From positions 62,001-126,000 of the forward strand of contig WGMA01000024.1 in assembly GCA_016125285.1 (NCBI GenBank): DNA of 64,000 bases. The letters run 5' to 3'. Made by a program: the position numbers and the translations under genes. Below, in pieces: positions 1 to 64,000 of the stretch. Within the stretch, counting starts at the first letter, position 1; every line of letters begins with the position of its first letter. This DNA comes from Phycisphaera sp. Lineage in GTDB: Bacteria; Planctomycetota; Phycisphaerae; Phycisphaerales; Zrk34. The notes beneath the pieces are model-generated. The model had not been told where the DNA came from. It saw only the letters and a list, made by a program, of their open reading frames with translations, and ran no database searches.

Positions 1-372
1 ATCCCGGCGATCGAGCTCGGCGCCCGCGGCTTTCTGCTCAAGCCGGTCTACACGGACGTGCTCGCCGACGCGATCTCCGAGGTCGCCGAGGGTGGCGTGT
101 ACTTTTCCGAGCCGCTGCGAACGCGGGTGCAGTTCGTGGCCGGCCGGGTCGAGTTGGTCGCGACCGTGCGCGAGGACACGCTGACCGATCGGCAGGTCGA
201 GGTCCTGCGCATGATCGCCCTGGGCCTGACCAAGCGACAGATCGCGCAGGATCTGCGCATCAGCGAGAAGACCGTCGAGGGCCACACAGATAAGGTCATG
301 GCGAAGTTGAACATCCATGACCGCGTCGGACTGACCAGGCACGCGATCCGAACCGGCGTGATCGCACCGTAA
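1..372 (+). CDS. LuxR/NarL-type response regulator, 5' truncated by the window
   Basis: The frame is open from the first base, so the start lies outside the window. The first visible residues (IPAIELGARGFLLKPVYTDV) look like the end of a receiver domain, with the conserved lysine of the GFLLKP motif. The rest is a LuxR-type helix-turn-helix: LTDRQVEVLRMIALG, then KRQIAQDLRISEKTVEGH. It is the first of three adjacent, similar regulators in one orientation (next at 489 and 1287), which points to tandem duplication. The partner kinase is not visible. Family knowledge: DNA binding is controlled by phosphorylation of the receiver; the target genes cannot be inferred. Confident as to family. Confidence 0.9.
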   Translation: MPAIELGARGFLLKPVYTDVLADAISEVAEGGVYFSEPLRTRVQFVAGRVELVATVREDTLTDRQVEVLRMIALGLTKRQIAQDLRISEKTVEGHTDKVMAKLNIHDRVGLTRHAIRTGVIAP

Positions 373-488
373 CGCGACAACCCAGGCAAGACGCGTTGCA
401 CGTTTTAACGAATTCTCAGCCTCGGTCACCCCCGAGCGTCCTGCGCGAATGATCTCCAGCCTCCCCGCGATGTGGTGAGTACCCGCCC

Positions 489-1148
489 GTGAATAGATCG
501 GTCCTGCGAATCCTGATTCTCGATGAGCACGCCACGACGCGCGAGCCGCTGCACGCGGAGATCGCGCCGCGTGTGGAGGTGCGCGCCATCGCCGGAACCG
601 GGGATCGTCAGGCCCCGATGCGCGAGATCGAAGCGTTCACGCCCGACGTCGTGCTGATCGATCTGGATTCCAACACCAATCACGCGTTCGACACCGCTAA
701 GGCGATCCACGAGCGCCGCCCCGGTACGAAGCTCGTGTTCGTCGCGGCCGATTTCTCGAACTACGCCCTGGCGCGAGCCCTGGCGACCGACGCCGTGGGG
801 TGCCTGATCAAAACCGACCCGTTGCCCGACTTGCTGGACGCGCTGACCCGCATTTCAGACGGCGAGCGCTACTACGCTCCCGCGGTTCAACGCCGGATGG
901 TCCTGCATGCCGGCCGACCCAGCATCGCCCCCGACGCGCAGAGCCCGATCACCGATCTGACGCCCCGCCAGCTCGAGGTGCTGCGGCTGCTCGCCGAGGG
1001 CCGCAGCAAGCGGCAGATCGCCGAGTCGCTGCACATCAGCGCCAAGACCGTAGGCAGCCACGTCGAGAAACTCATGCAGAGGCTCGACGTGCACGACCGC
1101 GTCGCGCTGGCGCGCATGGCTATCCGCGAAGGCGTGATCGAGCCCTGA
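489..1148 (+). CDS. LuxR-type response regulator with atypical receiver
   Basis: 219 residues. An N-terminal receiver-like domain (about 5-125) carries an acidic pocket (LILDEH) and a probable phosphoacceptor Asp58 in VVLIDLD. The C-terminal LuxR HTH begins near residue 155 (LTPRQLEVLRLLAEGRSKRQIAESL). The position after the fourth strand, usually Thr or Ser, reads VFVAADFS, and the usual LKP is IKTDP, so phosphorylation-driven switching may be altered (inference). It ends REGVIEP, close to the RTGVIAP end of the preceding gene, and the third copy ends REGIAAL. Start ATG at 489 is chosen because the receiver begins right after it. About 115 bases separate it from the preceding gene. Confidence 0.9.
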   Translation: MNRSVLRILILDEHATTREPLHAEIAPRVEVRAIAGTGDRQAPMREIEAFTPDVVLIDLDSNTNHAFDTAKAIHERRPGTKLVFVAADFSNYALARALATDAVGCLIKTDPLPDLLDALTRISDGERYYAPAVQRRMVLHAGRPSIAPDAQSPITDLTPRQLEVLRLLAEGRSKRQIAESLHISAKTVGSHVEKLMQRLDVHDRVALARMAIREGVIEP

Positions 1149-1286
1149 AGCAGACGCCCTTCGCCGGCGACTTTGAAAACCTAGGCATATTCCCTATAGA
1201 TTTTGCCCCACGATGACAGGACAATGTTCTCGTAGTGAATGGCCTCGCGGGAGAATCCTTGCTGCACGACCGGGGTCGGAGTTGAA

Positions 1287-1943
1287 GTGTTGGGCAGCCG
1301 ACCGCAAACAATCCTGCTGATCGATAGCGAGCCGCAGCGCGACGCTCGCACCGAGCGACAGATCGGCACGATCCTGCTGCACGTCGTTGCATTGGTCAAT
1401 CCCGCGGCGCTGTGCGAGATCATCGAGAAGATCAAGCCGGGCGTGGTGCTGATCGACATCGACGCGCCCAATGGCAGCGCGTTCGACGCGGCGGATCACA
1501 TCCGGCGTGACCATCCCGACCAGCCTCTGGCGCTGATCGCACGCTGGTTCAGCAACACCCAACTCAAGCACGCGATGAAACTCGACGCGATCGGCTGCAT
1601 CACCAAGGGCGAGCCGCTGGCGGTGATGACATCCGCGTTGAACGCCCTGGCGAACGGCGAGCGATATTACTCCCCATCGGTCCGCAGGCGACTGACGGTC
1701 GACGAACGCGGCGTCCGGTTTAACGACGAAGACGCTCGCTCACTCGACCTGCTCACGCAGCGAGAATTTGAAGTGCTCAAGCAGATCGCCGAGGGCCTGA
1801 CCAAAAAGCAGATCGCCGAGCAGATGCACATCAGCCCCAAGACCGTGTCCACGCATACCGAGCGGCTCATGGACAAGCTCGACCTCCACGACCGCGTGGC
1901 GCTGACACGCTTCGCCATCCGCGAAGGCATCGCCGCGCTGTAA
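1287..1943 (+). CDS. LuxR-type response regulator (third tandem copy)
   Basis: Receiver-like domain with an acidic pocket (LLIDSE) and probable phosphoacceptor in VVLIDIDAP, then a LuxR HTH (LTQREFEVLKQIAEGLTKKQIAEQ). I chose GTG 1287 because GGAG lies six bases upstream and the receiver follows about eight codons later. An in-frame ATG at 1239 would add 16 residues with no family likeness and has no visible ribosome site. As in the second copy, the Thr/Ser of the switch is missing (ALIARWFS) and the lysine sits in ITKGEP. It is followed by a GC-rich hairpin at 1970-2001. Function beyond transcription control is not visible. Confidence 0.85.
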   Translation: MLGSRPQTILLIDSEPQRDARTERQIGTILLHVVALVNPAALCEIIEKIKPGVVLIDIDAPNGSAFDAADHIRRDHPDQPLALIARWFSNTQLKHAMKLDAIGCITKGEPLAVMTSALNALANGERYYSPSVRRRLTVDERGVRFNDEDARSLDLLTQREFEVLKQIAEGLTKKQIAEQMHISPKTVSTHTERLMDKLDLHDRVALTRFAIREGIAAL

Positions 1944-1969
1944 CGCATCGCCAATCGCATACGACGAAA

Positions 1970-2001
1970 AACCCCCGGACGCTTAGAACGATCCGGGGGT
2001 T
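1970..2001. terminator. GC-rich hairpin, likely terminator of the regulator cluster
   Basis: A perfect ten-base stem (AACCCCCGGA pairs with TCCGGGGGTT) around a twelve-base loop, 27 bases after the stop of the third LuxR gene. The downstream side has only a weak T-run (TTGCTTCT), while the upstream side has a run of As, so it may also work for minus-strand transcripts. Confidence 0.6.
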
Positions 2002-2220
2002 GCTTCTCCGCTCCTCGGCCGGTCTCGCTGGTCCTTGTTGCAACGCTCACAACGGGTATGCATCAAGAGCGACCCGAAGGCGGATCTGACGCAGAGTGTG
2101 GCTCCGCGCCGTCCTACTAATTACTACGCACAATCATGATCGCGGTTCGTCAATCCATAGTGCTATGCTGACAGAACCCTTACCACGATGCCGCGATAGG
2201 TGAGTCCTGCCATGCTTGAT

Positions 2221-2236
2221 TCAAACAAACGTTTGA
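2221..2236. promoter_or_regulatory. Palindromic operator candidate for the TetR/RND operon
   Basis: TCAAAC, four bases, GTTTGA, with a ten-base perfect palindrome CAAACGTTTG at 2226-2235. It sits about 32 bases before the GTG start of the TetR-family regulator, where an autoregulatory TetR operator is expected. The assignment is from position and symmetry only. The rest of 1944-2267 holds the terminator at 1970 and nothing else I can support. Confidence 0.5.
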
Positions 2237-2267
2237 TCTAAAATCGCAGCGACGAGGAGAACGCCGC

Positions 2268-2984
2268 GTGTCCACTTCGAAGACGCCGATCCCCAGCACC
2301 AAACCGGGCGATCCGACCGACGGGCCGGACAACACCACCGCGCGCCTCCTCGACGCCGCCGAACGGCTGTTCTCCGAGAAGGGCTACGCCGCGACGTCCG
2401 TGCGCGACATCACGCAGACCGCCGGGTGCAACATCGCCGCGATCAACTATCACTTCGGCGGCAAGACCGGCCTGTACGAAGCGATGTTCGACCGTCGCCT
2501 GCAGACGCTGCGCGATCAGCGGATCACCGCCGTGCGCACCGTCGTCGACGAGGCCGTGGCGAAGGGACAGGTCGAACCCGTGCTGCGGGCGTTCGCCTAC
2601 GCGTTTATGGCGCCGTTCATCGACACGCAGCGCGGCCCCGTGACGGCGCGACTGCTGATGCGCGAGATCCTCGACCCGCACCTGCCCCGCGGCATGGTCC
2701 TCAATCGCATGATTCAGCCGATCCATGAAACGATGATCGAGGCGCTGACACGCGTGTGCCCGTGGCTGAGCATCGAAGAGTCGATCCGCTGCCTGCACTC
2801 GCTCGTCGGCCAGCTCGTCCACCTGATCATGGCGTGGAAGATCTTCGACGACGCCGAGCACATCGACGACTCGCTGTTCGACGTCGACCGCGCGGTGGAT
2901 CATGTCGTGGCGTTCTCGTCGGCGGGCATCCGCAGCTACGACACGCCCGGCGGCGCAAGCGGATCGCAGGAGGGAGTTGCGTGA
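2268..2984 (+). CDS. TetR/AcrR family regulator, CerR-like
   Basis: 238 residues, GTG start with GAGGAG eight bases upstream. The TetR HTH is clear at about 24-70 (LLDAAERLFSEKGYAATSVRDI, then INYHFGGKTGLYEAMF). The C-terminal half, with RGPVTARLLMREILDP and a long helical ligand domain, resembles the CerR/DUF1956 group, which often sits beside efflux genes. The stop overlaps the start of the RND adaptor by one base (TGATG), so regulator, adaptor and pump are probably one operon, with the regulator repressing its own message through the palindrome at 2221. The inducer is unknown. Confidence 0.9.
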   Translation: MSTSKTPIPSTKPGDPTDGPDNTTARLLDAAERLFSEKGYAATSVRDITQTAGCNIAAINYHFGGKTGLYEAMFDRRLQTLRDQRITAVRTVVDEAVAKGQVEPVLRAFAYAFMAPFIDTQRGPVTARLLMREILDPHLPRGMVLNRMIQPIHETMIEALTRVCPWLSIEESIRCLHSLVGQLVHLIMAWKIFDDAEHIDDSLFDVDRAVDHVVAFSSAGIRSYDTPGGASGSQEGVA

Positions 2985-4270
2985 TGAGCAAGGCGATTCA
3001 GGCGTTCGTGGTGGTTGTGATCCTGGCCGGTGGCGGCTGGTTCGGCGCGGAGCTCGCGAAGATGAAGCAGGCGCCGGACAAGCAGGAGCGCATCGTCGTC
3101 GGCCCGCTCGTCGAGGTCGTCGCGGTGAAGCGCACCGACGTGCCGCTGACGATCACCGGGCACGGGTCCGTCGCCGCGACGGTCAAGGCGTCGATCGTGC
3201 CGCAGGTCGGCGGGCGCGTCATCGCGACGCACCCCAATCTGATCACCGGCGGGTTTGTCCCCGCCGACGCCCCGCTGCTGAAGATCGACGACCGCGACTA
3301 CACCCTCGCGTTGGAGCGCGCCAAGGCGGAACTCGAGCAGGCGATCACGACGATGACGTCCGCCGAGTCGCAGATCAACGAGGCGCGCACCCGGCTGACC
3401 GACGCCCGGGCCGATCTCGAGCGGACGACGACCCTGCGTGATCGCGGCGTCGCTACGGATCGCGAGGTCAACAAGGCGAAGGTGGTCGTCGACGTGCTGG
3501 CCGCGCAGCTGAGCACCGGCGAATCCACGCTGGCGACGGCGCGGGCGCAGCGTGACCTGGGGCAGGTTGCCGTGCGGCAGGCCGAGCTGAACGTCGCACG
3601 CACCACCGTCACGCTGCCGTTCGACGCGGTGATCGTCAAGGAAACCGTCGACGTGGGGCAGTTCGTCGTTGCCGGGCAATCCGTCGGCGAGGCGTACGGG
3701 ACCAAAGCCGTGGAGATCGCCGTGCCGCTGGAAGACCGCGAGCTGCGGTGGTTCCCGATGGTGCCCGTGGCGCAGACGACGACGGACCACCCGAAGGATC
3801 AGCTGCCGAAGGCGACGGTGCGGGCGGACTTCATGGGCAAGCGGTGCCAGTGGACGGGCAAGGTCGTGCGGACCGACGGCATGGTCGATTCGCGGTCGCG
3901 CATGGTGCACATGATCGTGGAGGTGCAGGACCCGTTCGACAACGTCGCCGACGGGAACACGCCGCTGATGCCCGGCGTGTTCGCGCAGGTCGACATCGAG
4001 GGCAAGACGATCACCGGCGTGATCCCGCTGCCGCGCTACGCGCTGCGTGACGGCGACACCGTGTGGGTCGTCGACGACGAGACCAGGCTCCGCATACGCA
4101 AGGTCGAGATCGCACGACGCGACCGCGACAACGTATATATCTCCGAGGGCCTGACCGACGGCGACCGCGTCGTCGTCTCCGGCCTCGACGCGATGACCGA
4201 CGGCATGACCGTGCGTGTCACCGAGACGGCCACCGATCCGAAGTCCGACACCGCCGACGTAACGAAGTGA
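2984..4270 (+). CDS. RND efflux periplasmic adaptor (membrane fusion protein)
   Basis: 428 residues. Begins with an N-terminal hydrophobic segment (AFVVVVILAGGGWFGAEL) that can act as an uncleaved anchor. Next comes a first lipoyl half (TGHGSVAATVKASIVPQVGGR), a long alpha-helical hairpin about 105-205 rich in Glu, Ala and Arg, the second lipoyl half (TLPFDAVIVKETVDVGQFV), and beta-barrel and membrane-proximal domains to the C terminus. This is the standard HlyD/AcrA order. The start at 2984 overlaps the regulator's stop, and its own stop overlaps the GTG of the pump gene. No outer-membrane TolC-like gene is in the window, so the complex must borrow a channel encoded elsewhere. Confidence 0.93.
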   Translation: MSKAIQAFVVVVILAGGGWFGAELAKMKQAPDKQERIVVGPLVEVVAVKRTDVPLTITGHGSVAATVKASIVPQVGGRVIATHPNLITGGFVPADAPLLKIDDRDYTLALERAKAELEQAITTMTSAESQINEARTRLTDARADLERTTTLRDRGVATDREVNKAKVVVDVLAAQLSTGESTLATARAQRDLGQVAVRQAELNVARTTVTLPFDAVIVKETVDVGQFVVAGQSVGEAYGTKAVEIAVPLEDRELRWFPMVPVAQTTTDHPKDQLPKATVRADFMGKRCQWTGKVVRTDGMVDSRSRMVHMIVEVQDPFDNVADGNTPLMPGVFAQVDIEGKTITGVIPLPRYALRDGDTVWVVDDETRLRIRKVEIARRDRDNVYISEGLTDGDRVVVSGLDAMTDGMTVRVTETATDPKSDTADVTK

Positions 4271-7200
4271 ACGAGCACCTTCCCAACGCGAAGCTCGCGG
4301 ACGCCAGAGGCCCTCTGTCGTGGTTCGTGCACAACCACGTCGCGAGCAACCTGCTGATGCTGATGGTCCTCATCGGCGGCATCATCTCGATGTGGCAGAT
4401 GCGCCGCGAGGTGTTCCCGAAGGTGCCGACGGGCAAGATCGTGATCCGCGTGTCGTACCTCGGCGGGTCGCCCAACGACGTCGAGGAAGGCGTGTGCATC
4501 AAGGTCGAGGAGGCCGTCGAAGGCATCGAGGGCGTGAAGCGCGTGCGCTCGACGGCGCAGGAGGGCCTGGGCACGGTCACCCTCGAGCTCGAAGACGACG
4601 CCGACCAGCGCAAGGTGCTCAGCGACGTGGAGTCGGCGGTCGACCGCATCGACACGTTCCCGAAAGAGACCGAGAAACCGATCATCACGGAGGTGACCAA
4701 CCGCGTGCAGGTGCTGGGCGTGATCGTGTACGGCGAGGTGCCGGAGCGGACGCTCAAGGAGCTCGCCGAGCAGGTGCGCGACGAGCTGATCGAGCTGAGC
4801 ACCACGAAGCAGGCCGCGGACCAGCGCAAGCAGCTGGGGTGGTTCGAGCGCATCCGGGCGGTGATGAAGAAGCCGTCGAACATTACGCAGATCGACCTGG
4901 TCGGCGCGCGGCGTTACGAGGTGTCGATCGACGTGCCGGAGGAGTCGCTCAAGAAGTACGGCCTGACGTTCGACCAGGTAACCGACGCGGTGCGCGGCGC
5001 GTCGCTCGATCTGCCCGCGGGCGGCATCGAGACGGCGGGCGGCGAGGTGCTCGTGCGGACCAAGTCGCAGCGCTACACCGGCCGCGAGTTCGAAGACATC
5101 ATCGTCCTCAGCCGCAACGACGGCACGAAGCTGCGCCTCAGCGAAGTGGCGAACGTCGTCGACGGCTTCGAGGACACCGACCTGTACAACTTCTTCGACG
5201 GCAAGCCCGCGGTGGTGATGAACATCTTCCGCGTCGGCGACCAGGACGCGATCGAGATGGCCACGATGGCCAAGCAGTTCCTCGAGACCAAGCGCGCCGA
5301 ACTGCCCGAGGGCGTCGGCATCGCCACGTGGTTCGACCGCTCGCTGTACCTCGAGAGCCGCATCGACCTGCTCGGCCGCAACGCGCTGTACGGCCTGATC
5401 CTCGTGTTTCTCTGCCTGACGCTGTTCCTCGACCTGCGCCTGGCGTTCTGGACCACGATGGGCATCCCGATCTCGTTCATGGGCGCGTTCTGGGTGCTGA
5501 CGGTGTTCGGCGTGTCGGTCAACATGATCTCACTGTTCGCGCTGATTATCGTGCTCGGCATCGTCGTCGACGACGCGATCGTCATCGGCGAAAACATCTA
5601 CCAGTACCGGCAGATGGGCATGGACGGCGTGAAGGCGGCGATCGTGGGCGTGCGCGAGATGGCGATCCCCGTGACGTTCGCCGTGCTCACCACCGTCGTC
5701 GCGTTTCTGCCGCTGACGGTCACCGCGGGAGAGATCGGAAAGATCGTGAAGGTCGTGCCGCTGGTGGTGATCGCCGTGCTGATGGTGTCACTGATGGAAG
5801 CGTTGTTCATCCTCCCGGCGCACCTGTCGCGGGCGCACATGAGCCGCGGCAAGAGTCCGCTGGCACATCTTCAGCACGTCGTGCAGCGCGGCCTCGACTG
5901 GTTCATCAACAAGCCCTACCAGGCGGCGCTCGCCCTGGCGGTCCGCTGGCGGTACATCACGCTGGCGATCGCGATCTCCGGGCTGATCATCACGGTCGGC
6001 TTCGTCCGGGGCGGGCACATCAAGTTCGTGTTCTTCCCGGAGGTCGACGCGGACAACCTCGTCGCGGAGGTCACGATGCCGCAGGGCACGCCGATCGAGC
6101 AGACCGAGCAGGTCGTGCGACACATCGAGGCCGCCGCCGAACGCGTCCGCCAGCGCATCGACGCGAAGCGGAAGGACGGCGAGCCCTCCATCTTCCGCCA
6201 CGTCGCCACCACCGTCGGGCAGCAGCCGTTCAAGCTGATCATCTCCGGGCAGGCGCACCTCGGCGGCGTGGCCTCGACCGGCGACTCGCACCTCGCGGAG
6301 ATCAACGTCGAACTGCTCAGCAGCGAGTTCCGCGACATCCCGTCGGCGACCGTCAAGGAGATGTGGCGCGAAGAGGTCGGGCAGGTGCCCGGCGTGTCGT
6401 CGCTCGTCTACGTCTCGTCGTTCTTCAGCGTCGGCGACGACATCCACGTCGAGATGACCCACCAGAACTTCGACAAGCTGCTCACCGCGTCGGACGAGCT
6501 CAAGGAGCGGCTCGCGACGTACAAGGGCGTCGGCGACATCGATGACACGTTCATGACCGGCAAGCCCGAGGTCCGGCTCGCGCTGACCGACACGGGGCGC
6601 ACGCTCGGGCTGACCGACGCGGACCTCGCGCGTCAGGTCCGCGCCGCGTTCTACGGCGCCGAGGCCCAGCGGATCCAGCGCGGCCGGGACGACGTCCGCG
6701 TGATGGTCCGCTACCCCGAGGACGAGCGACGCAGCCTCAACGACATGGAGCGGATGCGGATCCGTCTGCCCGACGGCGTCGAGGCGCCGTTCAACACCGT
6801 GGCACGGGTCACGACGGGGCGCGGGTACGCGGTGATCAACCGCGTCGACCGCAAGCGTGTGGTGTCGGTCACGGCGAGCGTGGACGAGTCGGTCGCCAAC
6901 GCCAACGACATCAACGCCGCGCTGACCGACACCGTGCTGCCGAAGATGCTGGCCGAGTACGGCGGGCTGTCGTACAGCATGGAGGGCCAGCGCCGCGAGC
7001 AGCAGGAGTCGCTCAAGTCGCTGCGCAACAACTTCTTCATCGCCATGCTCGGCATCTTCGCGCTGCTGGGCGTGCAGTTCCGCAGCTACATCCAGCCGCT
7101 GATCGTCATGTCCGCGATCCCGTTCGGGCTGATCGGCGCCGTGCTCGGTCACGTGGCGATGGGCCTCGACTTGTCGTTCCTGTCGGGCTTCGGCGTGGTG

Positions 7201-7551
7201 GCGTTGACGGGCGTCGTGGTCAACGACTCGCTGATCATGATCGACCAGATCAACCGCGAGCGTGACGAGGGCGTGCCGCTGGCGCAGGTCATCATCGACT
7301 GCGGCACCCGGCGATTCCGCCCCATCCTGCTCACGACGCTGACCACGTTCCTCGGCCTGACGCCCATGCTCCTCGAGCGGTCCCTCCAGGCGCGGTTCCT
7401 CGTGCCGATGGCCGTGAGCCTCGCGTTCGGCGTCGCCTTCGCGACCGCCCTGACGCTGCTGTTCGTGCCGACGCTCTACATGATTCTCGAGGACTGCAAG
7501 CGTCTGCTGGGTCTCGCCGACCCCGACGTCGCGCCCGAGCCCGCCGCCTGA
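4267..7551 (+). CDS. RND family efflux transporter permease
   Basis: 1094 residues, in the normal range for AcrB-type pumps. GTG start at 4267 lies in a GTGA overlap with the adaptor's stop; the longer open frame upstream runs antiparallel to known adaptor sequence and is rejected. First membrane helix near residue 25 (NLLMLMVLIGGIISMWQMRREVFP); a large periplasmic domain; helices 2-6 including IVLGIVVDDAIVIGENIYQ, whose Asp pair matches the proton-relay aspartates of AcrB; a second periplasmic domain; and the C-terminal six helices with GVVALTGVVVNDSLIMIDQI. Proton-driven export of hydrophobic or amphiphilic compounds is the family role; the substrate is unknown. Confidence 0.94.
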   Translation: MNEHLPNAKLADARGPLSWFVHNHVASNLLMLMVLIGGIISMWQMRREVFPKVPTGKIVIRVSYLGGSPNDVEEGVCIKVEEAVEGIEGVKRVRSTAQEGLGTVTLELEDDADQRKVLSDVESAVDRIDTFPKETEKPIITEVTNRVQVLGVIVYGEVPERTLKELAEQVRDELIELSTTKQAADQRKQLGWFERIRAVMKKPSNITQIDLVGARRYEVSIDVPEESLKKYGLTFDQVTDAVRGASLDLPAGGIETAGGEVLVRTKSQRYTGREFEDIIVLSRNDGTKLRLSEVANVVDGFEDTDLYNFFDGKPAVVMNIFRVGDQDAIEMATMAKQFLETKRAELPEGVGIATWFDRSLYLESRIDLLGRNALYGLILVFLCLTLFLDLRLAFWTTMGIPISFMGAFWVLTVFGVSVNMISLFALIIVLGIVVDDAIVIGENIYQYRQMGMDGVKAAIVGVREMAIPVTFAVLTTVVAFLPLTVTAGEIGKIVKVVPLVVIAVLMVSLMEALFILPAHLSRAHMSRGKSPLAHLQHVVQRGLDWFINKPYQAALALAVRWRYITLAIAISGLIITVGFVRGGHIKFVFFPEVDADNLVAEVTMPQGTPIEQTEQVVRHIEAAAERVRQRIDAKRKDGEPSIFRHVATTVGQQPFKLIISGQAHLGGVASTGDSHLAEINVELLSSEFRDIPSATVKEMWREEVGQVPGVSSLVYVSSFFSVGDDIHVEMTHQNFDKLLTASDELKERLATYKGVGDIDDTFMTGKPEVRLALTDTGRTLGLTDADLARQVRAAFYGAEAQRIQRGRDDVRVMVRYPEDERRSLNDMERMRIRLPDGVEAPFNTVARVTTGRGYAVINRVDRKRVVSVTASVDESVANANDINAALTDTVLPKMLAEYGGLSYSMEGQRREQQESLKSLRNNFFIAMLGIFALLGVQFRSYIQPLIVMSAIPFGLIGAVLGHVAMGLDLSFLSGFGVVALTGVVVNDSLIMIDQINRERDEGVPLAQVIIDCGTRRFRPILLTTLTTFLGLTPMLLERSLQARFLVPMAVSLAFGVAFATALTLLFVPTLYMILEDCKRLLGLADPDVAPEPAA

Positions 7552-7610
7552 CCCGCGACCCGCCCCGAATCCCCGGGCAAGAATCTCACGCCGAACTCAA
7601 ACACCGGGGT

Positions 7611-7638
7611 TTGACGTAGTTAAGGTGGCGGATAGAAT
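7611..7638 (+). promoter_or_regulatory. Sigma70-type promoter candidate for the HNH gene
   Basis: TTGACG (7611-7616), a 16-base spacer and TAGAAT (7633-7638), followed 34 bases later by the GTG start. An imperfect palindrome (CAAACACCGGGGTTTG, 7598-7613) overlaps the -35 element and could be an operator. Based on match to the E. coli consensus only. Confidence 0.45.
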
Positions 7639-7671
7639 CGCTCAAACTCCTCTCGCGATGGAGGTGGACAC

Positions 7672-8298
7672 GTGATTCCGCAAACGCCGGGTCTCAACGC
7701 GAACGTGCTCGTGCTCAACCGTCACTGGATGGCGGTCCACGTGTGCTGTGCGCGCCGGGCGTTTTCGCTCCTGTTCCGCGAGTTGGCGGAGGTCATCGAC
7801 GTCGACGACGGCCGCTACACCGCCTACGACTTCGACAGTTGGGCCGAGCTGAGCAGCTACCGCGACCAGTTCCCCGACGACTACGACTGGGTCAGCACGG
7901 TGCGGATGCACATCGCGGTGCCAAAGATCATCCGGCTGCTCGGCTACGACCGCCTGCCCAAGCAGTCGGTCAAGCTCAACCGCCGCAACATCTACGCACG
8001 CGACCAGAACACGTGCCAGTACTGTGGACTGCGGTTCGCCACCAGCGAGCTGACGCTGGACCACATCGTGCCGCGCCGACTGGGCGGCGGCAGCGCGTGG
8101 GACAACCTCGTGTGCGCCTGCGTCGACTGCAACTCGAAGAAGGGTGGCCGCACGCCCGAGCAGGCGCACATGCCCCTGATCCGCAAGCCCGTCCGCCCGA
8201 AGCGCAACCCCGTGATCAATCTGCGCCTCGGGCAGGACAAGTACGCGTGCTGGCAGTCGTTCCTCGACAACGCGTACTGGTCCGTCGAGCTGAAGTAG
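7672..8298 (+). CDS. HNH endonuclease family protein
   Basis: 208 residues, GTG start with GGAGGTGG just upstream. The C-terminal half is an HNH domain with two zinc-binding Cys pairs: CQYCG, then LDHIVPRRLGGG with the catalytic His, then ACVDCNSKKGGR. The N-terminal half (LVLNRHWMAVHVCCARRAFSLL) is typical of the single-domain HNH proteins found widely in planctomycetes and cyanobacteria. No phage, restriction or toxin partner lies next to it; it stands alone between a promoter candidate and a strong terminator. DNA binding or cleavage is the family function; the physiological role is unknown. Confidence 0.9.
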   Translation: MIPQTPGLNANVLVLNRHWMAVHVCCARRAFSLLFRELAEVIDVDDGRYTAYDFDSWAELSSYRDQFPDDYDWVSTVRMHIAVPKIIRLLGYDRLPKQSVKLNRRNIYARDQNTCQYCGLRFATSELTLDHIVPRRLGGGSAWDNLVCACVDCNSKKGGRTPEQAHMPLIRKPVRPKRNPVINLRLGQDKYACWQSFLDNAYWSVELK

Positions 8299-8323
8299 TA
8301 GCGCTGAAGTTTCAGACACACAC

Positions 8324-8358
8324 GGCACGACTCGCTTAAGTGAGTCGTGCCTTTTTTT
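8324..8358 (+). terminator. Strong rho-independent terminator
   Basis: A ten-base perfect stem (GGCACGACTC pairs with GAGTCGTGCC) around an eight-base loop, followed directly by seven Ts (8352-8358). It closes the HNH transcript. The next coding sequence begins only two bases after the T-run. Confidence 0.9.
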
Positions 8359-8360
8359 GT

Positions 8361-8951
8361 ATGATCACACGCGTGCCCACGTCCTACGCCAACAAACGCG
8401 TGTTCACCACCGGTCAGGCCGCGGAGGTCTGCCAGCTCTCGCAGCAGACGATCATCCGCTGCTTCGACTCCGGCCGCCTCAAGGGCTACCGCGTGCCGGG
8501 CAGCCGGTTCCGGCGGATCCCGCGTGTCGAGCTGATGAAGTTCATGAAGGCGAACGGCATCCCGCTCGACCTGCTCGGCGAGGGCAAACGGCGGGTGCTG
8601 ATCGTCGACGAAGACGAACGCATCGTTGCGCTGCTGGTTGACGTGCTCAAGCGTGACGGCCGGTACGACGTCAAGACGGCTCGCGGCGGATTCGAGGCGG
8701 GCGTGCTGACGCAGCGGTTCGGGCCGGAGATCGTGCTGCTGGACATCTCCCTCGAACACATCGACCCCGCGGCGATCTGTCGGGCCATCCGCAACGACCC
8801 CGCCCTCGCGCACATCCGCGTGATCCTCACCGGAGCGGTGTCGACGCAGGAGCAGGTGCACGACCTGCTGGTCGCCGGGGCGGATGAGTTCGTCAAGAAG
8901 CCGTTCAACATCGACCGCCTGATCGAGCGCATCGGCGAACTGCTGGAATAG
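8361..8951 (+). CDS. MerR-type HTH fused to a response-regulator receiver
   Basis: 196 residues from ATG 8361. The N-terminal segment (about 14-70: VFTTGQAAEVCQLSQQTIIR, then GRLKGYRVPGSRFRRIP) is a short MerR/excisionase-like HTH. Residues about 78-194 form a receiver with the DE pair (LIVDEDE), phosphoacceptor in EIVLLDIS, the Thr of VILTG and the lysine of FVKKPF. HTH-first receivers of this kind recur in planctomycetes. The start is uncertain: 8361 lies immediately behind the terminator's T-run, and GTG 8373 is possible. TATGAT at 8360-8365 resembles a -10 box, which would make a very short leader. Confidence 0.85.
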   Translation: MITRVPTSYANKRVFTTGQAAEVCQLSQQTIIRCFDSGRLKGYRVPGSRFRRIPRVELMKFMKANGIPLDLLGEGKRRVLIVDEDERIVALLVDVLKRDGRYDVKTARGGFEAGVLTQRFGPEIVLLDISLEHIDPAAICRAIRNDPALAHIRVILTGAVSTQEQVHDLLVAGADEFVKKPFNIDRLIERIGELLE

Positions 8952-8969
8952 GTCCGGCCCGGTCAGTGG

Positions 8970-10382
8970 TCACGAGAGCGACTCGACGCCGCCGACGGGG
9001 ATCTCCATCGTGACGATGGTGCCCCGGTCGAGTTGCGAGTTGACGGTCAGGTCGCCGCCGTGGTCGCGCATGATGTTCTGCGAGAATCGGAGGCCGATGC
9101 CCTTGCCGCCGATCTCCATCGCCTGGTCCGCGGCGTTGCGTCCCTTGTCGCCCTGGTAGGCGGCGGCGAACTTGGCGCGGCGTGTGGAGTAGGCCCACTT
9201 CGGCACGGTGGCGAAGACTTCGGGGGTCATGCCGACACCCTCATCGGCGATGGTCACACGGACGAACGGCACGTTCTTGCGTCCGACGGGCTTGTTGACG
9301 ATCTCGGCGCCGAGGCCGATGACCGGGCGTGAAGCGCCCTCGTGCCGGTCCAGTGACTTGGCGGTGAAGGTCGAGCCGGTGACGTTCATGATCGTCGTCG
9401 CGCTGAGGCAGTTGTTGAACACTTCCTTGAACGACCACTCGACGCGTTGGATGTCGACGGTCATCGGCTCGGTCTGCGCGATGCGTGAGACGTCGACGAA
9501 GGGTCGGCCGGGCTTCGGCGACCGCTTGGACCCGACGTACTCCACGCCCCACATCTGGCGGAGGTTCTCGGCGGGACGCCAGAAGCGGTACCGGCCGTAC
9601 GGACGCTTCTTCGCCTTGGCCGCGGCCTTCTTCTGGTCGACACGCACGGGGTCGGCCTCGACGAGGTACTCGACGAGCATCGCCTTGAGCAGCGCGCCCA
9701 TCTCCTGTTCGGCCTTGAAGAACCCGAGGCTCGACTCGCCCTTGCTCCACGCGCGGCGGACGGTGTGGATCAGCGTCAGCAGGCGGATGTTGCGGACGTT
9801 GATCTCGTACATGTGCTGGAGGTTGGCCTGGGTGACCGGGTCGATGGTGACCTGCCCCATGCCCGGCAGCGACACGCACATGCGTTCGAAGTTGCCGAGC
9901 TTCTCCACGAGGTTCGTCAGGAACTTGCCGTACCCGCCGACGCTGTCGGTGATCTGCGACCAGTTGTCGAGGAAGTCCTGCTTGGACCCGCGCTGCATGT
10001 CGTCGAGTTGCTTGTTGATGTCGTAGGCGACGACCTTGAGGTGGTCGAGCGCGGATTCGCCCTCGTTGAGGTGCGGGAACGATTGGGCGGACAGTTCGGG
10101 GCTGGAGTAGATGCCGCCGACCACATCGTTGACCGCCTTGACAGCGTCGACGTACTGGTCCGTCGAAGCACGGACGATCTTGTGCATGTGGGTGAGGAAG
10201 GTAAGGGTCGCCTTGTCCTCGCGACCCTTCTGACGCTGCTTATCCAGCCATTGCGTCGCTTGCCAGAAGTCCGCTAAGGAGTGGAGCTTCCAGAACCGCT
10301 CGCCAAACAGGAAAGACAACAGACCCATAAATTCAGCGACCCTGGGATTGTTGCGTGACAGCCCGAACATCATCCGGCCCAC
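8970..10382 (-). CDS. GHKL (HATPase_c) protein with unrecognised N-terminal region
   Basis: 470 residues. The last 150 or so form a histidine-kinase-type ATP-binding domain: N-box EVFNNCLSATT, G1 box DEGVGMTP, a long ATP lid, G2 box GGKGIGLRFSQNIMRDHGG, and the closing GTIVTMEIPV. The first 310 residues are helical and show no HisKA H-box, PAS, GAF or membrane segment, so a phosphoacceptor histidine cannot be named. A lysine-rich segment (DQKKAAAKAKKRPYGRYRFW) interrupts it. It could be an atypical kinase or an ATPase that works with the neighbouring hybrid kinase, which lies just upstream in the same direction. Start is GTG 10382, with ATG 10373 and 10370 also possible. Confidence 0.75.
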   Translation of the reverse strand: MGRMMFGLSRNNPRVAEFMGLLSFLFGERFWKLHSLADFWQATQWLDKQRQKGREDKATLTFLTHMHKIVRASTDQYVDAVKAVNDVVGGIYSSPELSAQSFPHLNEGESALDHLKVVAYDINKQLDDMQRGSKQDFLDNWSQITDSVGGYGKFLTNLVEKLGNFERMCVSLPGMGQVTIDPVTQANLQHMYEINVRNIRLLTLIHTVRRAWSKGESSLGFFKAEQEMGALLKAMLVEYLVEADPVRVDQKKAAAKAKKRPYGRYRFWRPAENLRQMWGVEYVGSKRSPKPGRPFVDVSRIAQTEPMTVDIQRVEWSFKEVFNNCLSATTIMNVTGSTFTAKSLDRHEGASRPVIGLGAEIVNKPVGRKNVPFVRVTIADEGVGMTPEVFATVPKWAYSTRRAKFAAAYQGDKGRNAADQAMEIGGKGIGLRFSQNIMRDHGGDLTVNSQLDRGTIVTMEIPVGGVESLS

Positions 10383-10458
10383 CGCCGGGAAATTGCCTCC
10401 ACAGAATATCGAAATGCCGCCCGGAATGCCAATGCGCCCGGGGCGGGCCTCCGCCCGG

Positions 10459-13425
10459 TCAGCCCGCGTAGTGTGAGACGAAGCGTGCGAAGGCGGATTC
10501 GAATCGGCGGATGCGGGATTTCAGCTCATCCAGCAGCCGCGGCGCATCTCCGAGATCGCCTGAATCTCCGACCGATTCGAGGCGGGTCGCCGCGTCGGAG
10601 GCCTCCTGACCCGCGAGGCTGGACAAGGTCCCCCGCAGGCGATGGGCGCCGGCGCGTACGGCGTCGGCGTCGCCGGAGGCCACCGCCGCGTCGAGTCGGC
10701 CGATCAGCTCCGGGGCGTCCTCGCTGAACATCCGCAGCAGTTCCTCGAGCAGCGTCGCGTCCTTGTTGACGAACTCGAGCAATCGATCGGCGTCGAACAC
10801 GGCGGGGTCGGACACGGCGGGGTCGGACACGGCGTCGGCCTGCTCGACGGCCAAAGAATCCGAGGCGTCGACGCCTGGTTGAGGCTCGCCAATCGCGGTG
10901 AGCGTGCCGGCCGCTTCCGAGCCGCCGCCCTGTCGGCCTTCGCGACCGGCCGAGGCGCAGAGCTTGATCACGCGATCCATCTCCGCAAACAGGACGTCCG
11001 GCTGGAACGGCTTGGCGACGTACCCGTCCATGCCCGCCGCCAGGCACCGCTCACGATCACCCCGCATCGCGTGCGCCGTCAGCGCGATGATCGGCACGTG
11101 CAGCTGCGTCTGGCGTTCGCGTGCGCGGATCGTGCGGACCGCCTCGATGCCGTCCATCTCCGGCATCTGCATGTCCATGAGGATCACGTCGAACGCCTCG
11201 TCGCCACTCATGTCCACGGCCTCGACACCGTTCACCGCGACGACCACCGTGTGCCCGTGCTTCCTGAGCAGCGACGCGGCCATCTTCTGATTGATCGCGT
11301 TGTCTTCCGCCAGAAGGATGTGCAGCGACTGCCCGGCCCGCGCCGGTTCCGCGAACGTCGATTGCACCGACGACGCCGATTCGCCCGCCACGAGCTGCTC
11401 GATCATCTCCAGCAACGACGACTGGCGGATCGGCTTGTACATCGTCACGACACGACCCGTGTCGATCCGCCCGGCGTTGGGCATCTCCGAGGCAAGCAGC
11501 AGGATCACCGGCGTGTCCGCCATGCCCGGCAGTTGGCGGATACGCTCGAGCACCGTGATGCCGTCCATGTCGGGCATGTCCTGGTCGCAGACGACGAGCC
11601 CGATTCGGCGGTCGGGCGGCTGCTGGGCCAACACCGCCATCGCCTGCTTGCCCGACTCGACCGTGGTCGGCACCATGCCCCACACGCTGAGCACCTCGCG
11701 GAGGATGCCGCGGCTGACCGCGTTGTCGTCGATGATCAGCACCGGCAGGTTCCGCAGCGCCTCGACCGACGAGGTGGCGCGGCGATCGGTCGAATCCGTC
11801 GGCTCGTCGAACCACGCGGTGAATCGGAACGTCGAGCCCTTCCCCACACGGCTATCGACGCTGATCGTGCCGCCCATCATGCTCACGAGATTGGAGCAGA
11901 TCGCCAGACCGAGCCCCGTCCCGCCGTAGCTTCGCGTCGTCGAGGGGTCGGCCTGCTCAAAGGCGTTGAATATCTCGCGCTGGCGGTGTTCGGGGATGCC
12001 GATGCCGGTGTCCCGAACCTCGAACAGCAGGCAGACGCGCTCGCCCCGCCGCTCGTGACGCCCGACGTGCACGATCACCTCGCCGTCCTCGGTGAACTTG
12101 ACGGCGTTGCCCACGAGGTTGGTGATGATCTGCCGGAGCCGCACCGGATCGCCCACGATGCGATCGGGCACGTCGTTCGACACGTGACACGCGAGCTCGA
12201 TCCCCTGGTTGCCGGCGCGGATCGCCAGGACACGCAGCGTGTCCTCCACCACGTCGCGCACGTTCATATCGACCTTCTCGAGCGTCAGCTTGCCCGCTTC
12301 GATCTTCGAGAAATCCAGGATGTCGTTGATGACGCCCAACAGCAGGTCCGCCGACGTGCGCGTCGTCTCCAACAGGTCGCGCTGCTCGTCGGTGAGGTCC
12401 GTGTCGAGGGCCAGTTCGGTCGTGCCGATGATGCCATTGAGCGGCGTGCGGATCTCGTGGGACATGTTGGCCAGGAACACGCTCTTGGCCTCGCTGGCGG
12501 TCTCCGCGTCTCGCTTGGCGCGCGCCAGCGCCAGTTCCATCGCCTTCCGCTTGGAAACGTCCTGCAGCGAACCGGCCATGCGGATCGGCGTGCCGATGCC
12601 GTCGCGGACCGTCGCGCCGCGGATGTTGAACCAGCGATAGCTGCCGTCGATCACCCGCATACGGAGCTCGACATCGTAAGGCTCGCGATGCTTGAGATGG
12701 CTGTCCATCGCCCGCCTGGCGCGCTCGATGTCATCGGGATGGACCAGCTGCATTACCGCCTCGAAGCCGTCGGCGAACGCGTCGTCGCCGTGGCCGAGCA
12801 GTTCCTTGAACCGCTGCGAGAACCAAACCTTGTCGTGCGCCATGTCCCAGTCCCACACGCCCTCGGACGTGCCGCGGACCGCCAGTTCGAGGCGTTCCTC
12901 GCTCTTCCACAGCGACTCGGCGAGCCGATGCTTCTCGCTGATCTCTTCACGAAGGAATGCGTTGATGCGCTCGAGCTCGGCGGTGCGTTCGGCGACGCGG
13001 TTCTCCAGTTCGTCGCGCACCCGTCGCAGCTCAGCCCCGATCGCATGGCGTTCGATCGCGTAACGGATCGCCCGGCCGAGCACCTGCTCGGTGATCTGCC
13101 CCTTGACCAGGTAGTCGTGCGCACCGGCGCGGATCAGCCGCGTGCCCAGTTCGTCGTCCTCCACGCCGGTGAGCACCACGAACGGCGTGCGCTCCGCGAC
13201 CTTGGCGTCCAGCTTCTTCAAAAACTGCTCGCCGTCGCCGTCCGGCAGGTGGAAGTCCATCAGCACGCAATCGAACGCCCCGTCCCGCAGCACCGACAGC
13301 GCCTCGTCAATCGTCGTCGCCTCAACGATGTCGGCGCGCACGGCCGCACGGGGCAACGCCATCTTCAGGAACGCCCTGAAGTGCGGATCGTCTTCGACCA
13401 GCAGGATGTGCAGTCGGTCTTTCAT
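10459..13425 (-). CDS. Hybrid sensor histidine kinase (REC-PAS-HisKA-HATPase-REC-REC-HPt)
   Basis: 988 residues, no membrane segment, so cytoplasmic. Order: receiver 5-125 (Asp57); coiled coil about 130-175; PAS about 180-295; HisKA with His323 in [15 protein letters not shown]; HATPase about 430-545 ([17 protein letters not shown]); receiver about 570-685 ([10 protein letters not shown]); receiver about 705-825 ([11 protein letters not shown]); and a C-terminal HPt with His928 (AGAHRLRGT). All phosphorelay residues are present. The layout resembles BarA-type kinases with an extra input receiver, which could take phosphate from another kinase. Just before the HPt, [10 protein letters not shown] is a short tandem repeat. 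It is ten bases downstream of the Rcp1-type receiver gene. Confidence 0.93.
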
Positions 13426-13435
13426 GCGTCGCCGA

Positions 13436-13870
13436 TCACGGAAATTCGATCACGCGCCAGTACTTGTCGATCATGTCGATCACCGCCATGAAGCCCGTGC
13501 CGAAGTTCGATTTGACAATGTAGCCCGCGACGTGGCTGGCGTAGGCTTCGAGGCGGTCCTCGTCGTCTTTCGACGTCGTCAGCACGAACACGATCGCCGT
13601 GTTGTGCTCCGGGTCCTTGCGCAGCTCCTTGAGGAACTCCAGGCCGCCCATCCGCGGCATGTTGAGATCGAGGAGGATGAGATACGGCCGGGGCAGCTTG
13701 CCGTGACCGTTCTCGCCGCGCAGGACTTCCAGCGCCTCGATGCCGTCTTTCGCGACGGTGACGGGATTGGCGATCCGATGATGATTGAACGCCCGCTTGA
13801 CCGCCATCACGTCGACGTCGTCGTCTTCCACGAGCAGGACGTGGACGGTTTTGTTGAGCTGATTATCCAA
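13436..13870 (-). CDS. Single-domain response regulator, Rcp1-like
   Basis: 144 residues from TTG 13870. The TTG lies inside the end of the upstream kinase (an eight-base overlap, TTGGATAA) and has AAAAGGA eight bases before it; the resulting start MDNQLNKTVHVLLVEDDD fits the family. Full receiver: EDDD pocket, phosphoacceptor in LILLDLNMPRMGG, Thr-Thr in VFVLTTSKDD, lysine in GYIVKSNF. Rcp1-type receivers take phosphate from phytochrome-like or PAS kinases and have no output domain, so it probably shuttles phosphate between the membrane kinase upstream and the hybrid kinase downstream (inference from order and overlap). Confidence 0.9.
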   Translation of the reverse strand: MDNQLNKTVHVLLVEDDDVDVMAVKRAFNHHRIANPVTVAKDGIEALEVLRGENGHGKLPRPYLILLDLNMPRMGGLEFLKELRKDPEHNTAIVFVLTTSKDDEDRLEAYASHVAGYIVKSNFGTGFMAVIDMIDKYWRVIEFP

Positions 13871-15911
13871 GTGGACGATCCTTTTCGTGTTTCGGCCATG
13901 TAAAGCGGAACGCCGCGCCCGAACCAACGTCGGACGTCAACGAGATTGAACCGCCGTAGGTTTCGACAATCTTCTTGACGAGCGCCAGCCCCATGCCGCT
14001 GCCCTCGACCTCGTCGCGGGGGTTCAGCGTCTGGAACATGGCGAAGGCCTTCTTATGGAAGCGCGGGTCGATCCCGGCGCCGTTGTCGGCAACCGTGAAC
14101 GCGTAGCGTGTGCCCAGGTCTTCGGCCGTGATGTCGACACGAACGTCCTGCCGGTCCCGGTGCTTGTAGGCGTTGCCGATCAGGTTCCGCATGACCTGCT
14201 CGAGCGGCGTCGCCGCGGCGTAGAACACGGGCAGGTCGTCCGACGGCGCCACGACGAACGATTCGGGCAGCCCCAACAACGCGACGACGTCCTGCACGAG
14301 TTGTTTCGTGTCGACCACGGCAAAGCCGTCCTGTCGCCCGACGCGCGAGTACGCCAGCAGGTCATCGAGCAGTTTCTCCATGCGGGCGACGCGCTCGCGC
14401 AGCAGCGTCATCTGCTCACGGTTGGTGTCGCTCATCGACTCGCCCATGTCCTCGGCGATCCATTGAGAAAGGCTGTCGATGGCTCGCAGCGGCGCCTTGA
14501 GATCGTGCGAAGCGATGTAGGCGAATCGATCGAGTTCCTCGTTGGAGCGGGTCAGCATGTCGTTGTAGCGGGCGATGGCCTCATCGGCGGCCTTTCGATC
14601 CGTTACGTCCCGCACCGCGGCCGCCACGAGGTTCTCCTTGGTCGTTTCGATCGGGCTGAGGCTGATCTCCACGGGAAACAGATCCCCGTTCTTCCGCTTC
14701 GCCAGCAGTTCCTGCCCCTCCCCCATCGTCCTCATCTTCGGCGCGCGCATGAACGCCTGCCGCAACCCCGCGTGCTTCGCGTGTGAGCCGCTCGGCATCA
14801 ACACCTCGACACGCCGGCCGCGAATCTCCTCACCGCTGTAGCCGAACATCTGTTCCGCCCGATGATTCACCAGCGTCATTTCACCCTGGCTGTTGACGAT
14901 GATCAGGGCGTCGGGCGCCGAATCAACGATCGCGGCGAACTTCATCTCGGCGACCCGATGCTTCGCCGCGAGTACCGCAACGACCCACACGCAGGTGATC
15001 GCAAACATGCGGTCCATCGCGGCCGTCCATAGTTCCGAAGCACCCTGCCTGGATTCGAACACGCCGATGACCGTCAGCAGCGTCGACACCGCCGCGATCG
15101 TATAGATGTCTCGCACCTTGGGAGATGCTTGCGAGAGCACCACGGGGATCACGTAGAGGACGCCGACGGCGACGCCGAGCGGCACCACCATGTCGATCAC
15201 GAAAACGGCGCCGATCGAAGCGGCGAGTAACGCCGTCTGTCTGATCGAGGTGTTGTCACCCGTCACAAAGTCGCGGCGCAGATACACGAGGTATCCGACC
15301 GACAAGACGACGAAGCCGAACGCCGTGTGGACCGCCATGCGGGTCGACGCCCCCCAGCCGAACGTGCGTACATGGCCGGTGACGTATCCCGTCAACGCCG
15401 CACCGCCCAGCGCCAGCACGATGGTGCTCAGCAGCAGTCGCTTCAGAGTCAGGTTGGCATGGAGGCCGGACCGGCCCGCGATCATGCACGACACGCCGGT
15501 CAACGTGAAACAGAACGCCGTCGGCGGTGACATGCGACCCGGGTCCGACGTCTCGATCATGATGTAGTAGTCCATGAAGAGTTGATCGATCCCGAGGTTG
15601 ATGCCGAAGATGTACTCGACGAGCGTCAAGAGGCCGAGCAGGGTGACAATCACGCCGAGCGCCCCCGCGATCCTGAGTCGGTTCAGCCCGATCGCGATCA
15701 TGCCGACGCCGCTGAGAAGGAATCCAAGGGCGGTGTTGTACTGCATCGGCGCGAACGTCGGCACGACCTGAATCAGCGCGGAACTGTGCGCGTACCAACC
15801 GGCCATCACGGTCACACCGAGCAACGCCGACAGTCCCCCGAAAATCCACGTCACCACGACGGGCCAAACCTCCGGGTCTGCTTCACGCGCCTGTACAGCC
15901 GCACGATCCAT
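13863..15911 (-). CDS. Membrane PAS sensor histidine kinase
   Basis: 682 residues. The first 310 contain about eight hydrophobic helices in two groups, with a conserved segment between them (DQLFMDYYIMIETSDPGRMSP) seen in MASE-like sensory regions of planctomycete kinases. Then a PAS domain about 320-445 (IVDSAPDALIIVNSQGEMTLVN), HisKA with the phosphoacceptor in YIASHDLKAPLRAI, and HATPase (NLIGNAYKH, DNGAGIDP, GSGMGLALVKKIVE). The start ATG 15911 has GAGG seven bases upstream. It is first in a likely operon with the Rcp1-like receiver and the hybrid kinase. The signal is unknown. Confidence 0.92.
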   Translation of the reverse strand: MDRAAVQAREADPEVWPVVVTWIFGGLSALLGVTVMAGWYAHSSALIQVVPTFAPMQYNTALGFLLSGVGMIAIGLNRLRIAGALGVIVTLLGLLTLVEYIFGINLGIDQLFMDYYIMIETSDPGRMSPPTAFCFTLTGVSCMIAGRSGLHANLTLKRLLLSTIVLALGGAALTGYVTGHVRTFGWGASTRMAVHTAFGFVVLSVGYLVYLRRDFVTGDNTSIRQTALLAASIGAVFVIDMVVPLGVAVGVLYVIPVVLSQASPKVRDIYTIAAVSTLLTVIGVFESRQGASELWTAAMDRMFAITCVWVVAVLAAKHRVAEMKFAAIVDSAPDALIIVNSQGEMTLVNHRAEQMFGYSGEEIRGRRVEVLMPSGSHAKHAGLRQAFMRAPKMRTMGEGQELLAKRKNGDLFPVEISLSPIETTKENLVAAAVRDVTDRKAADEAIARYNDMLTRSNEELDRFAYIASHDLKAPLRAIDSLSQWIAEDMGESMSDTNREQMTLLRERVARMEKLLDDLLAYSRVGRQDGFAVVDTKQLVQDVVALLGLPESFVVAPSDDLPVFYAAATPLEQVMRNLIGNAYKHRDRQDVRVDITAEDLGTRYAFTVADNGAGIDPRFHKKAFAMFQTLNPRDEVEGSGMGLALVKKIVETYGGSISLTSDVGSGAAFRFTWPKHEKDRPLG

Positions 15912-16073
15912 AGAACAGCCTCACCGGTTCGTCGATGCGTTTACCCCCCGAGCGCCTATCGGTACGCGATGCGCATTCCGCACATCGGAAACACCCGCCC
16001 AACTCTTCCCGCCTGCTGCACACCACCCGAAAAAGCCAGAGATGCTCCCACTTCACCCGAATGAACGTAGCCT

Positions 16074-16079
16074 ATTATA
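16074..16079 (-). promoter_or_regulatory. -10 element candidate for the kinase operon
   Basis: Perfect TATAAT on the minus strand in an otherwise GC-rich 270-base gap, about 160 bases upstream of the kinase start. No good -35 match at the right distance was found, so this is weak. The gap also holds the start region of the divergent pseudouridine synthase gene. Confidence 0.3.
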
Positions 16080-16182
16080 CACCATAGCATTGTGAACGCC
16101 ATGGAAATCCTCGCCGGGACATCGGGTATAACGCCCGGCGACCGTCGCGACGGACCGCCCCGCGCTTGTTACAGTACCTCGC

Positions 16183-16986
16183 ATGACCCGCAACAAGCGT
16201 ACGAAGAAGGTGGTTGGAAAGGACCCGCTGCACGACGCAGCCCACGGCACGCGCCTCAACAAGGCGCTGGCGCAACTCGGCGTCGCGTCGCGACGGGCCG
16301 CGGATCAGCTCATCGCTGAAGGACACGTGATGGTCAACGGCAAGCCCGTCACGGAAATGCCCGCGTGGGTTGATCTCGCCAAGGACCGCATCCAGGTGGA
16401 CGGCGTCACGGTCAACAAGACGCGTAAGGCCGGGCACATCTACCTGATGATTAACAAGCCGCGCGGCGTCATCTCCACCAATGACGATCCCGAGGGACGC
16501 CGCACCGTCCTCGACCTCCTGCCGCACAGCGATCGCCTGTTCTGCGTCGGACGCCTCGACGCCGAATCGACCGGGCTGGTGCTGATGACCGACGACGGCC
16601 CGCTCGCCAACCACCTCATGCACCCGCGCTACGAGGTACCCAAGACCTATCTCGTGACGGTTCGCGGCGAACTCGCCGACGCCGACATCGCCAAGCTCCA
16701 CAAGGGCATTCTCCTCTCAGAGAAGCGCAGCGGCGGCATGGTGAAGGCGAAGGCCGAGGCCGTGCGCCTCATCAAGCGCGACCGCGAGCGCACCCGGCTG
16801 GAGATCACGCTTACGGAAGGCCGAAACCGCGAGATCCGCCGCATGCTCGCCCGGCGGGGGCACAAGGTGCGCCGCCTTCAGCGTGTCGCCCTCGGGCCGC
16901 TGCGTCTGAAGGGCGTCGCCGCGGGTGACTGGCGGGCGCTGACTCGCGCGGAGGTGTTCGCGCTGCGTAAGCTCGCTAAAGACTGA
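16183..16986 (+). CDS. rRNA pseudouridine synthase, RsuA/RluB/RluE/RluF family
   Basis: 267 residues. An S4 RNA-binding domain comes first (RLNKALAQLGVASRRAADQLI, about 24-80). The catalytic domain follows, with the family's Asp in VGRLDAESTGLVLMTDDG (Asp near residue 126) and the late motif EGRNREIRRMLARRGHKV. It isomerises uridine to pseudouridine in ribosomal RNA; which position cannot be told from sequence alone, although RluB (23S) is the commonest in this size class. The basic N-terminal tail (MTRNKRTKKVVGK) is usual. It stands alone in its direction. Confidence 0.92.
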   Translation: MTRNKRTKKVVGKDPLHDAAHGTRLNKALAQLGVASRRAADQLIAEGHVMVNGKPVTEMPAWVDLAKDRIQVDGVTVNKTRKAGHIYLMINKPRGVISTNDDPEGRRTVLDLLPHSDRLFCVGRLDAESTGLVLMTDDGPLANHLMHPRYEVPKTYLVTVRGELADADIAKLHKGILLSEKRSGGMVKAKAEAVRLIKRDRERTRLEITLTEGRNREIRRMLARRGHKVRRLQRVALGPLRLKGVAAGDWRALTRAEVFALRKLAKD

Positions 16987-17025
16987 TCCGATCCACTGTG
17001 ATCGCGGCCAGCGCTGCCGAGCGTA

Positions 17026-18060
17026 TCACCCCACAAATCCGTTGATCCGATCGATCAACTGCCGCAGGCGACCGTAGTGGTAGCGATCGAACAGGAACGT
17101 GAGGCGCGGCAGGTCGAGGTTGTCTTCTTCACCCTTGAGCGGGCCGGACTGCTCGATGCGGCCCTCCGCGACGATGTCAGCGAAGTCCGCGTTGAGCGCG
17201 TCGAGCTGATTGTTGTCGAGCGGCTGGCGGAGGCGCATCACGAGCCTGTCGCGCACGTAGCGCTGCGAGTGGAAGTTGCGGTAGAAGTCGAGCACGTGCT
17301 GCACCGCGGCGTCGACGTCGCTGAAGATGTGATAGAGGTTCAGGTCCTCTTCGCTGATCCAGTTGTTGGCCAGCAGCTCGCCGCGGATGTAGCGATCGAA
17401 GTTCGCCCAGTAGTCGTTGCCGGGGGGCTCGATCATCACGATCGGGATCAGCGGACTCTTGCCCGTCTGGATCATCGTCAGCACCTCGAAGCCCTCGTCG
17501 AGCGTGCCGAACCCGCCGGGGAACAGCGCCAGCGCTTCGGCCTGCGAGAGGAACACGAGCTTGCGCGTAAAGAAGTAGCGGAAGGTCACGAGCTTGGGAT
17601 CGTCGCGGATGACCTTGTTCGCCTCGGCCTCGAACGGCAGGCGGATGTTGACGCCGAACGACTTGGCGCTGCCCGCGCCCTCGTGCCCCGCCTCCATGAT
17701 GCCCGGCCCGGCGCCGGTGATCACCATCCAGTCCTTCTCGCTGATCGACTTCGCGAAGCGCACCGCGGCGCGATAGTCCGGGTGATCCGACGGCGTGCGC
17801 GCCGAGCCGAAGATCGAGATCTTCTTGACGTCGCCGTACCGACGGAACACCTTCAGCGCGTAGCGCAATTCCTTGAACGACCGCGTGATGAGCTTCTGCT
17901 CGCCCAGGTCGGCGCCGTCGCCGATCAGGCGTAGCGACGTCTGCATCATCTCGCGGACGAGGCTGCCGGAGAAGTCACCGGGGTCGCCGCCGACGAGTTC
18001 GATGAGCGTGTTGATCTGCTCGGTGATGCGCTGATCGTGAACGGAGAGATGCGGTTCCAT
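17026..18060 (-). CDS. LOG family protein (TIGR00730-like, Rossmann fold)
   Basis: 344 residues. Central motifs GAGPGIMEAGHEGA and PGGFGTLDE are the signature of the LOG/lysine-decarboxylase-like family, whose studied members release cytokinin bases from nucleotide precursors (phosphoribohydrolase). This is the long form, with about 100 extra residues on each side of the core, often left as a predicted nucleotide-binding Rossmann protein. ATG 18060 is preferred: the open frame reaches 18168, but the added 36 residues are Arg-rich and unlike the family. The gene is divergent from the membrane protein at 18189. Confidence 0.88.
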   Translation of the reverse strand: MEPHLSVHDQRITEQINTLIELVGGDPGDFSGSLVREMMQTSLRLIGDGADLGEQKLITRSFKELRYALKVFRRYGDVKKISIFGSARTPSDHPDYRAAVRFAKSISEKDWMVITGAGPGIMEAGHEGAGSAKSFGVNIRLPFEAEANKVIRDDPKLVTFRYFFTRKLVFLSQAEALALFPGGFGTLDEGFEVLTMIQTGKSPLIPIVMIEPPGNDYWANFDRYIRGELLANNWISEEDLNLYHIFSDVDAAVQHVLDFYRNFHSQRYVRDRLVMRLRQPLDNNQLDALNADFADIVAEGRIEQSGPLKGEEDNLDLPRLTFLFDRYHYGRLRQLIDRINGFVG

Positions 18061-18188
18061 GCGTTGAAGTTTAGCCGCGTGTCGGAGACCGGCAAAGCGC
18101 GCACGCGGGCGGCCACACATCGGATTCAACGCTCGAAGGCCGTCGCGCGTATCGGTGGGTGAGGCCACATCAACAACGGCGGTGAATC

Positions 18189-19382
18189 ATGAACGACGTG
18201 AAACCAACGGGCGGTGGGTTCTGGCGAAAGCTGCACTGGTACACGGTGCGGGATCACAACGTGTTCTACCCGGCCAGCGCGGTGAGCATGATGGCCGGGT
18301 GCTTCCTGCTGAGCAGCGCGATGGGCATGAAGATGGAGCCGGTGTCGCTGTGGACGGTGCTGGCGATGCTCGGCGTGATGCAGGTGTACGAACTGCTGCT
18401 GGTCGGGCTGGCGATCTACCTGCTGCGGGCGAAGCGGCTGTGGCGGGACGGTCGCCTGCTGCTGATCGCCGAGGCGATCTTCGTGGTCGACCTGGCGCAG
18501 CTGAACGCGGTAATCGCGACGATGAATCCCGCGATCGGCTCGATCGTCAGCGTGATCGTCATGACGCTGGCGGGCGCGAAGGTGTGGGCGGTGGTGAAGG
18601 TGTTGAAGATCGACGTACCCGTGACGCACGTGGCTTGCGTCGTGACGGGCATGGCGATGGTGCTGGGCTGGCCGGCGGCGCTGGCGCGGTGGAGCGACCT
18701 CGGAGGCGCCGTGACGCCGTGGACGATGTACGGGTGGTGGTGGATGATCGCGGCGCTGCTGGCGGCGCACGGGGCGATGCGTCACCGGGCGTGGAAGTGG
18801 CGGCGCTGGGGCGGGCTCGGCGCGACGGTCGGCGGATGGCTGATCGCGGGCGTGTACACGTCGCTGGCCGTGCACGCCCACGGGTCGGGATGGGTGTATC
18901 ACATCGAGACTCAGGCGGCGTACGTCGGCCCGGCGTGTGTGGCGCTGGCGTTGTGCGTCGGGCCGGTCCTGGATGGCTGGTGGACCGAGAAGTCGGTGAT
19001 CACGGCGGAGATCGCGTTGATCGGCGCCGGCGTGCTGATGTCGCTGAAGGGCCCGCGTGTGCTGACGGAGACGGTGTGGGTCGATTGGCTGACGGTGTCG
19101 CCGTTGCGTCTGGTGCTGCTGGGCGCGGTGGTCGTGCTGGTGCTGTTGACGCTGCGGCGGCGGATCATGACCTACGCGGTGTGCGCCGCGACGTGCCTGG
19201 CAATGGTGCTCACGGGCCACTCGCTCGACACGATGCTGGCGACGATCAAGCGGCTCGTCCCACGCACGCAACTGGGCTGGGGCGTCGTCACGATGTCGCT
19301 GTCGTTCGTGCTGCTCGGCCTCGGGGCATTGTGCAGCTTTCGCAACGGCGACACGACGCCGGGCAAGACTACGGGGCAATGA
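18189..19382 (+). CDS. Multi-pass membrane protein of unknown function
   Basis: 397 residues with about ten hydrophobic helices spread from residue 30 to 385 and short basic loops (LRAKRLWRDGR, RHRAWKWRRW). I do not recognise a family: there is no transporter, kinase or enzyme motif I can name. Conserved-looking features are the N-terminal WRKLHWYTVRDHNVFYP and an aromatic, His-containing stretch (HAHGSGWVYHIETQ) between two helices. Start ATG 18189. It converges with the TPR membrane gene at 19395 (12 bases apart). Reading-frame quality and hydrophobic periodicity support a real protein. Confidence 0.75.
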   Translation: MNDVKPTGGGFWRKLHWYTVRDHNVFYPASAVSMMAGCFLLSSAMGMKMEPVSLWTVLAMLGVMQVYELLLVGLAIYLLRAKRLWRDGRLLLIAEAIFVVDLAQLNAVIATMNPAIGSIVSVIVMTLAGAKVWAVVKVLKIDVPVTHVACVVTGMAMVLGWPAALARWSDLGGAVTPWTMYGWWWMIAALLAAHGAMRHRAWKWRRWGGLGATVGGWLIAGVYTSLAVHAHGSGWVYHIETQAAYVGPACVALALCVGPVLDGWWTEKSVITAEIALIGAGVLMSLKGPRVLTETVWVDWLTVSPLRLVLLGAVVVLVLLTLRRRIMTYAVCAATCLAMVLTGHSLDTMLATIKRLVPRTQLGWGVVTMSLSFVLLGLGALCSFRNGDTTPGKTTGQ

Positions 19383-19394
19383 ACGTCGCGTGAC

Positions 19395-20864
19395 CTAGCG
19401 TGGCGGCCTCGTAGCCGAAGGCCTTTCGGAGGTCTTCGGCGCGGCGCTCGCGGCAGACTTCTGCTTTTCGATTTCGGCGATAGCACGCTGCTGAAGCAGG
19501 CGCGCGGGTTCCGCAAGGGGCCAGTCGATGGGAGCATGTGTCAGAGCCGCGGAGGTGTCGTTGACGACCTCTTGCCAGTTCGACACCGAGGCCTGCGCCG
19601 TGGCGCGGTTGAGGAACGCGGAGGGGTCTTCGGGGTGGAGATCGATGGCGAAGCTGTATTCAAAGAGCGCGACGTCGCTTCGCCCCGCCTGCATCGCCTC
19701 ATTACCGAGACGGAGGTGCAGAGCCGGATCAAGAAGCGTGCCCTCGGGATTTCGGTACGTGTGCCAGGCCGCGGGAAGCCACTTGATCCGCGATATGCGC
19801 GGACCAACGACGTGCGCCACGGGCAGCAGGAGGTTCAGCAGCAGCAACGCCGCAAGCACGCTTCGGCGGCGCGGCAGCTTCAGCCGACCGGCGAGCACAA
19901 TCCCCGCGATGACGACCGGCAGCATCACCGACGTCGAGCGGCTGTAGTCGCCAGCAAGCACGATCATCACCAGCAGCGGCGCCGTGATACCGATGCCGAT
20001 CGCGGGCTTCCACCACCACGCACCGGAACTGCGCACCGCGACCGCGATCAGGAAGATCGCCGGCCCCCACGCCAGACGCAGCCCCTGCCACACGCCCAAC
20101 GCCGCCGAATCGAGGTAGTTCAGCACGCTGTCGTTGCCGAAGATCGCCTCGTACAGGTACGCGTGCGAGGTCGATTCCTGTGCGGCAAACATAGCGATCG
20201 CGCGGAATAGCAGGTAGGGCGCGGCGGCCGCGACGACCCATGCGGTCTCGACGCGCGCCCGCCGACCGAAGCCGCTGCGCACCCATCCCATCTGCACCGC
20301 ACGGACAGCCAGACAGAGCGGCAGCATCAGCACAAACCGCTCGTCGATCCAAGGACACAACAGCACCGCCGCGGCCACCGCCCACATCGGCCGCGCCGTC
20401 GCCACCACCAGCGCCCCCAGCAGGTACCACGAATCGAAATATGTCAGCCAGCCCGTCGAGACGAAGAACCACGACATCGTCCCCGCCAGCCCGGCAGACA
20501 GCGCCGCCAGCCATGCGTCGCCGGTGTCGCGGTGCACCACGTGGGTGACCGTGCCCAGCAGCAGCAGCACGCCGACGAACGGCAGCGCGAGGTAGACACT
20601 GAACGGCATCGACGTGGCGTTCGCGAGCAGCGGGAACAACAGCCGCCAGCGGATGATCGCGTTGCTGGGGTGCTCGACGGGCGCGAACGGTCTGTCGATC
20701 TGATGCTGCGTCGACACCGCGCGATTCACTTCCGGCAGATTGCCCATCTCCCACAGATCCAGGCCACGCCACAGGTAGAACCGCGGCGACGCGGCAAACA
20801 CGCAGACCGCCGCAGCAACCAGCGTCACGGCCACAATGAACAGGCAATAGCGTGTCTTGCTCAT
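19395..20864 (-). CDS. Membrane protein with C-terminal TPR-like repeats, copy 1
   Basis: 489 residues. The first 350 have about nine membrane helices, starting with CLFIVAVTLVAAAVCVFAAS. The C-terminal 120 residues (LRLGNEAMQAGRSDVALFEY, FAIDLHPEDPSAFLNRATAQ) look like two or three TPR units. The start at 20864 gives MSKTRYC, identical to the neighbouring copy. The fold resembles TPR-bearing glycosyltransferase-like membrane proteins, but I see no catalytic motif and do not assign activity. It is a tandem paralogue of 20921-22366, with blocks that are nearly identical at DNA level and others that are strongly diverged. Confidence 0.75.
   Translation of the reverse strand: MSKTRYCLFIVAVTLVAAAVCVFAASPRFYLWRGLDLWEMGNLPEVNRAVSTQHQIDRPFAPVEHPSNAIIRWRLLFPLLANATSMPFSVYLALPFVGVLLLLGTVTHVVHRDTGDAWLAALSAGLAGTMSWFFVSTGWLTYFDSWYLLGALVVATARPMWAVAAAVLLCPWIDERFVLMLPLCLAVRAVQMGWVRSGFGRRARVETAWVVAAAAPYLLFRAIAMFAAQESTSHAYLYEAIFGNDSVLNYLDSAALGVWQGLRLAWGPAIFLIAVAVRSSGAWWWKPAIGIGITAPLLVMIVLAGDYSRSTSVMLPVVIAGIVLAGRLKLPRRRSVLAALLLLNLLLPVAHVVGPRISRIKWLPAAWHTYRNPEGTLLDPALHLRLGNEAMQAGRSDVALFEYSFAIDLHPEDPSAFLNRATAQASVSNWQEVVNDTSAALTHAPIDWPLAEPARLLQQRAIAEIEKQKSAASAAPKTSERPSATRPPR
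19811..19952 (-). repeat. Near-identical block A, copy 1
   Basis: 142 bases matching 21310-21451 with two differences seen. It encodes the last membrane helices before the TPR-like tail. Confidence 0.8.
20319..20669 (-). repeat. Near-identical block B, copy 1
   Basis: 351 bases matching 21821-22171 with only three differences that I could find by eye, all C/T. It encodes most of the N-terminal membrane region of the TPR membrane protein. Flanking sequence is far more diverged. Confidence 0.85.
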
Positions 20865-20920
20865 GGGAGCGGTCCGTCGATTGGCGTTCGATCGACTCAT
20901 CGTACCGGCTCGCCGCACAT

Positions 20921-22366
20921 CTAGCGGGGAGTCGACGGCGTTGCTTCGTTCGTCGGTTGGCGGTGTTCGAGTTCGCCGATCGCTCGCTGTCGCAGCAGGC
21001 GTGCCGGTTCGGCTTCGGGCCAGTCCTTTGGCGCACGCTCGATCGCGGCGTCGATGTCCGGGAGCGCCGACCGCCAGTCCCCCACCGTCGCATACGCAAC
21101 GGCACGACCGAGAAGCGCCGAATAGTTGTGGGGGTCGAGTTCGATCGCCCACGTGAACTCGGTGATCGCGGCGTCGGGCTTGCCGACCTGCATCGCCAGG
21201 TTGCCGCCCCGGATGTGATACGCCGGATCGACCAGCGTGCCTTCGGGGTTTCGGTACGTGTGCCAGGCGCTGGGGAACCACTCAATCGCGGCGACGCGTG
21301 GCCCAAACACGTGCGCCACGGGCAGCAGGAGGTTCAACAGCAGCAACGCCGCAAGCACGCTTCGGCGTCGCGGCAGCTTCAGCCGACCGGCGAGCACAAT
21401 CCCCGCGATGACGACCGGCAGCATCACCGACGTCGAGCGGCTGTAGTCGCCGGTAAGGATCAGGTTGCCCACCAGACCAAGCGCCACGCCGCCCCAGACG
21501 AACACCACCCAGCCCGAACCCTTTGACAGCCGCTTCGACAACAGCAGAAACACCATCGCGACGACCCACGCCAGCCGAAGACCGTACCACGCCCCGGCTG
21601 CGACGTACGGCAGGTTCGCCGCGGCGCTCCACTCGCCGAACAGCACACGCGTGAGATAGTCACCCGACGTCGACGCGCCCCCGCCGACCAGCATCATCGC
21701 CACGCGGAACAGCAGATACGGCGTAAGCAGCCCCACCACCCACGCCGACTGCCGGATCGCCTGACCGTTCATCCGTCCACGCACCCAGCCCGACGTCGAC
21801 GCACGCGCCACCCAGCACAGCGGCAGCATCAGCACAAACCGCTCGTCGATCCAAGGACACAACAGCACCGCCGCGGCCACCGCCCACATCGGCCGCGCCG
21901 TCGCCACCACCAGCGCCCCCAGCAGGTACCACGAATCGAAATACGTCAGCCAGCCCGTCGAGACGAAGAACCACGACATCGTCCCCGCCAGCCCGGCAGA
22001 CAGCGCCGCCAGCCACGCGTCGCCGGTGTCGCGGTGCACCACGTGGGTGACCGTGCCCAGCAGCAGCAGCACGCCGACGAACGGCAGCGCGAGGTAGACA
22101 CTGAACGGCATCGACGCGGCGTTCGCGAGCAGCGGGAACAACAGCCGCCAGCGGATGATCGCGTTGCTGGGATTCACGACCGGAGCGAACGGCTCGTCGA
22201 TCTGATGCTGCGTCGACACCGCGCGGTTGATTTCCGGCAGGCCGACCATCTCGGTGACATTCAGTCCCTGCCACAGGTAGAACCGCGGCGACGCGGCAAA
22301 CACGCAGACCGCCGCAGCAGCCAGCGTCACGGCCACAATAAACAGGCAATAGCGCGTCTTGCTCAT
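20921..22366 (-). CDS. Membrane protein with C-terminal TPR-like repeats, copy 2
   Basis: 481 residues, same layout as the copy downstream: signal-like first helix, about nine membrane helices, then a TPR-like tail (IRGGNLAMQVGKPDAAITEF, WAIELDPHNYSALLGRAVAY). Residues 1-180 are almost identical to copy 1 apart from a few positions (for example LWQGLNVTEMVGLPEINR against LWRGLDLWEMGNLPEVNR). Residues about 185-310 differ strongly, then about 45 residues are near identical again. Such a mosaic fits gene conversion between tandem copies. The function is unknown. The two share the 20 bases CTCATCGTACCGGCTCGCCG just upstream of their starts. Confidence 0.75.
   Translation of the reverse strand: MSKTRYCLFIVAVTLAAAAVCVFAASPRFYLWQGLNVTEMVGLPEINRAVSTQHQIDEPFAPVVNPSNAIIRWRLLFPLLANAASMPFSVYLALPFVGVLLLLGTVTHVVHRDTGDAWLAALSAGLAGTMSWFFVSTGWLTYFDSWYLLGALVVATARPMWAVAAAVLLCPWIDERFVLMLPLCWVARASTSGWVRGRMNGQAIRQSAWVVGLLTPYLLFRVAMMLVGGGASTSGDYLTRVLFGEWSAAANLPYVAAGAWYGLRLAWVVAMVFLLLSKRLSKGSGWVVFVWGGVALGLVGNLILTGDYSRSTSVMLPVVIAGIVLAGRLKLPRRRSVLAALLLLNLLLPVAHVFGPRVAAIEWFPSAWHTYRNPEGTLVDPAYHIRGGNLAMQVGKPDAAITEFTWAIELDPHNYSALLGRAVAYATVGDWRSALPDIDAAIERAPKDWPEAEPARLLRQRAIGELEHRQPTNEATPSTPR
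21310..21451 (-). repeat. Near-identical block A, copy 2
   Basis: Partner of 19811-19952, offset 1499 bases. Confidence 0.8.
21821..22171 (-). repeat. Near-identical block B, copy 2
   Basis: Partner of 20319-20669, offset 1502 bases. Confidence 0.85.
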
Positions 22367-22495
22367 AAGCTGGCGGACCGTTCGTTAGACCAGGGCCCGC
22401 TCATCGTACCGGCTCGCCGAGCGGTAATCGAGACACGCGTACGACCTGATCCGCGCGACCTTGACGCCGGTCGCTATGATGATTGCGGACTGACT

Positions 22496-23752
22496 ATGAA
22501 CCCGATCGACTTCATCTCAGACACAACCGCGACCGACGTCGTCGACATCGGCATCGTCGCGATCCTCCTGTACGCGATGATGGCGGTGCTGCGCCGCACG
22601 AACACGTCGTTCGTCGCCCTGGGCATCCTATTCGTCGGAGCGTTGTACGTGGTCGCGCTGACGCTGGGCCTCCGCCTCACGTCGTACCTGCTCAACACGT
22701 TCTTCACCGTCATCTTCGTCGCGCTGCTCATCATCTTTCAGGACGAGCTGCGCAGCTTCTTCTCGCGACTCGCATCGACCGTCCTCCGGCGTCGGCGACG
22801 CGAGCAGCGACTCGCGTTCAGCTCCGAGATCGACCGCCTCGCCGACACGCTGTTCGACATGGCGGCGAAGCACATCGGCGCGATCGTCGTCATCCCCGGC
22901 GACGACGACATCGATCGACACCTCCAGCGCGGCACGCGCCTCGACGGCCGCCTCAGCGACGCGCTGCTGCGGAGCATCTTCGACCCGCACTCGGTGGGAC
23001 ACGACGGCGCGGTCATCCTCCGCGGCGCGACGGTTGAGAAGTTCGCGTGCCACCTGCCGCTGGCGACCAACGCCGCGCAGCTCGGCGATCGGGGCACGCG
23101 GCACGCCGCGGCGCTGGGCCTCAGCGAACGGTGCGACGCGTTGTGCATCGTCGTATCGGAGGAGCGCGGCGTGGTGAGCGTGGCGCACCAGGGCGTGCTG
23201 ACGGTGATGGAGTCGAGGGACGCGCTGCGGGAGCGACTCGACGCGCTAAGCCGCGCGGCCGAGCCCAAGCGCGCCGCCCGAATCGCACGTGACGTGCTCG
23301 TGCGCGACTGGTCGCTCAAGCTGGGCGCCGTGGCGTTGGCGCTGCCGCTGTGGTTCCTGTTCGTGCACGAATCGGAGATCGCCTATCGCACATTCGACGT
23401 GCCGCTGCAGCCGACCGGCCTGCCGCCTCACCTGCGCGTCGCGTCGGTCGAGCCGCAGAGCGTGCGTGTCGTCGTCACGGCCCCGCGGCGCAAGTTCTAC
23501 TTCGTCACCACGGCCGACTTCCAGATCGGCCTGCGCCTGTTTGACGCACGCGCCGGCGAGCGTGTCATCACGCTGACCGCGTCTGACGCGTTTCTCCCGG
23601 ACGACGTGACGTTCGTGAACATCATCCCGCGCGACATCCGCGTGAAGATCGAACCCGTGGCACAGGCGAAACCGAAACCGCCCGAAGCCACGCCCGTGAC
23701 ACCGCCCCCCGCGCCTGTGACGAACGGCGAGCCGCCTAACGCGGCGCCTTGA
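22496..23752 (+). CDS. Diadenylate cyclase (CdaA-like) fused to a YbbR/CdaR-like domain
   Basis: 418 residues. Three N-terminal membrane helices (about 18-85) precede a DisA_N/DAC catalytic domain at about 105-240, as in CdaA. The DGA motif is intact at 170-172 (GHDGAVIL). The second motif, usually RHR, reads RHA at 202-204 (GTRHAAALGLSE). A further membrane helix at about 274-292 and one YbbR-like beta domain (about 295-390) follow, then a Pro-rich tail. CdaR, a YbbR protein, is normally a separate neighbouring gene that regulates CdaA; here both are one chain. The product would make c-di-AMP from two ATP. ATG 22496 starts right at the first helix. Confidence 0.85.
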   Translation: MNPIDFISDTTATDVVDIGIVAILLYAMMAVLRRTNTSFVALGILFVGALYVVALTLGLRLTSYLLNTFFTVIFVALLIIFQDELRSFFSRLASTVLRRRRREQRLAFSSEIDRLADTLFDMAAKHIGAIVVIPGDDDIDRHLQRGTRLDGRLSDALLRSIFDPHSVGHDGAVILRGATVEKFACHLPLATNAAQLGDRGTRHAAALGLSERCDALCIVVSEERGVVSVAHQGVLTVMESRDALRERLDALSRAAEPKRAARIARDVLVRDWSLKLGAVALALPLWFLFVHESEIAYRTFDVPLQPTGLPPHLRVASVEPQSVRVVVTAPRRKFYFVTTADFQIGLRLFDARAGERVITLTASDAFLPDDVTFVNIIPRDIRVKIEPVAQAKPKPPEATPVTPPPAPVTNGEPPNAAP

Positions 23753-25388
23753 GCATCGCGTTCCACAGGTCCTTTCGGATGTAAACGGTCAGGAACACCG
23801 AGGGCCGCAGCCCGCGCGACTCACTGACGTAACGGTCATCCAACTGCGCATCGAGCAATTCGGTCGCCCCCGCGCCGGCGACAATAAACGGCGCGTCGAT
23901 GCGTTTGGGCATCGTGTGGAAGTAACCGACGTGGTCGAATCGACGCAGGTAGAACGGCAGTGGCCAGTAGTCGTCGCTGATCACGTAGATGAGCATCTCG
24001 TGCCCGGCCGGGCTCACCGCGGCGATCTGCTCGGCGCGCTCGGCGATTCGGCGGACGTCGCTGACGGCGTGCGCATAGAAGTAAGGATTCCGCGTGTTGG
24101 TGTGCCAGAGGAAGTTGACGCGGTACGCCTGCCAGCCAAGGTGATACGTGCCGGCGCACAGCGCGAGGATCACCAGCCCCTTGCCGACCCACGTCGGCGT
24201 GATGCGCATGAACATACCGACGCCGACGCCCGCCATGATGATCAGGCCGTGGTAGAACCCCAGCATCGACCACGGCGTCTTGTACGCGATGCCCGAATAG
24301 AGGACGACCAGCACCACCGTGTACACCGCGAAGAACCGCACGTAAGGCAGGTGATCGCGACGCACCCCGACACCCGTCGCCGCGGCGAGCAGGCCGAACA
24401 CGGCCATCGCCAGCACCAGCCCCTCGGACCACCACACGCCGCCGCCGGTGGCCGGCTTCTGATACGCCAGCAGCACCAGGTAGTAGTACCACGGCGCGGT
24501 GTGCGACGCCGCGGCGCCCTCGCCCGACGCGCCGCGGTGCAGGTAGGTCGCATAGGTCATCACCGAGTCGACCGGCCCCTGCGGATTCGTAAAGAAGCTG
24601 CTGAACAGCAGCACCGACACCACCACCGCCACCATGGCCGCCGCGAGCACATGCCAGCGTGTCACCGCCAGCAGCGGACACAGCACGCGCCGCGTCAGCG
24701 TCGCCGGCTCGTCGTCGGCGGCTTGCCCGTCTGACTGCGCCGCCGGCGACGCGTCACCGCCGCGGCGCGTCGCGAGCACCACCACCAGCGCCACGCCCAT
24801 CGCGAACCAGGCCAGCAGGCACGTCTCCTTCGTCGCGTGCATCAGGCCGATGCACAACCCGCAGATCAGCGCCCAGCCGACCCGGCGTGTGCGCACGTAC
24901 TGAAGGCCCGCGAGGATCGCGCCGAACGTGAACAGCACCAGCGGCGTCTCGTGGATGTAGTAACGGTTGTAGTACGTCATCGCCGGGGACACGGCGCAGA
25001 GCACCGCGGCGCCGAACGCGGCCGGCGTGCCGATCCACCGGCGCGACGCGAACGTCATCCACACGAGCAGCACGCCCATCAGCGCGGTGAGCATGCGGTA
25101 CGTCGACTCGGTCGTTTGCTCGAACGTGTCAGCCCCGCTCAGCCAGACCATCGGCAGCGTCAGGTACGGCAGCGACGGCCCGTGATACTCGTGCGGGTCG
25201 TACTTGTACGCGTTGTCGTACCACAGCGCGCGGAACTTGAACGTGTTGTTGCCCTCGTCGCCGTGCAGCACGCGATCGTTGAGGTGCGGCAGGCGGAACG
25301 CCATCGCCAGCACGATCACGCCGAGCATCGCCACCGCGATCAGCCACGGCGGCGCCGCGCGTCGTGTTGTGAGGTCGGATGATGTCAC
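23736..25388 (-). CDS. Agl23-like membrane glycosyltransferase (TIGR03663-type)
   Basis: 550 residues with about eleven membrane helices. The first periplasmic loop carries RLPHLNDRVLHGDEGNNTFK and then YDPHEYHGPSLPYLTLP, which match the flippase-activity-associated Agl23 family, related to GT-C/PMT-type transferases that use lipid-linked sugars; the Asp-Glu pair is the probable catalytic site. A second loop carries YYNRYYIHETPLV. The last 17 bases overlap the end of the converging diadenylate cyclase gene. The sugar and acceptor are unknown; a role in cell-surface glycan or protein glycosylation is inferred from the family. Confidence 0.85.
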   Translation of the reverse strand: MTSSDLTTRRAAPPWLIAVAMLGVIVLAMAFRLPHLNDRVLHGDEGNNTFKFRALWYDNAYKYDPHEYHGPSLPYLTLPMVWLSGADTFEQTTESTYRMLTALMGVLLVWMTFASRRWIGTPAAFGAAVLCAVSPAMTYYNRYYIHETPLVLFTFGAILAGLQYVRTRRVGWALICGLCIGLMHATKETCLLAWFAMGVALVVVLATRRGGDASPAAQSDGQAADDEPATLTRRVLCPLLAVTRWHVLAAAMVAVVVSVLLFSSFFTNPQGPVDSVMTYATYLHRGASGEGAAASHTAPWYYYLVLLAYQKPATGGGVWWSEGLVLAMAVFGLLAAATGVGVRRDHLPYVRFFAVYTVVLVVLYSGIAYKTPWSMLGFYHGLIIMAGVGVGMFMRITPTWVGKGLVILALCAGTYHLGWQAYRVNFLWHTNTRNPYFYAHAVSDVRRIAERAEQIAAVSPAGHEMLIYVISDDYWPLPFYLRRFDHVGYFHTMPKRIDAPFIVAGAGATELLDAQLDDRYVSESRGLRPSVFLTVYIRKDLWNAMLKAPR

Positions 25389-25399
25389 GGCCCGTGATC

Positions 25400-28300
25400 T
25401 TACTCCGACTTCAGCGACTGCAGGTAATCCAGGATCGAAGCGAGCTGCTGCGTCGTGAGGTTCGCGACGAGGCCCTCGGGCATGATCGAGTTCTCCTGCT
25501 TCGTGCGCTGCTTGACGTCGCCGGGCTTGATCTTCGTCGGCAGCCCCGCGATGTTCCGCAGCTCGATCGAGTCACCGGACTCGCTGGTCACGAAGCCGAC
25601 CTGCGTCGTGCCATCCTTGAGCACGAAGATCTGCGTGTCGAAGCCCTGGGCGATCTTGGCGCTGGGCTTGAGGATCGACTCGATCAGTTCGGCGCGGCTG
25701 TAACGCTTGCCTATGTCGGCGAGCATCGGCCCCTTCGGCGGCTGGTCCTTCGAGACGGTGTGGCACGCAATGCAGCCCTGCTGCGTGAAGAGCTTGGCGC
25801 CCTCGGCCACGTCGCCCTTCAGCTTCTGCGCCGCGGCGAGCACCTTTTCAAACTTGAGCTTGGCGATCACGTCGCCGCTGGCCATGCCCGGCACGTTCGT
25901 CAGCCGCAGCGCCTGCGCCGCGAAGATCGCCGCGTCGTGCACCGCCGGGTTGCTGCTCGCCACCGACGCACGCACCTGCTTCTCGTAATCCTTGTCACGC
26001 GTGCGACCGATCGCGCGGAGCGCCGCCGCCGTCGACGCGTCCGCCTTCCACGCGTCGTTCATCGCGTCTTCCGCGGCCTTCTTGTCCTTGCCCTTGACGC
26101 GCTTGTCGCCCACCACGCCGAGCAGCACCGCGTACGCCACCTCGCGTGAGGCCGCATCCCCCGACTGGGCGACCTTCGCGAAGTAGCCCGCGTCCTTGGC
26201 GCGATCCTTGTCCGAGATGTACGCCTCGAACGCCGTGATCGCCTCACCCGCGGGCGGGTCCTGCGACATGAGCTGGCCGAGCGTCGCGACGAGCACGTCT
26301 CGCGCGTCGTTGCCGTTGACGTTCGACAGGGCCTTCGCCGCCGTGGCGCGGTCGGCCGCGCTCGCCTTGTCGTCCAGCGCGACGCGCTTCAGCAGCGGCA
26401 ACGCCGCCGGGGGCACGTCGGCCAGCGTCGCCAGCACGCTCACCGCCGCGGACCGCTGCGCCGGACCGGCCTCGGCCATCGCGACCAGCACGTCGCTCAT
26501 CCCCGCCAGGCTCACACGCTGGCGGGTCAGCTCGACGATCATCTTCGTCGCAACGTCCGCCGGAGCCGCCTTCAACGCCGCGGTCAGCGCCTTGTCGATC
26601 TTGTCCGTCTGCTCCCACTTGGTGGGGTTGTAGTAAGGCCCGCGTGTGTCGGGACGCGTGCCCCACCACTCGCCCTGCCACTCCGCCTCGACGTTGTACA
26701 GACGACACAACGCGCGGAAGATCGGCGCCGTGTGATCGCGGTCCTGCGTGCTGTTGAGCCGCTGTATCAGTCCGTTGACGACCGCCGGCTCGTGCAGCGC
26801 CTGGAGCACCTGGCACAGGCCCGCGGCGTGACGCGCGTCGGCGGTGTCCAACGCCTTGAGCGCCACATCACCGGCGTCGAGCAGCACCATCGCCTTGATC
26901 GCGTCGTGCGCCACCAGCGGATCGGGGTCGGCGACCATCGCCACCAGCGGCGCCGCGCCCGCGGGCTTGCCGAGCCGACCCAGGCCGATCACCGCCTGAA
27001 GGCGCACACGTGGATCGGCGTCCTTCAACGCCGCGACGAAAGGCTCGACCGGCACGTCGGCCACCTGCGTCAAGCGGTCCGCGATCGCCCGCAGCGCGTG
27101 CGACCGCACCACCGGGTCCCTGCTGACGCGGAGCAGCGCGTCGGTCGATGCCGCGCCGAGCAGTTGCTTGAGCGTGTAGATCGCCGCGACGCGCGAAGCC
27201 AGGGTCGCACCGCCGTCCGACCCGAGCTTCTCGAGGCCCGTGCGGAACACCGGCTTGTCGCCCCGACGCAGGATCTCCCGCTGCGTGAAGATGTGCAGCG
27301 AGTGGCTCGGCGACGTCAGGTACCCGAGCAGTTGATCGTCGCTGGCCTTGCCGAGATCGGGCGGCGTGGTTGGCCTATGGTCCTTCGGCGTGAGCCGCGC
27401 CACGAAACCCACATCCTCGTTCTTGTAGCTGAACCCGCCGTTCTTCCACGACGCGATGTACAGGTCGCCCTGCGGATCGACGTCGAGATCGGTCGGACGC
27501 GGGATCTTGACGAACTCCTCTGACCCGGCCTTGAAATCGGCGCCGTTGGGTGTCAGCGGATGGTAGTACACGACGCTGCGGCCCCAGTCGGCGGTCAGCA
27601 GCGCGTCGGAGTACTTGCCGAAGCCCGGCTCCTGGACGTACAGCGCGCCGGTGCCCGAGCCGCCGCCGTAATCCGCCAGCGGCTCGATCATCTCGTCCTG
27701 GAAGTTCTTGAAGAGGATCGGATAGCCGTGGTGGGCGTGGCCGCCGAAAACGTGGTGCAGGCGCACGTCCCAGCCGCCGCCGTCGTTGGTGTTGTCGCGG
27801 GCGAAGATGTTCATGTAGGGATCGACGGCGACGTCGCAGATGTTGCGGGTGCCGCGGTCGTAGATCTCGACCTCGCTGCCGTCGGGACGGATACGCGTGA
27901 CCGCGCCGCCGTGCAGCTGGAGCGACTTGCCGTCAGACCCTGTGGCCTTGACGTAGCCGAAGTCGCCGGTGGCGATGTAGAGCCAGCCGTCGATGCCCAT
28001 CCGCATGCCGTTGGTCGTGTGGTCGGCGCCGCGCTTCTCGTTCATGTCGGTGCTGATACCGGTGACGATGTCCTTCGACTCGTCCGCCACGCCGTCGCCG
28101 TCCTTGTCGGTGTACAGCGTGACGGTCGGCGGGTGCTGGACCCACAGCTGCCCGTGATCGTAGAACAGGCCGCGCGGGAAGCGTACATCGGTGACCTTCG
28201 TGAACTGGTCCGCCACGCCGTCACCGTCGGTGTCGACGCAGCGCATCACGTGCCCCTTGCCGGGGATCTTGCCCAGCGAACCGTTGGGGTCGACGCCGAT

Positions 28301-29779
28301 GTACACCGCGCCGCTCACATCGGTCACGAGGCACACCGGGTAATTGATCTTGGGCGGCACGGCGAACATCGTCACGTCGAAATCGTCAGGCGCGTGCACG
28401 TCGTTGATCGACGCGTTCGTCCCCGCCGAGCCCCCGGCGTCCGTGTCGCCCTTCTTCTTGCCCTTCATCGCGACGAGCTCGGGGAACTTCGGGTCTTCGT
28501 ACGCCTCGATCTCACGGATGCTGCCCCACGCCCCGGTCGACGAGCCGAGGTAGTTCACACGGAGGTAACGCGTGTTGGGGGCGTCGACCTTGAGCTCATC
28601 CACGCCGTTCGGCTTGCCGTTCTTCGACTCATCCTGCAGCGCATTCCACTTGTTTCCGTCGGCCGAGCCTTCAAGCGTGTATTGGTACGCGCACCCGGTC
28701 ATCGCCTCCCAGTGGATGCGGACGCCGCGCACGTGCTGCGGCTCGCCGAGATCGATCTGCAACCATTGCGGCGCGCTGCCGCTGGACGCGCACCAACGCG
28801 TGTCCAGGTCGCCGTCCACCGCGTTCTTGACCAGGTTGTTCTTGTTCGTCTCCTCACTGGACGCCTTGACGGTCATCCCCGAGGCGAGGTTGGCCGGTAC
28901 ACCGGTCTTGTCGCCGTCCGCGGCGGGCTTCGATGCGATCGCTGTCTGCCCGGCCAGCTCGACGGCCTTGGCGATCGCCGCCTCGTGGCCGTGGTCGGAG
29001 ACCGGCTGGTAGGCGTCGAGGCGGTCCAACGCCCAGAGGAAACCGCGCGCCACGGTGTTCATCCACTGCTGCGTCTCGACGGTCTCGTTGTGGTGACCGA
29101 CCGTCGTGCCGAAGACACGTGTCTTGTTCTCGAAGATGTTCGTCCAGAAGCAGGTGTCGTAGATGTCGGTGGGCTTGCCGTTCTCCAGCCGACGGGCCTG
29201 CGCGAGCGGCGTGGCGGTCTTGAGCACCTCGGAGATGCGGTACAGCTCGCCCTTCGGCGTGTCCCACGACTTGCCGAGATCGGCGACGATCGGGTTGTCC
29301 GGCGCGACCGTCTCGACCTTGTACGCGTAGTGCGCCCCGTGGTTGTGCGAGCGCACGCCCAGGAACTGCACCCACGGCTCGACCTTGCCGAACCCGTAGC
29401 TGTGCATCGCGCAGTGCATCACGACGCCGGGCATACCCGCGCGGTGCGGGGCGAGGATCTTGTCGATCCACTTCGGGTCGGTCTCGTTCGCGAAGCACTC
29501 GTTGTGGAAGATGATGTCGTACTTCTTGGCCAGGTCCTCCTCGTAGACCGGCACGCGGTCCGAGCCGGAGTGCAGCACGATGGTCCACTCGATCGGCGTC
29601 TTGCAGCGTGCGGAGATGCCCTGGGTGATGGTGTGCTGCTGGCGCTGATAATCGTGGCAACAGCCGCCGGTGATCATCAGGGCGCGGATCGGTTTGCTCT
29701 CGGCGAAACCGACCGCGGGCGAAAGCAGGCAAGCGCCGATCAGGCAGGCCAGAACCGCACGACAAAGAACGTTGCGCAT
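25400..29779 (-). CDS. Giant PVC-type heme-binding CxxCH protein with ThuA and discoidin domains
   Basis: 1459 residues. Signal peptide about 1-26; ThuA-like domain about 31-265 (ALMITGGCCHDYQRQQ); F5/8-type C discoidin domain about 300-425; membrane-bound dehydrogenase-type beta-propeller about 455-805 (HAPDDFDVTMFAVPP, GIDGWLYIATGDFGYV); HEAT-like repeats about 830-1290; and a C-terminal single-heme cytochrome with CIACH near 1336 and a distal Met in NSIMPEGL. The family is characteristic of Planctomycetes and Verrucomicrobia and is thought to act in the periplasm on sugars or polyols. ATG 29779 is chosen because AAGGAT lies seven bases before it; a TTG five codons earlier lacks this. Confidence 0.92.
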   Translation of the reverse strand: MRNVLCRAVLACLIGACLLSPAVGFAESKPIRALMITGGCCHDYQRQQHTITQGISARCKTPIEWTIVLHSGSDRVPVYEEDLAKKYDIIFHNECFANETDPKWIDKILAPHRAGMPGVVMHCAMHSYGFGKVEPWVQFLGVRSHNHGAHYAYKVETVAPDNPIVADLGKSWDTPKGELYRISEVLKTATPLAQARRLENGKPTDIYDTCFWTNIFENKTRVFGTTVGHHNETVETQQWMNTVARGFLWALDRLDAYQPVSDHGHEAAIAKAVELAGQTAIASKPAADGDKTGVPANLASGMTVKASSEETNKNNLVKNAVDGDLDTRWCASSGSAPQWLQIDLGEPQHVRGVRIHWEAMTGCAYQYTLEGSADGNKWNALQDESKNGKPNGVDELKVDAPNTRYLRVNYLGSSTGAWGSIREIEAYEDPKFPELVAMKGKKKGDTDAGGSAGTNASINDVHAPDDFDVTMFAVPPKINYPVCLVTDVSGAVYIGVDPNGSLGKIPGKGHVMRCVDTDGDGVADQFTKVTDVRFPRGLFYDHGQLWVQHPPTVTLYTDKDGDGVADESKDIVTGISTDMNEKRGADHTTNGMRMGIDGWLYIATGDFGYVKATGSDGKSLQLHGGAVTRIRPDGSEVEIYDRGTRNICDVAVDPYMNIFARDNTNDGGGWDVRLHHVFGGHAHHGYPILFKNFQDEMIEPLADYGGGSGTGALYVQEPGFGKYSDALLTADWGRSVVYYHPLTPNGADFKAGSEEFVKIPRPTDLDVDPQGDLYIASWKNGGFSYKNEDVGFVARLTPKDHRPTTPPDLGKASDDQLLGYLTSPSHSLHIFTQREILRRGDKPVFRTGLEKLGSDGGATLASRVAAIYTLKQLLGAASTDALLRVSRDPVVRSHALRAIADRLTQVADVPVEPFVAALKDADPRVRLQAVIGLGRLGKPAGAAPLVAMVADPDPLVAHDAIKAMVLLDAGDVALKALDTADARHAAGLCQVLQALHEPAVVNGLIQRLNSTQDRDHTAPIFRALCRLYNVEAEWQGEWWGTRPDTRGPYYNPTKWEQTDKIDKALTAALKAAPADVATKMIVELTRQRVSLAGMSDVLVAMAEAGPAQRSAAVSVLATLADVPPAALPLLKRVALDDKASAADRATAAKALSNVNGNDARDVLVATLGQLMSQDPPAGEAITAFEAYISDKDRAKDAGYFAKVAQSGDAASREVAYAVLLGVVGDKRVKGKDKKAAEDAMNDAWKADASTAAALRAIGRTRDKDYEKQVRASVASSNPAVHDAAIFAAQALRLTNVPGMASGDVIAKLKFEKVLAAAQKLKGDVAEGAKLFTQQGCIACHTVSKDQPPKGPMLADIGKRYSRAELIESILKPSAKIAQGFDTQIFVLKDGTTQVGFVTSESGDSIELRNIAGLPTKIKPGDVKQRTKQENSIMPEGLVANLTTQQLASILDYLQSLKSE

Positions 29780-29929
29780 AACGAGATCCTTCAAATTCGA
29801 TTCGGGAGAATGAAGCTCGGTGGTCTACTCGAAAGCTTGTACAAAGGGCGGGTGTGGTTACGGTACCTCAACGCCGCCGAACCCGCCATGATAGGCGACC
29901 GGACGCGTCACGACACGCCGTTGAATGGG

Positions 29930-30385
29930 TCAGGATCCGCCGTTGCGGGCCGGGGCGAGATTCCACCGCCCCCAGTACGCGATCAGGTCACGGATCATCT
30001 CACGAAACTCAATAAAATCCGCAGGCTTGACCATGTAGCTGTTGACGTGGTTGCCGTAGGCGCGGCTCAGGTCCGTGTCGGCGTCGGAGGTCGACAACAC
30101 GACGACGGGGATCGAGCGGAGGCCGTCGTCGTTCTTGATCGTGCGCAGCACCTCGTGGCCATCGATCTTCGGCAGGCGGAGGTCAAGCAACACGAGGTCC
30201 GGTCGGCGACGGTCGGTGAACGGCTCTTCGCCGCGCAGGAACCGGATCGCCTCCTCGCCGTCAGCCACACGCATCACGTCACTCGGCGTCTCGGCGCCCT
30301 CGAGCGCCAGACGCACGATCTGCGCATGGGCATCGTCGTCCTCAACGAGGAGCAAGCGTAATACGCGTTCTGGCGTTTCACTCAT
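29930..30385 (-). CDS. Single-domain response regulator, Rcp1-like
   Basis: 151 residues. Complete receiver: LLVEDDDAH pocket, phosphoacceptor in LVLLDLRLPKIDG, Thr/Ser in VVVLSTSDAD, lysine in SYMVKPADF, and the typical Rcp1 ending FIEFREMIRDLIAYWG. It lies 76 bases downstream of the PAS kinase at 30462 and mirrors the kinase/Rcp1 pair at 13436-15911; the two receivers are clearly related. The ATG at 30385 was chosen over an earlier start that would add 23 residues with no likeness to the family. Its most likely partner is the adjacent kinase. Confidence 0.9.
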   Translation of the reverse strand: MSETPERVLRLLLVEDDDAHAQIVRLALEGAETPSDVMRVADGEEAIRFLRGEEPFTDRRRPDLVLLDLRLPKIDGHEVLRTIKNDDGLRSIPVVVLSTSDADTDLSRAYGNHVNSYMVKPADFIEFREMIRDLIAYWGRWNLAPARNGGS

Positions 30386-30461
30386 CGGGAACTGCTCACC
30401 ACCCCAAACACCGCGAAAACCACACGCAATGCGAACACTATGATAGACCAACACACGTGGC

Positions 30462-33230
30462 TTAGCGATCTGCTGTCGTTTCGCCTACCACCAGGGAGTC
30501 GGGCAGCCCGACCCAGAAGGTCGCGCCGCCACGCTCGACAGATTCTACCCACGTGCGGCCCCCGTGCATCTCGGTGATTCGCCGAACAATGGCTAGTCCC
30601 ATCCCTGTGCCGTCGATCGAGTTATCCAGACGTTGGAACATCTCGAACACCCGGTCGTGGTACTCCGCCCGGATGCCTTTCCCGTTGTCCCGCACGAAGA
30701 TACGGACCTCGTTATCCACGTGCTCGCAGCCGATCGAGATCCGCGGCGTGTCAGCGTCGCAGCCGTACTTCAAAGCGTTGACGATCAGGTTTTCGAACAG
30801 GTGCGTGAGTCGGTTGCGGTCGGCGCGGATCATCGGCATGTCCGGCGCGACGTCGACTTCGACGCCGCGCTGGCCGATCGCGCTCTGATGGCCGGACACG
30901 ACGTGTGCGACAAGCTCGGACAGCGCGACGCTCTCGGGGTTGTTCGGCACGCGACCGATGCGGCTCAGCTCCAACAACTCATCGATGCAGCGGCGCATCT
31001 TGTTGCCCGCCCGTTCGATCTGCTCGATGAACTCGCGCATGCGGTCGTGCCGATTGGCGCCGATGTCCTGCCGCATCAGGCCGAGGAATCCGAGCATCGT
31101 GACGATCGGCGACTTGAGGTCGTGCGACGCGGTGTAGACGAACTGCTCCATCTCCTGGTTGGTCTGCTCGAGCTCGGCGTTGGCGGCTTTGAGCGACTGC
31201 TCGAACTCGATCCGCTCGGAGATGTCGCGCAGGAATCCGCAGAACTCCCACGTGTCGCGGAGATGGATCGGCACGATGGCCAACTCGACTGGGAACCGCT
31301 TGCCGTCGCGGCGCAAAGCGGACAGCTCGATGCGGCGGTTCAGCACGTTGCCGCGCCCATCCTGGAGGAACCGCTTGAGGCCCCGCTGGTGCGCGTCGTG
31401 GTACTGGTCCGGGATGATCAGCGACGCGAGCCGCTCGCCCACCGCTTCCTCACGCGTCCAGCCGAACACCTGCTCGGCCTGCGGGTTCCACCCGGTCACG
31501 CGGCCGTCGGAGTCCATCGTCACCACCGCGTCGAGCGCCGTGTCGACGATCAGACGCGTGCGCTCCTCGCTGGCGATCAGGCGCTGCTCGGCGAGCTTGC
31601 GCTCGGTGAGATCAACGATGAACGCTACGTGCTCGTCCTCTTCGTCGAGCAGCTTCGCGGCGCTGATCAGGATCGGCACCCGCACGCCGTCCTTGCGGAT
31701 GTACTCCTTCTCGTACGCCTCGAAGCGGCCCGTGCGGCCGAGGCGTTCCATCGCCTCCTCGTAGCGCTCGCGATACTCCGGCGCCGTTAGATCCTTCCAG
31801 CTGATCCTTCCGGAGCAGAGCTCCTCGCGGCTGTAGCCGGTCAGCGCGACGAACGCGTCGTTGACACGCAGGATGCGGCCGGCCGAATCCCGGAACGCGA
31901 TCGCGACGTCTGCGGTGTCGACCATGCGGTCGAGGCGTTCGCGTTCGTGGTAGACCTGCCGCTCGGCCTCACGCCGCGCGGTGATGTCGACCATCACGCC
32001 CCGGAGCGTCGTCGTCTCCCCGTCGCGCACCACGCGAACCACGTTGTAAAGCCACACGACGCGACCGTCCGCGGCGATCATCCGCATCTCGATCTCGAAG
32101 TGATCGTGCTTGCGGATCATCTCGCCGAGCCGGGCCAGGTCGTACGCCCGCGCGTCGGCGTGGATGTGATCGGCCCAGAAGCCGGGCTCGAGCCAGTCGT
32201 CGACGGGATACCCGAGGATGTGCTCCGCCTGCGGGCCCACGTAGCTGAACCGCAGGTCGTCGGCGTTGCATTCCCACGGGATCAGGCGAACGGTCTCCGC
32301 GAGGTCACGGAATCGTTCCTCGCTGGCGCGCAGCTCGCGCTCGGCGCGCTGGCGCTCGACGATCTCCGCCGCGAGCTTCTTGCGCTCGCCTTCGAGGTCT
32401 TCGAGGATGCTGAGCATGGCCAGCGAGCGGTCCGACAGTTCGCTGCGGCTGGCTTCCAGATCGGCGAGCGTCTGCTCGAGCTCGACGGCGCGGCGGTTGA
32501 GCTCGGCGTTGACGTTGTACAGCCGGAGCGTTTCGCGGCGTGACCGCTGGAACATCGGTCGGAACGCGACGATCCACGCCGCCACCAGCGACATGAGCGT
32601 CGCCCCCAGCACCGAGCGCCAGATCAGGTCGAGCGTGGCGAGCGTGTTCCTGAAGTGGCCCTTGTACGCGTCGGTCACGGCGTCGATGCCCAGCAGGATG
32701 TCGCTGTCGTCGACCGCGTCCAGAACGGACCGCGCCGGATCCACACGCAGATCGATTGTCACCTCGGGCGGCGTCTCGGCCACCGCGTGCACCGATGCGA
32801 TAAACGGCTTGGCCCGAGCGCACAGGCGGTACGGGTCTTCCTCGAAGACGCGCTCGACGCTGTCAACGGGCCGCGGCACGCCAACGCCCGGGTCGCCGTG
32901 CATCAGCGCGTTGTGCACACGCTCGAACTCGTCGACGGACTCGGCCAGCCGCTCCCGCGCCGCGCGACGGCGCTCGGGGGTGTCGGCCAGCGACATCTCG
33001 CGGACGCGGTGACCGATGTCGTCGAACGCGTGCCGCTGCTTTTCGCTGTACTCGATGAGCAGCACGTCCCGCTGAAACACGTCCGTCTGATGCTGATAGA
33101 TCATGTACTCGGCGATGGCGAGCGCGCCGAGCAGGCTGAGCGTCACGACCGCACGGATGGCGTGTCCGCGCGTCATCGCTTCACGCGCGCGGAGTGAGAG
33201 CGGTTCGGTGCTGAGTGCGGGGTCGGTCAT
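30462..33230 (-). CDS. Membrane sensor histidine kinase with three PAS domains
   Basis: 922 residues. One helix near 27-45, a periplasmic helical region to about 205 (PilJ/4HB-like, not assigned further), a second helix near 210-230, and a coiled coil about 235-310. Three PAS domains follow, at about 315-425, 430-550 and 560-675, each ending in a DxTxR-like PAC motif. HisKA has the phosphoacceptor in YTASHDLKSPIVTM, and HATPase has NLIVNALKYG, VRDNGKGI and GTGMGLAIVRRI. It starts inside the stop of the ethylene-receptor-like gene (ATGA overlap), so the two are translated together. Confidence 0.92.
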   Translation of the reverse strand: MTDPALSTEPLSLRAREAMTRGHAIRAVVTLSLLGALAIAEYMIYQHQTDVFQRDVLLIEYSEKQRHAFDDIGHRVREMSLADTPERRRAARERLAESVDEFERVHNALMHGDPGVGVPRPVDSVERVFEEDPYRLCARAKPFIASVHAVAETPPEVTIDLRVDPARSVLDAVDDSDILLGIDAVTDAYKGHFRNTLATLDLIWRSVLGATLMSLVAAWIVAFRPMFQRSRRETLRLYNVNAELNRRAVELEQTLADLEASRSELSDRSLAMLSILEDLEGERKKLAAEIVERQRAERELRASEERFRDLAETVRLIPWECNADDLRFSYVGPQAEHILGYPVDDWLEPGFWADHIHADARAYDLARLGEMIRKHDHFEIEMRMIAADGRVVWLYNVVRVVRDGETTTLRGVMVDITARREAERQVYHERERLDRMVDTADVAIAFRDSAGRILRVNDAFVALTGYSREELCSGRISWKDLTAPEYRERYEEAMERLGRTGRFEAYEKEYIRKDGVRVPILISAAKLLDEEDEHVAFIVDLTERKLAEQRLIASEERTRLIVDTALDAVVTMDSDGRVTGWNPQAEQVFGWTREEAVGERLASLIIPDQYHDAHQRGLKRFLQDGRGNVLNRRIELSALRRDGKRFPVELAIVPIHLRDTWEFCGFLRDISERIEFEQSLKAANAELEQTNQEMEQFVYTASHDLKSPIVTMLGFLGLMRQDIGANRHDRMREFIEQIERAGNKMRRCIDELLELSRIGRVPNNPESVALSELVAHVVSGHQSAIGQRGVEVDVAPDMPMIRADRNRLTHLFENLIVNALKYGCDADTPRISIGCEHVDNEVRIFVRDNGKGIRAEYHDRVFEMFQRLDNSIDGTGMGLAIVRRITEMHGGRTWVESVERGGATFWVGLPDSLVVGETTADR

Positions 33231-33862
33231 GAGTCGTCGGTCTGGTGGTCGTCTTCGAATCCCTCGGAAATCGTGTACGGCGCCGCGCGTCCCAGCTCGG
33301 CGGCCATCGCGTTCACCTCGCGTTTGAGGTCGACGATCCGCTGTTCACGGCCCACGGCCACGCGGCTGAACCGCTCCAGTTCGCTGGTCAGCTTCTCCAG
33401 CGCGTCGGCACGCTGCTGAAGCGCCTCCTCGGTGCGAGCTCGCTCGGCGATCTCGTCTTCGAGGCGTTCATTGATCTTAGCCAGTCCGGGCAGCGACAGC
33501 GCTGTGGGGATGATCGGGATCATCGCCAGCACCGTCGCCCAGGACACGATCGCCGTGATCGCCTTGACCAGTGCCGACAGCCGGTAAACGGGCCACCAGA
33601 AGATAACCGCTTCGATCAGGTGCACCGTGCCGCAGGCGAAGATGAACGCGCAGAACAGCCAGAAGATCCGCGGGAAGGGGATGTCGCGCCGCTTGATGAT
33701 GAAATACGCCAGCACGCAGGGGATCGCGGTGTAGGCCCCGAACGTCGCGAGATCTGAGATGATGTGCGTCCAGCCGTGAAACTCCGTCCAGTGTCCGCAA
33801 TGCCAGCGTTCGGGAAAGTCGCTCGTATCGAACAGCGAGGTGGCCAGCACGAGATAACTCAT
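33227..33862 (-). CDS. Ethylene-receptor-like transmembrane sensor without kinase domain
   Basis: 211 residues. Three membrane helices (about 33-56, 66-90, 96-120) match the ethylene-binding domain of plant ETR1. With a constant offset of 12, ETR1 residues Asp25, Tyr32, Pro36, Ile62, Cys65 and His69 correspond here to Asp37, Tyr44, Pro48, Ile74, Cys77 and His81; Cys65/His69 are the copper ligands in ETR1. A coiled coil (about 125-165) and the segment RIVDLKREVNAMAAELG follow, then the protein ends: no HisKA or HATPase. AGGAG precedes ATG 33862 by about nine bases. Its stop overlaps the PAS kinase start (ATGA). Ligand binding itself is not proven by sequence. Confidence 0.85.
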   Translation of the reverse strand: MSYLVLATSLFDTSDFPERWHCGHWTEFHGWTHIISDLATFGAYTAIPCVLAYFIIKRRDIPFPRIFWLFCAFIFACGTVHLIEAVIFWWPVYRLSALVKAITAIVSWATVLAMIPIIPTALSLPGLAKINERLEDEIAERARTEEALQQRADALEKLTSELERFSRVAVGREQRIVDLKREVNAMAAELGRAAPYTISEGFEDDHQTDDS

Positions 33863-33994
33863 GGTCGACGATCTCCTGTAGACCGGCGTCGGGCGCGGAG
33901 CCAACGTTTGAAACGATCAACAACGACAGAACCCGGGCTAGCTCCCCTGCCCTGATGCCGGAACGTGCTTCACATTATACAGGCTTGAACGCGG

Positions 33995-34492
33995 TCAGAC
34001 CGAGGCAAAATGCCGCTGAAGGTAGCGGGTGATGCGACGCGCGCCGATCACGCCGGTGAGCCGCCCGTCGGCGTCGACGATCGGCACGTGGCGGAACATC
34101 CCCACGTCCATCACGTTCAACACGTGTGCGGGGCTGTCGGTTTCGTGCACGACGACGGGGTCGGGCGTCATGGCGTCGGACACCGGCCGCCCCGCCCACA
34201 GGTCGTAGTCGCACGAGAGGCGGTCCAGCACGTCGCGCTCCGACAGGATCCCCACCGGCCGATCGCGCCGCACGACCACGACGCACGCGATGTCCAGCCC
34301 CGCCATCAGCTGGATAACCCGCCCCACGGACGTGTTCGGCTCGACGCACGCGAACGGCATCATCTCCACCGATTCCATCGCGTCTTCGTGGAGCGTCCGA
34401 TCCAGGTCGCTGCGGTAGTTGGTTTCATAGCGGCGAAGCGGGTCGTCGAACGAGGTGGGGTCCGGCTCGTGACGGTGACGTGGCTTGAGCAT
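33995..34492 (-). CDS. Two-CBS-domain protein
   Basis: 165 residues. A short acidic N-terminus (RRYETNYRSDLDRTLHE) is followed by two CBS domains: about 40-95 (VGRVIQLMAGLDIACVVVVR, PVGILSERDVLDRL) and about 103-160 (HVLNVMDVGMFRHVPIVDAD, LTGVIGARRITRYL). CBS pairs bind adenine nucleotides and sense energy state. ATG 34492 follows GGAGGG; the longer open frame is unlike CBS proteins. It is 26 bases downstream of another CBS gene and likely in one operon with it and with the small acidic protein at 35015. Confidence 0.87.
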   Translation of the reverse strand: MLKPRHRHEPDPTSFDDPLRRYETNYRSDLDRTLHEDAMESVEMMPFACVEPNTSVGRVIQLMAGLDIACVVVVRRDRPVGILSERDVLDRLSCDYDLWAGRPVSDAMTPDPVVVHETDSPAHVLNVMDVGMFRHVPIVDADGRLTGVIGARRITRYLQRHFASV

Positions 34493-34518
34493 CGCATGCC
34501 CTCCGCGGCGGGTGGTGA

Positions 34519-34992
34519 TCAGGCGCCCTCGCGAAACGCCATCGCGAGGTGGGATTCGATCGGGTGGACTTTTACGACGTCCGGCAGGTAGTTCTCCACG
34601 ACGTGCGTGATCAGCCCGCGCAGGCCCGTCAACGCGACCGGCCGGCCGGTGATGTCGACCACGCACACCCAGCGCAGGCTGTGCATCCGCATCGTGTCCA
34701 GCAGATCGCCGATCGACGCGCTGAGCGGAAGCGTGTGCAGGTGCCGCGCCATGTGACGCACGACGTGCTCACCGAGCGCGTCGGGCCGCTCGGCCAACAG
34801 CCGGATCAGCAGCTTTTCGTTGAACATGCCGATCGGCTTGCCCGCCTGGTCCACGATGATCACCGCGCCGACGCGGTTGTGCCGCATCGCCGCGTTCGCC
34901 TCGTCGACGGTCGCCAGCGGGTGAACCGTCGGGCAGGGGCGCAGGTCCAGCTGCCCGATCCGGTCGTGCATGAGGTGGTTCAGCGTGCTCAT
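34519..34992 (-). CDS. Two-CBS-domain protein, second copy
   Basis: 157 residues with two CBS domains: about 20-80 (VDEANAAMRHNRVGAVIIVD, GMFNEKLLIRLL) and about 90-150 (SIGDLLDTMRMHSLRWVCVV, LTGLRGLITHVVENYL). GGAGG lies eight bases before the ATG. It is only distantly like the neighbouring CBS protein, so they are not a recent duplication. Adenine nucleotide binding is the family expectation; what it regulates is not visible. Confidence 0.87.
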   Translation of the reverse strand: MSTLNHLMHDRIGQLDLRPCPTVHPLATVDEANAAMRHNRVGAVIIVDQAGKPIGMFNEKLLIRLLAERPDALGEHVVRHMARHLHTLPLSASIGDLLDTMRMHSLRWVCVVDITGRPVALTGLRGLITHVVENYLPDVVKVHPIESHLAMAFREGA

Positions 34993-35014
34993 CAGCGTTC
35001 CCTCCGTGTGTTGT

Positions 35015-35305
35015 TCAGATCCCGTCGTCCGGCGACACCTGCCGCAGCGCGTCGACCAGATCGTCGATCACGTCGTCGATGATGTCGTCCAGCAGGCCGT
35101 CGGCCTCCACGGCGTCCGACGTCAGGTCACGCCGGGCGCGCTCGAGCAGCTCCGTGGGCACGTCCGCGATCGGCTCGCCGGTCGCCGCCCCACGCTTCGC
35201 GGTGACCCACAGCCACTGCGACAGCCCGCCGCTGACCAGCGGATCACCGGGGCGATCGTGCGGACGCAAGCGGTTCGATCCGGTGTGTTGTATGTGTCGC
35301 ACCAT
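35015..35305 (-). CDS. Small acidic protein of unknown function
   Basis: 96 residues from ATG 35305, with AGAGG six bases upstream. The C-terminal half is strikingly acidic and amphipathic (AVEADGLLDDIIDDVIDDLV). The N-terminal half is basic and contains SQWLWVTAKRG. I do not recognise a family. It lies 22 bases upstream of the CBS gene at 34519 in the same direction and probably shares its transcript. Support for a real gene is the ribosome site, spacing and sensible composition. Confidence 0.55.
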   Translation of the reverse strand: MVRHIQHTGSNRLRPHDRPGDPLVSGGLSQWLWVTAKRGAATGEPIADVPTELLERARRDLTSDAVEADGLLDDIIDDVIDDLVDALRQVSPDDGI

Positions 35306-35728
35306 CGTCAACCTCTTTTCTCCCCAAATCCCAGGTTGTCGTCCGGCATCCCGCGGTCGGTGACTTGCGGTACACGTTCATTGTGCCACCCGACACAACG
35401 CCGTTGAATCGGAAACAGGCGCGTCTTGACCTGCGAATTGGTCCGCCCCGAACGTGCGGGGATAACCGAGGCGTAAGGCACGCGCGCGATCCGATAGCGG
35501 AGTTGGGTTTGGCGCGGGGATGCGTCCAGACAGAACATGTCGCTGCTTCCACTGCCCCATCTTCAGCCGTTTGGACATGAGCGTCGTACCTCGTGTCACC
35601 ACCGACGCCACGGCTGCGTTTCTAAATCACTACGTCATTCTTGGCGCGCGTTGCGCATCGATCCACCGGGTTGATGCCCGCAAGGTCGTGGGGAATCGTC
35701 TTAGCCACGGGCTGACGCGACGCGCGCG
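35306..35728. other. Intergenic region of about 420 bases
   Basis: Presumably carries the minus-strand promoter of the CBS operon and the end of the LuxR/kinase transcript. I see no strong hairpin with T-run, no RNA gene, and no reading frame I would trust. TTGACC at about 35425 on the plus strand has no -10 partner. Confidence 0.4.
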
Positions 35729-36436
35729 TCACGCGGTCTTCTGGTCCTCGACCCAGCGCACCGCGTGCTTGATCAGCTCGTTGGCGTCCGCGATCTTCAG
35801 CTTCGCCATGATGTTGGCACGGTGGCTCTCGATGGTCTTGATGCTCAGGTGCAGACGCTCGGCGACCTTCCGGCTGCCCAGGCCCTGCCCCAACAGCTCG
35901 AACACCTGAAGCTCACGATCGGTCAGCGATTCGACGGGCGAGCCCATCGAGTCGGCGTCACGACCGAGGAACGTGTCGAGCAGACGCGACGCCATCCGTT
36001 CGCTGAGATAGATCTGCCCGCGCGCGACCTTGCGGATCGCCTTGATGATCTGGTCCGGCGCCTCCTGTTTCATGATGTACCCCGCGGCGCCGTTGCGCAG
36101 GCAACGCTCCGCGTAGTACCCCTCGTCGTGCATCGACAGCACGAGGATGTGCACGTTGGGGTGGCGCGTCTTGATGTCGCGCAGCGCCCCGAACCCGCTG
36201 ACGCCCTCGAACGTCAGGTCCATCACCGCCACGTCCGGGTTGAACTGCTTGATCGCGTCGAGCGCCTCGTCCGGCGACTCGACGTCGGCGCAGATCTCGA
36301 TATCGCCCTCGTCTTCGATCAGGTGGCGCAGCCCCTGCCGGACGATCGCGTGATCATCCGCGATCGTGATCCGGATGCGGCGCTGCGTCGCCTTGCCGTT
36401 GGTGTTTGTCTTGGTTGATGCCATCGCGGTACTCAT
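35729..36436 (-). CDS. NarL/LuxR-type response regulator
   Basis: 235 residues. Receiver about 20-140 with IADDH pocket, phosphoacceptor in DVAVMDLTFEGVSG, Ser in ILVLSMHDEG, and lysine in GYIMKQEAP; then a LuxR HTH (LTDRELQVFELLGQGLGSRKVAERL). All phosphorylation residues are present, unlike the atypical regulators at 489 and 1287. ATG 36436 overlaps the kinase's TGA (ATGA), with GAGGGGG upstream. It is the cognate regulator of the HisKA_3 kinase by overlap and by the usual NarX/NarL pairing. Confidence 0.92.
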   Translation of the reverse strand: MSTAMASTKTNTNGKATQRRIRITIADDHAIVRQGLRHLIEDEGDIEICADVESPDEALDAIKQFNPDVAVMDLTFEGVSGFGALRDIKTRHPNVHILVLSMHDEGYYAERCLRNGAAGYIMKQEAPDQIIKAIRKVARGQIYLSERMASRLLDTFLGRDADSMGSPVESLTDRELQVFELLGQGLGSRKVAERLHLSIKTIESHRANIMAKLKIADANELIKHAVRWVEDQKTA

Positions 36437-37848
36437 TTCCCAACCCCCTCTTCGTTCATTGTACAGGTTACCGTCATGCCGGCGCCTGGTTTTGATGTAA
36501 AGTTCAGACTCGCGCCGATGAGGCTCGCGCGGTGTCGGATCAGGCGCAGGCCCATGCCCTCGGCGTGAATCGGGTATTTCGCCATGCCGACGCCCGAGTC
36601 GCGCACCTGCATCCGCACGTGGCCGTCCGGGCGATCGAGCGTAATCGTGATGCGATCCGCCTTGCTGTGCTTGATCGCGTTGTTGACCGCCTCGCGGGCG
36701 ATCAGGAACAGGTTCGTCGCCAGGTTCGTGTCGTTGACCTCGACCTCCGGATCGTGGCGCACCACACAGCGGATGCCGAAACGCGTGCGCGTCTCGTCCG
36801 CCAGGTTGTTCAACGCCGCGATCAGGCTGTCGTCGAGCACCTGCACCGGGCACATCCCGCGCGCCAGCTCACGCACCTGCGACAGCGTCGTCTTCGCGAG
36901 CTCCGCAAGATTCCCGGCGTATTCGGATTCGTCGGTGCCCGCGCACTTCTGCTGCAGACGCTGGCACATGAACGCCAGCCCGGTGAGCTGCTGGCCGATG
37001 CCGTCATGCAACTCCTGGCCGATGTGTCGGCGTTCGTTGTCGGCCGCCTCGGCGAGCTGACGCTGCAGCGCGCGACGCTGCGTGGTGTCGCGCAGCGTCG
37101 CGACGACCAGCTGGCCGGACTCGTGGTGATACGGGCTGAGGTTGATCTCGACGGGGATGCGTCGGCCGTCGCGTGCGACGATCTGCACGTCCTCCGACAC
37201 GCCGATCGTCTTCGCCTCGCCCGAGCGGACCTGCGTGACGCAGTGCTCGCGGAAGTCCTGCCGCAGCTCCGGCGCGACCAGCTGTTCAACGCCCTGGCCG
37301 ATCAGGTCCGAGCGCGGACAACCGAACAGCCGCTCGGCCCGCGCGTTGACCATGCGGACCACGCCGTCGTCACCCAGCACAACGATCGCATCGGGCCCGA
37401 CCTCGAACAGGTCCTGGAACCGCCGCTCGGCCCGCTCGATCGCGAAGCTGATCGAACGCTCCAGCAGGGCCGGACCGATGTCGTGCTCGATGAGCAGGCT
37501 CTTGTCCAGGTAGTCGGTTGCGCCGTTGCGCAGCGCCCGCGTGGCGAGGTCGGCGTCGGCCTGACCGGTCAGCAGGATCAGCGGAGTCGTAAGCTGCCGC
37601 TGCCGTGTTTCCTTGAGCAGTTCCAGGCCGTTCTTAGCGCCGAGACGATAGTCGATCAGGCCCACGTCGTAGTCGGACTGGCGTAACGCTTCGCGGCCCT
37701 CGTCGTAGGTCCGCGCCCATCGCAGGTCGACGCGGCCGTCCAACGCCTGCTCGAGCATGCCGCGAACGAGCATGTAATGCGCCTCGTCATCTTCGACAAG
37801 CACAACCTGCATCACCCTCGTCGCGTCGCTGGACATGGTCATTAACAT
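36433..37848 (-). CDS. REC-PAS-HisKA_3 sensor histidine kinase (NarX-like)
   Basis: 471 residues, soluble. An N-terminal receiver (about 13-130: VVLVEDDEAH, GLIDYRLGAKNG, ILLTGQAD, DYLDKS) comes before a PAS domain (about 145-260), a HisKA_3 dimerisation domain with phosphoacceptor in HIGQELHDGIGQQL, and HATPase (REAVNNAIKHSKA, VRDSGVGM, GMGLRLIRHRA). A receiver as input implies that another kinase controls it. It overlaps and probably phosphorylates the LuxR regulator that follows. Start is uncertain: ATG 37848, 37842 and 37836 are all in frame, as is TTG 37860. Confidence 0.9.
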   Translation of the reverse strand: MLMTMSSDATRVMQVVLVEDDEAHYMLVRGMLEQALDGRVDLRWARTYDEGREALRQSDYDVGLIDYRLGAKNGLELLKETRQRQLTTPLILLTGQADADLATRALRNGATDYLDKSLLIEHDIGPALLERSISFAIERAERRFQDLFEVGPDAIVVLGDDGVVRMVNARAERLFGCPRSDLIGQGVEQLVAPELRQDFREHCVTQVRSGEAKTIGVSEDVQIVARDGRRIPVEINLSPYHHESGQLVVATLRDTTQRRALQRQLAEAADNERRHIGQELHDGIGQQLTGLAFMCQRLQQKCAGTDESEYAGNLAELAKTTLSQVRELARGMCPVQVLDDSLIAALNNLADETRTRFGIRCVVRHDPEVEVNDTNLATNLFLIAREAVNNAIKHSKADRITITLDRPDGHVRMQVRDSGVGMAKYPIHAEGMGLRLIRHRASLIGASLNFTSKPGAGMTVTCTMNEEGVGK

Positions 37849-37961
37849 GGTATCACCCAAACCGGCGCGTCACGCGCCCAACACTGCCGAACGCGAACTT
37901 ATTTGTTCGCCCGATGTCATTCGCCGCGTGGCGGGAAGTTTGCCGCGCCACGTCGTGCCGT

Positions 37962-38552
37962 CTAAACCGCCGCGCGGTGCGGCTCGATCGCCTCGGCCCG
38001 TCGCAGGATCAGCTCTTCCTCGTGGATCATGTCCTCGACCGTCGCACACACCAGCGCCAGTTCGTCGAGGCTCTGCTGATACGACTCGCCGCAGCGGGAC
38101 GGCGGCGAGAAGCCGCAGGTCATCGTCTGGATCGCGTCGACGTTGCCGAGGATCCGTGCGTGGCTCCGACGGGCTTCGTCGAGCCGGGCTTCGAGCTCGG
38201 CCGCGGAGAACCCGCTCCCCGCCGACGATCGCGACGTCTGTCTCAGCAACGGAAACAGCACGTGCTCGGCGCGGCGGATGTGTGCCACGATCGCGCCGTG
38301 CAGCGTCTCATACGTTTCGAGCAGGTCGTGCAGGTGCGCGTATCGCTGGCCGTCGCGGACCGTCTCCTCGATCAGCAGTCCGCGGACGTGCGGCATCGCG
38401 TGGCTGAGGTAGACGTGGTGAACGCCGACGATGCGATCCATCAGATCGCAAAGCGGCAGGTCACTCCAGTTCGTCTCGCGGGGCGCGTCGCAATACGCGT
38501 CGCGGACGCTCATCGCCGGCAGTTGTTCATGATGGATTCGTTTGTAGTACAT
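37962..38552 (-). CDS. Hemerythrin-like protein, RIC (YtfE/ScdA)-related
   Basis: 196 residues. Histidine/glutamate pattern of a di-iron four-helix bundle: HHVYLSHAMPHVRGLL, LHGAIVAHIRRAEHVLFPLL, ARRSHARILGNVDAIQ and DMIHEEELILRR. The stretch HARILGNVDAIQTMTCGFSPP resembles the RIC family, which repairs iron-sulfur clusters damaged by oxidative or nitrosative stress; the usual N-terminal ScdA domain is absent. GGAG precedes ATG 38552 by about six bases; a start five codons earlier is less likely. It lies about 110 bases upstream of the REC-PAS kinase gene, so it may share regulation with that pair. Confidence 0.82.
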   Translation of the reverse strand: MYYKRIHHEQLPAMSVRDAYCDAPRETNWSDLPLCDLMDRIVGVHHVYLSHAMPHVRGLLIEETVRDGQRYAHLHDLLETYETLHGAIVAHIRRAEHVLFPLLRQTSRSSAGSGFSAAELEARLDEARRSHARILGNVDAIQTMTCGFSPPSRCGESYQQSLDELALVCATVEDMIHEEELILRRAEAIEPHRAAV

Positions 38553-38807
38553 CTCTTCTCCGTTCACCCCCCGTTGATTCCAGCCGCCCCCACCGCGCTA
38601 CACAGCGGCGTTCACGGCTGTACTCCGTCAACCTCATTGTCTGCGGCGCATGGATGCAAAGTAAATCGGACCGACGTGGTTGACCGACTAGGAAGAATGC
38701 CCACTCAACGCGCGCCCCTACGGATGATCCCCTACCACCCCGGTCCCGTCGGCACGCCGCACACCTGATGCAAACATCTTGTTGCGGCACGAATTACATT
38801 TCTACGG

Positions 38808-38813
38808 TATATT
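38808..38813 (+). promoter_or_regulatory. -10 element candidate upstream of the FHA/SpoIIE pair
   Basis: TATATT in an AT-richer patch (GAATTACATTTCTACGG just upstream), 21 bases before the ATG at 38835. No convincing -35 element is visible. The rest of 38553-38834 shows nothing I can support. Confidence 0.3.
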
Positions 38814-38834
38814 GTTGGCGGTGACGGACCCATC

Positions 38835-40511
38835 ATGAGTGGCAACCAAGAACCCGTGCTGAAGCTTCGCACGCCGGACGGGCTGATTACCGAATTCCCT
38901 CTGGTGAGCGATCGCATCACGATCGGCCGATCGTCGAAGAACGACGTTCAGTTGCCGACCGCGGACGTCTCGCGCGTGCACGCCGAACTGGTGCGCGATC
39001 CGACCGGCCAGTGGTGGGTCCGCGATCTGGACAGCGCCGGCGGCACGGAGGTCAACAACGTGCCGATGAGCGAGGCGATGATCACCGGCGCAGACCTCAT
39101 CCGCATCGGACCCTACGAACTGGCGATGACGTCGAGCGAGGGCGTCGACGCGCTGGCGGCTCACCCGCCGCTCGACGGCGCGGCGGCGCTGGCCGACGAC
39201 GCGTCGGACACGCGTGTCAGCGGCCTCGGCGGCGACGGCAAGGCTATCGACGTGATGCACCTGACCGCCGTGCGCGAGTTCGGCACGCGGCTGGTCCAGA
39301 CCAGCGACGTCGGCGAGCGGCTGCGGCTGCTTTGCCGCGTGGTGGTCCGCAAGGAATTCCACGGCACGGCCGCAGTCGTGCTGCGTGTCAAACGCGACGC
39401 CAAGGGGCGCACGCGTCCGCCCGAGCAGCTGTGCGAGCCGCAGCTGGCCAAGCACGGCGGCAAGGTGCCGTACATCTCACGCAGCCTCGTCGACACCGTC
39501 ATGAGCACCGGCCTGCCGTTCATGGCCAAGCAGGGCAAGGCGGACCCGCAGGCCGTGCAGATGACGATGGTCGAGGGCAGCGAGCAGTCGGGCATCGTCG
39601 CGATGGCGTGCCCGCTGCGTGCGGGCGCCAACGAGATCGATCTGCTCTACGCGGTGTTCCCCCGCACCTACGGGGACCCGAGCTGGCTGGTCATCGTGTC
39701 GATGCTGTGCCAGCAGTTCCAGCAGGCCGAGGCGATGCGTAAGGTCGAGGACGCGAAGCGCGCCGAGACGGTCGTCCGCAAGCTGTACGAGCAGGCCCAG
39801 CAGCTGCGGTGGGAGTTCGCGCCGGAGCTGTCGGAGATCGAGGGGCTCGACGTGTCGGTGTTCGCGGAGGTCTGCCCGTGGGTGGGCGGCGACCTGTCCG
39901 ACGTCGTGATCGACGCGAAGGGCAACGTGGTGATCGTCGTCGGCGAGGTCAACGGCACGGGCATCCCCGCGTCGTACCGCGTCGGCTGCGCCAGCGCGAT
40001 GATCCGCTCGTTCCTCAACGCCGGGCTCGATCTCGCCGCGACGCTGACGCACGTCGATCAGCAGGTGAAACAGACGATGCGGTCGAAGTGCGAGGCGCGG
40101 CTGACGTGTGTGTCGTTCAACGTGACGACGGGCCGGTTCGACTGGGCGCTGGCCGGGGGCATGCCGCTGATGCGTGTCGACCGCGACGGCCAGTGCCGCG
40201 CGATCTGCGAGTCCGGCGGCGAGCCGCTGGGGCGCGGGCACGGCGTGATCGAGCGCGGCGAAGGCGAACTGCCACCCGGCGCGGCGCTGCTGCTCTACAG
40301 TGATGGCATGACGAAGATCCCGCCGGGCCTCGAGGGCACGCTGGGCATCGGTCGGCTCTGCGAGCGCGCCGCCTCGATGGTCCAGCACTACGACGACATC
40401 ACCTCCGCGAAGATCATCGCCGAGCTCCGCCGCGCGATCGGCCAGGTGCTCGGCCGCCGCAAGCTGCAGGACGACCAGACTTTGATCCTCGCCCGCCGTC
40501 CGCTACCGTAA
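38835..40511 (+). CDS. FHA-GAF-like-SpoIIE/PP2C protein, catalytic copy
   Basis: 558 residues. FHA domain about 20-100 with GRSS (31-34), SRVHAEL (46-52) and Asn74, the phosphothreonine-binding residues. A GAF-like region covers about 145-300, then an RsbU/SpoIIE PP2C-type phosphatase about 335-555: metal aspartates in GGDLSD (Asp353), YSDG (Asp490) and DDQT. The usual DVSGKG motif is EVNGTG, so one ligand is Glu. It would dephosphorylate serine/threonine on a partner recruited by the FHA domain. It precedes a paralogue by 48 bases, and a Ser/Thr kinase converges on the pair, suggesting a phosphorylation switch. Confidence 0.87.
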   Translation: MSGNQEPVLKLRTPDGLITEFPLVSDRITIGRSSKNDVQLPTADVSRVHAELVRDPTGQWWVRDLDSAGGTEVNNVPMSEAMITGADLIRIGPYELAMTSSEGVDALAAHPPLDGAAALADDASDTRVSGLGGDGKAIDVMHLTAVREFGTRLVQTSDVGERLRLLCRVVVRKEFHGTAAVVLRVKRDAKGRTRPPEQLCEPQLAKHGGKVPYISRSLVDTVMSTGLPFMAKQGKADPQAVQMTMVEGSEQSGIVAMACPLRAGANEIDLLYAVFPRTYGDPSWLVIVSMLCQQFQQAEAMRKVEDAKRAETVVRKLYEQAQQLRWEFAPELSEIEGLDVSVFAEVCPWVGGDLSDVVIDAKGNVVIVVGEVNGTGIPASYRVGCASAMIRSFLNAGLDLAATLTHVDQQVKQTMRSKCEARLTCVSFNVTTGRFDWALAGGMPLMRVDRDGQCRAICESGGEPLGRGHGVIERGEGELPPGAALLLYSDGMTKIPPGLEGTLGIGRLCERAASMVQHYDDITSAKIIAELRRAIGQVLGRRKLQDDQTLILARRPLP

Positions 40512-40559
40512 CGGAATACGGACCGTCCAGTCCCCCTACGGCGCACGTCGAGAACCGCC

Positions 40560-42179
40560 ATGACCGATACCGCCTTCGAATCCGATCGTTACCTCGTCGA
40601 GCTCCGCGGGCCCGAGGACTTCTACCGCAGCACGACCGTCAACACCGACCGCATCACCATCGGCCGATCGAGCTCCAACCAGGTGCAGATCCCCGACGGC
40701 TCGGTCTCGCGGCATCACACCGAGGTGGCGCGAGACGACGACGGTCGGTGGTGGGTGATCGATCTCGGCAGCCAGAACGGCACGTACGTCGACGGCGAAC
40801 GCGTCGAGGGCAAGATGGTGATCGACCAGGGCGACCCGATCCAGATCGAGGGGTTCATCCTGCGGATCCGCCCCGCCGACGACGCCCGCTCGCTGACGAT
40901 GTACGAGACGCGGTCGGACGCCATCCGCCCGCTCGGTCGTGTCGCGCTGCCGCGGATCACCGGCGAGCAGCTCAACGCGCTGATCGACCTCGGCGAGCGT
41001 TTCATCCATCAGCACGACGACGCCGAACGCCAGGCGCACCTGTGCCGCGTGATGATCAGCGACACGCTCGGCGGCATGTACGCCGCGGTGCTGCGGTGCG
41101 AAGTCAGCGACGCGGGGCTCGACAGCGTGGCCGTGTTGCACAAGGCGTCGCGCGACGCCGGGCCCTCCGCCGAACACATCTCCCGCACACTGCTCAATCA
41201 CGTTCTGGCGCACCGGCAGCCGGCCTACGCCACGCAGTCCGGCGACAGCGGCGTGCAGATGACCGTCATCGACCCGAAGCGCAAACAGGCCGCGATCGTC
41301 TGCCCGATCGTCATCGACGAAACCGGCATGACCGTGCTCTACGTCAACTTCCCCGCGGAGCTCGGCGGCGAGGACTGGCTGTCGCTGGCGCACCTGGCGG
41401 TCGACCAGTACCGCCGTGCCGTGGCCGTGTGGGAGCTACGCGTCAAGGAGCAGCGGCAGGCCGTGGCGGAGAACGAGCTGCGGCGTGCGCGGCAGATCCA
41501 GCTGGCGCAGGTCCCGTCCGAGGTGGTGATGCCCGGGCTCGAGGTCGTCGTGGATTTCCAGGCGAACCCGTCGGTCGGCGGCGGGTACATGGACGTGGCG
41601 CGGCTGTCCGACGGGCGGGCGTTGGTGTTCCTCGCCGCGGCGTCGGGCAAGGGACTCGAGGCCGCGCTGTTCACCGTCAGCCTCCACACCTACGTCAACA
41701 CGCAGGTCGAGGGCTACGTGGACCTGCGTGAGTTCATGGGTCGGCTCAACCGCTTCATGTGCCAGAACCTGCCGAGCGGCGCGTTCATCGCGGCGATCGG
41801 CATGATCATCGACCCGCAGTCGGGGCAGATCGAGCACGTGAACTTCGGGCACACGCCGCCGTGGATCATCGACCGCAAGAACCCGCCGGTGCAGCTGCCG
41901 ATGGATCAGCTGCCGCCGCTGGGCATGGAGGTCGAGGCCGAGCCGGTCGTACACGTCGCCCAGCTCGAGCCCGATCAGCTGCTGGCCGCGGTGAGCCGCT
42001 CGCTGCTCGGCGACGACTCGGACACGGGCCAGGTGCTGTCGCGCATCTGGCAGGACGCGGCGCAGCCCGACGTGTACGACTCGGCGGATAAGCTGCTGAG
42101 CGTCATCAAGGCGCCCGGCGACCGCGTCGACGACACGGGCGACATCTACCTGATGTTGATGGAACGCGCGACCGACTGA
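40560..42179 (+). CDS. FHA-GAF-like-SpoIIE paralogue with degenerate phosphatase site
   Basis: 539 residues. FHA domain intact: GRSS (35-38), SRHHTEV (50-56), SQNGTYVDG (71-79). A GAF-like region and the coiled linker (ENELRRARQIQLAQVPSE) precede a SpoIIE fold in which the metal motifs are altered: GGDYxD is GGGYMD (340-345), DVSGKG is AAASGKG (359-365), and the YSDG segment is replaced by AVSRSLLG. Only FGHTPPW and a late DD remain. It probably lacks phosphatase activity and may act as a scaffold or decoy for FHA-bound phosphoproteins (inference). Directly downstream of the apparently active copy; likely one operon. Confidence 0.85.
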   Translation: MTDTAFESDRYLVELRGPEDFYRSTTVNTDRITIGRSSSNQVQIPDGSVSRHHTEVARDDDGRWWVIDLGSQNGTYVDGERVEGKMVIDQGDPIQIEGFILRIRPADDARSLTMYETRSDAIRPLGRVALPRITGEQLNALIDLGERFIHQHDDAERQAHLCRVMISDTLGGMYAAVLRCEVSDAGLDSVAVLHKASRDAGPSAEHISRTLLNHVLAHRQPAYATQSGDSGVQMTVIDPKRKQAAIVCPIVIDETGMTVLYVNFPAELGGEDWLSLAHLAVDQYRRAVAVWELRVKEQRQAVAENELRRARQIQLAQVPSEVVMPGLEVVVDFQANPSVGGGYMDVARLSDGRALVFLAAASGKGLEAALFTVSLHTYVNTQVEGYVDLREFMGRLNRFMCQNLPSGAFIAAIGMIIDPQSGQIEHVNFGHTPPWIIDRKNPPVQLPMDQLPPLGMEVEAEPVVHVAQLEPDQLLAAVSRSLLGDDSDTGQVLSRIWQDAAQPDVYDSADKLLSVIKAPGDRVDDTGDIYLMLMERATD

Positions 42180-42187
42180 TCGATCGA

Positions 42188-45157
42188 TCACGTGATGCGG
42201 TACTTGCCGTACCAGAACATGCCGAAAGCAACGACGCCGCCGACGATCGCCCCGAAGGCTTCGGTCGAGACGTAAGGCACCTCCGGCAAGGGCGCCCAGA
42301 ACGCCAGCAGCATCAGCGCGATGCCCGGGAGCATCTCCAGCGTCAGCCACCGTCCGGGGAAGAACGCAGACACCACCAGCAACAGTCCGGCGAAATACGC
42401 GCCGTGGCTGCTGACGGCCTTGAGCACCGTGTCGGAGACCATGGGGATCTCGACATAGCCCGGCGGCAGGTTCCGTTCGATCGCGGCGTGGGCCTGTTCC
42501 TCCGTCACGATGGTCCGCTGGAACATCCACAGGCCCGCGCAGCCCAGCAGCGTCAGGCCGACGAGCATCCGCAGGCCGCTGCCGAGCAGCAGCTGCTGCA
42601 GCGGGCCGCGTTTGTCGCGCTTGCCAACCTTCGGCCGACGGATGCCGTCCTCGTCCTCGTCGCCGTAGATCGTCTTGACGTGCGTGCCCTTGCCGGCGTC
42701 ACCGACGATGGTCTCCGCACGCGTGTTCATGATCTCGTCGCGCATGAACGCCGCGCCGCCGACGGCCTTCGACGCCAGCTTCTCGGCCTTCTCGCGGATC
42801 TCCGACTCGTCCACGCCCTGCGCACGCAGCCGGTTGCCCTCGAGCTTCTCGAACAGCTCGAACTCCTTCTCCTCGTGCCGCTCGCGCTCGCGCTGGTCGA
42901 TCCACTCCACGAGCCGGTCACGCGACGCGCCGAACTTCGGCCGCGGCTTGCCCTGCTCGTCCTCGCCCCAGCGACGACGAGCCTCGACCATCTCTTCGTA
43001 GCCGAACATCGTCTCGTAGAACTCTTCCCAATACCGCCCGGCGTACTTGCATACGAAGCGGCGCAGCGCGTCCTCCTCCAGGCCCTGAAGACGCATCCCC
43101 TTGAGCATCTCGGAGACCGCGTGCAGGTGCGGCGCGCGCTGCTTCGCGGCCAGGCGGTCGACGCCGAAGTAGAGCCCCAGCGCCACCACCGCCGCGGCGA
43201 TCGTCGCGCCGATCCCCGCGCCGAGCAGGCCCCACGCGTACACCAGCGCCACCATCAGCAGGCTGAAGAACACGCTGACGACCCACTCGTTGAATCCGAA
43301 CGCGAAGACGTACTGCCGGCATCGGCAGAACAGGTAGGTCTTGTCGAACACGCCGCGGACGATGAACCGCATCGCCGCCAGCGCCAGGCCGAACATCACC
43401 ACGCCCGCCGCGCCGCGCGGCGACTCGTGGAACAGCGCCGCGACGACGATCAGCACCAGCGCCGGCAGCGCGTACGCCACGAGCTTGCGGACGCGGACCA
43501 TCGCCGCCGTGTTGAACTTCGCCACGGCCTCCTGCAGTTGCTGCTGATGCTCGTCCTTCGGCGTGAACGGCCCCGACGCGATGCCCAGGAAGTGCTCCAG
43601 CGAGCGGATCACCTCGCGCATGTTGCGGAAGCGGTCCTCCGGGCTCTTGGCCAGCATCTTCTGGATCACCGACGACACGGAGTTGGGCACGCGGTCGACC
43701 ACGGCCTCGGGCGGGACGATCATCTCCGAGCGGTGCTTGGTGATGACCTCCGCCGCGGTGGCGCCCTCGAACACGGGACGGCCGGTCGTCAGCGCGTAGA
43801 ACACGCAGCCGAGCGAGTACACGTCGGCGCGCTCGTCCACGCGTGTGGCGTCGATCGCCTGCTCCGGCGCCATATACGCCGGCGTGCCCATCGTCGCCTC
43901 GGCGTGCGTCACGTTGCTGACCTGCGACAGCTTCGTGCCCCCGCCACCGACGTTGACCGGCTTGAACTTCGATGGCCCCGCCGGGGTCACGCCGCTGATC
44001 ACCGACGGCATCGGCGGCCCCTCGGGCTGCAGCGTCTTGACCAGGCCCAGGTCCGCGACCTTCAGCACGCCCTCGTCGTTGAGGATGAGGTTCTCGGGCT
44101 TCACGTCGCGGTGGATCATGCCGTGGTCGTGCGCGAAGCGAAGCCCGCGTGCGGCCTGGAGGATGTAGCCCGCGGCCTGCTCGACGTCGAGCCGCCCGGT
44201 CTCCTTCAGCACGTCCAGCAAGGTCTTGCCCTTGACGTACTCCATCGAGAAGTACTGCACGCCCTTGTCTTCGCCGATGTCGTAGATCTGCACGATGTTG
44301 TGGTGCGTCAGCTGCGCCGCGGCGTACGCCTCGCGTGTGAAGCGGGCGAGGAACACCGGGTCCTGCGCGTAGCGCTGACGCAGCACCTTGATCGCGACCG
44401 GCCGATCGAGCGAAACCTGGCGGGCGAGATAGACCGCGCCCATGCCGCCACGGCCGAGCTGGTTGATGATCTCGTAGCCGTTGAGCGAACCGGTGAGTTC
44501 CGGTTCGTCGCCGAGCGGCGCCCCGCTGCCCTGGCCCGACGGGAACGTCGGCGCGACCGCGCTGGGCGGGCCGGCGGCGCCCATGCCCGCGCCGGTCGGC
44601 GCTTGGGACATCTGCGGATTGAACGCGGGCTTCTTCGGCGCGGCCGCGGGTGGCGGCGCGACGGGCTGCGGCGGCGCGGTCGGCGCCTGCGAGACCTGCG
44701 GCTTGACGGGCTGCGGCGGAGCCTCCGAAACCTGTGGCTTAACGGGCTGCGACGGCGGCTGCGAGACCTGCGGCTTGTTCGAAAGCTTGCCCGCCGCGAG
44801 GAACCACGGCATGTCACCGTCCACCTCGCCGGCGGCGTCGCCTCCGCCACCACCATCGCCACCGGTGACATACGTCGGCGCGTCGCTCGGCGCCGCCAGC
44901 GGGATCGTGCCGTCGTCTTCCTCTTCGGCCGGGGGCGGCGGCGCGACGGCCTGCTGCAGTTCGGCGCGCGACTTGCCCGTCGACCATTGCTGCGACGGAT
45001 CGTCCGGCACACGCACGTACGCCTTCTGACCGCAACCCTTGCAGACGAAGCTGCGCACGCCCGGCGTCGCCGTGGTCACGGCCAGCCGGTGACTGCAAAA
45101 TGGACATTCGATCTGCAACGCCTTGTCCCCGACGGCGACCTTGGACGCCCCACCCAA
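42188..45157 (-). CDS. Membrane Ser/Thr protein kinase with N-terminal zinc ribbon
   Basis: 989 residues. Zinc ribbon with Cys18, Cys21, Cys39, Cys42; a long Pro/Gln linker with PQVSQ/PQVSE repeats (about 130-190); kinase domain about 229-525 with GRGGMGAVYLA, VAIK Lys258, HRDVKPEN (350-357), DLG in place of DFG (370-372) and APE (431-433). Between DLG and APE lies an insert of about 35 residues, rich in Pro, Gly and Ser. Several membrane helices follow (about 560-680 and near the C terminus) around a charged cytoplasmic region. Start uncertain: TTG 45157 or TTG 45118; no ATG fits the frame. It converges with the FHA/SpoIIE pair (eight bases apart). Confidence 0.88.
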   Translation of the reverse strand: MGGASKVAVGDKALQIECPFCSHRLAVTTATPGVRSFVCKGCGQKAYVRVPDDPSQQWSTGKSRAELQQAVAPPPPAEEEDDGTIPLAAPSDAPTYVTGGDGGGGGDAAGEVDGDMPWFLAAGKLSNKPQVSQPPSQPVKPQVSEAPPQPVKPQVSQAPTAPPQPVAPPPAAAPKKPAFNPQMSQAPTGAGMGAAGPPSAVAPTFPSGQGSGAPLGDEPELTGSLNGYEIINQLGRGGMGAVYLARQVSLDRPVAIKVLRQRYAQDPVFLARFTREAYAAAQLTHHNIVQIYDIGEDKGVQYFSMEYVKGKTLLDVLKETGRLDVEQAAGYILQAARGLRFAHDHGMIHRDVKPENLILNDEGVLKVADLGLVKTLQPEGPPMPSVISGVTPAGPSKFKPVNVGGGGTKLSQVSNVTHAEATMGTPAYMAPEQAIDATRVDERADVYSLGCVFYALTTGRPVFEGATAAEVITKHRSEMIVPPEAVVDRVPNSVSSVIQKMLAKSPEDRFRNMREVIRSLEHFLGIASGPFTPKDEHQQQLQEAVAKFNTAAMVRVRKLVAYALPALVLIVVAALFHESPRGAAGVVMFGLALAAMRFIVRGVFDKTYLFCRCRQYVFAFGFNEWVVSVFFSLLMVALVYAWGLLGAGIGATIAAAVVALGLYFGVDRLAAKQRAPHLHAVSEMLKGMRLQGLEEDALRRFVCKYAGRYWEEFYETMFGYEEMVEARRRWGEDEQGKPRPKFGASRDRLVEWIDQRERERHEEKEFELFEKLEGNRLRAQGVDESEIREKAEKLASKAVGGAAFMRDEIMNTRAETIVGDAGKGTHVKTIYGDEDEDGIRRPKVGKRDKRGPLQQLLLGSGLRMLVGLTLLGCAGLWMFQRTIVTEEQAHAAIERNLPPGYVEIPMVSDTVLKAVSSHGAYFAGLLLVVSAFFPGRWLTLEMLPGIALMLLAFWAPLPEVPYVSTEAFGAIVGGVVAFGMFWYGKYRIT

Positions 45158-45317
45158 ACGCCATCACCAAACTATCATGAACCCGACCCGTGCCGCCAGC
45201 GGCATACGCGAGCGACACTTTCCGCGACTTCGCCCCAAAACCCGCGCGGTGTCAATATAATACGCCAAACGCGTCGGACGTCGACCCGGGAAACGTCACC
45301 GAACCGATTGGGAACCG

Positions 45318-45680
45318 ATGAGTGCGAATAAGATCGTCATGCTGATTGTCGTGTTGGCCCTCGCGTACTGGGCCTACATGAATTTCGGCACGCCGGAAGT
45401 CAAGGTCGAGGTCGACCCCTACGCCAAGGGCAAGTCGATGTTCGACGTCAGCAAGTACGACGAGGCCCTGGCCGCGTATACGCAGGCCCTGAAGGACAAA
45501 CCCGACGACAAGCGCGCCGTCGAGTCGCGATTCAACGTCGCCCGCTGCCTCGAGCAGCTCAAGCGCGACTCCGAAGCCAAGGCCGCGTACAAAGCCTTCG
45601 CCGAGAAGTACCCCAAGCACGAGCTGGCCGACAAGGCACGCAAACGCGTCGAGGCGTACGACCTGCAGAACGTCAAGTAG
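45318..45680 (+). CDS. Small membrane-anchored TPR protein
   Basis: 120 residues. One N-terminal helix (IVMLIVVLALAYWAYMNFG) anchors the protein, followed by two TPR-like units: DVSKYDEALAAYTQALKDKP and RFNVARCLEQLKRDSEAKAAY with KAFAEKYPKHELADKARKRV. The topology suggests a periplasmic or cytoplasmic-face scaffold; no partner is visible. It is divergent from the Ser/Thr kinase gene, sharing a 160-base upstream gap. The stop codon lies inside the left arm of the palindrome at 45677. Confidence 0.8.
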   Translation: MSANKIVMLIVVLALAYWAYMNFGTPEVKVEVDPYAKGKSMFDVSKYDEALAAYTQALKDKPDDKRAVESRFNVARCLEQLKRDSEAKAAYKAFAEKYPKHELADKARKRVEAYDLQNVK

Positions 45681-45746
45681 GGTCGGCTATTGCGGACCGG
45701 CACGTCGCGGGCGTTCGCTCGATCGATCCGCAATAGCGGACCCTAC
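45677..45746. repeat. REP-like long inverted repeat between convergent genes
   Basis: Two 20-base arms (45677-45696 and 45727-45746) are reverse complements with one mismatch, around a 30-base spacer. Each arm also holds its own small palindrome (for example TCCGCAATAGCGGA), as in paired REP units. Both flanking stop codons lie within the arms, so it may serve as a two-way terminator. Confidence 0.7.
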
Positions 45747-46744
45747 GCCGCGATCTCCAGCACGATCTTGCCGAACTGCGGCGAGCCCTTCATCAACGCC
45801 ACCGCCGCGTCGGCCTCCGCCAGCGGCATCACGCGGTCGATCACCGGGCGGATGGCGTGCGCGTTGACGTCGTGCAGCATCGCGGCGAAGTCGGCCGGCG
45901 AGCCCATCGTCGTGCCCTGCAGCCGCAGTTGCTTCCAGAACACCTTGAACATGTCGAGCTTGGCGGGCGGCCCGGCGGTCGAGCCATAGTTGACGATCGC
46001 GCCGCCCGGCGCGCACGCGTCGAGCAGTTGGTTGTAGCCCGCGCCGCCGGCGCTGTCGATGATCACGTCCATCGGGCCGTGCTCGTCGACCAGCCGCTTG
46101 GCCCAGCCGTCGGCGGTGTAGTCATACCCGGCGGTCGCGCCGAGCCGGATCGCCGCGTCGATTTTCGCCTCCGACGACGACGTGACGAACACCGTCGAGC
46201 CGACCGCGTGGGCGAACTGCACGGCGAACGTCGCCACGCCGCCGCCGACGCCGGTGACCAGCACGCGTCGCCCGTGCCCCGCCGCGCCCTGCACGATCGC
46301 CGCGCGGAACGCCGTGACCCCGCCCAGCGGCAGCGCCGCAGCCTCCGCCCAGCTCAGGCGTCCCGGCTTGTCGTGCACGTTGCCCGCCGGGACCACCACC
46401 GCCTCGGCGAACGTGCCGTCGCGCGGCATGCCGAGAATATGGAACGCCTCCGCCTGCGCGCGCTCGTCGTCGCCCCAGTCCAAGCCGGGATCGATCACCA
46501 CCTCACGCCCCACCATCGCCGCGTCGACCCCTTCGCCGACCGCGCTGACGACGCCCGCGCCGTCCGATCCGAGCACCACCGGGCACTTCACGCCCGGGTA
46601 GAGCCCCTGCGTGATCCAGAAGTCCCGCCGGTTCAACGCCGCGGCCTTCAGCGCCACGACAACCTCGCCCGCGCCAGGTTTCGGCGCGTCACGCTCCTCG
46701 ATCTCAAGCGTCTTCCCGACCTCGTTCAGCACAGCAGCCTTCAT
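45743..46744 (-). CDS. Medium-chain (MDR) NAD(P)H quinone oxidoreductase-like protein
   Basis: 333 residues. GroES-like N-terminal half (AAALNRRDFWITQGLYPGVK, LGSDGAGVVSAVGEG) and Rossmann half with the cofactor motif VTGVGGGVATFAVQFAHAVG. Structural zinc cysteines are absent, which places it with zinc-free quinone or enoyl reductases rather than classic alcohol dehydrogenases. The conserved Asn in LNRRDF sits where the family's catalytic-site residue is. GGGAGG lies six bases before the ATG. Substrate is unknown. Confidence 0.88.
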   Translation of the reverse strand: MKAAVLNEVGKTLEIEERDAPKPGAGEVVVALKAAALNRRDFWITQGLYPGVKCPVVLGSDGAGVVSAVGEGVDAAMVGREVVIDPGLDWGDDERAQAEAFHILGMPRDGTFAEAVVVPAGNVHDKPGRLSWAEAAALPLGGVTAFRAAIVQGAAGHGRRVLVTGVGGGVATFAVQFAHAVGSTVFVTSSSEAKIDAAIRLGATAGYDYTADGWAKRLVDEHGPMDVIIDSAGGAGYNQLLDACAPGGAIVNYGSTAGPPAKLDMFKVFWKQLRLQGTTMGSPADFAAMLHDVNAHAIRPVIDRVMPLAEADAAVALMKGSPQFGKIVLEIAA

Positions 46745-46884
46745 CCGTCGCCTCCCTTGTTGTCATGATCCTGGTCCATCACCATTCTACGGTCTGCCGC
46801 GACGCGCGAGTCCGCCAGCCGGCGCGGATACAATTAGTCACCGTCGATCCACGCACCACCGCAACACCCACACGCGAGAACACG

Positions 46885-47760
46885 ATGAATCGATCCCCCC
46901 GCCGTATCGTGCCCGTTCTGGTCGTCACGCTGCTCGCCGCGTTCGGCGCGTCGGCGGTGGCCGGCGAGATCATCTTCGAGCCCGGCGTCGAATACGCCAA
47001 CCCCGACGATCAGCACCTCCAGTTGGATCTCGCGCGGCCCAAAGAGGTCGACGGGCGCGTCCCCGCGGTGCTGTGCATCCACGGCGGCGGGTTTCGGGCC
47101 GGCAGTCGCGGACGGTGGGACGGGCTGTGCAAGAAGCTCGCGGGGCTCGGCTACGTCGCGATCACCGTCGACTACCGCCTCGCGCCCAAGTACCAGTTCC
47201 CCGCCGCGGTGTTCGACGTGAAGGCCGCGGTCCGCTGGCTCCGCGCCAACGCCGACAGGTATCACATCGACCCCGACAAGATCGGCGTCGTGGGCGACTC
47301 GGCCGGCGGGCACCTCGTGCACTTCCTCGGCGTGACCGGCGACGTCAAGCAGTTCGAGGGCGACCTCGGCAACAACGACCAGTCCAGCCGCGTCACGTGC
47401 GTCGTCAGCTACTACGGCCCCAGCGACTTCACCAAGTCCTACGGCAAGAGCGTCGACGCCGCGGAGGTCCTGCCGCTGTGGCTCGGCGGCGATGACACCA
47501 CGCAGCACCACCGCCACATCCTCGCCAGCCCGCTGTACTGGGTGACGCCCGAGGCCGCGCCAACCCTGCTGCTGCACGGCACGAAGGACCCCTACGTCAA
47601 CTACGAACAGGCCGAGTGGATGCGCGACAAGCTCCGGGCCGCAGACGTCGAAGCCGAGCTGGTCACGCTCGAAGGCGCCGGCCACGGCTTCAAGGGCGAC
47701 GACGCCAAACGCGCCGACGCCGCCGCGCTGGACTTTCTCGACAAGCACCTCAAGAAGTGA
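46885..47760 (+). CDS. Secreted alpha/beta hydrolase (esterase-like)
   Basis: 291 residues. A signal peptide (VPVLVVTLLAAFGASAVAGE, cleavage after about residue 27) sends it to the periplasm. Oxyanion motif HGGGF, nucleophile Ser in GDSAGG, acid Asp in LLHGTKDPYV and His in GAGHGF complete a triad typical of the BD-FAE/carboxylesterase group, which removes acyl or feruloyl groups from polysaccharides or small esters. ATG 46885 is used because the signal peptide starts there; the longer open frame has no signal peptide at its front. It is divergent from the MDR gene. Confidence 0.88.
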   Translation: MNRSPRRIVPVLVVTLLAAFGASAVAGEIIFEPGVEYANPDDQHLQLDLARPKEVDGRVPAVLCIHGGGFRAGSRGRWDGLCKKLAGLGYVAITVDYRLAPKYQFPAAVFDVKAAVRWLRANADRYHIDPDKIGVVGDSAGGHLVHFLGVTGDVKQFEGDLGNNDQSSRVTCVVSYYGPSDFTKSYGKSVDAAEVLPLWLGGDDTTQHHRHILASPLYWVTPEAAPTLLLHGTKDPYVNYEQAEWMRDKLRAADVEAELVTLEGAGHGFKGDDAKRADAAALDFLDKHLKK

Positions 47761-47771
47761 ACGCCGGCGCC

Positions 47772-48944
47772 TCAGTCCCCGTCCTTGATCCACCGGCTCT
47801 GTTCCTGGTGAACCTCTTCGACGGTGGGCTGCGACGGGAAGCCCTTGAGCGGGCCGAACTCCGAGCGGTCGCGTTTGAACGTCGGCTCGGACTGCATGTA
47901 CAGCACGAGCAGCTCGGCGATGTTGGTCAGCGCGTCGAGGTGCGTGCGTTCGTAGCCGTGCGACGCGTCGAGACCGAACGCGACGAGGGCGCTGCGCATG
48001 TCGTTACCCGCCTCGATCGCCGACGCCGCGTCGCAGCGGTAGTACCGCATGATGTCCCGCTGGAACGGCACGTCGTGCTGCTCACACAGGTCGATCAGCT
48101 TGTGCGTGAGGTGATAGTCGAACGGCCCGGACTGATCCTTCATCGCGATCGTCACGCCGAACTCCGTGGCGTTCTGCCCCGGGCCCACCGTGCCGTTGTC
48201 GACGGCGACCATCTCCGTAATATCGGCGTGCATGATGCCCGACGCGCCGGTGCCGACCTCTTCGAAGATCGTGAACAGCGGGTGGCAGTCGACGGGCAGC
48301 TTGACGCCGTGGTCGACGACGGCTTTGACGGCGGCGAGCATCGCGGCGGCGCCGGCCTTGTCGTCGAGGTGACGCGAGTTGATGTAGCCGTTCTCCACCT
48401 CCGGCTTGGCGTCGAACGACACGTAGTCGCCGATACGCAGGCCCATGTCGAACAGCTCGTGGATCGTGTTGACGGGGTGGTCGACGCGCACCTCGAGGTG
48501 GTCCCAGTCACACCGCTGCGTGTCGACCTCCTCGTTGAAGATGTGGCCTGACGCCTTGAGCGGCAGGACGGTGCCGCGGTGCGAGCCGCGCGGCGTGATG
48601 ATGTTGACGCGCGACCCCTCGGCGAACAGCGCGGGCCAGGTGCCGATGGGCGTCAGCGCGAGCCGGCCGTTGGGCTTGAGCTCGCGGACCATCGCGCCCA
48701 GCGTGTCGAGGTGCGAGATAACGGCGCGGGCGGGCGTGGCGCGCTGGCCCTTGAGCGTGGCGCGGATCGCGCCGCGGCGGGTCAGCTCAAACGGCACGCC
48801 GAGCTTTTCGAGGTCCTTGCCGACGTGGCGGACGATCTCGTTGGTGTAGCCCGACGGGCTGGGGATCTCCAGCAGCGCCAGCAGCGTGCGCGTGAGATAG
48901 TCGGTGTCGACGGGCAGTTTTTCGATCGAGGCGTGTGGGGTCAT
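47772..48944 (-). CDS. M42 family peptidase of the NAGGN osmoprotectant system
   Basis: 390 residues. M42 aminopeptidase-like metal and catalytic residues: ISHLDTLG (His-x-Asp), NSRHLDDKAG (bridging Asp), FEEVGTGA (catalytic Glu pair), VAVDNGTVGP, and a late His in GLDASHGYE. Third member of the conserved trio of the N-acetylglutaminylglutamine amide pathway (TIGR03106-like); its exact step is not established. It follows ngg by 30 bases in the same direction. The N-terminal part (TRTLLALLEIPSPSGYTNEI) is typical of the trio member rather than of housekeeping M42 peptidases. Confidence 0.88.
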   Translation of the reverse strand: MTPHASIEKLPVDTDYLTRTLLALLEIPSPSGYTNEIVRHVGKDLEKLGVPFELTRRGAIRATLKGQRATPARAVISHLDTLGAMVRELKPNGRLALTPIGTWPALFAEGSRVNIITPRGSHRGTVLPLKASGHIFNEEVDTQRCDWDHLEVRVDHPVNTIHELFDMGLRIGDYVSFDAKPEVENGYINSRHLDDKAGAAAMLAAVKAVVDHGVKLPVDCHPLFTIFEEVGTGASGIMHADITEMVAVDNGTVGPGQNATEFGVTIAMKDQSGPFDYHLTHKLIDLCEQHDVPFQRDIMRYYRCDAASAIEAGNDMRSALVAFGLDASHGYERTHLDALTNIAELLVLYMQSEPTFKRDRSEFGPLKGFPSQPTVEEVHQEQSRWIKDGD

Positions 48945-48974
48945 ATCGCAAGTGTGCGCATCGAGCGCGGTGCG

Positions 48975-50753
48975 TCAACCCTGACGTGTCGGGCCGACGC
49001 TGTGCGGGAACAGCAGATCGACGAAACGCTCGGCGGTGGGCTGCGGCTCGTGATTCGCGAGGCCCGGGCGCTCGTTGGCCTCGATGATGTGGTAGTCGGG
49101 CCCGGCGACGTCGGGCGTCATGAGGTCGAGGCCGACGACGGGGATGTCGATCGCGCGCGCCGCCGCGACCGCCGCCTCCGCCAGCGCCGGGTGCAGCGTG
49201 TCGGTCACGTCGTGGATCGTTCCGCCCGTGTGGAGATTCGCGGTCTTGCGTGCGGTGACGACCACGCCGTCGGGCAGCACGTCGCCCATCGCGTAGCCGG
49301 CGTCAGCGACGCAGCGCTGCGTCTCGCCGTCGAGCGGCACGCTGCTCTCGCCATCGGTCGCGGCCAGCCGCCGGCGGTTGTACTTGCCGATCAGCTGCTC
49401 GATGGTGTGCTCGCCGGTGCCGACGATCTGCGCCGGGCGACGCACCGCCGCGGCGACCACGTTGAAGTCGATCACGATCACGCGCAGGTCGTCGCCCGCC
49501 ACCAGCTCCTCGAGCAGCACCACGTCGCACACGCGCCGCGCCGCGGCGACCGCCTCCGCCATCGCCGCCTCGTCGCGCACGTCCACGCTGATGCCGGCGC
49601 CCTGCTCGCCGCGCGCCGGCTTGACCACGATCCGCCCGTGCTCGCGCAGGAACGCCGCGTTCGCCGCTTCGTCGCCCGCCTCCGCCTGCCGCGGCACACG
49701 CAGCTCCGCGTCGGCCAGCACGCGTCGCGTCACCCGCTTGTCGTCGCACCGGCTCATCGCCACCGCCGTCGTCAGCTCCGACAGCGACTCGCGGCACACG
49801 ATCGATCGGCCGCCGAAGTGCAGCGCGAAGTAGCCGGTCTCCGCGTCCTCGATCTCCACGCCGATGCCCCTCCGCCGCGCCTCGTCGACGATGATCCGCG
49901 CGTAGGGATTCAGTCCGTCGGCCTCTGGCTGCGGCGCGATGAACAGCGGCTCGTTGATCGGGTTCTTGTGCTTGACGCAGAACGCCGGGGTCCGCACGAA
50001 CCCCAGCTTGTCGTACAGCTTGATCGCCAGCCGGTTGTCGTGCATCACCGACAGATCGACGTAGTCGCGTCCGCGATCGAAGTAGTGCTCCAGCAGCGTG
50101 CGCACCATCGTCTCGCCGATGCCCGGCGCGAACGCCTGCGGATCGACCGCCAGGCACCACAGGCTCGCGCCGTTCTCCGGGTCGTCGAACGCGCGCACGT
50201 GATCGATCCCGCTGACCGCGCCGATCACCTGCGCCGTCCGCGTGTCTTCCGCCACGAGATAGAGGCGCAGGTCCTTGTCGTCGGCCGGTTCGAGCACGCA
50301 CGCCGCGTCCAGCCGTACCATGTTCCGCGACGCGTAGATGCGGTTGACCGCCTCGACGTCCGCGGCGTCACGGATGGTCCGCACGACGAACGCCGACTCC
50401 GGCAGCGCCTCACGCGCGTAGTCGCGTTGCCACAGGCGGTAGGTATGCGACGGATCGAGGAACAGGTTCTGCGGCGCCAGCGACAGCACGACGTGCGGGT
50501 CGCGCACGTACAGCGCGATGTCGCGCTCGTCGGGCTTCTCGGCGCACAGCGTCTCGGCCAGCGCGTTGCACGACGCGTACGTGTGCGCGAAGATCAGCCG
50601 GCCCCAGCCCATGTGCACCGACACGTCGGCGCGCATCTGCTCCGCCGCCGCGTCGGGCGACGCCTCCCAGTGCCGCTGCGACGGGCCGTCCAGCGCCTCC
50701 TGCGGGTGTCGCGGCTCGCTGTGCATCGATGTCCTTGTCGTTGCCTTCGTCAT
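48975..50753 (-). CDS. ngg: N-acetylglutaminylglutamine synthetase
   Basis: 592 residues. The N-terminal half includes a GNAT acetyltransferase domain (about 115-280: SFVVRTIRDAADV-like start is here AFVVRTIRDAADVEAVNRIY, then YVDLSVMHDNRLAIKLYDKL), and the C-terminal half an ATP-grasp ligase (VVKPARGEQGAGISV, VVGLDLMTPDVAGPDYHIIE, EANERPGLANHE). This two-domain enzyme makes the acetylated Gln-Gln dipeptide that AsnO then amidates. ATG 50753 has GAGAGGGG eight bases upstream; the longer open frame is rejected as Arg-rich antisense sequence. Sits between asnO and the M42 peptidase, 23 and 30 bases away. Confidence 0.92.
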   Translation of the reverse strand: MTKATTRTSMHSEPRHPQEALDGPSQRHWEASPDAAAEQMRADVSVHMGWGRLIFAHTYASCNALAETLCAEKPDERDIALYVRDPHVVLSLAPQNLFLDPSHTYRLWQRDYAREALPESAFVVRTIRDAADVEAVNRIYASRNMVRLDAACVLEPADDKDLRLYLVAEDTRTAQVIGAVSGIDHVRAFDDPENGASLWCLAVDPQAFAPGIGETMVRTLLEHYFDRGRDYVDLSVMHDNRLAIKLYDKLGFVRTPAFCVKHKNPINEPLFIAPQPEADGLNPYARIIVDEARRRGIGVEIEDAETGYFALHFGGRSIVCRESLSELTTAVAMSRCDDKRVTRRVLADAELRVPRQAEAGDEAANAAFLREHGRIVVKPARGEQGAGISVDVRDEAAMAEAVAAARRVCDVVLLEELVAGDDLRVIVIDFNVVAAAVRRPAQIVGTGEHTIEQLIGKYNRRRLAATDGESSVPLDGETQRCVADAGYAMGDVLPDGVVVTARKTANLHTGGTIHDVTDTLHPALAEAAVAAARAIDIPVVGLDLMTPDVAGPDYHIIEANERPGLANHEPQPTAERFVDLLFPHSVGPTRQG

Positions 50754-50776
50754 CACAATGACCCCTCTCACCCTGA

Positions 50777-52567
50777 TCACCCAACGTGTGTCTGCAGCCA
50801 CCACTCCAGCAACGCCAGCTGCCACAGCTTCGATCCGCGCAGCGGCGTGATGTGCTTCTCCGGATCGGCCAGCAGCGTGTCGACGTAGCCGGCGTTGAAC
50901 AGCCCGCGGTCCTTTGCCGCCTGGCTGGTCAGCACGTCGCGGACCGTGTCGAGGTAATCGCCGCGCAGGATCTTCAGCGCCGGCACGGGGAAGTAGCCCT
51001 TCGGCCGATCGATCACCTCGTGCGGGATCACCTTCCGCGCCGCGTTCTTCAGCACGCCCTTGCCGTCCTCCGCGAGCTTCAGTTCCGCGGGGATGCGACC
51101 GGCCAGCTCGACCAGCTCGTGATCGAGGAACGGCACGCGCGCCTCCAGCCCCCACGCCATCGTCATGTTGTCTACACGCTTGACCGGGTCGTCGACCAGC
51201 ATGATCGTCGTGTCCAGCCGCAGCGCCTTGTCGATCGCGCGGTCCGCACCGGCGTGGCCGAAGTGATCGGCGACGAACGCCCGGCTGAAGTCCTCCGACA
51301 CGAACGACTCGTCAACCGTTGACGCGTACTCCGCGTGGTCGCGATCGAAAAAGACCTTCGCGTAGGCCGCCACCGCCGCGTCGACGCCCGCGCCGTCGGC
51401 CTTGAGCATCGGCGGGTACCAGTGATAACCGCCGAACACCTCGTCGGCGCCCTGCCCGCTCTGCACCACCTTCACGTGCTGCGACACCTTCTCGCTGAGC
51501 AGGTAGAACCCGATCACGTCGTGGCTGACCATCGGCTCGCTCATCGCGTCGATGCACCGCGGCAGCAGGTCCAGCGCACGCGACGAGTCGACCTTGATCT
51601 TGTGGTGCTGCGTGGCGAAATGTTTGGCGATCACGTCGGAGTACTTGAACTCGTTGCCCTCCTCGTTGCCCACGGTCTCGAAGCCGATGGAGAACGTGTT
51701 GAGGCCCGACTGTCCGCCCTCGGCGAGCAGGCCGACGACCAGCGACGAATCGAGCCCGCCGCTGAGCAGCACGCCGACCGGCACGTCGGCGATCAGCCGC
51801 CGTTTGACCGACGCACGCAGCGCGTCGATCACCAGGTCTTCCCATTCCTCGGCGGAGCGTCCGCGGTCCTCGTCCGAGGCGTTGAACACCGGCTCCCAGT
51901 ACCGCCGCTGCTTCGACGAGCCGTCCGGCTCGATCGTCATCACGGTCGCCGGGGGCAGCTTGCGCACGCCCTTGAAGATCGTGTGCGGCGCGGGCACCAC
52001 CGCGTGGAACGTCATGTAATGATGCAGCGCGACCGGGTCGATCTCCGTGTCGACGTCGCCCGCCGCGACCATCGCCGGCAGCGACGACGCGAAGCGCAGC
52101 CGCTGATCGTCCAGGGCGTAGTAAAGCGGCTTGATGCCGAGGCGGTCGCGCCCCAGCACGACCCTGCCGGACTTCAGGTCCCAGATCGCGAAGGCGAACA
52201 TGCCGTTGAGGCGCGACACGAAGTCGTCGCCCCACTCGAAGTACGCCTTGATCAGCACCTCGGTGTCGCCGTCGGAGAAGAAGTGGTGGCCGAGCGTTTC
52301 GAGCTCACGCTTCAGCTCGCGGTAGTTGTAGACCTCGCCGTTGTAGACGATGCCGAGGCCCAGTCGCTTGTCGATCATCGGCTGGGCCGACCTGTCGGAC
52401 AGGTCGATGATGGACAGCCGGCGGTGGCCGAAGATCGAGCCGTTGTGCCGGTGGATGCCCTCGGCGTCGGGGCCGCGCGGCGTGAGACGATCGGTCATGA
52501 CCGAAACGATGTCCGCCGAGGGAGGAATGGTTGATCGGAACGAAACTTCACCGCAAATGCCACACAC
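50777..52567 (-). CDS. asnO: N-acetylglutaminylglutamine amidotransferase (asparagine synthetase family)
   Basis: 596 residues. The GTG start at 52567 makes the second residue the catalytic Cys of the class II glutaminase (CGICGEV), exposed after removal of the first Met; 25 extra in-frame residues upstream would block this. Glutaminase signatures RLTPRGPDAEG, YNGEVYNY and DGDTEVL; synthetase PP-loop SGGLDSS (269-275) and later QGADEVFGGYHWYP, which resembles the NAGGN trio amidotransferase (TIGR03104). It converts N-acetylglutaminylglutamine to the amide used as an osmolyte. First gene of the likely asnO-ngg-peptidase operon, 64 bases after the MarR gene's stop. Confidence 0.92.
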   Translation of the reverse strand: MCGICGEVSFRSTIPPSADIVSVMTDRLTPRGPDAEGIHRHNGSIFGHRRLSIIDLSDRSAQPMIDKRLGLGIVYNGEVYNYRELKRELETLGHHFFSDGDTEVLIKAYFEWGDDFVSRLNGMFAFAIWDLKSGRVVLGRDRLGIKPLYYALDDQRLRFASSLPAMVAAGDVDTEIDPVALHHYMTFHAVVPAPHTIFKGVRKLPPATVMTIEPDGSSKQRRYWEPVFNASDEDRGRSAEEWEDLVIDALRASVKRRLIADVPVGVLLSGGLDSSLVVGLLAEGGQSGLNTFSIGFETVGNEEGNEFKYSDVIAKHFATQHHKIKVDSSRALDLLPRCIDAMSEPMVSHDVIGFYLLSEKVSQHVKVVQSGQGADEVFGGYHWYPPMLKADGAGVDAAVAAYAKVFFDRDHAEYASTVDESFVSEDFSRAFVADHFGHAGADRAIDKALRLDTTIMLVDDPVKRVDNMTMAWGLEARVPFLDHELVELAGRIPAELKLAEDGKGVLKNAARKVIPHEVIDRPKGYFPVPALKILRGDYLDTVRDVLTSQAAKDRGLFNAGYVDTLLADPEKHITPLRGSKLWQLALLEWWLQTHVG

Positions 52568-52631
52568 TGCTCGATACTCCGGGTTGGGGTTGCTTGTTGG
52601 GGATAAGGGCGGGTGGGTTGGATGACGCGGG

Positions 52632-53150
52632 TCAGGCGTCACGGCCCGGCGCGACCACGTCCATCGTCACGCCGAGCATCGGGGCTTCTTCGTCATCGGG
52701 CGTCTCCATCATCGAGACGACACGCTGAAGCGAGGACAGAATCTGAGACTGCTCCCACGGCTGGAGGCTGGCGAACTCACGCTGGAAGCGGTCCTGCATG
52801 AGCGACGGCGCCTTGCGGACGATGCGTCGGCCGTCGCGGGTGATGGCCACGATGACACTGCGGCGGTCCTCGTCGCTGCGGATGCGTTCGACGAGCCCGC
52901 GCGCCTGCAGGCGATCGACGATGCCGGTCACGGTCGCCTGCCCGAGGCTCACACGCCGCGCCAGCACGCCGACCGGCAGCTTCGCCTCGGCCAGCTCGCG
53001 CAGCACGATCAGCTGCGGCGCGGTCAGCCCGCACGAGGTCATCAGCGCCCGCGAGTGCAGGTCCACGCCGCGCATGATCCGCCGCAGCGCGACGAGCACC
53101 TCGTCGGTCATGACGCCCACGGCGCGCGTACTGTCCAGCCGGTCAGCCAT
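52632..53150 (-). CDS. MarR family regulator, probably of the NAGGN cluster
   Basis: 172 residues. Winged-helix core at about 45-115 (CGLTAPQLIVLRELAEAKLP, VSLGQATVTGIVDRLQARGL, RIRSDEDRRSVIVAIT) with flanking dimerisation helices. It lies immediately upstream of asnO in the same direction and probably controls the cluster. Upstream it has two copies of TTGTACAC (53161 and 53287), one within TTGTACACAA, which may be its own operators. ATG 53150 is used; a GTG at 53168 is in frame but lies inside the operator candidate. Confidence 0.88.
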   Translation of the reverse strand: MADRLDSTRAVGVMTDEVLVALRRIMRGVDLHSRALMTSCGLTAPQLIVLRELAEAKLPVGVLARRVSLGQATVTGIVDRLQARGLVERIRSDEDRRSVIVAITRDGRRIVRKAPSLMQDRFQREFASLQPWEQSQILSSLQRVVSMMETPDDEEAPMLGVTMDVVAPGRDA

Positions 53151-53160
53151 AGCGGATCGA

Positions 53161-53170
53161 TTGTACACAA
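53161..53170. promoter_or_regulatory. MarR operator candidate, proximal
   Basis: TTGTACACAA, an inverted repeat TTGT-N2-ACAA, 10 bases before the MarR start codon. The octamer TTGTACAC recurs at 53287. Confidence 0.4.
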
Positions 53171-53286
53171 ACTATCTAGACCGCTCAAATCAAGACGCGG
53201 CGCCTACACGGCGCGCATTGCGCAAATTTAAGCCCAATTATTAGCCAATTCGACAGCAGGGGCCGATCGGCCGCGATCGATTTGAT

Positions 53287-53294
53287 TTGTACAC
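53287..53294. promoter_or_regulatory. MarR operator candidate, distal
   Basis: Second TTGTACAC, inside an AT-rich patch (GATTTGTACACGATTTATAT) that could hold the promoter of the MarR/NAGGN genes. Confidence 0.4.
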
Positions 53295-53331
53295 GATTTA
53301 TATTGGCCCGGTCTCCGCCCGGCGCGCCCAC

Positions 53332-53382
53332 AAAAAAAAGACGGCGAGGCCGAGCATAAAAAACGCTCAATTCCTCGCCGCC
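53332..53382 (-). terminator. Rho-independent terminator of the first pilin-like gene
   Basis: On the minus strand a ten-base stem (53373-53382 pairs with 53340-53349, one wobble) encloses a second small stem and ends in eight Ts (plus-strand As 53332-53339). It lies about 45 bases after the stop at 53425. Confidence 0.85.
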
Positions 53383-53424
53383 TGGGCACTCTGGTGATCG
53401 TCGCCGGTGCGACGTTTTATGCGC

Positions 53425-54324
53425 TTACCACAACCGATCCTTCTTCATGTCCAGCACGTCGATCCGTCGCTCCGCGGCCATGATCGTGTAGACGGCCTCG
53501 TCGAGGCTGCCGCCGCGGGGGTTGCTGGCCCAGAAGCCGATGATGCCGCGCCCGTCGACGGTCTTGCGCGAGTTGCGGGGGTCCATGATGACCTCGTCGA
53601 CGTAGAAGTTCTCGTCGGCCCAGTAGCCGCCGCTGCCGTCGCCGAACACGCGGTTGTAGCCGCCGTGCTCGTTGTAGGCGCTGCGCAGGCCGCGGAACCG
53701 GGTGTCGGCGGTGTCGGAGAGCATGACGAACCGCTCGTTCAGCCCCCACGAGCTCGCCCGCATCGGCTCCCTGCGCTGCTGGTAGTAGGAAACGCCGCGG
53801 TAGTTGTAGCTGGTGAGGATGCGGTAGCGCGGCAGCGATTCATCCATCTGATTGGGCACGTAGCTCACGCCGTAGCCCCACTTGCTCTTGCGGTCGCTGC
53901 AGTGATTCGGGGCGGTGGGGTTCTCGGCGTTGTCGAACGACGGGCAGGCGCCGATCTTGCCGATCTCTTCGGGGCCGATGATCCCGGTCTTGAGCAGCAG
54001 GCCGAGGTTGAACCACGGGCGATCGTTCGCCTTTTCGTAAGGCCACGACCGCACGAGATCGTAAGCGTCGCCGAAGTATCCCTTGCCGTCCTGCTGGCTG
54101 TGCGGGTACACGCGGGAGTTGTCCGCGATGTACGTCATCAGGCCCATACCCAGCTGGTGCTGATTCGCCAGGCAGACCAGGCGCCGCTGCAGCATCCGCG
54201 CCCGAGCCATGCTCGGAATCAGCAACGCGATCATCAGCGCGATGATCGACATCACCACCAGCAGTTCCACTACCGTGAAGCCACGCCGCTTTCTCGCGGC
54301 CCTAGACGAAGTCGTTGTCCACAT
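53425..54324 (-). CDS. Prepilin-type secreted protein, copy 1
   Basis: 299 residues. Basic N-terminus then GFTVVELLVVMSIIALMIAL: prepilin peptidase would cut after Gly, leaving N-methylated Phe and the Glu5. The rest is a globular domain with a conserved pattern (CLANQHQLGMGLMTYIADNS, SRVYPHS, CPSFDNAENPTAPNHCSDRK, SYNYRGVSYYQQRR). It is about 60 percent identical by eye to the next gene and belongs to the large family of pseudopilin-like proteins of planctomycetes and other PVC bacteria. ATG 54324 has AAGGG eight bases before it. Function is unknown; it may be part of a type II secretion-like apparatus or an exported surface protein. Confidence 0.85.
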   Translation of the reverse strand: MWTTTSSRAARKRRGFTVVELLVVMSIIALMIALLIPSMARARMLQRRLVCLANQHQLGMGLMTYIADNSRVYPHSQQDGKGYFGDAYDLVRSWPYEKANDRPWFNLGLLLKTGIIGPEEIGKIGACPSFDNAENPTAPNHCSDRKSKWGYGVSYVPNQMDESLPRYRILTSYNYRGVSYYQQRREPMRASSWGLNERFVMLSDTADTRFRGLRSAYNEHGGYNRVFGDGSGGYWADENFYVDEVIMDPRNSRKTVDGRGIIGFWASNPRGGSLDEAVYTIMAAERRIDVLDMKKDRLW

Positions 54325-54415
54325 CGTTGTGCCCTTAAAAAAAGTCGGTGGGGTCGTTCGGCAGGACTCGTGTTCCCAACACGAATCAGCATAGCCCATG
54401 CTAGCGGCGATATCA

Positions 54416-54440
54416 GGCAATCTATTCGCGACTTTAGGCA
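54416..54440. promoter_or_regulatory. Operator-like element upstream of pilin copy 1
   Basis: GGCAAT, five bases, GCGAC, TT-A-GGCA. It closely matches 55560-55580 (GGCAATTGGCGACCTTGGGCA there is split by two rather than five bases). Includes direct repeats AGGCAATCT 21 bases apart. It ends 92 bases before the pilin ATG; the other copy ends 91 bases before its pilin ATG. Confidence 0.5.
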
Positions 54441-54481
54441 ATCTTCACTACGGGTTGAGTCGCTCGGGCCCTGAGAAAAGA

Positions 54482-54526
54482 AGGCGGCGGGCACGAGCAG
54501 GGCACTTGCTCGCGAACCCGCCGCCT
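54482..54526 (-). terminator. Hairpin terminator of the second pilin-like gene
   Basis: Ten-base perfect stem (AGGCGGCGGG pairs with CCCGCCGCCT) around an inner five-base stem (GAGCA/TGCTC), 35 bases after the stop. The T-run on the minus strand (CTTTTCTT) is broken. Similar outer stem and position to the terminator at 53332. Confidence 0.7.
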
Positions 54527-54560
54527 GGGCATGTCCGATCCGATTGTTCGCGGGGTGCGG

Positions 54561-55469
54561 CTACCAGAGCCGGTCCTTGACCATGTCCAGCGGATCGACC
54601 CACTGCTCCTTGGCCATGATCGTGTAGACGGCCTCGTCGAGGCTGCCGGCTCGGGTGTTCGACGCCCATGACCCGAGCACGCCGCGGCCGTCGACCGTCT
54701 TGCGTGAGTTCCGCCCGTCGACGATGACGCGATCGACCAGGAAGTCCGTGTCGTCCCAGAACGCGCCGCTGCCGTCGCCGAACACGCGGTTGTAGCCGCC
54801 GTGCTTGTTGTACGCGCTGTACACGCCGCGGAACCGCACGTCGGGCGTGTCGGCGAGCATGACGAACTGCTCGTTGAGGCCCGGGGCGCTGGCGCGCATG
54901 GGGGTCTTGCGCTGCTGGTAGTAGGAAACGCCGCGGTAGTTGTAGCTGCTGATGATGCGGTACCGCTGCACGTTCTCGTCCATCTGGTTCTGGATCTGGC
55001 TCACGCCGTAGCAGTCGCCGGAGCCGAGGTTGAACTTGCGGTCGCTGCAGTGGTTCGGGGCGGTGGGGTTATCGGCGTTGTCGAACGAGGGGCACTTGCC
55101 GATGTTGACGATTTCCTGGGGCCCGATGATCCCCGTCCGCAGCAGCAGGCCGAGGTTGTACCACGGGCGGATGGCCTTGCCGCCGTAGGGATGCGAGCGG
55201 ACGTAATCGTAGGCGTCGCCGAACGCGAACCCGGCCTCCTCGCTGTGGGGGTACACACGCGAGTTGTCCGAGATGTAGGTCACCAGCCCGGAGCTGAGCT
55301 GGTGCTGGTTCGTCAGGCAGACCACGCGCTGCTGCAGCGTCCGAGCCCGATTCATGGTCGGGATCAGCAACGCGATCATCAGCGCGATGATCGACATCAC
55401 CACCAGCATCTCAACAACCGTGAAGCCACGACGCACGTTGCCCGCGACCTTCGAATTGCCTGTACACAT
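54561..55469 (-). CDS. Prepilin-type secreted protein, copy 2
   Basis: 302 residues. Prepilin signal GFTVVEMLVVMSIIALMIALL. The body closely follows copy 1: CLTNQHQLSSGLVTYISDNS, GIIGPQEIVNIGKCPSFDNA, SSYNYRGVSYYQQRK, YNRVFGDGSGAFWDDTDF, and both end DMVKDRLW or DMKKDRLW. ATG 55469 follows AGGGCAC, as in copy 1 (AAGGGCAC), so even the leader is conserved. It is divergent from the XylR-like regulator, sharing a 166-base gap that holds the second operator-like element. Same uncertain function as copy 1. Confidence 0.85.
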   Translation of the reverse strand: MCTGNSKVAGNVRRGFTVVEMLVVMSIIALMIALLIPTMNRARTLQQRVVCLTNQHQLSSGLVTYISDNSRVYPHSEEAGFAFGDAYDYVRSHPYGGKAIRPWYNLGLLLRTGIIGPQEIVNIGKCPSFDNADNPTAPNHCSDRKFNLGSGDCYGVSQIQNQMDENVQRYRIISSYNYRGVSYYQQRKTPMRASAPGLNEQFVMLADTPDVRFRGVYSAYNKHGGYNRVFGDGSGAFWDDTDFLVDRVIVDGRNSRKTVDGRGVLGSWASNTRAGSLDEAVYTIMAKEQWVDPLDMVKDRLW

Positions 55470-55559
55470 TGGAGTGTGCCCTATAAGTGGGTCCGCACGG
55501 ATTGGGTGCTCGCCCTGCCAGAGGAGACGCTTCCTCTCACTGGATATCACGCTATACTT

Positions 55560-55580
55560 GGCAATTGGCGACCTTGGGCA
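55560..55580. promoter_or_regulatory. Operator-like element between pilin copy 2 and the regulator
   Basis: GGCAAT-N2-GCGAC-CTT-G-GGCA, the counterpart of 54416-54440. It lies 91 bases before the pilin ATG (55469) and 56 bases before the regulator ATG (55636), so the regulator could control both. A further half-site TTAGGCA follows at about 55596. Confidence 0.5.
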
Positions 55581-55635
55581 TTTTTCCAGCGAGGTTAGGC
55601 ACGATCGCCTGCCGCGCCGGAGCCAGGAGTGAGGC

Positions 55636-56877
55636 ATGGGCAAAGACCGTCGGATCGCGGTGATGATGGACATCGACAAGCCGTACAAGCGGCACACCGA
55701 GACGTTTACCGGCATCCACAAGTACGCCGAGGAACGCGGCGGCTGGCGACTGATCGTCGACGACTGGGCGGACCGCAACCTCCCGGCCCGCGCCGGCCAG
55801 GCGTCGCCCTACGACGGCATGATCGGCCGCATCTCCAAGCTCGGCGCCGAGCGCGCCAACCGGCTCGGCGTGCCGGTGGTCAACGTCTGGCTCAACTCCC
55901 CGGCCCACGACGTGCCCAGCGTCCTGTTCGACACCGTCGCCTGCGGACGCCTCCGCGCCGAGCACCTGCTGGCCCGCGGGTTCCGCAACTTCGGCGTGCT
56001 GGCCCACGCGTCGGACCGATCGACACTGGTTCAGGGCGAAGCGTTCGAGCGGACCGTCCGCGAGGCCGGGTGCGACAACTTCAGCGCCGTCAGCCTCGCC
56101 GAGCATGAGCCGACGCGCATGGGCATCGGCGAGCTGGACCTGTCGGAATACCAGCAGTGGAAGCGCGCCATGCGCGACATCGACCGCTGGATGGACACCT
56201 GGCGCCTGCCGATCGGCCTGTACCTGTTCGAGGTGGCGATCGCGCGCGTGCTGATCGAGAAGTGCTTCGACCGCGGGTGGCGCGTGCCCGAGGACGTGGC
56301 GATGGTCGCGGGTTACAACGAGGAGGTCCAGTGCGAGCACCCCTCACCGGGCATCACGAGCCTCGAGCTGCCCAACGAACGCATCGGCTATGAGGCCGCC
56401 CGCATGCTCGACGAATTGATGAACGAGGCCGACAAACAGAAGGGCCGCCGCAAGCGTTCGAAGCCCGTCGCCGCCGATCCGGTCAAGCTGCTGCTGCCGC
56501 CGGTCGGCATCGTCGCCCGCCGGTCGACCGATTTCTTCGCGGTGGACGACGACCTGATCCGCCGCGCCCTGCGCTACATCGACGAGAACCTGCACCGGCC
56601 GCTGACGATCGACATGATCGCCGACGCGTTGGAGGTCTCCCGCCGCAAGCTCACCGGCCGGTTCAGCGAGCAGATGCACCACGGCATCGCCGCCGAGATC
56701 CAACGCCTGCGGGTCGAGCGCGCCAAGCGCGAGCTGACCGCCACCGACCAGCCCATCCAGCAGATCGCCCGCCGCGCCGGCTTCGCCAGCGCCCGAACCT
56801 TCAACGACGCGTTCCGCGCCGAGGTCGGCTGCAGCCCACGCGCATACCGCCAGCAGCACGCCCCCACCGACACGTGA
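55636..56877 (+). CDS. XylR-like regulator: sugar-binding domain plus AraC HTH
   Basis: 413 residues. The first 280 form a LacI/periplasmic-binding-like domain (RIAVMMDIDKPYKRHTETFT, GVPVVNVWLNSP, LFDTVACGRLRAEHLLARGF, DVAMVAGYNEEVQCEHPSPG); about 310-405 is an AraC HTH pair (PLTIDMIADALEVSRRKLTG, PIQQIARRAGFASARTFNDA). This domain order is that of E. coli XylR and its relatives in planctomycetes. GGAGTGAGGC precedes the ATG. It likely binds a sugar and controls neighbouring pilin genes via the elements at 54416 and 55560 (inference). Confidence 0.9.
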   Translation: MGKDRRIAVMMDIDKPYKRHTETFTGIHKYAEERGGWRLIVDDWADRNLPARAGQASPYDGMIGRISKLGAERANRLGVPVVNVWLNSPAHDVPSVLFDTVACGRLRAEHLLARGFRNFGVLAHASDRSTLVQGEAFERTVREAGCDNFSAVSLAEHEPTRMGIGELDLSEYQQWKRAMRDIDRWMDTWRLPIGLYLFEVAIARVLIEKCFDRGWRVPEDVAMVAGYNEEVQCEHPSPGITSLELPNERIGYEAARMLDELMNEADKQKGRRKRSKPVAADPVKLLLPPVGIVARRSTDFFAVDDDLIRRALRYIDENLHRPLTIDMIADALEVSRRKLTGRFSEQMHHGIAAEIQRLRVERAKRELTATDQPIQQIARRAGFASARTFNDAFRAEVGCSPRAYRQQHAPTDT

Positions 56878-56880
56878 CGC

Positions 56881-57699
56881 TCACCACATCGCCGGGTAGT
56901 ACTTGTTCTTCGAGTACGAGTGGTGCTGGTTCATCTCGTTGATGTCCTTCCACACCACCGAGCCGTCCAGCGTGCCGACGTTGCCGCCCGCCGAATCCAG
57001 CTCCTGCACCGCGACGCCCTGGAAGGGCGTGTTGTTGAAGTTCATCGTCTGCGCGGCCCCGACGTTCGTGTGCGCCACGAACGTCCAGTGATCCACCGGC
57101 GACCAGTTGTTGAAGTCCGCCCACAGACCCGCCGTGCCGGGGTCCGACATCCGCACCCCCGACCGCCACGTCTTGTTGTTGCTGCCCGCGATCGGGTTCG
57201 CGCGATTGTACGCCTCGAGCTGAGGCTTGCCGCCGAGGTAGTTGAAGCCGATGACCCAGCCGACCGGCCCGTTCGACGCCGTCACGCGACCGCGACCGCT
57301 GAAGCGGTTGTCGTAGTTCGGGCAGTTCAGCACCGGCACGACGCCCTTGTCGTACTCGAAGCCGTGGGTGCCCGCCTTCGCGTCCTCGATCTCGCTGTGG
57401 TCGGCGATATAGGCGTACATCCGCGTGTTGATCCACGGCGTGTGCTCGTCGTTGATCTTCGGGTACCAGTCGCGCTGGCCCGGGAAGACCATCCGCAGAT
57501 TGTCCGTCGCGTACTCCAGGCAGAACACGCCGAGCTGGTGCTGCTGGCTGGCGCAGATCGCGCGGCGAGCCGCCTCCTTCGCACGAGCCGCCGACGGCAG
57601 CAGGATCGCCAGCAGCAGCACGATGATGCTCATCACCACCAGCAGTTCGACGATCGTGAAACCCGGCCTACGCGTGCGATTCGGATCCGAGCGATTCAT
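56881..57699 (-). CDS. Prepilin-type secreted protein, copy 3 (sigma/FecR module 1)
   Basis: 272 residues. Prepilin signal GFTIVELLVVMSIIVLLLAI followed by a body unlike copies 1-2 except CASQQHQLGVFCLEYATDNL. The C-terminal GNVGTLDGSVVWKDINEMNQ resembles the H-x9-DG-type ending of planctomycete pseudopilins. AGGAGA precedes ATG 57699. It begins 20 bases after the FecR-like gene and is the third gene of the module sigma factor, FecR-like, pilin. Its stop is four bases from the XylR-like gene's stop (convergent). Confidence 0.85.
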   Translation of the reverse strand: MNRSDPNRTRRPGFTIVELLVVMSIIVLLLAILLPSAARAKEAARRAICASQQHQLGVFCLEYATDNLRMVFPGQRDWYPKINDEHTPWINTRMYAYIADHSEIEDAKAGTHGFEYDKGVVPVLNCPNYDNRFSGRGRVTASNGPVGWVIGFNYLGGKPQLEAYNRANPIAGSNNKTWRSGVRMSDPGTAGLWADFNNWSPVDHWTFVAHTNVGAAQTMNFNNTPFQGVAVQELDSAGGNVGTLDGSVVWKDINEMNQHHSYSKNKYYPAMW

Positions 57700-57719
57700 G
57701 ATGCTTCTCCTGCCGAACG

Positions 57720-59144
57720 TCACGGCAGCAAAGGGACAAACTCGGCGCGGAGGCCGAACATGTTGATGAGCTCAGCGCCGGCGGCGACGCCGACGGGCGG
57801 CGTGGTCTGGTCCGGGCCGTTGCGTACGACGATCTCGAGCGTGTTGCGGCCGGCGACGAGCCCGCCGTCCACCGCGATCACCGGGCTGAGGTGCGTGAGG
57901 TCCTCCGGCGCGAGGCGCAGCCCCTTCAGCGCGTCGTCGATCGCCACCGGCTCGCCGTTCAGACGCACCGCCACGAGGTAGTTGTCCGCGACGAGGCGGA
58001 TGCCGAACCGCCGGTCGACCTGATCGGCCGGGACGTCGAACGTCGTGGCGAACGTCATCTCCACGCCCGGGTCGACACGCTGCCGCACCGCCGCGGAGAT
58101 CCACCTCGAGTGGTCGGTCGCCGGCGTGGCCATGTGCAGCTTGCCGGTCACGATCGCCTGCTGCGGCTTGAACGACGGGGCGTCCGACCGCGCGACGATC
58201 CGCCAGTGCGGGTCCGCCTGCCTCTCGACGGTGCTGACGCCCGTGTTGAACAGGCCCGCGGGCACCGGCCGGACGAACGGCGTCACGTCGTACGACGCCG
58301 ACGACACCTGCCGCGAACCCGAGCCCACCGTGACCGACTCGCCCGCCGCGGCGCGATGCGTCGCGCTGCCGTCCGGCAGGCTCACGTTCACCGCGCCACG
58401 CACCACGTTCACACGCGTGTTGCCCGCCTTGCCGATCTGCACCGTGAACTCCGTGCCGAGATCGACGATCACCGCGCTCGGCGTCTCCACCGTGAACCCG
58501 TGCGCGTTCGGCGGCGCCTTCGCCATCAGCCGACCCGAATGCACGCGGCAGCGGTTCGGCCCCAGCACCTCGACGTCGGCCGGGCCGAGCATCGTGACGA
58601 TCGCCGTGGACTGCATCTGGAACTCGGCCGACCCGCCGCGGAGCTTGAGCCGCTGACCGTCGAGCGGCGCGCCCACGTCGAATCCGCCGTCCGACGACTC
58701 CCAGTTCGCGCCGGTGACGCTGGTCAGGCGAGCAACCGGTGCGTCGGTCGTCGGCGTGTCGACGTGCGCGACCGGAGCCGCGTCGGGCGTCGACGTCGAC
58801 GTCCACCGCGACGCCGGCCACCACAGCCACCCGCCGACGCCGGTCACCATCAATAAAACGGCGGCCGCGGCGTAGCCATACCAGCCGCTACGCACGCGAC
58901 CGCCGCGGGCACTCTGAATAGATATCTCGTCCTGCGAAGGCGCCAGCCTCGCCACCGGGATCGGCTCCGCCTCGATGGTGCCGTAACGCGCACGCTCGAT
59001 CATCAGCGAATGGATCAACGCACGCTTCGCGAATCGCGACGCGACTTGCGCGTCCGCCGCGATCAGCCGCTCGAGCTCCGCGGCCGAATCACCGTCGAGG
59101 TCCTCGTCGAGGTAACGGTCGATCAACGCGTCGCTGGGATTCAC
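57720..59144 (-). CDS. FecR-like membrane protein, module 1
   Basis: 474 residues. Cytoplasmic N-terminal part (about 1-90) of anti-sigma type (LIDRYLDEDLDGDSAAELER), the juxtamembrane segment EISIQSARGGRVRS, one membrane helix (about 98-117), a FecR-type beta domain (about 140-310: SSTAIVTMLGPADVEVLGPN-like repeats, VIVDLGTEFTVQI) and a C-terminal carbohydrate-binding-like domain. GTG 59144 overlaps the sigma factor's stop (GTGA). FecR family proteins relay a periplasmic signal to an ECF sigma factor, so the neighbour encoded upstream is the likely client. Function beyond this is inferred. Confidence 0.85.
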   Translation of the reverse strand: MNPSDALIDRYLDEDLDGDSAAELERLIAADAQVASRFAKRALIHSLMIERARYGTIEAEPIPVARLAPSQDEISIQSARGGRVRSGWYGYAAAAVLLMVTGVGGWLWWPASRWTSTSTPDAAPVAHVDTPTTDAPVARLTSVTGANWESSDGGFDVGAPLDGQRLKLRGGSAEFQMQSTAIVTMLGPADVEVLGPNRCRVHSGRLMAKAPPNAHGFTVETPSAVIVDLGTEFTVQIGKAGNTRVNVVRGAVNVSLPDGSATHRAAAGESVTVGSGSRQVSSASYDVTPFVRPVPAGLFNTGVSTVERQADPHWRIVARSDAPSFKPQQAIVTGKLHMATPATDHSRWISAAVRQRVDPGVEMTFATTFDVPADQVDRRFGIRLVADNYLVAVRLNGEPVAIDDALKGLRLAPEDLTHLSPVIAVDGGLVAGRNTLEIVVRNGPDQTTPPVGVAAGAELINMFGLRAEFVPLLP

Positions 59145-59677
59145 GCCCCACCTCCCGCGACGCTCGATTCGATGCACTCGGCCAGCGCGCCGCGGATGCG
59201 GTGCAGCGCCATGCCCAATGCCGCCGGCGTCACCCCGAAACGCTCCGCCACGTCCCGCCGCGCCACGCTCTCGACGTAACGCAGCTCGATCATCTGACGC
59301 TGACGCTCAGGCAGCTTGTCCAGGCACTGCCCCAACGCCTCGCGGTAAGGCCCGGTCTGCGACTCGAGCCCCGCGCACGCCTCGGCCAGCCGCTCCAGCG
59401 CCGCGTCGCCGAACACGTGACGATCCCGCCGCGCCGTGCGGAAATGGTTCAGCACCCGGAACCGCGCGATCCCCAGCGCCCACCCCGTGAACGAGCGCTG
59501 CGGGTCGTACGACTCAAAGTCCACCATCGCCGCCGCCGCCACGTCCTGAAGCAGGTCCTCCGCCTCCACGCGGCGCCGCACCGACGCGTTCAAAAACGCC
59601 GCGACCACCGGCTGGGCCGTCACCCACAGCCGCGCAAATCGCCCGCGATCATCGGATTGTGTGGATTCGTGCTCCAA
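59141..59677 (-). CDS. ECF sigma factor, Rhodopirellula/Verrucomicrobium type, module 1
   Basis: 178 residues. Sigma region 2 (EAEDLLQDVAAAAMVDFESY, FTGWALGIARFRVLNHF) and region 4 (CLDKLPERQRQMIELRYVES, DVAERFGVTPAALGMALHRI) match the TIGR02989-type group. TTG 59677 has GAGGAG eight bases upstream; no ATG lies nearby in frame. It overlaps the FecR-like gene. It should direct RNA polymerase to its own set of promoters, perhaps including the module itself; no promoter consensus is known here. Confidence 0.88.
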   Translation of the reverse strand: MEHESTQSDDRGRFARLWVTAQPVVAAFLNASVRRRVEAEDLLQDVAAAAMVDFESYDPQRSFTGWALGIARFRVLNHFRTARRDRHVFGDAALERLAEACAGLESQTGPYREALGQCLDKLPERQRQMIELRYVESVARRDVAERFGVTPAALGMALHRIRGALAECIESSVAGGGA

Positions 59678-59863
59678 CGCGCCGGCTCCTCAGCAGGATC
59701 TTCTCCTACTGATACTGAACCGGCCAAGCGGCAAATGAAACACGACGAGAGAAAAATCCGGAAAAATCTTCCATGACCTGGCCAAAAGCCCCGAGCGACT
59801 GCCGCACCTGCGTATCGAACCGCCGTGTGCGAAGCCGCAAACGCCACGAAGCGTCTGACCCGC

Positions 59864-60601
59864 TCAGTAGAGATTATCCAGGTTGCCCTGGTACTGGATC
59901 TTGATCTGATCGTTGAAGTGCTGCTCGGTGTGGCCGTCGCTGTAGAGCAGGGAGGTCGACTCGACCACGCCTTGCCACACGTGTCCATCCAGCCAGGACT
60001 GCTGATCGTGCCCCTTACCGAGCACCGCCCGAAGACGATCGGTCAGGATCGGGCGGTCGGCCCGCACCGGATCGCTCGCCCGACGCGGCCAGCCGTCAGC
60101 ATCTCCCGGCGCACTGGGGAACCACGTGCCACCCGTGGGCTTGTCGAGCCGCGCCACCCACCACGACAGCGGCAGATAGGCGTAGGTGTGATCCGGGCTC
60201 TGCATCTTGTACAGAGCGTCTTCCTGGCTCGACGCGTTCTGCGTGCCGTGCGGACGCAGCGGGCAATACCACACGCTGCGCCCGTTGGGCTGCCACGTGA
60301 TGTCGTAGGGGATGACCGACGGCAGGAAGTCGTTGCTCACGTCCCAGCTGTTCTGGCCACACCCCTTAGGTCGGCCGATCCGCTGCGACGGAAAAAAGCC
60401 GCGGTAGTCCGAGGCGTAGGTCAGCGTCCCGACGCCCCACTGATGGAAGTTGCTGTTGCACGCCGCCAGCCGCGCCACGTAACGCGCCCTCGCCATCGAC
60501 GGCAGAAGGATCGCAAGCAGCAGCAGGATGATGCTCGTCACCACCATCATCTCAACGATGGTAAACCCGGCCTGCGCTCGTCGCGTACGCGTCTTGTACA
60601 T
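59864..60601 (-). CDS. Prepilin-type secreted protein, copy 4 (sigma/FecR module 2)
   Basis: 245 residues. Prepilin signal GFTIVEMMVVTSIILLLLAI; body with ACNSNFHQWGVGTLTYASDY, WYCPLRPHGT and the C-terminal SLLYSDGHTEQHFNDQI (DG motif). CAGGAG precedes ATG 60601 by about nine bases. It is 38 bases downstream of FecR-like gene 2, the same arrangement as in module 1, yet the globular part differs, so it is a member of the family rather than a fresh copy. Confidence 0.85.
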   Translation of the reverse strand: MYKTRTRRAQAGFTIVEMMVVTSIILLLLAILLPSMARARYVARLAACNSNFHQWGVGTLTYASDYRGFFPSQRIGRPKGCGQNSWDVSNDFLPSVIPYDITWQPNGRSVWYCPLRPHGTQNASSQEDALYKMQSPDHTYAYLPLSWWVARLDKPTGGTWFPSAPGDADGWPRRASDPVRADRPILTDRLRAVLGKGHDQQSWLDGHVWQGVVESTSLLYSDGHTEQHFNDQIKIQYQGNLDNLY

Positions 60602-60639
60602 CGCAACACACTCCTGTTGGGTCGGCGCGCCGACCTCGC

Positions 60640-62199
60640 TCACTTCGCCGCGCCGGCATCGACCGCCGACGCCGACACGTCTTTCTCACTCAGCGAAAAC
60701 CGCGCCACGCGGCCCGCCACGCGACCGTTCGATATCGCAAGCCCCGCGGCCGTGATCCGCTCGTCAAGCAGCCTCGTCGTGGCGCGCACCTGCACATACG
60801 CCGCGTCCTGCGGACGCTTGGCGAAGAACGCCGCCGTCCAGTGGCCCGCGCCGCCCGTCGTGTCCAGCACGATCCGCACGTCAAACGCGCCGCTGTCCGC
60901 CAACGCCTCCATCCCCGGGCTCACACGCTTCGTGCTGAAGTTGCCTTCCGCGCCCCGGCCGAGCTTCGAGCTGATCGGGTCCGAAGGCCGATCGTCAGGC
61001 ATGATCACCCACGCCCGACCGACCACGCCCGGCTCCGTAAACCGGACCCGGCTGCCAACGCCCGCGGACTGACCCTCGACAAATCCCACCGCGATCCAAC
61101 CCCCCTCGCCGGGCGACGGCGCCACCGTCGCGTCCAGCTGATACACGCGGCCCGCCACCGGCGCGAACGCCAGCGTCGCGCTCGCCGCCCCGCTCGCGAC
61201 CGACGTGTCACGCCCATCCGTCACGCCCGCGATCGAGCCGTCACACTTGAACCCCGGCCCGGCGACCCACTTCTGCTTACGACCTCGAACGTCCGGCGCC
61301 GCGCCGTTCAGCGGGCTGTCGCCGCCATCAAATCTGTCTTCAAGCAGCACCGTCTCCGTCGGCACGTGCACCGCGCCGCCGGTGATCCGAACGATCTGAC
61401 CCGCCGCGATCTCCGTCGCATCAGCGTCCGCACCCGCCGGCGACCACGCCACGCGGCCCTGCGTCACGTGCAGCGTCGCCCCGCCGTCGTCCACGCTCAC
61501 ACGGAACGCCGTGCCCAGGTCCACGATCCGCGAACCGTCCGGCAGCCCCAACTCAAACCCGTGCGCCGCCTCCGGGACGTACACGTCGATCGACCCGCTG
61601 TTCAAACGCCCGGCGTTGCGACCCGTCGCCTCAAACACGCAAGGCCCCGCCAGGTGCACCACCGCCGTCGAATCAAACATCAGCTGCGCCTCGCCGTCGC
61701 TCAGATGGAGCGCGCCGCGCGACACCGCATCGCCGGGCTGCAGCGACTGCCCCGCGTCGGCGAACTCGGCGCCCTCCGCGTTCAGCAGCGTCGCAACCGT
61801 CTGCTCCGACGCGTCCACACCCCGCGTGCCGCGCTCGCCGCCGCCGTGCGTCAACCAGACGCCGACGCCGGCCGCGATCAAAAGAACGGCGGCCGCGGCG
61901 TAGCGGAAATAACGGCTACGCACGCGACCGCCGCGGGCACGCTGGATAGAAATCGGTTCATCCGCCGGCGCAAGCTTCGCCACCGGGATACGCTCGGCCT
62001 CGATGATGTCGGGCGTTTCGCTCATGCCGTCGAACTGCTCCATCAGCATCGACCGCAGCGTCGCGTAGCGGCGCATCCGCTGACGGGCCTCGGGATCGCT
62101 CCGCAGCATCTCGTCCAGCCGCCGCGTCGACTCGTCGTCGAGCGTCTGCTCGAAGTAACCGTGCAGCAGCGCGTCGAGTTCCTTGTGGCGGTCGTCCAT
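60640..62199 (-). CDS. FecR-like membrane protein with LamG-like end, module 2
   Basis: 519 residues. N-terminal anti-sigma-like part (ALLHGYFEQTLDDESTRRLD), juxtamembrane PISIQRARGGRVRS, one membrane helix (about 100-118), FecR beta domain (about 140-275: VVHLAGPCVFEATGRNAGRL, RIVDLGTAFRVSV), then a concanavalin/LamG-like domain (about 290-500). The juxtamembrane motif is nearly identical to module 1 while the extracellular ends differ, so the sensing parts have diverged. ATG 62199 overlaps the sigma stop by one base (TGATG), behind GAGGGGGTGG. Confidence 0.85.
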   Translation of the reverse strand: MDDRHKELDALLHGYFEQTLDDESTRRLDEMLRSDPEARQRMRRYATLRSMLMEQFDGMSETPDIIEAERIPVAKLAPADEPISIQRARGGRVRSRYFRYAAAAVLLIAAGVGVWLTHGGGERGTRGVDASEQTVATLLNAEGAEFADAGQSLQPGDAVSRGALHLSDGEAQLMFDSTAVVHLAGPCVFEATGRNAGRLNSGSIDVYVPEAAHGFELGLPDGSRIVDLGTAFRVSVDDGGATLHVTQGRVAWSPAGADADATEIAAGQIVRITGGAVHVPTETVLLEDRFDGGDSPLNGAAPDVRGRKQKWVAGPGFKCDGSIAGVTDGRDTSVASGAASATLAFAPVAGRVYQLDATVAPSPGEGGWIAVGFVEGQSAGVGSRVRFTEPGVVGRAWVIMPDDRPSDPISSKLGRGAEGNFSTKRVSPGMEALADSGAFDVRIVLDTTGGAGHWTAAFFAKRPQDAAYVQVRATTRLLDERITAAGLAISNGRVAGRVARFSLSEKDVSASAVDAGAAK

Positions 62200-62756
62200 C
62201 ACGCCACCCCCTCGTTCGTGGTGTGACGGTCGATGCACGACATCAGCCAGCGGTGCACCTCGTTGAGGCGGCGGTAGCACGTCGCCAGCGAGCAGCCGAC
62301 GCGCTCGGCGATCTCCGACACGCCCTGCTGCCCGGCGTACCGCAGGCGGATCAGGTCGCGGTGCGTCTCCGGCAGGTCGCCCAGGCACTGGTGCAGGGCG
62401 TCGACCATGTCGCTGTCACGCTCGGTGTGGGCCGCGAACTCGTCGGCGATCATCTCGATCGACTCGACGCTCAGCCGCGCCTTCGCACGCGCACGGTTCC
62501 GCCAGTAGTCCAGCACCTCGTACCGCGCCACCCCCACCGCCCACGCCGCGAAGTCCCGCTCCGTGTCGTACTCCGCGAACTTCCGCCACAGCGCCGTCAG
62601 CGTCTCCTGCAGCAGGTCGTCCGCCTCGTGCGGGTCCGACACCGAGGCGATCAGGTACGCGTAGATGCGGCGTTGATTGGCGACCACCAGCCGCGTAAAC
62701 GCGCCGGACGGTTCACCGGGTTGGGAGTCGGTCGCAGCCATGACGGTTCGATCCAT
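62199..62756 (-). CDS. ECF sigma factor, module 2
   Basis: About 185 residues. Region 2 (EADDLLQETLTALWRKFAEY, FAAWAVGVARYEVLDYW) and region 4 (CLGDLPETHRDLIRLRYAGQ, SEIAERVGCSLATCYRRLNE) of the same planctomycete-type ECF group as 59141. The start is uncertain: ATG 62756, ATG 62741 and TTG 62777 are all in frame and none has a good ribosome site. It overlaps FecR-like gene 2 and presumably depends on it. Confidence 0.85.
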   Translation of the reverse strand: MDRTVMAATDSQPGEPSGAFTRLVVANQRRIYAYLIASVSDPHEADDLLQETLTALWRKFAEYDTERDFAAWAVGVARYEVLDYWRNRARAKARLSVESIEMIADEFAAHTERDSDMVDALHQCLGDLPETHRDLIRLRYAGQQGVSEIAERVGCSLATCYRRLNEVHRWLMSCIDRHTTNEGVA

Positions 62757-62882
62757 GTCTATAAAGACATCCGTCAAACCGCCACCGGTTTTCTCACCGA
62801 CCCTAAAAAAATCTCATATCAGCCGCACTACCCCAGTCGGTACGCGGACTTAACGCAGCAAGGCCAGGAAGTGAAGGCGATG

Positions 62883-63638
62883 TCAGTAATAGAGGCTGTA
62901 CGTCAAGCCGTTCTGTTTCACCTGATGACGTTCCTGAACGTCGTCACCGTAGTGCACCTCAACGTGCCCGTCGCTGAACAGGACCGGCGTGTCGGTCGAC
63001 ACAATGCCCTTGGTTCCCCCGACCTGGATGCCCGAGCCCCGGTGACCTTCGTCGTAGTAGTTGCGACCAGAGACGTAGCCAGACGGCACGTCGAGCATGC
63101 GGTGCGTGACCATCATCCGGGTGGCGCCGGTCTCGCTGACCCGCTCGCCGGTCAGAGGGCCGGCCCCGTTGTAAGACGCCGTCGAGTGGAAGCCCCAGTA
63201 CCACCCGGCCGCAACGGAGACGATCCGCGCGCCGCTGGTCCATCCGCCGAACGTGTACTTCCCCGACACGTACGCGCTGGTGTCGGCATGCCAGTTGCCC
63301 CACTGCTTCGAGTTGATCGGGCAGATCAGCAGATCGGCGTTCGGCATATATCCGCCGCTGTTGAGCTCATGGAACGTGTTGTTGTAGGGACGACCCGGAT
63401 AGTTCTTGGCGTAGTTGGGCCAGTCGGCGGCGCCCTGATTGGTGAACTGACCGGCGTGGTCCACGGCGTAGGACACGAACATCGGCAGGTGCTGCCCCAT
63501 CTGAGCGCCGCACACCGTCACGCGTGTCACGTACCGCGCCTGTTGCATCGACGGCAGCAGGATCGCGATCAGCAACACGATGATGGACGTGACCACCAAC
63601 AACTCAACGATCGTAAAAGCTCTGCCGTGCCGGTTCAT
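62883..63638 (-). CDS. Prepilin-type secreted protein, copy 5
   Basis: 251 residues. Very short basic N-terminus, then FTIVELLVVTSIIVLLIAIL, cut after Ala rather than Gly (MNRHGRAFTIVE), an allowed but less usual position. C-terminal VLFSDGHVEVHYGDDVQERH carries the DG motif. AGGAG lies eight bases upstream of the ATG. It sits 46 bases after the preceding secreted protein's stop and about 105 bases upstream of sigma factor 2. Confidence 0.83.
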   Translation of the reverse strand: MNRHGRAFTIVELLVVTSIIVLLIAILLPSMQQARYVTRVTVCGAQMGQHLPMFVSYAVDHAGQFTNQGAADWPNYAKNYPGRPYNNTFHELNSGGYMPNADLLICPINSKQWGNWHADTSAYVSGKYTFGGWTSGARIVSVAAGWYWGFHSTASYNGAGPLTGERVSETGATRMMVTHRMLDVPSGYVSGRNYYDEGHRGSGIQVGGTKGIVSTDTPVLFSDGHVEVHYGDDVQERHQVKQNGLTYSLYY

Positions 63639-63684
63639 CCGTCATACTCCTGAGTCAATTGACTACTCTCAAACGCTCGTCCCG

Positions 63685-64000
63685 CTACTCCGCCTCCACG
63701 AGGACCCGCACCGAATCGACGCCGTGCTGCGCCGTCCGCCAATGGATCGACAGCGACCGCCGGTCGGCGCTGACCGCCACGCTATCGCTGGTGTCGATGG
63801 CGTTGGACACCGGGATCGCGGGGTCGCCGAGATCGGCGTTCGTCGCGGCCAGCGCGGCGTCCGATGCGATGATGCCCACGATCGGCCGATTGAAGCGGAT
63901 CGTGCCCTGCGATGGGATCACCGCGCCGCCCATGTCCGCCGGCCCCACCTCGATCAGATACACATCCACCTTCGTCGACGCCGGTACGACTGCCGGAGCC
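63685..64000 (-). CDS. C-terminal end of a secreted protein, cut by the window
   Basis: The frame is open to the last base, so only the final 105 or so residues are visible. The pattern GTIRFNRPIVGIIASDAALA, then SADRRSLSIHWRTAQHGVDS, is common in the last domain of planctomycete extracellular proteins that carry anchoring signals, but no PEP-CTERM or other sorting tail is present here. It is followed by pilin copy 5 at 46 bases, same direction. Function unknown. Confidence 0.6.
   Translation of the reverse strand, partial: APAVVPASTKVDVYLIEVGPADMGGAVIPSQGTIRFNRPIVGIIASDAALAATNADLGDPAIPVSNAIDTSDSVAVSADRRSLSIHWRTAQHGVDSVRVLVEAE

Follow-up and report, generated by a model that had tools for sequence, protein, structure and literature searches.

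The window, that is, the whole stretch of 64,000 nucleotides of Phycisphaera sp. DNA analyzed here, carries on its minus strand a gene for a small membrane sensor, followed by the genes of a histidine kinase and of a response regulator (table 1). The coordinates and the 211-residue translation given for the sensor gene in the first-pass annotation were correct; the gene has AGGAG 5' of its ATG at 33862, and its stop at 33227 overlaps the start of the kinase gene in the sequence ATGA, exactly as that annotation had reported. The kinase, with HisKA and HATPase_c domains, and the adjoining receiver gene form a two-component operon, in which the regulator is likely to be the output of the kinase.

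Table 1. Positions of the genes and protein features of the locus, numbered from the first letter of the window
Feature	Positions	Strand	Evidence
Stand-alone protein with ethylene-binding domain (ETR1_N), 211 aa	33227..33862	(-)	Pfam E=1e-35; translation
ETR1_N three-TM domain, aa 29-124	33491..33778	(-)	Pfam; residue set; AlphaFold2 helices
C-terminal TAIL, aa 161-198 (ELERFSRVAVGREQRIVDLKREVNAMAAELGRAAPYTI)	33269..33382	(-)	56 bits, E=1e-16, model of non-EBD proteins only
ATGA stop/start overlap of sensor and kinase genes	33227..33230	(-)	
Partner histidine kinase, 922 aa: TM-extracytoplasmic-TM, coil, 3 PAS, HisKA, HATPase_c	30462..33230	(-)	Pfam; TM prediction
Kinase TM1-extracytoplasmic region-TM2, aa 22-221	32568..33167	(-)	No family above cut-off
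LED coil of kinase, aa 268-288 (RSLAMLSILEDLEGERKKLAA)	32367..32429	(-)	9.8 bits leave-one-out
HisKA with phospho-acceptor His (SHDLKSP)	30954..31151	(-)	Pfam E=9e-12
HATPase_c	30498..30821	(-)	Pfam E=2e-26
Single-domain response regulator (REC only)	29930..30385	(-)	Pfam Response_reg E=5e-20

The sensor protein consists of a short N-terminus, the ethylene-binding domain (hereafter EBD) and a helical C-terminus. Its match to Pfam PF25487 (ETR1_N), which scores 122.3 bits against a cut-off of 27 and spans positions 2-97 of the 97 in the profile, is far beyond chance. All seven residues of the putative copper- and ethylene-binding set are present (Asp37, Tyr44, Ile47, Pro48, Ile74, Cys77 and His81), and those other than Ile47 had been placed at these very positions by the first-pass annotation; Ile47 matches Ile35 of ETR1. 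By alignment, Cys77 and His81 correspond to the copper ligands Cys65 and His69 of ETR1, and Lys91 in helix 3 of ETR1 is matched by Lys100. The seven-residue set of ETR1 and the roles of its members are given in PMC11819568, there from Wang et al. 2006. The set, including the Asp, Tyr, Cys and His on whose conservation the initial proposal had been made to depend, is nearly invariant across the 92 EBDs that we collected (Cys and His in 91/92 each, Asp in 86/92). The AlphaFold2 model of the protein, computed with 55 relatives, has a mean pLDDT of 94 and contains three helices in the EBD (27-57, 64-86 and 93-123, pLDDT >95, around 97), which agree with the transmembrane helices deduced from hydropathy; a single helix then runs from 127 to 189 and is followed by a disordered end. 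The profile search and the structure prediction of the trimembrane region, both proposed in the first-pass annotation, came out in its favor, and a search of solved structures by sequence and by fold returned no relative, only generic helical matches. Judged by every sequence criterion, the domain is a member of the ethylene-binding family, while the architecture lies outside it, since the 211-residue frame stops after its C-terminal module and the kinase is encoded by the next gene rather than by the same polypeptide. The residues, together with the precedent of SynEtr1 and AzoEtr1, suggest that this EBD may bind copper and ethylene.

The partner kinase is itself a two-TM sensor, with predicted helices at 22-40 and 203-221 and approximately 160 residues in between, and the locus is therefore more than a receptor divided into two pieces. 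The earlier description of a sensor split from its kinase holds in that the sensor occupies a chain of its own, and is too simple in that the kinase possesses its own transmembrane region. Within the extracytoplasmic region Pfam finds nothing above cut-off (a PilJ-like match of 17.5 bits is sub-threshold), and the plasmid collection described below contains no relative of it; single-sequence AlphaFold2 renders the region all-helical, with low confidence over much of its length.

We then searched for ETR1_N in about 970 genomes from partly overlapping samples (294 genomes from the phylum of the window, 248 from its class, 235 from the phylum to which a myxobacterial hit belongs and 194 from the cyanobacterial phylum), obtaining in the region of 190 matches, almost all of them in long frames that also encode a kinase or another output domain. 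A short EBD protein directly before a separate kinase was found at four loci besides the window: L035, in which the kinase starts a few bases past the EBD stop; L036, in which the two genes overlap and the contig ends within the kinase; L125, with 4 bases between the genes; and L126, in which the genes overlap. Split pairs are not confined to the phylum of the window, since they also occur in two genomes of the cyanobacterial-phylum sample. (Two further candidates, L124 and L182, were rejected as they resemble broken fused genes, and L037, a protein of 315 residues in which an EBD and a PAS-like part come to an abrupt end, was left uncounted.) In a tree of 92 EBD rows, the five split EBDs fall into three groups, namely the window, L035 with L036 and L125 with L126, and account for three state changes, the same minimum being obtained from the well supported branches. 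Split pairs thus arose at least twice and, judging from this tree, probably three times; we retain the lower figure because three changes could in principle represent one gain and two losses, and the tree is limited by few columns.

The C-terminal 40 or so residues of the window protein align strongly with those of L035 and L036, and a search of the phylum with this alignment retrieved the same segment, hereafter TAIL (consensus ELERFxxLAVGRExRMIELKxEVNxLxxELG), on proteins that have no EBD, nearly always at the end of the chain. We therefore rejected the notion that TAIL is specific to EBD proteins, since other types of sensors carry it. The first-pass annotation had described a coiled coil here: the helical C-terminus and the lack of kinase domains stand, and the segment itself turns out to be a conserved module. 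A TAIL model trained only on non-EBD proteins, to guard against circularity, scores 56.1 bits with the window protein (E=1e-16), 51.1 with L035 and 45.8 with L036, whereas its best score among 88 fused EBD proteins is 2.3 bits; TAIL is therefore a hallmark of split EBDs in the window's phylum, and fused EBDs lack it (46-56 bits vs at most 2.3). The ends of the L125 and L126 proteins show a similar but weaker motif (REERIRDLRAEV) that scores 4.4-4.5 bits. TAIL is uncommon, being present in 18 of the 294 genomes of the window's phylum and in 2/140 and 2/292 genomes of two other phyla.

The sensors that end in TAIL are diverse. Pfam recognizes GAF in L142, double Cache-HAMP-PAS in L143, a receiver (REC) in L144, HAMP-PAS in L149, an ammonium transporter (Amt) in L150, PAS with a sub-threshold V4R match in L163 and the haem-type combination Tll0287-PAS in L169. 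The other carriers, assigned by similarity to the domains of the window or by eye, comprise HAMP-PAS (L145), four PAS (L148), PAS-GAF-PAS (L166), Amt (L167, L168 and L171), small PAS-like proteins (L164 and L165) and a multi-TM protein (L170). TAIL also ends PAS sensors in L176 and L177. A kinase gene adjoins in L144, L148, L150, L166, L167, L168, L171, L176 and L177; other genes intervene in L149, L163 and L169, no kinase lies immediately downstream in L142, L164 and L165, and in L146 the segment is internal, within a fused kinase.

Most kinases adjoining TAIL proteins have in common a second short motif, hereafter LED (consensus RAVLNILEDxxxEKxxLE). In L148, L177 and L176 it forms tandem copies (3, 4 and 4-5, respectively) with a 21-residue period at the N-terminus, directly before the kinase core; plasmid records gave no match to such repeats. 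The kinase of L177 contains only HisKA and HATPase_c according to Pfam. Because no input domain is recognized in the L148, L176 and L177 kinases besides the LED repeats, their input must come from elsewhere, the adjoining TAIL gene being the obvious source. The window regulator is 47-50% identical to the REC protein encoded after the kinases of L176 and L177.

An LED model built from partner kinases of non-EBD sensors found the window kinase with E=4e-5 (Z=100) and also the kinases of L035, L144, L149, L163 and L167, with no EBD-fused kinase below E=1. When each locus was left out in turn, the scores were 9.8 bits for the window, 10.7 for L035, 6.7 for L036, 14.0 for L148, 10.8 for L163, 12.2 for L170, 12.6 for L149, 15.0 for L146, 8.4 for L166, 16.6 for L176, 20.2 for L177, 5.0 for L169, 4.0 for L144 and 1.1 for L150, figures to be read with the caveat that LED is short (25 residues) and was first noticed in these kinases, a bias that leaving loci out limits and does not remove. 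The best of 76 non-partner kinases used as controls (59 EBD-fused and 17 others) reached 4.2 bits; L144, L150 and L180 score no higher than this, and L125, L126 and the truncated L143 are negative. (Three more entries listed with these controls, L167, L168 and L171, are themselves kinases that partner Amt-TAIL proteins and are related to a training row.) The genome of the window has a sole TAIL and a sole clear LED, in adjacent genes, as judged with an LED model that included the window sequence; a second LED match (E=0.2) lies in a doubtful, antisense-looking frame. Neither TAIL nor LED matches a family in Pfam or NCBIfam, and literature searches with their motif strings, which are a weak test, retrieved no relevant paper.

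As a prospective check, we ran the TAIL consensus on 72,556 plasmid records and obtained matches in three, all from Pseudomonadota: a solute-binding protein with PAS in Paroceanicella profunda, a CHASE5-PAS protein in Vitreoscilla filiformis and a PAS protein (by similarity) in Aeromonas caviae. In all three, TAIL lies at the protein end and a histidine kinase gene follows with a 4-bp overlap. Two of the three partner kinases exceed every LED control (Paroceanicella, 12.3 bits; Aeromonas, 12.7); that of Vitreoscilla (2.8 bits) contains GALSMMEDQRR, which is LED-like to the eye and does not beat the controls.

Most economically, these results can be read as TAIL and LED complementing each other in a coiled coil through which a stand-alone sensor controls a kinase. 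Each is part of a long predicted helix; in the window, the distance from TM3 to TAIL is about 45 residues and that from TM2 to LED about 47, which would place them at similar depth below the membrane, a match that serves only as a consistency check because the offset is larger in L035 and L036. With its C-terminal TAIL and the LED of the adjoining kinase, the window locus would then be a two-chain sensor kinase in which the EBD is coupled by a TAIL-LED coil to its neighbor, a reading to which we assign a probability of roughly 0.58. The sensing by assembly envisaged in the first-pass annotation gains from TAIL being a shared module and from the recurrence of the split in L035, L036, L125 and L126, the physical assembly being what we infer; in L125 and L126 the pairing is weak, with TAIL-like ends only and LED absent by the model. 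In the window, the small EBD protein would dimerize in the membrane and hold Cu(I) by Cys77 and His81 as ETR1 does, and the ligand of the dimer would be ethylene or a small molecule like it. The signal could then travel along the continuous helix 127-189 to TAIL, the packing of which on the LED coil would shift the helix leading via the PAS domains to HisKA, and phosphate would pass to the single-domain regulator. Since the kinase brings a transmembrane region and PAS domains of its own, we expect integration of signals rather than simple replacement of one input, the EBD signal merging with those received by these parts.

The same scheme could operate with a ligand other than ethylene, such as Cu(I), another alkene or a gas. 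This possibility is compatible with the two-chain reading in everything except the ligand. In the literature that we found, bacterial ethylene binding is documented only from cyanobacteria and Azospirillum, and the residues that binding requires are not known to suffice for it; against this, the seven ETR1 residues and the helix-3 lysine are all retained, and ethylene is bound by AzoEtr1 and SynEtr1, which have a domain of this kind (PMC11819568). We consider a different ligand less likely than not. It is unlikely, in our judgment, that the EBD protein acts instead as an accessory modulator which contacts a complete kinase via membrane helices, with TAIL serving for homodimerization only. Membrane proteins of this sort are well known for histidine kinases (PMC8534201), the contact could resemble that of BceAB-BceS or WalHI-WalK, and the two TM helices and extracytoplasmic region of the window kinase would suit it; but soluble sensors (GAF, REC and PAS) carry TAIL as well, and LED occurs on the soluble kinases of L148, L176 and L177, for which membrane contact is impossible. 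That a fused EBD-kinase gene was broken by mutation or assembly error, leaving the small protein as a remnant, is disfavored as very improbable, for even though the EBD is closest to those of fused kinases from the same class (L058/L059, 71% identity) and truly broken-looking EBD genes occur elsewhere (L124 and L182), the kinase has TM helices of its own at its start, the EBD protein closes with a conserved TAIL absent from its fused relatives, the ATGA overlap is clean and other lineages keep the same arrangement. Given the TM region of the kinase and the fused, TAIL-less nearest relatives of the EBD, the split in the window seems to have come about through recombination of parts rather than through the cutting of one gene.

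Known ethylene receptors consist of one chain. The window protein shares with ETR1, SynEtr1 of Synechocystis and AzoEtr1 of Azospirillum the three-TM domain and the same seven binding residues, and with AzoEtr1 also an adjoining response-regulator gene (PMC11819568); in those receptors, however, the kinase chain starts with this domain, whereas here it belongs to a separate TAIL protein and the kinase is equipped with a TM region of its own. Sensor and kinase lie on different chains, often encoded by adjacent genes, also in BceAB-BceS, LuxP-LuxQ and the NosP/H-NOX proteins with their kinases, which are coupled via transporters, periplasmic proteins or haem proteins, whereas the type described here reuses a C-terminal coil. 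We know of no plug shared among those systems. The S-helix (Anantharaman et al. 2006, PMC1592074) is likewise a coiled coil of about 40 residues in signaling proteins, but it connects domains within one chain and bears an ERT signature in its central heptad; the TAIL and LED consensus sequences have no ERT, TAIL stands at the end of the chain and contains GRExRMIELKxEVN, and LED contains LNxLED. In the split kinases CheA3/CheA4 (PMC3591291), kinase function is also distributed over two chains, with the catalytic parts separated from each other rather than the sensor from a whole kinase. A membrane sensor is similarly tied to a kinase in the Amt-histidine kinase fusions (Nat. Commun. 2018, cited in PMC8534201), unlike which the Amt proteins of L150, L167, L168 and L171 end in TAIL and have the kinase as the next gene. 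Our search of the open literature on split kinases, EBDs in Planctomycetes, non-plant ethylene receptors and the motif strings retrieved no account of this arrangement.

Taken together, we consider the odds slightly better than even that TAIL and LED constitute an unrecognized, interchangeable coiled-coil connector that in several phyla joins stand-alone sensors (ethylene-type copper, Amt, haem, solute-binding, GAF, PAS, receiver and perhaps hydrogenase-linked) to separate kinases, the window being its ethylene-receptor version. A two-chain receptor of the ethylene type, with the copper sensor meeting its kinase in a coiled coil, would open signal transfer to mix-and-match experiments, a difficult undertaking with ETR1 so far. 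Should TAIL and LED prove to be a plug of general use, sequence alone would suffice to match many orphan sensors with kinases devoid of input, and new sensors could be engineered around this plug.

Other genes of the window are listed in the table below; the REC-PAS-HisKA_3 kinase, its LuxR-type regulator and the hemerythrin-domain protein form a signalling gene cluster near the sensor operon. The extracytoplasmic region of the partner histidine kinase (window 32568-33167, ~160 residues) could not be recognised as a member of any family.

Other genes of the window
Feature	Window coordinates	Remark
Single very large chain with ThuA, F5/8 type C, DUF7133, HEAT and cytochrome c domains	25400-29794	
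Two small paired-CBS-domain proteins, side by side	33995-34992	just upstream of sensor operon
REC-PAS-HisKA_3 kinase, LuxR-type regulator and hemerythrin-domain protein	35729-38567	near sensor operon
Two FHA-SpoIIE phosphatase genes in tandem	38835-45157	adjoining Ser/Thr kinase gene (42188-45157)

Among the loci found in other genomes, L124 (6695-7923) has an ethylene-binding domain (EBD) gene that ends early, with a GGDEF fragment after it; together they are probably an EBD-diguanylate cyclase gene that has been disrupted. PLSDB includes the 4.9-Mb Aeromonas record NZ_AP026896.1 (L181) among its plasmids; this record probably represents a chromosome.

Tandem 21-residue repeats of LED, the coil segment of adjacent kinases, form the N-terminus of three histidine kinases in 3-5 copies (L148:4801-5694, L176:1631-2731 and L177:3189-4199), in which no other input domain was recognised. 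Genome G773 holds two pairs, namely a split EBD/kinase (L126) and a PAS protein with TAIL, the conserved C-terminal segment of stand-alone sensors, paired with the LED-repeat kinase of L177. At L149 (3034-6840), a HAMP-PAS protein ending in TAIL precedes a NiFe-hydrogenase small-subunit gene, with a LED-bearing kinase farther along; this gene set looks like a hydrogen-sensing form of the TAIL/LED scheme.

TAIL is also found at the end of ammonium transporters (L150:1807-6586, L167, L168 and L171), the adjoining next gene encoding a histidine kinase, which in L150 has the architecture Tll0287-HAMP-PAS-GAF. These pairs, found in several genomes that belong to a single family, would constitute a split ammonium sensor kinase.
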